A DNA stretch of 37,352 nt from Nitrococcus sp. (lineage in GTDB: Bacteria > Pseudomonadota > Gammaproteobacteria > Nitrococcales > Nitrococcaceae): assembly GCA_030452265.1 (NCBI GenBank), contig JAKDMQ010000007.1:1-37352 (forward strand), in the 5' to 3' direction. Numbering within the stretch: the stretch's first letter is position 1; every line of letters begins with the position of its first letter. Below the pieces are notes generated by a model. It saw only the letters and a list, made by a program, of their open reading frames with translations. It was not told where the DNA came from and made no database searches. Positions 1 through 37,352 of the stretch are shown here, one piece after another. The position numbers were made by a program, and so were the translations under genes.

Positions 1-1
1 C

Positions 2-166
2 CTGACCCGCGGCCTCGCCGCCGGCGATATCCTGCTGCTGCACGACGGTTGCGCCGCCCGCGACGCTGCCGGAAATCCGGTCGTGCTCACGGTGCTGCCG
101 CTGCTGCTGCGCCGCCTCGCGCAGCAAGGGCTAGTCGCCGTTGCGCTGGCGCCTTCGCAGCCGTGA
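2..166 (+). CDS. Polysaccharide deacetylase family protein, C-terminal fragment
   Basis: Only the last 54 codons are in the window; the 5' part lies to the left. The fragment reads LTRGLAAGDILLLHDG and then an alternating hydrophobic stretch ending in a LAPSQP tail. The 'GDIlLlHDg' block followed by a 'Lp.LL..L...G...V.L' ending is the usual C-terminus of NodB/chitooligosaccharide deacetylase-like TIM-barrel hydrolases, where the His-Asp pair belongs to the last active-site motif. The stop TGA (164-166) overlaps the GTG start of the next gene as GTGA, so the two are translationally linked. Its role in the cluster is unknown; it could remove an acetyl group from a sugar or lipid carrier. The fragment is too short to exclude a related hydrolase. 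Confidence 0.65.
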   Translation: MTRGLAAGDILLLHDGCAARDAAGNPVVLTVLPLLLRRLAQQGLVAVALAPSQP

Positions 167-1329
167 CGGCCGTGCGTGAACTGCGCCGCGGGCGCATTGG
201 CCGGTCGCTGGCCGAGATGCACTACCACCTGCGCACGGATGGCGATACGCCGGCACGGAAGGCGGGCGCGGTATTCGCCGGTGTGCTGGTCGGTTGCTCT
301 CCGCTGTACGGCTTGCATCTGCCGATGTGCATCGGCATCGCCCAGTTGGCGCGTCTGAATATCGTCATTACCTATCTCGCCGCCTACGTAAACAATCCCT
401 TGATGGCCCCGTTGATCCTGTATTTGGAGTTGGGAGTAGGTAGCTGGCTATTCAGCGGCCGATGGCCAATGCTCGATCTCGACGAGCTGCATGCAGTCGA
501 TCTCTGGGTTCCCGTCTGCGAGTTGGTGATCGGTAGCGTCGTTGTGGGATTGGTTTTAGGGGCTGTATTAGCCGCGATTACCTGGTGGTTTAGCCGGCGC
601 TCTTCGCATGAGCCGTTCATACAAAATCTGATCGAGGTCACGGCGCGTGATTACTTACACACGGGAATCTTCAATTGGGAATACATTCGCGGCAAGTTGC
701 GCTACGATCCGCTCTATCTGGGTCTGCTCGAGGCCGGCATTTTGCCCCAGCGGGGGCGGCTGGTGGATCTCGGTTGCGGGCGCGGTCTGCTGCTGGCGCT
801 GCTCCAGACGGCACGCGGGTTGCGCGGCCAGGGCGTGTGGCGCTCCGACTGGCCACCGCCACCTGGTAAAATCGAGCTCATCGGCATCGATGCGCACACC
901 AAAAAGGTGGCGGTTGCGCGGGAGGTGCTCAGCGGCGCCGCGAGCATCGTCGAGGGCGATTTGATTCATTATTTCCCACCGTCGTGTGACGTTGCAGTGC
1001 TATTGGATGTATTGCTCTATCTAGAGCCGTACTGGCAGCAAAAACTAATTGCGCGCGTCGTGACCGCCCTGGTGCCCGGCGGCATACTGCTGATCCGCGA
1101 GGCGGATGTTGATGCCGGCTGGCGTTTCACGCTGACGCGCCTGGCCGAGCGCCTGTGTGCCGTTGGACGCGGGCAGTGGCGCCGGCGCTATTATTACCGC
1201 AGCATTGCCGAGTGGCGCGGTTTGCTGGAAGGCCATGGCATGAGAGTTACTACCCGGCCGATGTCGGCCGGCACTCCCTACGCCAACGTGTTAATCCAAG
1301 CAACTAAGACTACGCTATCCGCGTGCTGA
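163..1329 (+). CDS. DUF2062 membrane domain fused to a class I SAM methyltransferase
   Basis: This is a two-domain protein of about 388 residues. The N-terminal half (about residues 15-150) matches DUF2062: a short basic lead, a 'GvlvGcsPlyGlHlp' segment, a 'YvNNPlmaP' motif and two or three hydrophobic helices. The C-terminal half has a Rossmann SAM-binding motif, GRLVDLGCGRG, near residue 200, with an acidic 'IGID' strand about 45 residues later. The GTG at 163 is preferred as start because it overlaps the preceding stop; an ATG at 217 would give a shorter form. A membrane-tethered methyltransferase fits a pathway whose product is made at the membrane; O-methylation of the aryl head group is a plausible but unproven reaction. 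An 85-bp gap separates it from KS1. Confidence 0.8.
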   Translation: MTAVRELRRGRIGRSLAEMHYHLRTDGDTPARKAGAVFAGVLVGCSPLYGLHLPMCIGIAQLARLNIVITYLAAYVNNPLMAPLILYLELGVGSWLFSGRWPMLDLDELHAVDLWVPVCELVIGSVVVGLVLGAVLAAITWWFSRRSSHEPFIQNLIEVTARDYLHTGIFNWEYIRGKLRYDPLYLGLLEAGILPQRGRLVDLGCGRGLLLALLQTARGLRGQGVWRSDWPPPPGKIELIGIDAHTKKVAVAREVLSGAASIVEGDLIHYFPPSCDVAVLLDVLLYLEPYWQQKLIARVVTALVPGGILLIREADVDAGWRFTLTRLAERLCAVGRGQWRRRYYYRSIAEWRGLLEGHGMRVTTRPMSAGTPYANVLIQATKTTLSAC

Positions 1330-1414
1330 TTTTGCTACTCTGGCTCTGCTCCTCTGACGACCAGAGTGAACCTATTCAGATTGCCTCTTAGGGACAGCAA
1401 ACCAACCCCATCAC

Positions 1415-2602
1415 ATGCCGCTGGCACCCATTCACATTTCCGCCTATACGATAGTTAACGCCCTCGGCCGTGGAATGGGCGCCTCACTGCACGCATTGCG
1501 TGAGGGCATCAGCGGCCTGCGCCGCTGTGATCTACAGGACGTCGAACTGGCGACCTGCATTGGCCGTGTTGACGGACTCGAGCACGAGCCCATTGCAGGC
1601 GAGCTGGCTGCCTTCGATTGCCGCAATAATCGGTTGGCGCAAGCGGCCCTGTTGCAGGACGGTTTTCAGGATGCGGTCGCCGCCGCGCGATTGCGCTTTG
1701 GGGAGCGGCGTATCGGTGTGTTCGTCGGCACCAGCACGTCGGGCATCCTCGAGACCGAGCGCGCCTACCGCTCCTATGGCGGCGAGCGGTTACCGGATGG
1801 TTTCAGTTATCGGCACACTCACGACGTCTTCTCGGTGGCTGATTTCACCTGCCATTACCTTGGCCTCAAGGGTCCGGCAGCGGGAGTATCCACTGCCTGC
1901 TCATCCAGTGCCAAGGTGTTTGCCAGCGCCTCTCGCGCCATGCGCGCCGGCCTGTGCGATGCCGCCGTGGTGGGAGGTGTCGACAGTCTATGCCTCACCA
2001 CCCTATACGGGTTCGATTCGCTGCAGCTTGTCTCCAGTCAGCCTTGCCGCCCGTGGGATGTGGCGCGCGACGGCCTCAGTATCGGCGAGGCAGCCGGCTT
2101 CGCATTGCTCGAGTGGCCGCAGCCGAGCGCCGCCGGCGTCGCGTTGCGGGGATACGGCGAGAGCTCGGACGCCTACCATATGTCGGCTGCCCACCCTGAG
2201 GGCAAGGGTGCGGAACTGACTATCCGTCAGGCGCTAGACAGCGCGGGCGTTGCAATCGAGCAAGTCGACTACATCAATTTGCACGGCACCGCTACGCAGG
2301 CCAATGACGCCGCGGAGGACGCGGCCGTGTTTCGCGTCTTCGGCGCGCGCACGCCGTGCAGCTCGACGAAGGGCTGGACTGGTCATACCCTGGGTGCAGC
2401 CGGTGTTACCGAAGCCGTGTTCACCTGCCTCGCTATCGAGCACGGCCTGCTGCCCGCGAACCTCAATCTCCAGGATAAAGACCCGGCGCTGCGGGCAAAC
2501 ATCCTGACTGAGACCCGCGTGCAACCGGTGCATCTGGCGTTGACCAACTCATTCGGCTTCGGCGGGACGAATTGTAGTCTGTTGTTGGCGCGCCTGCCAT
2601 GA
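1415..2602 (+). CDS. Beta-ketoacyl-ACP synthase (KS1), ApeO/ApeR-like
   Basis: A 395-residue FabF/FabB-type thiolase-fold condensing enzyme. The catalytic set is complete: Cys162 in STACSSS, His290 in NLHGTATQ, Lys319 and His324 in STKGWTGHTLGAAG, and the C-terminal NSFGFGGTN loop. It should catalyse decarboxylative Claisen condensation of malonyl-ACP with the growing aryl-polyenoyl chain. The following gene overlaps by 4 bp (ATGA) and encodes a cysteine-less KS-like protein, so the two are probably a KS/chain-length-factor pair, like the ApeO-ApeC heterodimer of enterobacterial aryl-polyene synthases. Ordinary FabB/FabF is less likely because of this pairing and the pigment-operon context. 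Confidence 0.88.
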   Translation: MPLAPIHISAYTIVNALGRGMGASLHALREGISGLRRCDLQDVELATCIGRVDGLEHEPIAGELAAFDCRNNRLAQAALLQDGFQDAVAAARLRFGERRIGVFVGTSTSGILETERAYRSYGGERLPDGFSYRHTHDVFSVADFTCHYLGLKGPAAGVSTACSSSAKVFASASRAMRAGLCDAAVVGGVDSLCLTTLYGFDSLQLVSSQPCRPWDVARDGLSIGEAAGFALLEWPQPSAAGVALRGYGESSDAYHMSAAHPEGKGAELTIRQALDSAGVAIEQVDYINLHGTATQANDAAEDAAVFRVFGARTPCSSTKGWTGHTLGAAGVTEAVFTCLAIEHGLLPANLNLQDKDPALRANILTETRVQPVHLALTNSFGFGGTNCSLLLARLP

Positions 2603-3426
2603 CGGCCTCTACCGCGACCGTCGAAACCGTATTTCTGCACGCGGCAGGGCTATGCGCGCCGGGGCTGGCGGGCTGGCAAATGGCCGCGCCAGTTCTGCGC
2701 GGCGAGCGCGGCTATGTCGATACCGCGCCGCCTGCATTCGCCTCTGATTTGCTGCCGCGAAACGAACGCCGGCGCCTGAGCGCCGCCACCCGACTTGCTC
2801 TGCAGGCGGCTGAGGACGTTTTTCGGCAATCGTCGGTCGACTCCGAGCAGGTACGCACGGTATTCGCCTCCTGCTGCGGAGACGGCGCAACCATTGACCG
2901 GATCTGTCGAGATCTGATGCAGCCACAGCGGCCTGTTTCGCCCACGCAATTCCATAATTCGGTGCATAACAGCGCGGCCGGCTATTGGGCAATTGCCACC
3001 CATTGCCAATGCGCATCGATCAGCCTCTCGGCCCATGATGGCAGCTTCTGCGCGGGCCTGGTCGAGGCCTACGCCGCCGCACGGATCGCGGACGGCCCGG
3101 TGCTGCTAATTGCCTACGAGCACCCGCTGCCGTCACCGCTGGCGCAGGCGCTGCCCGTTTGCGCACCCTTCGCCGTGGCCTTGCTACTAAACGCCGGAAC
3201 TGCGCTTGACAGCCTGGGCGCATTGAGCCTAACGCCGATCGACCGAACAGCGACACAGACAAGCTGCGACCCGGCGCTCGAGCCCCTGCGCGCGGGCAAT
3301 CCTGCCGCCCGCGCGCTGCCGCTGCTGCAACTGCTCGCCCGGGGAGTGGCGGGACGCGTGGTGCTGCCTTATCTGCCCCAAAGCATGCTCGCGGTCGATG
3401 TGACGCAAGCAGGCTCCGGCGCATGA
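2599..3426 (+). CDS. apeC: Ketosynthase-like chain-length factor (CLF1), ApeC-like
   Basis: A 275-residue protein resembling the N-terminal half of a ketosynthase (PF13723 type). The diagnostic stretch SPTQFHNSVHNSAAGYW is at about 114-130. The region equivalent to the nucleophile elbow reads ISLSAHDGSFCAG (141-153), so the catalytic cysteine position seems occupied by His146; the downstream Cys151 is not in elbow context. The HGT and GHxLG motifs of full ketosynthases are absent. In type II systems such proteins pair with an active KS and set chain length. The 4-bp overlap with KS1 supports a heterodimer. It ends 10 bp from the end of the convergent ketoreductase gene. Confidence 0.82.
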   Translation: MTASTATVETVFLHAAGLCAPGLAGWQMAAPVLRGERGYVDTAPPAFASDLLPRNERRRLSAATRLALQAAEDVFRQSSVDSEQVRTVFASCCGDGATIDRICRDLMQPQRPVSPTQFHNSVHNSAAGYWAIATHCQCASISLSAHDGSFCAGLVEAYAAARIADGPVLLIAYEHPLPSPLAQALPVCAPFAVALLLNAGTALDSLGALSLTPIDRTATQTSCDPALEPLRAGNPAARALPLLQLLARGVAGRVVLPYLPQSMLAVDVTQAGSGA

Positions 3427-3436
3427 TGTCGTGCCT

Positions 3437-4168
3437 TTAGCAGAGGCCGCCGTTGACCGACAGCACCTGCCGGGTGATGTAGGCCGCCTCATCGCGGAAC
3501 AAAAAAGCCACCAATGCGGCCACTTCCTCGGGCGTGCCGGCACGCCCTAACGGCACATGCTTAAGGATCTCATCCACAGGGACATCATGCAGCATACCGG
3601 TTTCGATCAGCCCGGGCGCGACGCAGTTGACCGTGATGCCGCGACTCGCCAGCTCGACCGCCAGCGCCTTGCTGGCACCGATCAGGCCGGCCTTGGCGGC
3701 GCTGTAGTTGCTCTGACCGCGGTTGCCGATGAGCCCCGCGACCGAGGCGACAGTGACGATGCGCCCGCCCTGGCGCATACGCACCAGCGGCATGACGAGC
3801 GGGTGCAGCACATTGTAGAAGCCGTGCAGGTGGGCGTCGATGACGCCGTCCCACGCCTCACCCGTCAGGGCCGGGAAAGCGTTGTCGGCTTTGAAACCCG
3901 CATTCAGAACCACGCCCCAACACGCACCGTTCGCCGCGAGGTCCGCTTCCAGCACCGTACGCGTGGCCTCGCGATCGGCCATGTCGAAGCCCAGCGTGTA
4001 CGCCCGCCCGCCTTCGTCGCGAATGGACTGGGCCAGGGCCTCGGCAGCCGCGGCATTGCGCCGGTAATGCAGCGCCAATCCGAAGCCGGCGTGGCCCAGG
4101 GCCCGGGCAATGGCGCTGCCGATGCCGCCGCTGGCGCCGGTAATTAGAACGCGTCGCCTCGCGCTCAT
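3437..4168 (-). CDS. apeQ: 3-oxoacyl-ACP reductase (FabG-like), ApeQ-like
   Basis: A 243-residue classical short-chain dehydrogenase. The NADPH-binding glycine motif TGASGGIG spans residues 10-17, followed by NAG at 89-91. The catalytic Ser142, Tyr155 and Lys159 (YSAAK) are present, as is the 'VAPGLIeTgM' loop. It should reduce the beta-keto group of ACP-bound aryl-polyene intermediates. It is the last gene of a ten-gene minus-strand operon and overlaps the preceding dehydratase gene by 4 bp (ATGA). In known aryl-polyene clusters the ketoreductase likewise follows ApeP. A housekeeping FabG is less likely because the usual fabD-fabG-acpP neighbourhood is absent. Confidence 0.9.
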   Translation of the reverse strand: MSARRRVLITGASGGIGSAIARALGHAGFGLALHYRRNAAAAEALAQSIRDEGGRAYTLGFDMADREATRTVLEADLAANGACWGVVLNAGFKADNAFPALTGEAWDGVIDAHLHGFYNVLHPLVMPLVRMRQGGRIVTVASVAGLIGNRGQSNYSAAKAGLIGASKALAVELASRGITVNCVAPGLIETGMLHDVPVDEILKHVPLGRAGTPEEVAALVAFLFRDEAAYITRQVLSVNGGLC

Positions 4169-4599
4169 GGGTCGATTTCCTCTACGATGACCAGGGTGGC
4201 CCGAGCCAAAAGCTGCCCGTCATGCTCGATGCGACAGTCGCACGCCGCCAGGCCGCCGCCCTCGCGACCGAAGGCATGTTGCCCATGAATCAGGAGGCGC
4301 GAGCCTTCGGTGAACCAGGGCACGCGGCCATCATAGTGGCGGATGCCAAGCAGCATGCCCCGCCGCGACCGGCGGGTGTCACTGCCCCCCAAAAGACCGC
4401 CACGCGCGGCCACTGTCTGAGCCATCATTTCCATGCCCACCCACACCGGTACGCCGCGGCCAACCACGAAATATGGGTGTGCAGCGGTGATGTTGGCAAT
4501 CACCGTGGTCTGGTCGGGCGAATCGGCGACAACCTCGTCGATCAGAACGGCGCCATCGGCATGTGGCAACAGCTCGCTAGGCGGTGGGAATGGCATCAC
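4165..4599 (-). CDS. apeP: Hot-dog fold 3-hydroxyacyl-ACP dehydratase, ApeP-like
   Basis: A 144-residue hot-dog protein starting with the family-typical 'LLPHadgavLIDEV' segment. His41 (AAHPYF) and Glu57 (GMEMMAQ) lie where FabZ-type dehydratases carry their catalytic His and Glu, though the spacing is 16 rather than 14 residues. It would dehydrate 3-hydroxyacyl-ACP to the trans-enoyl form and so build the conjugated polyene. The start is GTG at 4599, overlapping the lipoprotein stop as GTGA; the next codon is ATG (4596) and is an equally good alternative. A second dehydratase-like gene (9312-9668) lacks the Glu, so the two may work as a heterodimer. Confidence 0.82.
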   Translation of the reverse strand: MMPFPPPSELLPHADGAVLIDEVVADSPDQTTVIANITAAHPYFVVGRGVPVWVGMEMMAQTVAARGGLLGGSDTRRSRRGMLLGIRHYDGRVPWFTEGSRLLIHGQHAFGREGGGLAACDCRIEHDGQLLARATLVIVEEIDP

Positions 4600-5177
4600 G
4601 GGGTCTCCGTCAGGGGTTGAAGGTGTAGCGTCAGCCCGGCCGGCGGCACCTTCATGTCAAACGTCGCCTCGGCCGGCTGCCTACCGCGTATTTCGATACG
4701 CGTCACCAGGCGTCCGTGCTCGAGCAGCAGCCGCGCTTCGGCGCCGCGCCGGTGCCCGACTTCAAGCTCGAGCTCGTACAGGTGCGGCTCCAGGATCCCC
4801 GGATCGGCCAGCGCCACCTGCAGCATCGCCAGCATCAAGCGCGGGCGCATCTTGCTGTCAGCCGGTGCGCTGACCAGCCGCCGGCCATCCCATGTGATGG
4901 TGAACAGGTGGGCACCGAACAGGCTGGTACCGGCTAGGCGCAAGGCTTCCCGGTCGATCCGCAGGCGCCCGAGAAAGGTGTCGCTTTGCTCCGCGCGTCG
5001 GACTGTCACCATGTGGCGGGCGTCTATCGCGGGCAGTTGCGCCGGGGCCAGGAGGCAGATCAGGCCGCTGGGGCCGATGCGCACGCAATCGGAACCCTTG
5101 GGCGGCATTCGCACGCTGGCGCAGCCGGCCATCAACAAGGTCAGACACAGCAGACCGAGGCATCGTCTCGATGTCAC
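4596..5177 (-). CDS. apeN: DUF3261 outer-membrane-type lipoprotein, ApeN-like
   Basis: A 193-residue lipoprotein precursor. A short basic start (MTSRR) is followed by a hydrophobic stretch and the lipobox LMAGC, so Cys19 should be lipidated. The mature part is a DUF3261-like beta-rich domain resembling LolB/LppC-type lipid-binding proteins. In aryl-polyene clusters a protein of this family follows the MMPL exporter and is thought to help insert the pigment lipid at the outer membrane. The start is GTG at 5177, overlapping the exporter stop as GTGA. Function beyond family and position is inferred. Confidence 0.8.
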   Translation of the reverse strand: MTSRRCLGLLCLTLLMAGCASVRMPPKGSDCVRIGPSGLICLLAPAQLPAIDARHMVTVRRAEQSDTFLGRLRIDREALRLAGTSLFGAHLFTITWDGRRLVSAPADSKMRPRLMLAMLQVALADPGILEPHLYELELEVGHRRGAEARLLLEHGRLVTRIEIRGRQPAEATFDMKVPPAGLTLHLQPLTETP

Positions 5178-7504
5178 GAATACGACTCCTCGGTGGGCTG
5201 CCCGTCTTCGGCGATCGTGGGCAACGACAGCGGCGTGACCAGCCAGCTAGCCAGTATGCCAATCCCCGTGACCAGACCAAAGGCATGCAGCGCCGGAATG
5301 CGGCTGAAAGTTAGCAGGCCGAAACCAATCACCGTGGTCAGCGCCGAGAGCAGCACAGCCAGTGCCGGGGCACGTTGACGCGCCCCCACCTCGCGCAGGA
5401 ATACCGCGTAATCGCGCCCCAACCCCAGAATCAGGATCAACGCCACCACGCTGAACACGTTCAACGGCACGCCCAGCCACCCCAGCGCCCCCAGGGTCAC
5501 GGCAAGCGCCAGAAGTGGCGGCCAGAGCATGCGCAGAGCCTCACGCCAGCCGTAACGCCAGATGAGGACGGCTGATATCAACAGATAGCCCAGCACCACC
5601 AGCCAGGTGGCGCGCACGCGGATGCGGGCAAACGTGCGGTCGATGCGCTCGAGCGGCTGGACATAGCGCACGCCTTGCACGCCGGACGCCGCTTTGGTAA
5701 GGATGTCGTTGGCTATGCCCTGTCGACCGAATACGGTAGCCATCAGGGCTACCCCGCCATTACCGGGGATCACGAAATGCTTCAGCGCCGGTACAGCCTG
5801 CAACAGGGTTTCAGCGTTCAGCGGTGCCTTCTCCGCCGCGCGCCAGGCCGATGCGATGTGCGTGGCGAGTGCCGCGGGCAGGCCGCTGGCGACAAACGCC
5901 TGCTTGAGCGCCTGTACCGAGCCCAGGATCTCTTTCCATGCCGCCAGACTAGCCTGCTGCTGCGCCGGCGAGGGCAAGAACTGCGAAAAGCCGAGCGGGC
6001 TAGCCTGGGGCAGACGCTCGCTAATGTGCTGAAACAGCGCCTCCTCACGCGCCAGCGCCTGGGCCATATCATCGCCCTGGATTAGGAAAAAGCCGGAGGA
6101 AGGGAAACGTCCCAACGTGGTGCGGATGACTTGGTCGGTGTGCGCCAGCTCAGACGCGATATGCGACAATTCGCGCACACTATCCTGGGCCTCGAGCTGC
6201 CACCAGCCCGGCGCGGCCAGCACCAATGCCAGCAGCGGCAACAGCCAGCGCCAGCGTGATGGCCGGCGAGCCGCCGCCATGAAACGTGCGGGCCAACGCA
6301 CCAACGGGTGGGCGCGAACCCGTGGCACGCGCCTTAAGGTTACCGGGAAAATCAATGCGACCACCAACGCCGCCTCGACCAAACCCGCGATGGAAAACAC
6401 CGCCATCTGGCTCATGGCCGGGAAACCCGTCAGCGCCAGGAACGCAAAGGCCAACACGCCCGTCGCTAGGCCCATGCCCAAGCCGGAGCGCACCTTGCGC
6501 AATACCTCCTGCGGTGCACTCTCGCCGAACCAGTATTCGGAGAAATACAGAAAAGCGTAGTCGATGGCAATGCCCAACAGCGTGGTGCCGAACACCAGCG
6601 TGAGGATGTGGATGGAACCGAACACGGCGATCACCGCCGCCGCCGCAACCACCACGCTGGCACCGAGCTGCAGGAAGCCAAGCAGATGCGGCGCCAACGA
6701 GCGGTAGGCCCAGGCGATCAGCACCATGATCAGCGACGTCGAGGTGATGCTGAGCACCAGGGTTTCCCGGTGCGCCTGCTGCTGCGCGGCATGGGCAAAT
6801 AGCGCCGCGCCGGTGGCGCGGAAGCGGCAGGCGCCGCAAACGCTGGCCACGATGTGGCTTGCCTGGTGCACCGCACGCGCGGCAAGGCTGGCCCCATCGG
6901 CACCAAAGCCGTCGCTGGGCAGGCGCATACGCAGCAGAAACACGCGCTGGTCACCACGCGTAGTCGCCAGCAATGGTCCGTCGGGCAAAAAATCGGGATA
7001 CGGCCGCGGCAGGTGCGATACGAATCGGGCCACGTAGCCGCCCGGATCCATGCCCAGGTTGACCATGCCCGCGGGGCTCGCCAGCGACACCGCTACATCC
7101 ATAGCCAGTGTCCGCGCGCCATTGCGCTGGAAACGCGCCACCTGGGCCGGCGAGAGCAAGGCAAACCCGTGCTGACGATACAGCGCGAGCGCCTTGCCTA
7201 CTTGGCCACGGCCGGCACTCTCGGTCAGGCCCGGCGCAAGCAGAGCCTGCCTGGCCGCCAGGGTTGCCTCGCGGGTCCGGGAATTGTCACGACCGGTCAC
7301 CATGGCCAGCAGCTGCCGGCTGAAAGCTTCGTGGCCGCGCGCCTCGGCCCTCTCCAACACCCGGCTGTCGTGGCGCTCGGGCAACAGAGCCAGCACATCA
7401 GTTTCAATGGGCCCGGCGGGGTCGACCCGCCACACTGCCAGCACACACAGGCTAGCCAGGGTCGAAAACCACAGGGTCCAGTGGCCTACGCCACGCCGAC
7501 ACAT
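5174..7504 (-). CDS. apeM: MMPL/RND-family exporter, ApeM-like
   Basis: A 776-residue inner-membrane transporter with the two-repeat MMPL architecture: one N-terminal helix (about 7-24), a periplasmic domain, a helix bundle around 245-400, a second periplasmic domain and a second bundle around 630-765. Each bundle carries the RND-type Gly-x-x-x-Asp-Tyr signature (GIAIDY in the first, GLGRDY in the second), the presumed proton-relay positions. It probably exports the aryl-polyene lipid, with the neighbouring LolA-like carrier and DUF3261 lipoprotein forming the periplasmic and outer-membrane steps. Its ATG directly abuts the TGA of the LolA-like gene with no spacer. Confidence 0.9.
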   Translation of the reverse strand: MCRRGVGHWTLWFSTLASLCVLAVWRVDPAGPIETDVLALLPERHDSRVLERAEARGHEAFSRQLLAMVTGRDNSRTREATLAARQALLAPGLTESAGRGQVGKALALYRQHGFALLSPAQVARFQRNGARTLAMDVAVSLASPAGMVNLGMDPGGYVARFVSHLPRPYPDFLPDGPLLATTRGDQRVFLLRMRLPSDGFGADGASLAARAVHQASHIVASVCGACRFRATGAALFAHAAQQQAHRETLVLSITSTSLIMVLIAWAYRSLAPHLLGFLQLGASVVVAAAAVIAVFGSIHILTLVFGTTLLGIAIDYAFLYFSEYWFGESAPQEVLRKVRSGLGMGLATGVLAFAFLALTGFPAMSQMAVFSIAGLVEAALVVALIFPVTLRRVPRVRAHPLVRWPARFMAAARRPSRWRWLLPLLALVLAAPGWWQLEAQDSVRELSHIASELAHTDQVIRTTLGRFPSSGFFLIQGDDMAQALAREEALFQHISERLPQASPLGFSQFLPSPAQQQASLAAWKEILGSVQALKQAFVASGLPAALATHIASAWRAAEKAPLNAETLLQAVPALKHFVIPGNGGVALMATVFGRQGIANDILTKAASGVQGVRYVQPLERIDRTFARIRVRATWLVVLGYLLISAVLIWRYGWREALRMLWPPLLALAVTLGALGWLGVPLNVFSVVALILILGLGRDYAVFLREVGARQRAPALAVLLSALTTVIGFGLLTFSRIPALHAFGLVTGIGILASWLVTPLSLPTIAEDGQPTEESYS

Positions 7505-8071
7505 TCAGGGTGGCTCGGCGTCGTTGTCGGCGGGCGTGAAGCGGATCACCATGCGCGCCCCGGAGGCCTGCTCAATCTCCAGGTAGCGCGGCTGACCCGC
7601 GATATTTTCGGTCACTTCGATACGCTCGATTACCTGGGCCATGGCCTCGGCTCTGGGCAGCAGCGTGACATGCCGGCCGTGCTCCAACGGCTCCACCTTG
7701 ACTTCAAACCAGCGCTCGATCCGGCCCCGGTTACCGGACAACGCATTGACGAAAATGCGCTGGACCATCCTGAGCCACGGCGTTTCGTCGGCTTTCAAAA
7801 CCCGCCGGGTGCCGTCGGGCAATTCCTCGTACGCCTTGCCGTCGTTCATGGCAAACACGTAGTGGTACGGCTTGAGGATTTCCCAGTAGAAGCCCTCTGC
7901 CTTGCTAACGCGCAGCAGGCCATGGCTAGTCAGCGGCTCCTCGAAACCGGGCAACGTGCGCGTTTGTACGAAGGTGGCGACAAAATGCGCCGGTGGCCTT
8001 TTGCCCGCCCATGCCGACGACAGCAAACAAGTCAACAGCGCGACCATTGATACCAGGCCACGATGCTTCAT
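7505..8071 (-). CDS. apeL: LolA-like periplasmic lipid carrier, ApeL-like
   Basis: A 188-residue secreted protein. The N-terminus has a basic start, a hydrophobic core and a probable signal peptidase I site after SSAWA (about residue 22). The mature part fits the LolA fold: a 'HFvatFvQtRtLpGFeePL' opening strand, a 'G.lrv.ka.gFyWei.kPy' segment and a closing 'iRFt' strand. It would shuttle a lipidic product between the MMPL exporter and the outer membrane, not the general lipoproteins handled by true LolA. Its ATG at 8071 overlaps a TGA (8070-8068) in the restored reading frame of the upstream thioesterase gene, which shows that frame is the original one. Confidence 0.88.
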   Translation of the reverse strand: MKHRGLVSMVALLTCLLSSAWAGKRPPAHFVATFVQTRTLPGFEEPLTSHGLLRVSKAEGFYWEILKPYHYVFAMNDGKAYEELPDGTRRVLKADETPWLRMVQRIFVNALSGNRGRIERWFEVKVEPLEHGRHVTLLPRAEAMAQVIERIEVTENIAGQPRYLEIEQASGARMVIRFTPADNDAEPP

Positions 8072-8081
8072 AACCAGGGTT

Positions 8082-8546
8082 TCAAACGATCCAAGAGAGC
8101 CCGCGGGCTAACCAACTGAAGCTCCCATGTGTCCACGGTGACGGCACACTGCACCGTGGCACCGTGGCACCGCGGCCGAGCCGGATTCCATTCTCGGTAT
8201 CGGTCACCCGATATTCCACTTTCATGCGGTTTTCCCACTCCACCAGCCCGGCCTCGATCCGAATCCACTGAGCGTAGCGCATCGGGCGCACGAAGCGCGC
8301 GCGCGCATCAACGAGCGGCCAGGCGAAGCCCGAGTCGCGCATCTCGGGGTAGTCGTAGCCAACCTTGCGCAGCAAGGCGGCACGTGCCGCTTCAAAGTAG
8401 CGAAAGTAATTGCCGTGCCAAACAATCTGCGCTGCGTCTACGTCCTGGAACGGAATCTGCAGCTCGATGTCCGCTGTCAGCAAGGACCGCTCGGCCAGCG
8501 ACCGGCGCGGTGCAGGGCGGCAGGCTGTGGTGGTATCCGAGCACAT
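8082..8546 (-). CDS. apeK: 4HBT-type acyl thioesterase, ApeK-like, frameshifted near its C-terminus
   Basis: A hot-dog thioesterase with the signature FQDVDAAQIVWHGNYFRYFE at residues 33-52, where Asp37 is the presumed catalytic residue. As sequenced, it reads normally to Val129 and then enters a wrong frame ending at 8082 (154 aa). Two perfect tandem copies of an 8-bp unit lie at 8151-8166. Deleting one copy restores QCAVTVDTWELQLVSPRALL and a stop at 8068 (156 aa), giving the ATGA overlap with the LolA-like gene that this operon uses elsewhere. The start ATG at 8546 is one base after the glycosyltransferase stop. The loss may be real, phase-variable or a sequencing error. Its expected role is release or editing of ACP-bound chains. 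Confidence 0.8.
   Translation of the reverse strand: MCSDTTTACRPAPRRSLAERSLLTADIELQIPFQDVDAAQIVWHGNYFRYFEAARAALLRKVGYDYPEMRDSGFAWPLVDARARFVRPMRYAQWIRIEAGLVEWENRMKVEYRVTDTENGIRLGRGATVPRCSVPSPWTHGSFSWLARGLSWIV
8151..8172. repeat. 8-bp tandem duplication inside the thioesterase gene
   Basis: On the plus strand the unit GCACCGTG occurs at 8151-8158 and 8159-8166, followed by a partial copy GCACCG at 8167-8172. Removing one unit restores the thioesterase frame. Slipped-strand replication at the existing 1.75-copy sequence is the likely origin. Confidence 0.9.
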
Positions 8547-8547
8547 A

Positions 8548-9315
8548 TCAGGCCTCAGCATCGTCCATGCGCAGCTCGCGCCGCGCCAGCGAGCGCCGCA
8601 GCAGGAGCGGCAGGCGCGGCCACATGCCGGCGAACAGGCGCAGGTGCAGCCATACCATGCGCGCGTTGTCGGCACCCATGCGGAAGTACGAGACACCGTC
8701 GGCCGGGTAGCGTACCCGCGTGGGCACGAACAGGCTCTCGGTACCGGCCCAGTACAGGCGGGTCATAATGTCGGTGTCAAAGTCCATGCGCGCCCCAATG
8801 CGCACGCTCTGAGCCTGCGCCAAGCTCGGCGCCACCGGGTAGACGCGGTAACCGCACATGCTGTCGCGCAGCGACAGCGACAGCGTATCCAGCCAGATCA
8901 GCGCGTGAGTCAGGTAGCGCCCGTAAAAGCGCACCGCAGGCACGCTCTCGTCATAGCACGGACAGCCCGAAACGAGATGCTCCGGGTGGGCCCGCGCCTG
9001 GCTCAGCAATGCAGGCACGTCGTCCAAGTCGTGCTGGCCGTCGGCATCGACCTGCAACGCGTGCGTGAAACCCTGTGCCGCGGCCTCGGCGATGCCGATC
9101 ATCACCGCCGCGCCCTTGCCGCGGTTGCCCGGCAAATGCCGGCAAGTGACGCCCTCAAGCGCCGCCTGCTGGTCGAGCACCCGCCGCGTAGCCTCGTCGC
9201 TGCCGTCGTCGACGAGGATGACCGGCAAGCCGTGCTCGCGCAGCGCCGCCACCAGCCGCGGCAAGAAGTCACGGTGATTGTAGACGGGGATCACCGCACA
9301 AGGATTGAAGCTCAT
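8548..9315 (-). CDS. apeJ: Family 2 glycosyltransferase, ApeJ-like
   Basis: A 255-residue GT-A fold glycosyltransferase. 'VIPVYNH' opens the nucleotide-binding domain at residues 8-14, VDDGSDE lies at 35-41, and the metal-binding DAD motif is Asp90-Ala-Asp92 in QVDADGQHD. A 'DSMCGYRVYP' segment follows further on. The C-terminus has a basic, amphipathic region but no clear membrane bundle. Members of this family in aryl-polyene clusters are thought to attach a sugar, linking polyene to a glycolipid-like anchor. The gene overlaps the preceding dehydratase gene by 4 bp. The sugar donor and acceptor cannot be read from sequence. Confidence 0.87.
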   Translation of the reverse strand: MSFNPCAVIPVYNHRDFLPRLVAALREHGLPVILVDDGSDEATRRVLDQQAALEGVTCRHLPGNRGKGAAVMIGIAEAAAQGFTHALQVDADGQHDLDDVPALLSQARAHPEHLVSGCPCYDESVPAVRFYGRYLTHALIWLDTLSLSLRDSMCGYRVYPVAPSLAQAQSVRIGARMDFDTDIMTRLYWAGTESLFVPTRVRYPADGVSYFRMGADNARMVWLHLRLFAGMWPRLPLLLRRSLARRELRMDDAEA

Positions 9316-9668
9316 TGCGCCACCCCCCAGCCCAGGATGCCGCTGGAGGCGCTGACCTGCACGCCCTCATGCCACATTCGATACTCGAAGTGCACCCGGT
9401 CGTCCCTGGCGGTCAATGCCAGCGTCAGACGCGCGCTGGGCAGAATGGGACGCTTGAACTTGATGCGCTGCAGTTGCATCGGCGGCTCATCGCGGGCTGC
9501 CAGTTGACTGGCGTACGCAGCAGCCCACCCGACCTGGACCACACCCGGCAGGATTGGCCGCCCGGGGAAATGGCCTTCCAGCCAGGGACAGTCCGGCGCC
9601 AGGGTAAAATCCAACTCTAGGCTGCCCGGTCCAAGGCGCCGCGCGGTGGTTTCGGGCAAGTCGTTCAT
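9312..9668 (-). CDS. apeI: FabZ/FabA-like hot-dog dehydratase, ApeI-like
   Basis: A 118-residue hot-dog protein with the dehydratase signature WLEGHFPGRPILPGV, giving His33 as the catalytic base. The acidic partner found 14 residues later in FabZ is Gly47 here, so this protein alone lacks a complete FabZ-type active site. The ApeP-like gene (4165-4599) carries a Glu in the corresponding motif, suggesting a composite heterodimer. The start ATG at 9668 overlaps the acyltransferase stop as ATGA. Longer readings into the upstream gene have no domain support. It would contribute to dehydration of 3-hydroxyacyl-ACP intermediates. Confidence 0.82.
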   Translation of the reverse strand: MNDLPETTARRLGPGSLELDFTLAPDCPWLEGHFPGRPILPGVVQVGWAAAYASQLAARDEPPMQLQRIKFKRPILPSARLTLALTARDDRVHFEYRMWHEGVQVSASSGILGWGVAQ

Positions 9669-10576
9669 GTCGCCTCCTGCGCGCGCCCCGTCACTCCGCC
9701 ATCGCCCGTGCAGCCGGGCACGGCGTCGCCGGAGCCCAATTGCTGCACGAACAAGGCCTGCAGCGCCCGGTTGACGCGCCGTGCCGCCACCGCGCGTGGC
9801 ATGTCCACGGTCACGCCAAGCTCGGCCGGCGAACACGGCGGGCAGATATTGAGCTCGAGCACCCACGGCCGATCCGACACCTCGTGCCAGGCCTGGTGCT
9901 TTCCAAGTACCAACGGACGGCACCGGATCACCACCGGCAGGATGTCGCAGCCACTGCGTACCGCGACCTGGGCGGCACCACGCTCGAAATGCAGCGGTTC
10001 GCCCGGGGTGGACCGGGTGCCTTCCGGGAACAGAATCAACGTGCGCCCGCTACGCAGCGAATCCACGCAGTCGTGCAGCAGACCCACCGAATCGGCGTTG
10101 CCGATGTAGCCGAGAACCTTGACGAAACGCCGGTAGAGGCGGTTGCGCCACATCGCCTGCTTGACCACGCAATCGGCCAGCGGCAACAAACCCACAAGCG
10201 CGACCACGTCCAGGTACATTGGGTGGTTAGCCACCAGCAGCTTACCCTCGGCCTGCCGCAACCATTGGCGCCCCTGGACCTCCACATGGCCCAGACGCAG
10301 GCCGGCGATGGTTGCGAGCAGCGCGCGGAAGGACCAGCTCACCAACCGGCGCACGCGTTGTTGGCGTTGCTCGCCGGAGCCGGAGCACAGCGACACCAAC
10401 GGCAGCAGAGTCACGCCGGCGAGCCAGCCCACGCAAGCGTACACCACAAAACACAGGCCGGTCCCGAACCCGCGCCACCAGCGACCCACGCGCAAAGTGA
10501 GCGCCCACCGATGCTCCGGCGTGATGGCTGCGTTGGCTGGTAGTTGTCGCCCGTTCATGGCTTGCCGGATTTCCAT
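9665..10576 (-). CDS. apeD: PlsC-like 1-acylglycerol-3-phosphate acyltransferase, ApeD-like
   Basis: A 303-residue membrane acyltransferase. A hydrophobic segment at about 41-64 precedes the catalytic NHPMYLD block (His118 and Asp123, the HX4D motif). FPEGTRS at 183-189 is the acyl-acceptor phosphate-binding motif. It probably moves the polyenoyl group or a fatty acyl chain to a glycerolipid-like acceptor. The ATG at 10576 was chosen because translation upstream of it has no family similarity and an AGGTG sequence lies about 9 bases before it. A 22-bp spacer separates it from the PAP2 gene; the end overlaps the dehydratase gene by 4 bp. Confidence 0.85.
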   Translation of the reverse strand: MEIRQAMNGRQLPANAAITPEHRWALTLRVGRWWRGFGTGLCFVVYACVGWLAGVTLLPLVSLCSGSGEQRQQRVRRLVSWSFRALLATIAGLRLGHVEVQGRQWLRQAEGKLLVANHPMYLDVVALVGLLPLADCVVKQAMWRNRLYRRFVKVLGYIGNADSVGLLHDCVDSLRSGRTLILFPEGTRSTPGEPLHFERGAAQVAVRSGCDILPVVIRCRPLVLGKHQAWHEVSDRPWVLELNICPPCSPAELGVTVDMPRAVAARRVNRALQALFVQQLGSGDAVPGCTGDGGVTGRAQEAT

Positions 10577-10598
10577 TAATACGCACCTGCCATGGTAC

Positions 10599-11312
10599 TC
10601 AATGATCCCGGCACGCCGCGACCCGGTCAATGCGCCGCACCGAGTGCCGGCGTGGCCACACAGTAAGCGGTAGCAACGCCATGACGGCGCCCAGGCTCGC
10701 CCCGGCCAGCACGTCCAGCGCCACATGCTGGCGAATGGCCAGCGTGGACCAGACAATCAGCGCGCACCAGCCGATGTTGACTCCACGAACCCAGCCGGGC
10801 GCACTCACCCTCCGCAAGAGCCACGCTATCCAGATAACGGTCAACAGCGAAAAGCCCACATGCAGCGATGGACACGCATTGCCACCGGCATCCGCCGCAT
10901 TGAGGAAAACCAACACGGGCCATGGTGACCAATCGATGGGCGCGGCCGGCACATCGGTGGGCAGGAAAAAAAAGATGGCACTGCCGCTGGCCGCCAGCAA
11001 CAGCGTCGCGGCCACGTAGCGCGGCATCTCACCGCGCAGGTACAACAGCCCCGGAGCAAAGCCGATGTAAAGCCACAGGCTGACATAGGGTAGCCAGGCC
11101 CACGGGACAAAGGGCACCATAGCGTCCAGAGCCGTGCGCGGCATCACCGTAACCGGGTACTGCGGGTATTTCTGCAACGCAATGTACAGCACCATGAACG
11201 CGCTGATGCTGGTAGTGATGCCGATGGTCTTCAGCAACCAGTGGTGATGCAATCTCTGCCACAGCTGCTCCTGCCAGGAGGGTGGAGTTTGCGTGCTCAC
11301 CGGCGCGATCAT
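10599..11312 (-). CDS. PAP2-family membrane phosphatase
   Basis: A 237-residue integral membrane protein with about six hydrophobic segments. The catalytic motifs are in order: PSLH at 148-151 with His151, and a later Ser189...Arg194-x-His196...Asp200 motif (STLAIRQHVALD). The first conserved motif (KxxxxxxRP) is not obvious. Substrates of the family include phosphatidic acid and isoprenyl phosphates. Next to a PlsC-like acyltransferase and a glycosyltransferase, dephosphorylation of a phosphatidate-like pigment lipid is a reasonable inference. It is the first gene of the minus-strand operon running to 3437, starting 84 bp from the divergent fabV. Confidence 0.85.
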   Translation of the reverse strand: MIAPVSTQTPPSWQEQLWQRLHHHWLLKTIGITTSISAFMVLYIALQKYPQYPVTVMPRTALDAMVPFVPWAWLPYVSLWLYIGFAPGLLYLRGEMPRYVAATLLLAASGSAIFFFLPTDVPAAPIDWSPWPVLVFLNAADAGGNACPSLHVGFSLLTVIWIAWLLRRVSAPGWVRGVNIGWCALIVWSTLAIRQHVALDVLAGASLGAVMALLPLTVWPRRHSVRRIDRVAACRDH

Positions 11313-11396
11313 GGCACGGGATTTTGCACTACCGCAACGGGGCAGCCGATGCTGTTACGCTAGAATGACGGACTTTGTGACCATCACCACAGTCGC
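11313..11396. promoter_or_regulatory. Divergent promoter region between the PAP2 operon and fabV
   Basis: This 84-bp gap lies between two divergent starts, so promoters for both the ten-gene minus-strand operon and the fabV block must be here or inside the flanking genes. A TAGAAT at 11361-11366 resembles a -10 box for fabV, but no matching -35 is seen at the usual distance. Confidence 0.4.
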
Positions 11397-12599
11397 ATGA
11401 TCATCGAGCCACGCATCTGGGGTTTCCTCTGTACCACGGCACATCCAGCCGGCTGCGCCGCAAACGTGCGCGCCGCCATCGCGGCCACGCGCCGGCTCGG
11501 AACTCGCAACGACGGGCCGACTCGCGTACTGGTGGTGGGCGCTTCCAGCGGCTACGGGCTGGCCGCACGCATTACGGCGGCCTTCGGCTTCGGCGCCGCC
11601 ACGCTGGGCGTGTTCAAGGAGAAACCGGCAAAAAAACGCAAGACCGCCAGCGCCGGCTGGTACCACGCCGCGGCCTTCCAGCGCATGGCCGATGAAGCGG
11701 GCCTCACCAGCTTCTCTCTGAACGCCGATGCATTTGCCGACGCTACGCGCGAGCGGGCCATGGAGCTGATCCGCAACCAACTGGGCGGATCGGTCGACCT
11801 GGTGATCCACTCACTGGCGGCACCCATGCGCACCCTGCCAGCGACCGGCGAGACCTTGCACACGGTGCTGAAGCCTATCGGTAAGGCCTTTCACGGCACT
11901 ACTATCGACACCGACACGGACCGGCTAGAACAGGTTTCGGTGGAACCGGCCAACCGGCAGGAGATCGATGACACCGTGCGCGTGATGGGCGGCGAGGACT
12001 GGCAACTGTGGATCGAGGCGTTGGCCGGCGCTGGCCTTCTAGCCGACGCCGCCCGCACGCTGGCTTTCAGCTACCTGGGGCCCGAGCTCACCTCGCCGAT
12101 CTACCGTCATGGCACCATCGGTCGCGCCAAGGCTCACTTGGAGCAGACCGCAAGGAACCTGAGCCGGCGTTGCGGGCGAGATGATTTCGCGCGCGTGGCG
12201 GTGCTAAAATCCATCGTTACACAGGCCAGCGCAGCCATCCCGGTGATTCCGCTGTACCTGTCGGTGGTGCGCCGGGTGCTGTGCGAGAGGGGCTTGGAGG
12301 AAGGCGCCATCGACCAGCAGAATCGGCTGTTCCGCGATTTTCTCCATCCTGAACGCGAGCCCGCGCCGCCGGTCGACGAAGCCGGCCGCGTGCGCCTGGA
12401 CGAACGCGAGCTGAGCGACGAGGTGCAGGCCGCGTGCCGCGCCATCTGGCCTCGCATCGACAACGACAACCTCGCCAAGCTAACCGACTATGCGGGCTAC
12501 AAGCGCACTTTCCTCAACCTATACGGCTTCGCGCGCGACGACGTCGACTACTCCGTCGACGTCGATCCAGTGGTGGATTTCGAGCCGATTGTACTTTGA
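11397..12599 (+). CDS. fabV: Trans-2-enoyl-ACP/CoA reductase FabV
   Basis: A 400-residue FabV. The N-terminus begins with the family signature MIIEPRIWGF followed by TAHPAGC. The NADH-binding VVGASSGYG is at 47-55. The catalytic Tyr236 and Lys245 in SPIYRHGTIGRAK have the Y-x8-K spacing that separates FabV from FabI (Y-x6-K). It reduces the trans-2 double bond of enoyl-ACP. An aryl polyene needs no enoyl reduction, so its place here suggests it supplies saturated acyl chains, for example for the dialkylresorcinol arms. It could instead be the cell's general enoyl reductase. Length and motifs are intact. Confidence 0.95.
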   Translation: MIIEPRIWGFLCTTAHPAGCAANVRAAIAATRRLGTRNDGPTRVLVVGASSGYGLAARITAAFGFGAATLGVFKEKPAKKRKTASAGWYHAAAFQRMADEAGLTSFSLNADAFADATRERAMELIRNQLGGSVDLVIHSLAAPMRTLPATGETLHTVLKPIGKAFHGTTIDTDTDRLEQVSVEPANRQEIDDTVRVMGGEDWQLWIEALAGAGLLADAARTLAFSYLGPELTSPIYRHGTIGRAKAHLEQTARNLSRRCGRDDFARVAVLKSIVTQASAAIPVIPLYLSVVRRVLCERGLEEGAIDQQNRLFRDFLHPEREPAPPVDEAGRVRLDERELSDEVQAACRAIWPRIDNDNLAKLTDYAGYKRTFLNLYGFARDDVDYSVDVDPVVDFEPIVL

Positions 12600-12600
12600 G

Positions 12601-12635
12601 CGGGCGCACCCGAGGATTAATTTATTCTGCGCCCG
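12601..12635. other. Inverted repeat downstream of fabV
   Basis: Perfect 8-bp arms CGGGCGCA (12601-12608) and TGCGCCCG (12628-12635) enclose a 19-base AT-rich loop just after the fabV stop. No T-run follows, so a simple intrinsic terminator is unlikely. It may be an attenuator, an mRNA-stabilising hairpin or an operator ahead of the carrier protein gene. Confidence 0.4.
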
Positions 12636-12716
12636 ATTGACCGCCCGCCCAATGCCTTATAGGCTTGGCGATCATCGAGCCTGGGCGAGCGCCTCACCAT
12701 CACCAAGCCAGAAGCG

Positions 12717-12980
12717 ATGACCACACAGGACATTTTCCAGACCCTCAAGGACACCCTAGTTGAGCAGTTCGAACTGGATCCCGCGGCCATCACGCCCGAC
12801 GCCCGTCTCAACGAAGATCTTGACCTCGACAGCATTGACGCGGTGGACATGATCATCAAACTGCAGGAACTGACCGGCTGCAAAGTCAGCCCGGAAGACT
12901 TCAAAAAGGTGCGCACCGTAGGCGATGTCGAGCGCGTGATTCGGGATTTGATTTCCAATAAACCAGCGCCCACCCCCTGA
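12717..12980 (+). CDS. Acyl carrier protein (ACP1)
   Basis: An 87-residue acidic carrier protein. The phosphopantetheine site is Ser39 in DLDLDSIDAVDM, with Ile in place of the Leu usual in fatty-acid ACP. Helix-rich segments flank it, with a late VRTVGDVERVI third-helix motif. A DSI-type carrier next to a ketosynthase fits a dedicated pigment ACP (compare ApeE/ApeF or XanC) better than housekeeping AcpP. It starts 117 bp after fabV and precedes KS2 by 54 bp. A phosphopantetheinyl transferase was not seen in the window. Confidence 0.92.
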   Translation: MTTQDIFQTLKDTLVEQFELDPAAITPDARLNEDLDLDSIDAVDMIIKLQELTGCKVSPEDFKKVRTVGDVERVIRDLISNKPAPTP

Positions 12981-13034
12981 TATGCACCAGCCCGACCTGT
13001 TCGATACGGGCACCCGCGACACAGGAAACGCTCC

Positions 13035-14267
13035 ATGGCGCACCGCGTCGTCGTCACCGGTATGGGCGGGCTGACGGCTCTCGGACACGACTGGGCCAGC
13101 ATCGCCGAGCGCTTGCGCGCACGCCGTTCCGGGGTGCGTCGCATGCCTCATTGGGCTGACGTCACGGCAATGAACACGCGCCTGGCCGCGCCGGTGGCGG
13201 ACTACGAGCTTCCCGCGCACTATAACCGCAAACGCACCCGCAGCATGGGCCCGGTGGCACTGATGTCAACGCGCGCCACCGAGTTGGCGCTCAACGACGC
13301 GGGCCTCCTGGATGATCCCGTCCTCACGAACGGCCGCACCGGCATCGCCTACGGCGCCTGTGCCGGCAGCGCCAGGGACGTGGTGGCCTTCGGCTTACTG
13401 GGTGCGCGGCGCAGCCTGCTCAGCATCAACTCCAGCAGCTATGTGCGCATGATGAGCCATACCGGCGCCGTCAACATCAGCGTGTTCTTCGGTATCACCG
13501 GGCGCACCATCCCTTCGACCAGCGCCTGCACCTCGGGCAGCCAGGCCATCGGCTTCGCCTACGAGGCCATCCAGGCCGGCAAACAGACCGTGATGGTGGC
13601 CGGTGGCGGCGAAGAGCTTTCGATCGGCACCACCGGCGCCTTCGATCGTTTGTTCGCCACCAGCACCCGCAACGGCGCACCGGAAACTACCCCGCGTCCG
13701 TTCGACCGTGACCGCGACGGACTGGTGGTGGGCGAAGGCGCGGCCACCCTGATCCTGGAGGACTTGGAACACGCCCGGGCGCGCGGGGCAACCATTCACG
13801 CGGAAGTTGTCGGCTTCGGCACCAACACCGACGGCGCCCACATCACCCAACCGCAGATGCAAAGCATGGCCGCCGTTATGCGCCTAGCCCTGGAGGACGC
13901 CGCGCTCCATCCGGATGCCATCGGCTATGTCAGCGCCCACGGCACAGCCACCGAGCGAGGCGACGAGGCCGAAGCCACCGCCACGAACGACGTCTTTGGC
14001 AGCCATATGCCGATTAGCTCGTTGAAAAGCTACTTCGGCCATTCCCTGGGCGCCTGTGGATCGCTCGAAGCCTGGCTGGCCATCGAGATGATGCGTGAGC
14101 AGTGGTTCGCACCGACGCTCAACCTGGAGCACCTCGATCCCGCCTGCGCGCAACTGGACTACATCACCGGCGACGGGCGCGAGCTGGACATCGAGTACTT
14201 CATGAGCAACAACTTCGCTTTCGGCGGCATCAACACCAGCCTAATCTTCCGCCGCTGGAGCGACTGA
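13035..14267 (+). CDS. Beta-ketoacyl-ACP synthase (KS2), FabB/FabF-like
   Basis: A 410-residue condensing enzyme with a complete catalytic set: Cys165 in STSACTSGS, His302 in SAHGTATERGD, Lys331 and His336 in SSLKSYFGHSLGACG, and NNFAFGGIN near the end. It differs from KS1 in length and in its SACTSGS elbow, closer to the FabB style. A GGAAACG sequence lies about 7 bases before the ATG. It is grouped with fabV and ACP1, so it could elongate the alkyl chain for the resorcinol half; it could equally be an ApeR-like second ketosynthase. The plus-strand block ends here, 145 bp from a convergent gene. Confidence 0.92.
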   Translation: MAHRVVVTGMGGLTALGHDWASIAERLRARRSGVRRMPHWADVTAMNTRLAAPVADYELPAHYNRKRTRSMGPVALMSTRATELALNDAGLLDDPVLTNGRTGIAYGACAGSARDVVAFGLLGARRSLLSINSSSYVRMMSHTGAVNISVFFGITGRTIPSTSACTSGSQAIGFAYEAIQAGKQTVMVAGGGEELSIGTTGAFDRLFATSTRNGAPETTPRPFDRDRDGLVVGEGAATLILEDLEHARARGATIHAEVVGFGTNTDGAHITQPQMQSMAAVMRLALEDAALHPDAIGYVSAHGTATERGDEAEATATNDVFGSHMPISSLKSYFGHSLGACGSLEAWLAIEMMREQWFAPTLNLEHLDPACAQLDYITGDGRELDIEYFMSNNFAFGGINTSLIFRRWSD

Positions 14268-14412
14268 GAAGCTGAAAATAGGGCAGCCTCTCACCCTGGC
14301 TTACGTCGGCGTGCGATTAGCCAGCACGGCACCAATTGTCATTCGGGCAAAGGGTAGAGTAGCGCGCAAGTTGGCACACCCGTAGTTCCCCGGCTTATCT
14401 GTTGTCGTCTCG

Positions 14413-15279
14413 TTACCAAACACCCATGAGCTGATACCCGCGGAACGGATCTCCCGCCACCACATGCAGGCGTGGAACCGGGTCGGCTCCCAACGCAGCA
14501 ATCAAAGCATGCACGACTGCGTCCGGATGGCCGCGGTGACAGAAAGGGGCGCGCCACTCCCGGCATCGCTCCAGATCCGCGCCCAGCACCTGCTGTTGAT
14601 CACCCGACAGGTGCGGGTCGATTGCCCATCGCTCGCCGGCGGCAAGCCAGGCCTGCGCCTCGATCTCATCCCGGGTTCGCGCGTAGGCAAGCCGCGCAAC
14701 ACTGTCGTCGAGCTTGTCGTCCACCGCCAGCCAGTAGCTCGCCTCCACCAGCGGCGTAGCGTCCGGCAATTCGCAGCGCTTGCGGTGCTCGGCGAGCGGC
14801 CACACACATTCGGCCACCGCGCCCAATAGCATCAGGGGTTCGGGCAGCGAATCCGGTTCCGCCTCCAGAGAAGCCAATTCCAGCATGGCCCCAAAAGCAC
14901 CCTGGCTGCGAGCGACGTTCATATTGCGACCGCTCAGACCCAGACTGGCAGCAAGGTAGTAGCCCACCATGTTGCTGGACACATTAATGAACGACATCGG
15001 CATGGGTGAGCGGCCGCGCAGCACGATTTCATCCATCAGGCGGACCGCTTCCGCGGCACTGCCCTGTTCGCTCGCCAGGTACAACGGTGTGGTGGCGGGC
15101 AACGGCCGGTCGAGCCGCGCCACGCAACGCTGCGCCCCGATCAGTGCCAGCCGGATGTAGCGATTGATGCGCCGTGGCGGTCTTTCCAGACAGGCTCGCA
15201 ACGGCTCCGCGAGTGAATCGGGCGCTTCCTGCGCGGCAGCCTCGAAGGCCCCATGTGCGCAAATTCGCCACGTCTTCAC
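14413..15279 (-). CDS. Ketosynthase-like protein lacking the catalytic cysteine (CLF2)
   Basis: A 288-residue protein resembling a ketosynthase N-terminal region. SPMPMSFINVSSNMVGYY at 91-108 aligns with the region before the nucleophile elbow, and the elbow-equivalent reads MNVARSQGAFGA (120-131), with no cysteine. No HGT or GHxLG histidine motif is recognisable. The gene overlaps KS3 by 4 bp, so a KS3/CLF2 heterodimer, as in type II polyketide and flexirubin-type systems, is the best reading. It has little resemblance to CLF1 (2599-3426), so the cluster seems to hold two unlike KS/CLF pairs. Its assignment rests on position plus the SFxNxxSNMVGYY pattern. Confidence 0.68.
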   Translation of the reverse strand: MKTWRICAHGAFEAAAQEAPDSLAEPLRACLERPPRRINRYIRLALIGAQRCVARLDRPLPATTPLYLASEQGSAAEAVRLMDEIVLRGRSPMPMSFINVSSNMVGYYLAASLGLSGRNMNVARSQGAFGAMLELASLEAEPDSLPEPLMLLGAVAECVWPLAEHRKRCELPDATPLVEASYWLAVDDKLDDSVARLAYARTRDEIEAQAWLAAGERWAIDPHLSGDQQQVLGADLERCREWRAPFCHRGHPDAVVHALIAALGADPVPRLHVVAGDPFRGYQLMGVW

Positions 15280-16406
15280 GGCGCATACTCCATAACCAGA
15301 ACGCCATTATTGCCACCGAATCCAAAGTAGTTAAGCAACATGTAACCCGGTGGCAAAGCTTGCGCCTGGGTTACGGGGATCAGGCCCAAAGCCGTATCGG
15401 GCTCCCGGAAGCCGGCGGTGGACGGCAGCCAGCCTTCGCGCCAGCAGGTTGCCATGGCGAGCGTTTCCAATATGCCGCAGGCGCCAAGCGTGTGCCCCAG
15501 CACCGATTTCAACGAGGTGACCGGTACCCGGCCTACATCCACACACGCCGCGATAGCGACGGCCTCGGCCCGGTCATTGTCGGGCGTGCCGGTACCATGG
15601 GCCTTGACCGCATCAACCCGATCGATCCCGGCGTTGCGCAAAGCGCCGCGCATGAGCGTACGCGCCGCGTCGGGATGAATCTGGGTAATCCTGCTCGTAT
15701 CACAGGCGGTAGCCGCGCTCAGCAACCGCATGCCCGTGAAGTCGGGGCCTTCCGGCGCCGCATCCAAGACGATGGCGGCAGCAGCCTCACCGAGAATGAG
15801 GCCATCGCGATTGCGGTCGAACGGACGGCAATGGCTTTGGGTAAACAGCAACAACGAGTGGAAGCCGGCAAACGTAACCCGGCCCGGGCATTCCAAGCCG
15901 ATGACGAGAGCCCGTGCGCAATCACCGCGCCGGATGGCGGCGGCCGCGTACATCAGGGCATGCACACCGGAGGAGCACGCCGTGTTGATCGTGTACTGGC
16001 CGCCCATGATCTCGAATTGTCTTGCGATCGACGCCGCCAACAGGCCCGTACTGGGTTTGGCCCAGGCCAACGCCGGCTCGCCGCGCGCGACTGCCGCGGC
16101 ATAGCTTTGTTCGCGGCCAATCAAATCGGCCGTGGAACTGGCAATGAATAGCGCCATATCCTGACGCCGGGCCGGAGGGAATGCCGTCAATGCATCCATG
16201 ACGGCGGCTTCGGCCAGGGCCACCACGCGATTGGCGCAACCGGGAAATACCGCCGGCAGATACGGTACCGCAATCGCCGGAGTTAATTCTTCGATCGAGC
16301 GATGACAGGGGCGGATGGCGGGCTTAAGCAACCCCTGGCTCAATGCCGTCAGCCCGCGGCCCGTGTGGCAGACAACGCCACCACTGGCCAGGTAGACGGG
16401 GCTCAT
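15276..16406 (-). CDS. Beta-ketoacyl-ACP synthase (KS3)
   Basis: A 376-residue ketosynthase, slightly short for the family because of a reduced N-terminus. Catalytic residues are present: Cys144 in NTACSSG, His270 in KAHGTGTPDNDRAE, Lys300 and His305 in TSLKSVLGHTLGACG, and the closing NYFGFGGNNG loop. The DNDRAE variant after the HGTGT motif resembles ketosynthases of aryl-polyene and flexirubin systems. It overlaps ACP2 at its start and the cysteine-less CLF2 at its end, forming an ACP-KS-CLF cassette. It should extend an ACP-bound chain; whether this is polyene or alkyl cannot be decided from sequence. Confidence 0.9.
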   Translation of the reverse strand: MSPVYLASGGVVCHTGRGLTALSQGLLKPAIRPCHRSIEELTPAIAVPYLPAVFPGCANRVVALAEAAVMDALTAFPPARRQDMALFIASSTADLIGREQSYAAAVARGEPALAWAKPSTGLLAASIARQFEIMGGQYTINTACSSGVHALMYAAAAIRRGDCARALVIGLECPGRVTFAGFHSLLLFTQSHCRPFDRNRDGLILGEAAAAIVLDAAPEGPDFTGMRLLSAATACDTSRITQIHPDAARTLMRGALRNAGIDRVDAVKAHGTGTPDNDRAEAVAIAACVDVGRVPVTSLKSVLGHTLGACGILETLAMATCWREGWLPSTAGFREPDTALGLIPVTQAQALPPGYMLLNYFGFGGNNGVLVMEYAP

Positions 16407-16687
16407 GGGCTCTGCCGTGCTTCTTGCAGATATTCCGCCAGGGTATTAACCGAGGCAAGCAAGCGCCGTAGCTGCTTAGGGTCGGTAATCACAACACCGT
16501 ATCTGGACTGAATTGCCATCGATATCTGCAGGCCATCCAGTGAATCCAGTCCAAGCGTGGATCGCCGCCCGAACAACGGCTCTTCGTCCCCGATCTGCTC
16601 CGGCTTGATGTCCTTGTCAGTTACCTCGACTATCAGTTGTTTCAGCTCGAGATTGAGCTCCCTGTTATGTGCTGTGTTCATTGGCAT
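16403..16687 (-). CDS. Acyl carrier protein (ACP2)
   Basis: A 94-residue carrier protein with the phosphopantetheine Ser49 in TLGLDSLDGLQISMAI. A 'IkPEqIgdeePLFG' segment precedes it, as in ApeE-type and other non-AcpP carriers where 'PLFG....LGLDSLD' is the signature. The first ATG (16687) is taken as start; a second ATG two codons later (16681) is possible. It overlaps KS3 by 4 bp, and 49 bp separate it from the ABC permease gene. Two different carriers in one locus suggest separate chains for two product halves. Confidence 0.92.
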   Translation of the reverse strand: MPMNTAHNRELNLELKQLIVEVTDKDIKPEQIGDEEPLFGRRSTLGLDSLDGLQISMAIQSRYGVVITDPKQLRRLLASVNTLAEYLQEARQSP

Positions 16688-16736
16688 CTATCGGAGTCCA
16701 GGGCGGCGCCTAAATATCCTTTCTCTCAGCGGCCAT

Positions 16737-17891
16737 CTAATAGCTCTGTTCCAGGTGGTACAGCACTGCCGCAACAGCCATACACGCCAGTCCGAACGCG
16801 CTCAGCGCAGCGCAATTCGGCAAGGCGTCAACCGGCGACCCGCCCCGCAGGAGAATATCCCAAAAGCCCTCCAGCGCCCAAGACATCGGCGATAGGGCCG
16901 CTGCGTTCTGCATGCCCTCCGGCATTATCATTTTGGGCACCATGATGCCGCCCAGCGCGGCGAACACCAAATTGAGGGTCGCGCCCAAGGCGAACGCCTG
17001 TACACTCGTTTTTGCCACGGTAGCGACCAACAGAGCCAAACCGATCGCCGCCAGGCTGGTAGCGCTCGCCACAACCAGAAGCCCCGCCGGCTGTGCGCCG
17101 AGAGTCAGGGCCTCGCCGCCAGTCAGTGGTACCAGCCATACACCCACGGCCAGCGCCGCCGCCAATTGCAGCATATTGAGCAGGAAATAAGGCGGCAGGC
17201 GCGAGAACAACAACTGCCAGGCCGGAAGTTGCAACGCACGCAGGCGTAAATCCGTACCCTGCTCGCGTTCCGTAACGATGACGCCGGACAACGGCACCAC
17301 GACAAAAAACATCGCAAACACCAACCATCCCGGCACACTTTGCTGTACCGCGCTGGGCAGTGGCGCACCCGTCCCGAGCCGCACGTCGATGTGCCAGAGC
17401 TCCGGATTCGTCACCTCGCGCAGGCGCGCGCCGTTGGCTCCCAGGCGCGGCATGATGGAGCTGATAAGGGCATTGCCTTGGACGCGCATCAGCGCGGCAA
17501 TAACTGCATTGCGGAAGGCAAGGCGAGCCTGCGGCAGAACCGTTGGATCGGCGGACCAACTCAGCAACGGCTGGTCAGGGTCATCGGGAGACCCGAGTAG
17601 TCGCTTGCTGAAACCGTGCGGCAAAAAAAGCTCGAAGTCGTGTGAGGCACTGGCGGAAACAACGCGGATCGCCTCGTTCTGACGCAACTGTTCGATGACA
17701 CGGCCACCCAGCGGGCCGGCCTCGTCGACTGCCACCATCACCGTCAGTAACGGGCGACCACCGCCGAAAGCATTCTGCATCGCCAACGACATAATCAGAA
17801 TGAAAACGGTCGGCATCAGAAACAACACGGCCAATCCGTGTATGTCGCGCGACAGCAGTCTCAGTTCCTTGACGGCAAGAGCGTACAACAC
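16737..17891 (-). CDS. ABC-2 type transporter permease
   Basis: A 384-residue membrane protein of the ABC-2 family. It has one N-terminal helix (about 20-40), a large extracytoplasmic domain to about 185, then five or six helices to the C-terminus. 'VVVPLSGVIVTEREQGTdlRLRAL' is the typical cytoplasmic-loop motif after the second helix. The start is GTG at 17891, three bases after the ATPase stop. With the adjacent ATPase it forms a likely pigment or precursor exporter. Pigment clusters of the flexirubin type also carry such pairs, from memory. The substrate is not readable from sequence. Confidence 0.88.
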   Translation of the reverse strand: MLYALAVKELRLLSRDIHGLAVLFLMPTVFILIMSLAMQNAFGGGRPLLTVMVAVDEAGPLGGRVIEQLRQNEAIRVVSASASHDFELFLPHGFSKRLLGSPDDPDQPLLSWSADPTVLPQARLAFRNAVIAALMRVQGNALISSIMPRLGANGARLREVTNPELWHIDVRLGTGAPLPSAVQQSVPGWLVFAMFFVVVPLSGVIVTEREQGTDLRLRALQLPAWQLLFSRLPPYFLLNMLQLAAALAVGVWLVPLTGGEALTLGAQPAGLLVVASATSLAAIGLALLVATVAKTSVQAFALGATLNLVFAALGGIMVPKMIMPEGMQNAAALSPMSWALEGFWDILLRGGSPVDALPNCAALSAFGLACMAVAAVLYHLEQSY

Positions 17892-17894
17892 GGT

Positions 17895-18623
17895 CTAGTG
17901 GCGCAAAGCCGAGCCGGTTAGCCGCAGAAAAAGCGCTTCCAAATCCCGCGCTTCACGTAACAACGCCGGTAATGCGTCGCAAACCAGGATCCGTCCACCG
18001 TCCATGATCGCGACGCGGTCGCACAGGCGCTGCACCTCGTCCATGTAATGCGTGGTATAGACGATCGTTGCACCATTGTCGTTCAGATCACGCAAAGCCT
18101 CCAATATGAACTGGCGCGACTGCGTATCCACGCCAACCGTAGGCTCGTCCAGCAGCAGTAACGGCGGCTCGCCGAGCAGGGCGATCGCCAGATTCAGACG
18201 TTGTTTCAGCCCGCCGGACAACCGGGCCGCGCGCTTGCTCGACTGCCCGGCAAGGTCGGTGCGCTGCAATGCTGACTCGATCCGCGCGCCGCGGCCGCGG
18301 CGATCGGCCGACCGCATCCGGTCAAAAAACTCCAGGTTCTCCCGCACGGTCAGGCCCGGATAAAAGGCCAGAGTTTGCGGCGCCAGACCTACTCGACCGG
18401 CAAGTCCGCGCCGTTGTCGCGGGATCGCTAGGCCATCGATAACCACGCGGCCGGATTGCGGGGGGAAAAGTCCCAGCAGGATATGCACCAGGGTCGTTTT
18501 GCCCGCGCCGTTGGGGCCAAGCAACCCGAGCAGGCTGCCGCTGGGCACCTGTAGATCCAGCCCATCGAGTACCCAGGGACCGGAACGGCTATAGCGAGCC
18601 CGTACGCCTTCGATTTGAATCAT
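17895..18623 (-). CDS. ABC transporter ATP-binding protein
   Basis: A 242-residue nucleotide-binding domain with all motifs: Walker A GPNGAGKTT (about 37-45), Q-loop 'LAPQ', signature LSGGLKQR, Walker B LLLLDEP and a switch His in TTHYMDE. The shape is that of drug- and polysaccharide-type ABC-2 exporters. It overlaps the methyltransferase-like gene by 4 bp upstream and is followed by the permease with a 3-base spacer, so all three are co-expressed. It energises export by the permease at 16737-17891. Confidence 0.93.
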   Translation of the reverse strand: MIQIEGVRARYSRSGPWVLDGLDLQVPSGSLLGLLGPNGAGKTTLVHILLGLFPPQSGRVVIDGLAIPRQRRGLAGRVGLAPQTLAFYPGLTVRENLEFFDRMRSADRRGRGARIESALQRTDLAGQSSKRAARLSGGLKQRLNLAIALLGEPPLLLLDEPTVGVDTQSRQFILEALRDLNDNGATIVYTTHYMDEVQRLCDRVAIMDGGRILVCDALPALLREARDLEALFLRLTGSALRH

Positions 18624-19426
18624 CCCGCGGCACCACCGGCACCAGCGCTGTCCCGCGGGTAGCCGATCAGAAAGGTTACCGGCGCGCCCCGGTAACGATA
18701 GGTGTCAGCAAACCAAACATACCGGTTGCCGGCTGCCACCTGCCCCATACGCCGTAACTCCGTTGGCGTATAGCAACGCAACACGGATACAAGAGTGTCC
18801 CAGAAGATGATGAGCGGCGCCACCGGCAACACGTAGGTCAACGCGAGCCGCGTCCACGAAAACGGGCGAATCCACGGGGTTAAGCCCCATACCAACACCG
18901 GTGTGAAAAGCACCGCCAACAGATCCGCATAGCTGCGCCGCAACAACTCCATTACGACGATTGGCGCGCCGTCGTCCACGGCGTTGCGCAATATGCCGGT
19001 GGCCACCGTAGGTGTAAAGTGGTGGAACCCGTCAAACAGAGTGCGCATGCCTTGCAGAGATCCGGGAACCGCGGTCGCATCCACGGGCGTCAAACACCAC
19101 ACGACGGCGGACGACGCGCCTCGCAGCGCGCTAGCCGCTTGGCCGGGATATTTATCGGTAAGCAACACGGGCACCACCCGCCCGGCCAGTCGATTGAGTT
19201 GCGGGCTGAGATGTCGCCACGGCCCGCCGCCACCCGAGCACAAGTCGACCACGCCGGCCGCTTCGCCGGCACGCCGCAGCGCTTGCGCAATGAGGGGTAA
19301 TTGCGGGGAAAATGGCTCGATCAAATCGATTAGCGTACGCAGATAATCCGTAACCAGTGCTCTAAGGCTAGATGGCATCCAGACGGCCTCGTTGAATTCA
19401 AACAGATGCCGGCGCTTCATAGGCAT
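18620..19426 (-). CDS. Class I SAM-dependent methyltransferase-like protein with membrane segments
   Basis: A 268-residue protein (266 if the second ATG at 19420 is used). The opening MKRRHLFEFNEAVWMPSSLR precedes a Rossmann motif VVDLCSGGGGPW near residue 60, a probable SAM-binding loop. The C-terminal half has two strongly hydrophobic stretches, around 170-188 and 196-216, which is unusual for a soluble methyltransferase. The next genes are the ABC exporter, joined by a 4-bp overlap. Methylation of a membrane-embedded aromatic or polyene intermediate is an inference. A 119-bp gap, which could hold a promoter, separates it from the chorismatase. Confidence 0.68.
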   Translation of the reverse strand: MPMKRRHLFEFNEAVWMPSSLRALVTDYLRTLIDLIEPFSPQLPLIAQALRRAGEAAGVVDLCSGGGGPWRHLSPQLNRLAGRVVPVLLTDKYPGQAASALRGASSAVVWCLTPVDATAVPGSLQGMRTLFDGFHHFTPTVATGILRNAVDDGAPIVVMELLRRSYADLLAVLFTPVLVWGLTPWIRPFSWTRLALTYVLPVAPLIIFWDTLVSVLRCYTPTELRRMGQVAAGNRYVWFADTYRYRGAPVTFLIGYPRDSAGAGGAAG

Positions 19427-19545
19427 CCCGTGCAGGTTTATGAGGCTGCTGCAGAACGTAGCTCGTAGTGGCGGCGCTGTCGCGACGCTATGCAGTCAGG
19501 CGCATTACTCGCCGCGCCGGCAGTAGCCTATAAGGAAGTACGCAA

Positions 19546-20553
19546 TCAGCCGCTATGGGTAAGCAGGCCTTCTACCTCAACCAACAGTTCCTGACGGCAG
19601 ATATCACCGGCCAAATACAACCTGGGCACGTCACCGAACTCACGCGTTATGGCATCGTGGACACCGGTCGTATTCAGTAGCGGACGCAGGTAAACCCGCA
19701 GCAAATCCAGATCGCGCGCGCTGCAATGACGCAAGCGAGTATCCCGGGTAGCGGCTTCGTCAATCAGCGTCCGAACATTGCGCCCGATCTCAGCCACCTG
19801 CTCGTTTAGGTTATGCCGGTGCAGGCTTTCATGCCCCACCACGCTGGCGGTACCGGAGAGATACAGATGGACGCCTTCACCCCAATCCTTGAGCTTGGCG
19901 CGCGAGAACGACGGACTCTTGGGACCATACTGGCGGGGGTAGCGGAAAGCCGATACTTGGCGCCGGTTCTCGATCTGAGCTCCGGGTGTGCGGGCCGCGA
20001 TAAAGTACACTAGCAGCCCGGGCCGGTAACTGCCAATGGCGCTGGCCGCGGGCAGGGCGCGCTCGAAATCGGCGTGTTGTTCGTAGGTACCGGCCCGGCC
20101 CGCGGAGAACTGCTTATAACGCTCGGTGTCTTCGTCACCCTCGTTAATGCCGGGAAAGAAGTTCCACATACGCAGGGCATGGGGATACCCGCAGCGGCGC
20201 AGAAAGGCGAGAATACGGCGATAGCCGTCGCGGGCGGCGACATCCAGTGCCGGGTAGTCCTGCTCGCGCAGCAAAAGCTGCCCGAAGAGCACTTCGCCGT
20301 TATGGGCATAGGCAATCCCTTTGCGCTCCCCGCGTGTGACCGGCCACGGGCTGGTCCAGATTTCCGCCGCCGGAGCGTCGCCCTCATCACCCGACAACGG
20401 CGCCAGGCCAATGGTAATGTCACCCGCATCACCCGTCGCGGAAGCGGCATCCGCGAAACGCACCACGGCCAGCACGTCATCAGCCAGCGCGCAGGGCGCG
20501 CGGTAGCAGATGCCAAAAGGCAGCGCTGCTCGCGGCCGCGGATTTGCGTTCAT
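19546..20553 (-). CDS. xanB2: Chorismatase / 3-hydroxybenzoate-forming enzyme, XanB2-like
   Basis: A 335-residue member of the FkbO/Hyg5/XanB2 chorismatase family. Recognisable blocks are RMWNFFPGINEGDEDTERYK at 128-147, a QFSAGR continuation, GPKSPSFSRAK at 210-220, and a RidA-like half starting YLSGTASVVGHES at 231-243. XanB2 of Xanthomonas converts chorismate to 3- and 4-hydroxybenzoate, and 3-hydroxybenzoate is the xanthomonadin starter. The same role here would supply the aryl end of the polyene. FkbO-type members instead give dihydroxycyclohexadiene carboxylate, so product specificity needs testing. The halogenase gene ends 13 bp upstream, indicating co-transcription. Flexirubin pathways of Bacteroidetes use an ammonia lyase instead, which is not seen here. 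Confidence 0.85.
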   Translation of the reverse strand: MNANPRPRAALPFGICYRAPCALADDVLAVVRFADAASATGDAGDITIGLAPLSGDEGDAPAAEIWTSPWPVTRGERKGIAYAHNGEVLFGQLLLREQDYPALDVAARDGYRRILAFLRRCGYPHALRMWNFFPGINEGDEDTERYKQFSAGRAGTYEQHADFERALPAASAIGSYRPGLLVYFIAARTPGAQIENRRQVSAFRYPRQYGPKSPSFSRAKLKDWGEGVHLYLSGTASVVGHESLHRHNLNEQVAEIGRNVRTLIDEAATRDTRLRHCSARDLDLLRVYLRPLLNTTGVHDAITREFGDVPRLYLAGDICRQELLVEVEGLLTHSG

Positions 20554-20566
20554 GCACAGTATCTAG

Positions 20567-21901
20567 TCATGCGACGTCTTGTTCGGTGGTGCCACCGGTG
20601 AAGTTGATGCCACGGGTGCGCACGCGCCGGCGGAAAGCGCGCCAAGCATTGCGGAAGTCCATCACGCTGTGGAAGTAGTACAGCAGTTTGAATAGCTGCA
20701 GGCGCCATTCCACCTTCGGGTTGCCGTAGACGTCACCGGCCAGCACCGAGGTGACGGCCTCTTCGATGCGCAGCGGATTGCCGGGTTGCAGGAACAGGCG
20801 CTGCATTCCCGGTGTATTGAAGCGCTCGATAAACCAGGAAAACGTGGTAATGCCCTTATGCACCATTTTCTGGTACTTGCGCAGCATGGCGTCGGTGCCC
20901 GGCTGGTTTTTGAGAATGGCGCTGATGATCTCGCTCGCGTGCATGCCGTTGGTCATGGCCATGAGCACCCCGGAGGAGAAGATGGGGTCGATAAAGGCAT
21001 AGGCATCGCCCACCATGAGCCAGCCGTCGCCGTACATCCGCGTGCACTGGTAGGAGTAGTTGCCGGTGGCGCGCACCTCGTTAATCAGCTTTGCATCCTT
21101 GATGCGCGAACGCATTTCCGGCGGCGCCATCTCCAGAGTCTGAAACAAGAATTCCCGCGGGCTGACGCTGCGTGATTTCAGATACTCCGGGTCGCACACC
21201 GCGCCCATGCTCATGGGGCCGTCCTTCAGCGGAATCATCCACATCCAGCCGTGCTCGAACCAGTAGGCGCTGATGTTGCCGGCGTTATCGCCGGGGCGGC
21301 GCGCCACGTTCTCGAAGTGCGCGTAAATGGCGGCGGTCTGGTGCTTTGGGTTTTTGCGCTTAAACTTGTACTCGTTGGCCAGAAAGGTATCGCGGCCTGT
21401 GGCATCGACAAAGTAGCGACATTCCCAGACCTGCTTGCCACGCTCCTTGCTCCTGGTGTGTACACGGGTCTTGGCGCCGGTCTCACTGGCAAACTCGACC
21501 CGGGTAACTTTGACCCCCTCGAAACCGCGTGTCCCCTTCTTCTTGCTGTTCTCGAACAGCAATTGGTCAAATGCGCTGCGGCGCACCTCGTAAGCGTGCG
21601 GCAACGACTTGTCCATGGCATTCCTGAAGAAGAAATCGTGGCGTTTGGGCGTGCCGGTTGCGGAGTTGAAATCCGCGCCGGGTTTGGGAATACCAAGCTT
21701 GTCGACCTCCTCCAGCAGACCCAGCTTCTCCACGATGGGAAGGAACTTGGGCAACATGGACTCGCCGATGTGAAAGCGCGGATGATGCGCCTTGTCCACC
21801 ATGACCACGTCCCAGCCTTGCATGGCGAGAAACGCGGATACGGTTGACCCCCCAGGGCCGCCGCCCACTACGAGCACATCGCAAGATTCCATTGCCTGCA
21901 T
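20567..21901 (-). CDS. FAD-dependent halogenase
   Basis: A 444-residue flavoprotein. The FAD-binding GGGPGGS is at residues 13-19 and GESMLP at 46-51. Lys73, in the IPKPGADF context, matches the conserved catalytic lysine of carrier- and phenol-type halogenases. The halogenase signature Trp-x-Trp-x-Ile-Pro is present as W219-M-W-M-I-P224. GDAYAFIDPIFSSGV near residue 300 is the second FAD contact. The expected reaction is chlorination or bromination of an electron-rich aryl or polyene position. Xanthomonadins are brominated aryl polyenes, and some flexirubins are chlorinated. ATG 21901 is preferred; ATG 21892 is possible. It is the first gene of the minus-strand block and needs a separate flavin reductase, not seen here. 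Confidence 0.87.
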   Translation of the reverse strand: MQAMESCDVLVVGGGPGGSTVSAFLAMQGWDVVMVDKAHHPRFHIGESMLPKFLPIVEKLGLLEEVDKLGIPKPGADFNSATGTPKRHDFFFRNAMDKSLPHAYEVRRSAFDQLLFENSKKKGTRGFEGVKVTRVEFASETGAKTRVHTRSKERGKQVWECRYFVDATGRDTFLANEYKFKRKNPKHQTAAIYAHFENVARRPGDNAGNISAYWFEHGWMWMIPLKDGPMSMGAVCDPEYLKSRSVSPREFLFQTLEMAPPEMRSRIKDAKLINEVRATGNYSYQCTRMYGDGWLMVGDAYAFIDPIFSSGVLMAMTNGMHASEIISAILKNQPGTDAMLRKYQKMVHKGITTFSWFIERFNTPGMQRLFLQPGNPLRIEEAVTSVLAGDVYGNPKVEWRLQLFKLLYYFHSVMDFRNAWRAFRRRVRTRGINFTGGTTEQDVA

Positions 21902-22324
21902 GACAGCCTTTACTCCCTTCCTCTTTCTTGTGCCACGGTTTCATTGGTGAAACAGGGATGAAAAATATATCATTCTAGCCTCTGGCTCCTATCACCGTCG
22001 GCCATAACGATTTGGATACGTAACGATAGGCCCAGGTATTGGGCCACCCCCATGGCAGCCCGCAGCCAATACCGCGCAGTCTCCCACGCCTTCCGATCAA
22101 GCGGATCGACATCCGCCCGATCCGCCGCGCCTAGCCCTGCGCTATATCGCCGACAGCGATGGGCACTGATTGCCCGGCATCACGTCCGCGCAAACGATAT
22201 CCGGCGGGCAAAAATGGCACATTCATCAGCGTCACCTGCATAAACGCGGTTCGTCCGATAGCTTGCTGCCGGAAATGTTACCATAGCGCATCGAGACAAC
22301 GTCACGGGAACCGGAAAAGGGCGC
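21902..22324. promoter_or_regulatory. Long divergent intergenic region between halogenase and darA
   Basis: These 423 bases separate the two divergent blocks and contain no convincing gene. An AT-rich patch at 21960-21976 lies close to the halogenase start and is a plausible promoter for it. A short perfect hairpin lies at 21938-21953. A second inverted repeat, GCGGATC at 22101-22107 with GATCCGC at 22119-22125 (11-base loop), lies in the middle. No promoter boxes close to consensus were found for darA. The length and the repeats make this the best place for cluster-level regulation. Confidence 0.55.
21938..21953. promoter_or_regulatory. Perfect palindrome, candidate operator or 5'-UTR hairpin of the halogenase operon
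   Basis: GTTTCA-TTGG-TGAAAC is a perfect 6-bp inverted repeat with a 4-base centre, 37 bp upstream of the halogenase start and next to an AT-rich patch. It could bind a dimeric regulator or form a small mRNA hairpin. No regulator is assigned. Confidence 0.4.
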
Positions 22325-23260
22325 ATGGGGATGGACAAACGCAAGGTGCTGGTGGTGCACTACGCCTCGCCGAGCGGACAGCTCAGTGAGGTAGTGCAGC
22401 ATCTGACCGGGCCGCTTACCCAAGCTGACGGGATCGACTGCCGCCACGTCGTGCTGCGCTCCCGCGAGCCCCAGCCCTTTCCGTGGCCGATCCTGCGGTT
22501 TTTCGACACTTTCCCCGAGTGCATCTATATGGATGCAACAGACTTGGAGCCGCTGGAGCTTGACCCCGAAGAGCGCTTCGACCTGCTGGTACTGGCTTAT
22601 CAAGTATGGTTCCTGGCGCCATCCCTGCCCACCACGGCCTTCCTGAAAAACCCAACCGGCAAGGCCGTGCTCAAAGACACTCCGGTAGTGACCGTGGTGG
22701 CCTGCCGCGACATGTGGCTGATGGCCCAGGAGCGCACCAAGACAATGCTAGCGGCCGCAGGCGCACGCCTGATTGGCCATATCGCGCTCGTGGACGAGGC
22801 CGGCAGCGTCGGCAGCTTCCTGGCCACGCCGCTGTGGATGCTGACCGGCAAACGCGGGCCGCTCCTAGGCGGCTTGACCCCACGCGCCGGCGTGGCCCAG
22901 GAGGAGATCCGTGCCAGCCGCCGTTTCGGCCAGCGCATGGTGGAGGCACTGCGCGACGACCGGGCGCTCGACGGCAATTTGCTGCGGGGCCTTGCCGCAG
23001 TGCACGTCAACACCCGCCTGATCGCCACGGAAAAGACCGCGCAGCGCGGTTTCCTGGTCTGGGGGGCGCTGCTGCGCAAACTCGGCCCGCACGGGGCGCG
23101 GGCGCGCCAACCCGTGATACTGGTCTACATCGTGTTTCTAGTCCTGTTGCTTGTCACGGTGCTGCCGGTCAGTGCATTGCTGAAGACGCTGGCGACGCCC
23201 TTGATGCGCAAGCGCATCGCGGCCCAGGTTGCCTACTACAGCGGGCCATCCGGAGAATAA
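22325..23260 (+). CDS. darA: DarA-like dialkylresorcinol-forming enzyme, flavodoxin-like
   Basis: A 311-residue protein. The N-terminus KVLVVHYASPSGQLSEVV is a flavodoxin-type phosphate-binding loop after a first beta strand. Segments matching proteins annotated as dialkylresorcinol condensing enzyme DarA follow: FPWPILRFFDTFPE, LAYQVWFLAPSLPT, RDMWLMAQE and WMLTGKRG. The C-terminus has a hydrophobic helix of about 22 residues (around 262-284) that should anchor it in the membrane. DarA is thought to aromatise the DarB condensation product to a dialkylresorcinol. The start is ATG 22325; a second ATG at 22331 is possible, and an AAGGG site lies just upstream. darB starts 12 bp after its stop. 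Confidence 0.85.
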   Translation: MGMDKRKVLVVHYASPSGQLSEVVQHLTGPLTQADGIDCRHVVLRSREPQPFPWPILRFFDTFPECIYMDATDLEPLELDPEERFDLLVLAYQVWFLAPSLPTTAFLKNPTGKAVLKDTPVVTVVACRDMWLMAQERTKTMLAAAGARLIGHIALVDEAGSVGSFLATPLWMLTGKRGPLLGGLTPRAGVAQEEIRASRRFGQRMVEALRDDRALDGNLLRGLAAVHVNTRLIATEKTAQRGFLVWGALLRKLGPHGARARQPVILVYIVFLVLLLVTVLPVSALLKTLATPLMRKRIAAQVAYYSGPSGE

Positions 23261-23272
23261 GCTCGCCCCGAC

Positions 23273-24439
23273 ATGACGAACAAAGCCTACATCACCATGC
23301 TTGCGGCGGTCTTGCCCAACGCACCCGTCGCCAACCACGAGATGGAGGCGGTGCTTGGCACCGTCAACGGCCAGCCGTCGCGCGCCAGGCACACCATCTT
23401 GCGTTCCAACGGCATCCAAACGCGCTACTACGTCATTGACCCTGCGACTGGGCAACCTACCCACACGAACGCGCAACTGACGGCTGAAGCCGTTCGCAAG
23501 TTGCAGGATGGCCGCTTCCGGTTGGAAGACACCGACCTACTGGCCTGCGGTACCACCTTAGGGGACCAGCTAGTGCCCGGCCACGCCAGCATGGTGCACG
23601 GTGAGTTGGGCATCCCGCCGTGCGAGACCGTCACCACCGGGGGCGTGTGTATCGCCAGCATCTCGGCTATGAAGTACGCCGTGCTTGGGGTGGCCGGCGG
23701 CGAGTTCCGGCATGCCGTGAGCACCGGCTCGGAAGCTGTTTCCATGCTGATGCACGCGCGCCATTTCGAGCCGGCGAACGATGTCCAGGTCGGCGCACTT
23801 GCGAAAAATGGCGCGCTGGCCTTCCAGAAGGATTTCATCCGCTGGATGCTGTCCGACGGAGCCGGCGCCGCATTGATCGAAGCGAAACCCGCCGACGAGG
23901 GGCTATCGCTGCGCGTGGACTGGATTGCCGAGCGCTCCTATGCCAATGAGCAGCCCGCCTGCATGTACGTCGGTGCGGAAAAGCGCGACGACGGCAGGCT
24001 CAGGGGCTGGCTCACCTACGATCCCGGGGAGTGGGCCCGGCATACGCTATTCACGGTGCAGCAGGACGTGGCGCAACTGAACGAGCACGTTATGCACTAC
24101 ACGGTGGAACGGCCCCTGCGGGAGCTTGCGCGGCTAAAAGAAATGGACCCCGACGATATCGACTTCTTCCTGCCGCACTACTCCTCGCACTACTTCCGCG
24201 AGCCGGTACGTCAGCACATGCTGAAGGCCGGATTCGACATCCCCTTCGAGCGCTGGTTCACCAACCTCTACACTTGCGGCAACACCGGCGCCGCATCGAT
24301 CTACATCATGCTGGAAGAACTGTTTCACTCCGGGAGATTGCAGCCGGGCCAGCGCCTGCTCTGCTACGTGCCGGAAAGCGCCCGCTTCAGCACCGCCTGG
24401 ATCCACCTGACCGTGTGCGGCCCGGACCACGCCCCGTGA
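23273..24439 (+). CDS. darB: KAS III-like ketosynthase DarB
   Basis: A 388-residue FabH-like condensing enzyme. The KAS III triad is present: Cys126 in TTGGVCIASISAM, His302 in FFLPHYSSHY and Asn337 in YTCGNTGAAS. DarB-type enzymes join a beta-ketoacyl thioester to a second activated acyl chain and cyclise the product towards a cyclohexanedione, which DarA aromatises. The adjacency to darA and the GVCIAS elbow favour DarB over housekeeping FabH. The two acyl substrates would set the resorcinol side chains. The next gene starts 10 bp after the stop. Confidence 0.88.
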   Translation: MTNKAYITMLAAVLPNAPVANHEMEAVLGTVNGQPSRARHTILRSNGIQTRYYVIDPATGQPTHTNAQLTAEAVRKLQDGRFRLEDTDLLACGTTLGDQLVPGHASMVHGELGIPPCETVTTGGVCIASISAMKYAVLGVAGGEFRHAVSTGSEAVSMLMHARHFEPANDVQVGALAKNGALAFQKDFIRWMLSDGAGAALIEAKPADEGLSLRVDWIAERSYANEQPACMYVGAEKRDDGRLRGWLTYDPGEWARHTLFTVQQDVAQLNEHVMHYTVERPLRELARLKEMDPDDIDFFLPHYSSHYFREPVRQHMLKAGFDIPFERWFTNLYTCGNTGAASIYIMLEELFHSGRLQPGQRLLCYVPESARFSTAWIHLTVCGPDHAP

Positions 24440-24449
24440 CACCAGGGCC

Positions 24450-24854
24450 ATGAAGCACAAGTCGGTTCCCCAAGATCACGCCAGGGCCTTTATGGGCCAC
24501 AGCAAGGTGCTCTACGCCGAGGATGATGATGGCCGCTTCAGCCCCGCTCTCAGCAACGGTTGGGAAGCCGAGGAGATCGCGCTGGACCAGGCCATCGAGG
24601 AATTCCGGCGCCAGGCGGCCGAAGCGTTCGCGCGCGCTTGCGCGGGAACTGGCTCGCCGCTCGAGTACCACATGTACCGCGCGCGCATGGACTTGCAGCT
24701 CCTAGCCCACGGCACGGGCTACCCACGCTGGCGCGTGCGCCGCCACCTGCGCCGCGGCGCCTTTCTCAAACTGCCCGATCGCATCCGCCGGCGCTACGCC
24801 GAGGCGTTAGGCAAAACGCCGGCGCAACTGGACAGCCTGCCGGACGAATCTTGA
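24450..24854 (+). CDS. Small protein between darB and the btrH-like gene, HTH-like C-terminus
   Basis: A 134-residue protein with no firm family assignment. The first third is polar and acidic (VLYAEDDDGRFSPALSNGWE). The middle has 'SPLEYHMYRARMDLQLLAHGTG', and the C-terminal 55 residues (RARMDLQLLAHGTGYPRWRV onward, then 'RYAEALGKTPAQLDSLP') have the pattern of a Cro/CI-like helix-turn-helix. I recall similar short proteins beside darB in flexirubin-type loci, which suggests a conserved partner. It may be a regulator or a non-DNA-binding scaffold. It is tightly spaced (10 bp after darB, 4 bp before the next start), so it is certainly part of the operon. Confidence 0.6.
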   Translation: MKHKSVPQDHARAFMGHSKVLYAEDDDGRFSPALSNGWEAEEIALDQAIEEFRRQAAEAFARACAGTGSPLEYHMYRARMDLQLLAHGTGYPRWRVRRHLRRGAFLKLPDRIRRRYAEALGKTPAQLDSLPDES

Positions 24855-24858
24855 CCCC

Positions 24859-25860
24859 GTGGCCGACATCGAGATTCCCTACGATCACCGCCAGGGCGCA
24901 CACTGCGAGAGCGGCGCCATCGCCGCGCTGCTGCGCCACGCCGGACTGGACATCTCCGAGCCCATGGCCTTCGGCATCGCCGGTGCCCTGACTTTCGCCT
25001 ACCTGCCGTTCGTGAAGTTCGGCGGGTTGCCGCTGTTCGCGTATCGCATGCCGCCGGGGAGGTTGATCCGGGGCGTTTCCCGACGCTTGCGGATTCCGAT
25101 GCACGTGGCTACCTTCAAGCAGCCGGATGCGGGCATGCGCGCCCTGGACGACCATCTCGCCGCTGGACGCCTGGTGGGCATCCAGACCTCAGTCTACTGG
25201 CTGACCTACTTCCCGCCGGATATGCGCTTTCACTTCAACGCCCACAACCTGGTAGTTTACGGCAAGCGCGGAAGCAACTACCTGATCAGCGACCCCGTGA
25301 TCGACATCCGCGTGGAATGCGATGAGAAGGATCTACGCAAGGCGCGTTTTACCCGCGGCGTATTGGCGCCGCAAGGGCGGCTCTACTACCCGGTTGCAGT
25401 ACCCACACAACCAGACTGGCCAGGCGCCATCCGCAAGGCCATCCGCCTCACTGCCCGCATGATGCTGCACACCCCGCTGCCGCTCGTCGGCATACGTGGC
25501 ATCCGCAGCGTGGCCCGCAAGGTCCGCCGCCTCGACCCTGCCAATGAATGCCACAACAAGCTGCTGCTGGGCCACATCGTGCGTATGCAGGAGGAAATCG
25601 GTACCGGAGGCGCCGGCTTTCGTTTCCTGTATGCGGCGTTCCTTCAGGAAACCGCGGACATCCTAGGCAAACCAGCGCTGCTGGACATCGCCCACGAGCT
25701 GACCGAAGTGGGCGACGGATGGCGCCTGTTCGCCTTGCACGCCGCAAAGATGTGCAAGGGCCGCATGCCACTCGACTACGCTGCCCTCGCCGATGAGCTG
25801 GAGACTTGCGCCGCCGGCGAAAAACAGGTGTTCCGGCGACTGCGCGGCGCAGTAAAGTAG
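24859..25860 (+). CDS. BtrH N-terminal domain protein, candidate acyltransferase joining polyene and resorcinol
   Basis: A 333-residue protein with a BtrH_N domain: HCESGAIAALLRHAG at 15-29 supplies a candidate nucleophile Cys16, and 'EPMAFGIAGALTFAYLPF' follows as in family members. A DUF4872-like C-terminal region (about 180-330) completes the architecture. BtrH transfers an acyl group from a carrier protein to an amino sugar in butirosin synthesis. In a cluster with both aryl polyene and DarAB genes, the analogous reaction would move the polyenoyl group from ACP to a resorcinol hydroxyl, giving a flexirubin-type ester. The start is GTG at 24859, four bases after the preceding stop. It is the last gene of the pigment cluster. 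Confidence 0.8.
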   Translation: MADIEIPYDHRQGAHCESGAIAALLRHAGLDISEPMAFGIAGALTFAYLPFVKFGGLPLFAYRMPPGRLIRGVSRRLRIPMHVATFKQPDAGMRALDDHLAAGRLVGIQTSVYWLTYFPPDMRFHFNAHNLVVYGKRGSNYLISDPVIDIRVECDEKDLRKARFTRGVLAPQGRLYYPVAVPTQPDWPGAIRKAIRLTARMMLHTPLPLVGIRGIRSVARKVRRLDPANECHNKLLLGHIVRMQEEIGTGGAGFRFLYAAFLQETADILGKPALLDIAHELTEVGDGWRLFALHAAKMCKGRMPLDYAALADELETCAAGEKQVFRRLRGAVK

Positions 25861-25905
25861 CGGCAGGTTTCGTGGCCTAACGGCCACAAGCTACCTGTCT
25901 TGCCG
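25861..25905 (+). terminator. Nested hairpin directly after the btrH-like gene
   Basis: GTGGCC-TAAC-GGCCAC (25872-25887) is a strong stem, enclosed by AGGT/ACCT (25865-25868 with 25893-25896) and CGGCA/TGCCG (25861-25865 with 25901-25905). It lies immediately downstream of the last pigment gene. No T-run follows directly, but a TTTTT lies at 25929-25933, so termination or 3'-end protection is likely. Confidence 0.5.
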
Positions 25906-25955
25906 GCTTGGACGGGCCCGACTCGCCCTTTTTGGTGGATACGCACCGGTTGGAT

Positions 25956-25975
25956 CTGGCCTGAAACTAGGCCAG
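25956..25975. promoter_or_regulatory. Perfect inverted repeat upstream of zapD
   Basis: CTGGCCT-GAAACT-AGGCCAG is a perfect 7-bp inverted repeat 32 bp before the zapD start. It overlaps a weak promoter-like pair, TTGGAT (25950-25955) and CAGAAT (25973-25978), spaced 17 bp apart. It may be an operator for zapD or a second terminator hairpin for the pigment operon. Confidence 0.35.
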
Positions 25976-26007
25976 AATAGCAACCGAAATTTTGCTGCAT
26001 AGACAGA

Positions 26008-26796
26008 ATGGGGATCGTGTCACCGCCAACGCCGAGCATCGCCTATGAGCAGCCGCTCAACGAGCGTGTGCGCACCTTGTTGCGCCTCGAATTCCTATAC
26101 CGTCAGGGCCGCTTTGGCATCGCCGGTGAGTCGCAATGGCATTCGCGCTTGGCGCTGAGCACGTTCATCGAGGTCATGGATCTGCTCAGCCGGGGTGACC
26201 TGCGCTCCGAGCTGCAAAAGGAGTTGACGCGCTTGTCGAATACGTTGCGAGCACTTCAGGAAACCCCTGCCGTCGATCCGAGTCGGTTGCGTGCAATATT
26301 GTCCGAGTGCGAGCACCTGAGCGAGCGTCTGCGCGCCGGTCCCTACGCCATCGGCAGCAAGATGAAAGACAACGACTTCCTCAAGGCCGTGGCCCAACGC
26401 AGCAGCATCTCCGGTGGGACGTGCAGCTTCGATCTCCCCGTTTATCATCGATGGCTGCACCTACCTCCCGAGGATCGATGCGCGGATCTAGAGCGTTGGT
26501 TCGCGAGCTTTGACGCGGCGGCCGAGGCAACGGCACTGATTCTTCGGCTGCTGCGCGAGAGCGCCGATGCCACGCCGGAGGTTGCATCCAGCGGCACATT
26601 CCAGACGACCCTCGATCCCGCGACGCCCTACCAGATGCTGCGGGTCATACTAACTCAGGGTATCCAGTGCTACCCAGAGATCAGCGGCAATCGGCATTTC
26701 TGCAACATCCGCTTTCTGGAGCAGACGTCCTTGGAGGATCACCCGCGGCAAGTATCGGCGGACGTGGAGTTCCGACTCGAGCGATGCGTCGTGTAA
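26008..26796 (+). CDS. zapD: Cell division protein ZapD
   Basis: A 262-residue ZapD (YacF). The N-terminal [19 protein letters not shown] at about 13-31 is the family hallmark, followed by a helical region to about 110 and a beta-rich C-terminal domain that includes '[19 protein letters not shown]'. ZapD cross-links FtsZ protofilaments and helps organise the Z ring at mid-cell. yacG follows after 19 bp, as in many Gammaproteobacteria. Usually coaE and pilD precede zapD; here the pigment cluster takes that place. Length and motifs are normal. Confidence 0.94.
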
Positions 26797-26815
26797 GGCC
26801 GGCAGGAGCGCTCGC

Positions 26816-27031
26816 GTGGCCGAGAAATCCGTGACCGTTCGCTGCCCCACCTGCGAGAGCACGCTTGAATGGTCGCAGCACTATCCTTATCGACCGTTTT
26901 GCTCCCGGCGCTGCAAGTTAATCGACCTCGGCGCCTGGCTCGACGGCAGCCACCATATCCCCGGCGCGCCATGGGATGACGAATCCCTTGATACCCCGGG
27001 TGATTCGAACGACGAGCCCGATCGCGTCTAA
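26816..27031 (+). CDS. yacG: DNA gyrase inhibitor YacG, zinc-binding
   Basis: A 71-residue protein with four zinc-ligand cysteines in the pattern CPTC...FCSRRC, followed by the '[16 protein letters not shown]' segment that defines YacG. The C-terminus is acidic and disordered, as usual. In E. coli YacG binds the GyrB C-terminal region and inhibits gyrase. The start is GTG at 26816, with a GGCAGGAG sequence about 7 bases upstream. It ends the zapD-yacG pair and faces the Nudix-ThiE gene. Confidence 0.93.
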
Positions 27032-27114
27032 TCCTAGACTGCTGTTGTCAGTCTGCCCTGTCGAGGCCAGCGAATCGTACCGAGGCGCGGGTCGGCGCGC
27101 TCTGGCGGGACCGT

Positions 27115-27134
27115 CGGCGGCAAGGATGCCGCCG
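27115..27134. terminator. GC-rich hairpin between convergent yacG and the Nudix-ThiE gene
   Basis: CGGCGGCA-AGGA-TGCCGCCG is a perfect 8-bp stem in the 211-bp gap between two convergent genes. No T-run follows on either strand, so a bidirectional pause or end-protection role is more likely than a classical intrinsic terminator. The rest of this gap shows no gene. Confidence 0.4.
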
Positions 27135-27242
27135 TCGAGCCTACAGGGAAGTATTTACGGCGTGTCCCGTCAGCGTGCGCCGGCCCGGGCTGGCAGCGCT
27201 TCTACAAACATCAGCAACTGCATTGCATAGCTCATGCGTTGC

Positions 27243-28202
27243 TCAGTCACGCCAAAAACCTCTGATTGCGGCCACGCCCTGGGCGCGAGCCCGCCACGCT
27301 CGCTCCAGATCCCCCGGTCCGAGTCCACCCAAGGCATACACCGGGATCGGCACATCGTTGATCCAATTTGTAAATTTCAGCCACCCCAGCGGCCTGCGCC
27401 CGACATGGCTCGAAGTGGCGCACACGGGCGAGAGCACCGCGAAGTCCACCCCCAGCGTCTCCGCGCGAGCCAGCTCGGCAGGGCTGTGGCAGGAGGCTGC
27501 GACCAGCCGGTCCCGGGGTAACGGCCGGCTGTCTAGCTCCGCGAGCTGCGTGGCGGCCAGATGCACGCCGTCGGCATCGACTGCTTGGGCGAGATCCCAA
27601 TCTCCGTTGATCAGCAGCTTGCCTCCAGCGGCGCGGACACGATCCATGGCGGCTTCGGCAAGTCGCCGCAAGGGCACCGCGGGAAGACATCGCACCCTTA
27701 GCTGAATCAGCCGCGCACCAGCCACCAGCGTCCGCTCCAGTGCGCTGAGGAAGGCATCGGGATCATCGATGTCCGGTGAAATCGCGTAGCAGTCCGGGAG
27801 CATGGCCGCGACCATGATCGGGCGGTTGGCGGGCGGGAAGCGATAGCTGGGAAGCTCCGCGGGCACGACCCAACGCAGCGGCTGCCCTTCCCGGCCGTGA
27901 GGCTCGCCGTCGAAGGCCGTAATCCGCCAGACGTCGAGCAGCACGGATTTCTCGGGATAGCGGAACGGGATGCGGATCAGCGGATGCGCCGCTGTCGGCC
28001 GGATGGCCAGCTCCTCCACCAGCTCGCGCGCGAGTGCGGCGCGGATATCCTCACCTGGCTCGACCTTGCCGCCCGGAAACTCCCAGCGGCTGCCCTGATG
28101 GACGTAATCGGGACGCCGCGTGATAAGAACACGGCCCGCCGGGTCGGTGATGACGCCGACCGCGACGTGGACGATGGCGGGATATGCGCTGCCTCGTGCC
28201 AT
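27243..28202 (-). CDS. Nudix hydrolase (MutT-like) fused to a ThiE/TenI-like domain
   Basis: A 319-residue two-domain protein. The N-terminal half is Nudix: the box reads GGKVEPGEDIRAALARELVEEL (Gx5Ex7REUxEEx type), preceded by 'RRPDYVHQGSRWEFP'. The C-terminal half (about 145-319) is a thiamine-phosphate-synthase-like barrel with 'DGVHLAATQL' and 'PVYALGGLGPGDLERA'. Such fusions next to argJ and secA are common in Gammaproteobacteria. The Nudix part probably cleans oxidised nucleotides (8-oxo-dGTP); the ThiE-like part has no proven role. ATG at 28202 is preferred; a GTG at 28205 directly before it is also possible. It is the last gene of the secA-argJ run. Confidence 0.9.
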   Translation of the reverse strand: MARGSAYPAIVHVAVGVITDPAGRVLITRRPDYVHQGSRWEFPGGKVEPGEDIRAALARELVEELAIRPTAAHPLIRIPFRYPEKSVLLDVWRITAFDGEPHGREGQPLRWVVPAELPSYRFPPANRPIMVAAMLPDCYAISPDIDDPDAFLSALERTLVAGARLIQLRVRCLPAVPLRRLAEAAMDRVRAAGGKLLINGDWDLAQAVDADGVHLAATQLAELDSRPLPRDRLVAASCHSPAELARAETLGVDFAVLSPVCATSSHVGRRPLGWLKFTNWINDVPIPVYALGGLGPGDLERAWRARAQGVAAIRGFWRD

Positions 28203-28223
28203 CACCCGTCACCCGCCACCCGT
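28203..28223. repeat. Three 7-bp units upstream of the Nudix-ThiE start
   Basis: CACCCGT, CACCCGC and CACCCGT follow each other directly before the start codon. On the coding strand this gives repeated GGGTG, so the ribosome-binding region is itself repetitive. Confidence 0.6.
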
Positions 28224-28226
28224 CAC

Positions 28227-29444
28227 TCAACTCCGATAATCCGCGTTGATTTTGATGTAGTCGTAAGACAGGTCGCAGGTCCAAACGCGGGTCGCGGCGT
28301 CACCCCGGCCTAAGGCTACCCGAATCCTAACCTCCTCTGCGCTCATGCGCGCCACGGCTTCACTCTCCTTATAGTGTTCGCCGCGGGCACCGTTTTCGGC
28401 GACACAAAGGTCATCCAGATAGATTCGGACACGATCGACGTTCATATCCGCGACGCCGGCACGCCCTACGGCCGCGAGGATGCGGCCCCAGTTGGGATCA
28501 CCGGCAAAGACAGCCGTCTTGACCAAGGGGGATTCGGCGATGGCAAATGCCACTCTATCCGCTTCCGCCGCGTCAGCCGCCTCGATCACGTCCACGCTCA
28601 CGAGCCGCGTAGCACCCTCCCCGTCACAAACGATGGCACGCGCCAACGATTGACAAACCTCCGTCAAGGCCGCGACGAAATCCCGGCCGCCGTCCCCAGC
28701 GGCATCGATCCGGACCCCGGAGCGACCCGTCGCCGCGAGCACACAGGCATCGTTCGTGGAGGTATCGCCGTCCACCGTGATGCGATGGAAGGAGGCATCG
28801 ACGGCGGCGCGCAGGGCTTGCGCCGCCCACTCCGGCTCCAGCACGGCATCGGTCGCAAGGAAAGCCAGCATGGTCGCCATATCAGGGCGTATCATGCCCG
28901 CTCCCTTAGCGATACCGGTCAGGGTCACCGGCCGGCCCGCTATGTTCAACACTCTCGAGGCCCCTTTGGGGCGGGTATCGGTGGTCATGATACCGCGCGC
29001 CGCGGCCTCCCAGGCATCATCCGCAAGCTCCGCGAAGGCGTGCGGCACCGCCTCGACGATCCGATTGACCGGCAAGGGCTCGCCGATCACTCCGGTAGAA
29101 AACACCAAGACCTCGCAGACGGCGCAATGGCCCTGCTCGGCGACCCGGCGGGCGCAGCTCAAAGCGGCGCGCAGGCCCTGTGAGCCGGTGCCGGCATTGG
29201 CACAACCCGTATTCACGAGCCAATAGCGAGCCTGCCGGCTTGCCGATAGGTGTTGCTCGGTAACGAGAACAGGCGCCGCGCGGAAGCGGTTGCGAGTCAG
29301 TACGGCAGTGCAGTGAGTGCCCTCGGCCAGCTCGAAGAGCACCAAATCGGGCCGATCCGGCTTGCGAATACCCGCTGCCACCGTGCCAAGGCGCACGCCT
29401 GGCACGGGCCTTAGCCGCTCCCGTGAACGCTCACCAACCGCCAT
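28227..29444 (-). CDS. argJ: Bifunctional glutamate N-acetyltransferase / amino-acid acetyltransferase ArgJ
   Basis: A 405-residue ArgJ. The autoprocessing site is present as KGAGMIRPDMATMLAF, with cleavage expected before the Thr of MAT to expose the nucleophile. 'FSTGVIGEPLP' and 'VDGDTSTNDACVL' are further family blocks, and the C-terminal 'DLSYDYIKINADYRS' is near-invariant. It catalyses transacetylation between N-acetylornithine and glutamate in arginine synthesis. secA lies 12 bp upstream and the Nudix-ThiE gene follows after 24 bp, so all three are probably co-transcribed. Confidence 0.96.
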   Translation of the reverse strand: MAVGERSRERLRPVPGVRLGTVAAGIRKPDRPDLVLFELAEGTHCTAVLTRNRFRAAPVLVTEQHLSASRQARYWLVNTGCANAGTGSQGLRAALSCARRVAEQGHCAVCEVLVFSTGVIGEPLPVNRIVEAVPHAFAELADDAWEAAARGIMTTDTRPKGASRVLNIAGRPVTLTGIAKGAGMIRPDMATMLAFLATDAVLEPEWAAQALRAAVDASFHRITVDGDTSTNDACVLAATGRSGVRIDAAGDGGRDFVAALTEVCQSLARAIVCDGEGATRLVSVDVIEAADAAEADRVAFAIAESPLVKTAVFAGDPNWGRILAAVGRAGVADMNVDRVRIYLDDLCVAENGARGEHYKESEAVARMSAEEVRIRVALGRGDAATRVWTCDLSYDYIKINADYRS

Positions 29445-29456
29445 CGCCCATCCGTC

Positions 29457-32165
<2,709 letters not shown>

Positions 32166-32340
32166 AGGGTACCCACCCGATTTAGGGCCTGTTGACGTTC
32201 ACCACGACGCCGCGACGGCGGCCATTTTCTCGCAAGCCAAGGCAGGCCCGCCCACGTCCTGGACAGGAAAACGATATACTATTGCGTATCCGCTGATTGG
32301 CACATTGTAACACTGGCTCAACTTGCGCTGCTGGTCCTGA
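32166..32340. promoter_or_regulatory. Divergent promoter region between secA and dciA
   Basis: A 175-bp region between divergent starts. TATACT at 32275-32280 on the plus strand is close to a -10 consensus for dciA, but no good -35 is found 16-18 bp upstream. For secA no convincing boxes are seen. Confidence 0.4.
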
Positions 32341-32805
32341 ATGACTGCCTTTGATGACAACAGGCGCCGTCGCGGGCGTCCACAGAATCTGCGCTGGTGG
32401 CTCGGCGCAGATCGCGGGGCCCTATCTCATATCGCCCGCCAGACCCGCATCAGCGCCCGCCACCAACGACAGCTTCAGGCTGCGTTGCCGCAAAGCCTGG
32501 CCGGGCATTGGCGACTGGCAATAATCGACGTCGAGCACTTATGCCTCGTCACCGAGAGTCCGCTTTGGGCTACGCAGCTACGTTACCGGCGCACGAGCTT
32601 GCTGCGTAGCGCCGAAGCTATTCTTGGGCAGCGCCCGCGGCAGTTTCAGATCCGCATCGAGCCCGCTCTCGGCACGCGCCGATTGAAACCGCCGGCGCGG
32701 CTGTCCACGGCCGCCGCGGCAACCTTGCGCGAAACGGCCGAATGCATGGACGCCGGCCCACTGCGCGACGCGCTGCTGCGACTCGCCTCCCGCAGCCGAG
32801 ACTAG
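32341..32805 (+). CDS. dciA: DciA-like (DUF721) helicase-loading protein
   Basis: A 154-residue basic protein. The DUF721 core lies at about 25-115, with 'LPQSLAGHWRLAIIDVEHLCLVTESPLWATQLRYRR' as the recognisable stretch (hydrophobic strand, then 'sp.wa.qLr'). DciA loads the replicative DnaB helicase in bacteria lacking DnaC. Its place between lpxC and secA matches many Gammaproteobacteria. It is a monocistronic plus-strand gene ending 12 bp from the convergent end of lpxC. Confidence 0.85.
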   Translation: MTAFDDNRRRRGRPQNLRWWLGADRGALSHIARQTRISARHQRQLQAALPQSLAGHWRLAIIDVEHLCLVTESPLWATQLRYRRTSLLRSAEAILGQRPRQFQIRIEPALGTRRLKPPARLSTAAAATLRETAECMDAGPLRDALLRLASRSRD

Positions 32806-32817
32806 GGCCTAATGACC

Positions 32818-33729
32818 TCAGACGACGGCTAACGGCTGTTCGAATGCGATTGGAGACTCGGCGCTATCCTCGAATGTTATCCGCTCCCAAGCGTCCTGTT
32901 CCGACAGCAGCTTACGCAGTAGCCTGTTGTTGAGCGCATGCCCGGACTTATAGCCCTGGAAGGCGCCGATGAGGCTGTGGCCGAGCAAGTAGAGATCACC
33001 GATGACATCCAAGATCTTATGCTTGACGAATTCATCGCCGTAACGCAACCCATCCTCATTGAGGATACGGTGATGGTCGACCACGATCGCGTTATTCAGG
33101 CTGCCACCGAGCGCGAGCTTGCTCTGTTGTAATTGCTCAACATCGCGCATAAAGCCGAAGGTGCGCGCCCGGCTAACTTCCTTGATGAACGACGTCGTGG
33201 AGAACACTAACTCGCCGTGCTGCGGCCTGGAATTGAACATCGGATGATCAAACTCCAATGTGAACGAAACCTTCAAGCCTTCGTAGGGTGCCAACGCCAC
33301 CCACTTATCGCCATCGCTCACACGCAGCGGTCGTTTGATCCGAATGAATGACTTACCTTCCGCCTGCTCTCGGATCCCCGCCGAGCGAATCAAAAATACG
33401 AATGGCCCGGCGCTGCCGTCCATAATCGGAACCTCGGGGGCACTCAAGTCGATATAGGCATTGTCTATGCCCAGACCCGCCATGGCGGAGAGCAAATGCT
33501 CTACCGTAGATACCCGCACACCGTCCTGGACGAGACAGGTCGAAAGCGAAGTATCACCCACATTGTCAGGGTGGGCGCGGATTTCCACCGACTCTTCCAA
33601 GTCAATCCGGCGAAATACGATCCCTGTGTTGGACGGTGCGGGGCGCATTGTCAAGCGCACCATCTTGCCGGTATGTAACCCAACCCCGGTTGCCCGAATA
33701 CAGTTTTTGAGCGTGCGTTGCGGTATCAT
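32818..33729 (-). CDS. lpxC: UDP-3-O-acyl-N-acetylglucosamine deacetylase LpxC
   Basis: A 303-residue LpxC. Zinc ligands are present in [10 protein letters not shown] (the first His) and [15 protein letters not shown] (His and Asp), and the catalytic His lies in SGHALNN. The N-terminal [20 protein letters not shown] is typical. It catalyses the committed step of lipid A synthesis, so the organism has a lipid A outer membrane, consistent with an outer-membrane pigment. An AAGGA ribosome-binding site lies 7 bases before the ATG. The 277-bp region between it and ftsZ holds a large hairpin and otherwise no gene. Confidence 0.97.
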
Positions 33730-33755
33730 CTTGCTTCCTTAGTAGTCCATGCTCC

Positions 33756-33802
33756 CGCCCTGCCGTGACGCTCATCGCCTGATGAGACGAGCAGGCAGGG
33801 CG
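33756..33802 (-). promoter_or_regulatory. Nested hairpin in the ftsZ-lpxC intergenic leader
   Basis: CGCCCTGCC (33756-33764) pairs with GGCAGGGCG (33794-33802), and inside it CTCATC-GCCT-GATGAG (33771-33786) forms a second stem. The structure lies 27 bp before the lpxC start codon in the leader of its mRNA. It has no T-run, so a leader RNA element or processing site is more likely than a terminator. Confidence 0.5.
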
Positions 33803-34006
33803 AGTCCTGTCCCTGATAAACATTCTCGAATCAACGAACACCCGCGATAGCGGCAAGGCATCCACCGAGCGCCGGACCGCACATCCAACGCGGCGCATCG
33901 AGATCCGGGATTGCAACGACCCGCCCCCGCCGACTCGGCGCTGTGGTGCGGGGTACGGGCCATTGCTCCCGTAAGGCCGAGCGCTTAGCAATGATAGCAT
34001 CGAAAG

Positions 34007-35149
34007 TCAGTCCGCTTGCCGGCGCAAAAACGCCGGGATATCCAAGTAGTCTAGATCACCTTCAGCCCGCACGGGATAGCGATCGTTGACCGCTTGCTTA
34101 CGGATGACCGTCGGTCGGTCGAGCTTACTGTAATCGATGTCGCCGCTCGCCGTGCGGGCAACGGGACGCACACGCGGCTCGAACGCTTCCACCGGATTGC
34201 CAAGCCCGGTAGCCACCACCGTGACCCTGAGCTCGTCCTCGAGCTCGGGATCGATAACGGTGCCCACCACCACGGTGGCATCCTCCGCGGCGAGCTCCTT
34301 GACTGCATTGCCGACCTCATCAAACTCACCTATGGAGAGCTCCAGCCCAGCCGTGACGTTGACCAGGATACCCCGGGCGCCGGAGATATTGGCATCCTCC
34401 AGCAACGGGCAGGCGATAGCCCGCTCGGCGGCCTCTCGCGCCCGTCCTTGCCCGCACGCCGCGCCCGAGCCCATGACGGCCATTCCCATTTCCGACATAA
34501 CGGTGCGCACATCGGCAAAGTCGACATTGATCACGCCGGGGCGCGTAATGAGCTCGGCAATGCCCTTGACCGCACCGAGCAGCACATCATTGGCGGCCTT
34601 AAAGGCATTGAGCAGCGTCAGCTCCTTACCGAGCACGCTAAGCAACTTTTCATTGGGGATAGTGATCAACGAGTCAACATGACGGCTGAGCTCCTTGATA
34701 CCCTCTGAAGCCACCTGCATGCGCTTGCCCGCTTCGAAGCTGAAGGGCTTGGTAACCACGGCCACTGTCAGGATGCCCAAGCTCTTGGCGATCTCAGCGA
34801 CCACCGGTGCGGCCCCGGTGCCCGTTCCGCCGCCCATCCCGGCGGTGATGAATACCATATCGGCACCTTCGAGGACCTCGGTGATGCGATCGCGGTCCTC
34901 CACCGCGGCCTCGCGACCAACGACCGGGTTCGCTCCCGCCCCAAGTCCCTTGGTGATGCTGGAACCGAGCTGCAGAGCCGTCTTGGCCGAGGTGTTCTGC
35001 AGCGCCTGCGCATCGGTATTGGCATAGATGAAATCGACGCCCTCGACGTCGGCCGCCGCCATGTGCTGCACGGCGTTTCCACCACCGCCCCCGACGCCGA
35101 TAACCTTAATGACAGCACTTTGGCTGTAGGAGTCCATCAGCTCAAACAT
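34007..35149 (-). CDS. ftsZ: Cell division protein FtsZ
   Basis: A 380-residue tubulin-like GTPase. The N-terminus has 'IKVIGVGGGGGNAV', the tubulin signature is GGGTGTGAAPVVAE (about 106-119), and the T7 loop 'NVDFADVRTVM' is present. The C-terminal conserved tail DYLDIPAFLRRQAD is the peptide bound by FtsA, ZipA and, in some species, ZapD. It polymerises into the Z ring. It follows ftsA with a 58-bp spacer, as in the classical dcw cluster. Confidence 0.98.
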   Translation of the reverse strand: MFELMDSYSQSAVIKVIGVGGGGGNAVQHMAAADVEGVDFIYANTDAQALQNTSAKTALQLGSSITKGLGAGANPVVGREAAVEDRDRITEVLEGADMVFITAGMGGGTGTGAAPVVAEIAKSLGILTVAVVTKPFSFEAGKRMQVASEGIKELSRHVDSLITIPNEKLLSVLGKELTLLNAFKAANDVLLGAVKGIAELITRPGVINVDFADVRTVMSEMGMAVMGSGAACGQGRAREAAERAIACPLLEDANISGARGILVNVTAGLELSIGEFDEVGNAVKELAAEDATVVVGTVIDPELEDELRVTVVATGLGNPVEAFEPRVRPVARTASGDIDYSKLDRPTVIRKQAVNDRYPVRAEGDLDYLDIPAFLRRQAD

Positions 35150-35207
35150 GATCGCGCCTCCAATTACTATCCATTTTTCTAACTGCCTACCACCAACTGC
35201 TCCGCAA

Positions 35208-36446
35208 TCAGCAGTTGCCCTGAAACCAACCTTTCATGCGCTGCCAAAGCGCGGCGAAGCTACCTTGCGCCGCGTTCAGCTCCGAGCGGTTGCGGTCACG
35301 GTTGTTGCTGCCGAACAGGATCAAACCGAGACCCGTTGCGTAAATGGGGTTGCACACGACATCGCTGAGACCGCTCGCATGCTTGGGCATGCCCAACCGC
35401 ACCGGCATGTGAAAAACCTCCTCGGCGAGGTCGATAACCCCTTCCATCTTGGCGCTGCCGCCGGTAAGCACGATCCCGGCGGCGATCAGATCCTCGAAGC
35501 CGCTGCGCCGCAGCTCCGCCTGCACCAAGCTCATCAGCTCCTCGTAACGAGGCTCGACGACTTCCGCCAAGGTCTGGCGGGAGAGCCGCCGCGGCGGCCG
35601 ATCGGCAACCGATGGCACCTCGATCGTCTCCTCCGCGCTCGCCAACTGGGAGAGCGCGCAGGCATAGCGGACTTTGATCTCCTCGGCGTACTGGGTCGGC
35701 GTGCGCAACGCCACGGCGATGTCATTGGTCACCTGATCGCCGGCAATCGGTATCACGGCCGTGTGCCGTATCGCTCCATCGGTGAATACCGCGACATCAG
35801 TGGTCCCGCCGCCGATATCGACCAGACACACGCCGAGCTCCTTCTCGTCGTCCGTGAGCACCGACTGGCTGGATGCAAGCTGCTGGAGGATGACGTCATC
35901 GGCTTCCAATCCGCAGCGGCGCACACATTTGATGATGTTCTGCGCAGCGCTGACGGCACCGGTAACCATGTGCACCTTCGCCTCCAGCCGCACCCCGGAC
36001 ATCCCGATGGGCTCGCGGATGCCCTCTTGGCTATCAATCAGAAATTCCTGGGGCAGGATATGAATGATCTTTTGATCCGCCGGTATGGCGACCGCGCGCG
36101 CGGCATCGATCACCCGCTCGACGTCCTCCGAGGTCACTTCTTTGTCCCGGATTGCCACGATCCCATGCGAGTTCAGCGAGCGCACGTGGCTACCGGCGAT
36201 ACCCGCATAGACCGAGTGGATCTGGCAGCCGGCCATGAGCTCGGCTTCCTCCACCGCGCGCTGGATCGACTGCACGGTCGATTCGATATTGACCACGACC
36301 CCTTTTTTCAGCCCACGGGAGGGATGCGAGCCGATACCGACCACCTCGACCTCGCCGGTGGGCTTGATTTCACCCACGATCGCGGCCACTTTCGAGGTTC
36401 CGATATCAAGCCCTACGAGCAAGCTGCGTTCCTGTTTCTTCGTCAT
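35208..36446 (-). CDS. ftsA: Cell division protein FtsA
   Basis: A 412-residue actin-like protein. The ATG at 36446 (MTKKQERSLLVGLDIGTSKV) is chosen because it starts at the family's usual point; a longer reading adds 18 residues without similarity. The phosphate-binding motifs are 'LVGLDIGTSK' and 'CLVDIGGGTTDVAVF', and 'GIVLTGGSAKMEG' is the adenosine motif. A C-terminal amphipathic helix (around FAALWQRMKGWFQ) tethers it to the membrane. It anchors FtsZ filaments and recruits later division proteins. Confidence 0.97.
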   Translation of the reverse strand: MTKKQERSLLVGLDIGTSKVAAIVGEIKPTGEVEVVGIGSHPSRGLKKGVVVNIESTVQSIQRAVEEAELMAGCQIHSVYAGIAGSHVRSLNSHGIVAIRDKEVTSEDVERVIDAARAVAIPADQKIIHILPQEFLIDSQEGIREPIGMSGVRLEAKVHMVTGAVSAAQNIIKCVRRCGLEADDVILQQLASSQSVLTDDEKELGVCLVDIGGGTTDVAVFTDGAIRHTAVIPIAGDQVTNDIAVALRTPTQYAEEIKVRYACALSQLASAEETIEVPSVADRPPRRLSRQTLAEVVEPRYEELMSLVQAELRRSGFEDLIAAGIVLTGGSAKMEGVIDLAEEVFHMPVRLGMPKHASGLSDVVCNPIYATGLGLILFGSNNRDRNRSELNAAQGSFAALWQRMKGWFQGNC

Positions 36447-36569
36447 GTGCTCAATCCTTGCGGACCGCCCAGCGGTCAGGCTGCTTCGCCGTCGATCCAC
36501 TGGAGGCGCTTTGGGGTATCGCCGTGAGCCCGTTCGGGCATGCGGCCCGTTGACACGCTAGGCTCCAGT

Positions 36570-37352
36570 TCATTGCCCAGCTCCTCGTGAAGAGTCACCT
36601 TCAGAGGACCCGCGCCAGCGGATCGACAGGCCATTGGGATAGCGCAGATCGGCGACGAGCAGAGCTCGACCCCGGCTAGCGGCGGCAATTCGCGGCCAGA
36701 CCGCCGCTAATTGCCGCATCCGCGCCTTGATATGCTCGCGGCCGATCCGGACCACGGAGCCATCGCCTAGCTCAGCGGTCCACGACCGACGCGCATCCAG
36801 CACCAGGCCGGTCAAGCTCAGGCCGACTGCATGCAACAGCGTGTGAAACTGATGGAACTGGCGCAGCATCCGACTTTCACTGCCCTTGGGTCCAACGAGC
36901 CGCGGCAGTCCTTCTGGTAGATCACTTGGGCGAAAAACCTCGCCGCGATAATTGAGCAGCGCCGCCTCGCCCCAGCGTGCAACCGCCACTTGCTCCACCA
37001 AGCTGATTCGCAGCGCATCCGGCCACAGGCGATGCACGGTTGCGTGATCTATCCACGGCAGCGCCTCTACCGCGAGCCGTATGGCGGTCACGTCTACTCC
37101 GAGCAGGCCGCGCTGCAGCAACGGTCCGATGGCCGAGCGCAGCCGCGCCTCGGAGACATGAATCAGCTCCCCCTCCAGCACCACCGAGTGCAACGGCAAC
37201 AATTGCGCCAGCGACAAGTGCCGCAGCACCAACATGCCCCCCCCAATAACCAGCGCCACCAGCACGGCCATGGCGAGTCGGCGTATCGGGGCGGCGCGCA
37301 GGGGCGGCGCTTGCCTTGCATCCTCGCTCCAGCGCCCGGCAATCGATTCCAT
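36570..37352 (-). CDS. ftsQ: Cell division protein FtsQ, start at the window edge
   Basis: 260 residues are visible. A short basic cytoplasmic tail is followed by one membrane helix (about 27-45), then a POTRA domain starting 'LHSVVLEGELIHVSEARLRSAI' and the FtsQ domain with 'LPWIDHATVHRLWPDALRISLVEQVAVARW'. FtsQ links FtsL and FtsB to the divisome. The first ATG is the last three bases of the window, so the true start may lie further upstream, though the length is normal. It precedes ftsA by 123 bp. Confidence 0.93.
   Translation of the reverse strand: MESIAGRWSEDARQAPPLRAAPIRRLAMAVLVALVIGGGMLVLRHLSLAQLLPLHSVVLEGELIHVSEARLRSAIGPLLQRGLLGVDVTAIRLAVEALPWIDHATVHRLWPDALRISLVEQVAVARWGEAALLNYRGEVFRPSDLPEGLPRLVGPKGSESRMLRQFHQFHTLLHAVGLSLTGLVLDARRSWTAELGDGSVVRIGREHIKARMRQLAAVWPRIAAASRGRALLVADLRYPNGLSIRWRGSSEGDSSRGAGQ

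Follow-up and report, generated by a model that had tools for sequence, protein, structure and literature searches.

A probable arcuflavin-type pigment cluster in Nitrococcus sp., with a halogenase-chorismatase pair beside the resorcinol genes

The stretch of Nitrococcus sp. DNA analysed here (37,352 nucleotides, hereafter the window) most probably carries an arcuflavin-type gene cluster, for a yellow membrane pigment in which a xanthomonadin polyene is joined to a dialkylresorcinol; we put the probability of this reading at about 0.85. Sequence comparison predicts all the parts that define such a hybrid: a chorismatase and an AMP ligase; a type II polyketide synthase for the polyene (ketosynthase, chain-length-factor-like partner, reductase and dehydratases); and DarA, DarB and a candidate ester-forming acyltransferase. 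An earlier note on this DNA implied that such a mix of two pigment logics was novel. That was wrong: a xanthomonadin-dialkylresorcinol hybrid was published in 2014 (PMC3949708), and the finding is therefore real but ordinary. The published compound, arcuflavin, is an aryl heptaene made from 3-hydroxybenzoate plus a dialkylresorcinol, for which an ester link was proposed. What the window adds is one more genome for a published pigment type. Here a single locus holds the starter pair together with the resorcinol genes, which will help genome surveys to spot the hybrid. The features specific to the window are small: a divergent halogenase, a typical copy found with the AMP ligase, and the sharing of a locus by the pair and the dialkylresorcinol (DAR) genes.

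The pair consists of two intact open reading frames on the minus strand, in reading order a XanB1/ArcA-type flavin-dependent halogenase (20567-21901, 444 aa) and a XanB2/ArcB-type chorismatase (19546-20553, 335 aa); they are consecutive and 13 bp apart, as the earlier note had described them, and searches of Pfam and the PDB bear out the names it gave. A scan of 18400-22500 for promoters and terminators found nothing above chance. The halogenase matches Trp_halogenase (PF04820) at E 1.9e-26 and the solved halogenases 5buk, 8zop, 3e1t and PltA (5dbj), each at E 1e-47 or better; its matches to NCBIfam halogenase models lie under the curated cut-offs. The active-site lysine and W-x-W-x-I-P motif that had been read from the sequence are present as K73 and WMWMIP (219-224), and with FIDPIFSSG (303-311; FxxPxxSxG) they are invariant among 113 aligned family members. 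By these motifs the protein is predicted to be a flavin-dependent halogenase of the XanB1/ArcA branch.

The chorismatase matches PF21168 (FkbO/Hyg5 chorismatases) at E 8.5e-36 and TIGR04444 at E 3.3e-62, with 210.6 bits, under the curated cut-off of 325; its best solved relative is Hyg5 (5ag3, E 5.7e-43). For both proteins of the pair, the matches to enzymes of solved structure suffice to establish the fold. Alignment to Hyg5 (5ag3) and FkbO (4bps) places E326 on the catalytic E334 of Hyg5, and G234 and C319 on Hyg5 G240 and C327, where FkbO has Ala at both positions (the Hyg5-type signature residues and catalytic Glu are those defined in PMC7170507). A172 stands where Hyg5 and FkbO both have Gly, the position being matched by alignment and offset; Ala occupies it in all 44 of the 44 pair-linked chorismatases compared, four from Xanthomonas and two from Azonexaceae included, and the window and Xanthomonas enzymes are identical at the four key residues. 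A172 may thus serve as a marker of the XanB2 type. Because of these residues, including the Ala common to pair-linked chorismatases, the window enzyme is grouped with XanB2 rather than with FkbO or Hyg5; an FkbO/Hyg5-like fold with the catalytic Glu, combined with XanB2-like residues, points to the XanB2 type (CH-III). Its product would then be 3-hydroxybenzoate and perhaps 4-hydroxybenzoate. A role as a requirement for ubiquinone can be ruled out, since UbiC is encoded elsewhere in the genome and the chorismatase is not needed for that purpose.

Genes for the resorcinol half flank the pair on both sides, and three genomes from a sample of 369 of the same class give a guide to their arrangement. 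G241 (locus L164) holds chorismatase, halogenase, ABC transporter, acyl carrier protein, ketosynthase, DarH, DarB and DarA in one locus; in G071 (L165) and G358 (L166) about 20 kb is enough to hold the pair, polyene genes and DAR genes. The linkage of pair and DAR genes therefore recurs, with layouts similar to that of the window in at least three other genomes. In the window, the plus strand encodes DarA, the dialkylresorcinol condensing/aromatising protein (22325-23260), recognised by its place beside DarB, where homologues also lie in L164, L165, L166 and L169; DarB itself, a ketosynthase/cyclase of the StlD/DarB family (23273-24439; NF005293, 555 bits against a cut-off of 450); a small conserved protein (24450-24854), which has a homologue at the corresponding position of both L165 and L166; and DarH (24859-25860), a BtrH-related acyltransferase and the candidate polyene-resorcinol ester synthase (NF053550, 465 bits, cut-off 300; PF14399 and PF16169). 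On the other side of the pair, all on the minus strand, are an ABC transporter ATPase (17895-18623) and an ABC-2 permease (16737-17891), both identified by Pfam and similar to darF/darI; an acyl carrier protein like darC (16403-16687; PF00550); and a ketosynthase (15276-16406, by profile matches) and its partner (14413-15279), similar to darJ/darK. The transporter and ketosynthase genes stand in the same order in L164 and L166. Between the transporter and the chorismatase lies a gene for a conserved protein (18620-19426, minus strand) in which a methyltransferase-like motif, VVDLCSGGGGP, was read by eye; it could be an O-methyltransferase for the aryl ring. Pfam at E 10 gave no match for this protein, DarA, the ketosynthase partner or the small protein between DarB and DarH.

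Most of the polyene enzymes are supplied by the window as well. A polyene ketosynthase (1415-2602) and a truncated-ketosynthase, chain-length-factor-like partner (2599-3426), both on the plus strand, were recognised as a block through NF006618 (518 bits, cut-off 407) and PF13723. Profile searches identified, on the minus strand from 3437 to 11312, a FabG2-type reductase, an ApeP dehydratase, a DUF3261 protein, an MMPL exporter, a LolA-like protein, a thioesterase, a glycosyltransferase, an ApeI dehydratase, an acyltransferase and a PAP2 protein. An intact FabV enoyl-ACP reductase (11397-12599; NF043048, 555 bits, cut-off 400) and a FabF-like ketosynthase (13035-14267; NF006587, 678 bits, cut-off 470) follow on the plus strand; a FabV homologue also lies near a halogenase in L109. 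The AMP ligase is outside the window, on another contig of this genome, C161, together with a lipid-A-type acyltransferase, a polysaccharide deacetylase-like gene, a second halogenase and a gene that we take to be MipA-like, by its family and by the position that such a gene has in the arc cluster. The draft assembly comprises 419 contigs, its contamination being estimated at 5.86%, and as the cluster is split over contigs, the pathway can be called complete only provisionally.

These parts suggest the following route. The chorismatase would convert chorismate to 3-hydroxybenzoate (perhaps also 4-hydroxybenzoate) and pyruvate; the AMP ligase would activate 3-hydroxybenzoate and transfer it to an acyl carrier protein, where the type II ketosynthase/chain-length factor, reductase and dehydratases of the window would elongate it into an aryl polyene. 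The 2,5-dialkylresorcinol would come from DarA and DarB, and DarH would link the two halves as an ester. At some point along this route the phenol ring is probably halogenated by the XanB1/ArcA-type flavin protein. The hydroxybenzoyl starter and flexirubin-like ester end that the earlier note foresaw both gain support, the former from the XanB2-type residues, the AMP ligase and a search of the genome that found no tyrosine ammonia-lyase, the latter from DarA, DarB and DarH beside the pair.

The pair itself is an already known combination: xanB1-xanB2 of Xanthomonas and arcA-arcB of Azoarcus sp. BH72. In BH72, arcA (halogenase) and arcB (chorismatase/XanB2) are neighbours; darA, darB, a BtrH-like protein, an ABC transporter, an acyl carrier protein and a ketosynthase are present as in the window, and the AMP ligase is likewise in a separate cluster (PMC3949708). 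The two differ in that the pair of BH72 belongs to its polyene cluster, with the dar cluster located elsewhere, whereas here the pair adjoins the dar genes, and a second halogenase lies near the AMP ligase on C161. In Xanthomonas, as in the window, the gene immediately upstream of the XanB2 chorismatase, on the same strand, belongs to the halogenase family (L117, L118, L135 and L140); xanthomonadins, however, lack the dialkylresorcinol (PMC3949708). With the flexirubin clusters of Bacteroidota the window has in common DarA/DarB-type resorcinol genes, an ester-linked aryl polyene as the product (predicted in the case of the window), and exporter, LolA, glycosyltransferase and acyltransferase genes (PMC3949708).

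Adjacency of the two genes is far beyond chance. A scan of one genome per species (84,980 species) found at least 80 halogenase-family loci; a chorismatase lies directly downstream on the same strand for 42 of the 80 halogenase relatives among the matches listed, Xanthomonas included, and coordinates in the class sample point to about twenty more pairs. Many of the named loci have polyene genes beside the pair; none of the 80 among the matches listed, those of Xanthomonas included, has a darA or darB match within 10 kb, as far as the sequence reaches.

Halogenation is the weak step of the proposed pathway. The halogenated pigment that had been predicted is not borne out by the nearest published case: arcuflavin has the formula C41H52O4, without bromine, though BH72 carries the same pair with arcA adjoining arcB (PMC3949708), so the step may not occur. 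One way to understand this, which deserves some weight although it is the less probable account, is that the enzyme leaves the pigment unhalogenated and is needed for the polyene in another capacity, as a flavin monooxygenase or some other flavin enzyme, or that a halogenated product is formed in minor amount. In the Xanthomonas xanthomonadin cluster XanB1, adjoining XanB2, is called a "putative reductase/halogenase", with a separate halogenase gene listed (PMC3838355), and the window protein also matches the model for the flavin monooxygenase QhpG, under its cut-off. Against this stand the invariance of K73 and WxWxIP in the 113 members, and the annotation of the best solved relatives as halogenases; moreover, according to the Lysobacter paper, Xanthomonas pigments carry 0-2 Br, while the pigment of Lysobacter enzymogenes is non-brominated and its cluster has no halogenase gene. 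A small question is thereby raised: why a pigment reported without halogen should be accompanied by a conserved halogenase whose motifs are all present.

Two other accounts are less probable still. The pair might make a separate small aromatic, such as a free halogenated hydroxybenzoate, and lie in a pigment locus by coincidence. There are chorismatases away from pigment clusters, such as those on Streptomyces plasmids, which serve other products; but the pair adjoins DAR genes both here and in L164, has genes of both kinds, DAR and polyene, nearby in L165 and L166, accompanies polyene genes in many named loci, and no other polyene starter enzyme was found in the genome, which makes coincidence improbable. 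Still less credible is the flexirubin pathway proper, starting from tyrosine-derived 4-hydroxycinnamate. DarA, DarB, DarH and a short-chain dehydrogenase/reductase with a sub-threshold FlxB match would fit it, but the locus has a XanB2-type chorismatase, which would take its starter from chorismate and not from tyrosine, and the only PF00221 protein found in the draft genome is HutH (593 bits, cut-off 539). That protein scores 300 on the FlxA tyrosine ammonia-lyase model (cut-off 700), and no FlxA was found in the draft genome; the tyrosine route is thus without a candidate enzyme, and a tyrosine ammonia-lyase was rejected as the source of the starter.

Within the arcuflavin-type reading, the two halogenases of this genome differ in character. 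The second, more typical copy (L061:8111-9448) lies on C161 beside the MipA-like gene and the AMP ligase. In a tree of 69 halogenases, built by a quick method with SH-aLRT as the only support, the C161 copy forms a tight group with the halogenases of two further genomes from this class, and the window copy is on a long branch (0.8), paired with a Rokuibacteriota MAG protein. One of the two genomes is G085 (L167), where a MipA-like gene is followed by the chorismatase and the halogenase, with the AMP ligase next on the opposite strand; C161 has this order without the chorismatase. Gene order and tree placement together suggest that the pair in the window is an additional copy or one that has moved. 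A speculative and rather unlikely extension is that the window halogenase is a diverged XanB1 copy, moved to the resorcinol locus and now halogenating a second position, on either the resorcinol or the polyene chain, with the typical C161 copy handling the aryl ring; if true, the product would be the first halogenated xanthomonadin-resorcinol hybrid.

The closest relative of the window halogenase among the named-genome matches listed is L064:548-1897, from a Candidatus Rokuibacteriota MAG. None of the pigment markers used occurs in the 10 kb downstream of it (upstream sequence extends only about 0.5 kb), and this relative was dropped as a functional clue. The remainder of the window (26008-37352), directly after the cluster, begins with ZapD (PF07072), beyond which a MutT/ThiE-like protein, ArgJ, SecA, LpxC, FtsZ, FtsA and FtsQ were recognised by eye; with such cell-division and core genes adjoining the cluster, the contig belongs to the chromosomal core.
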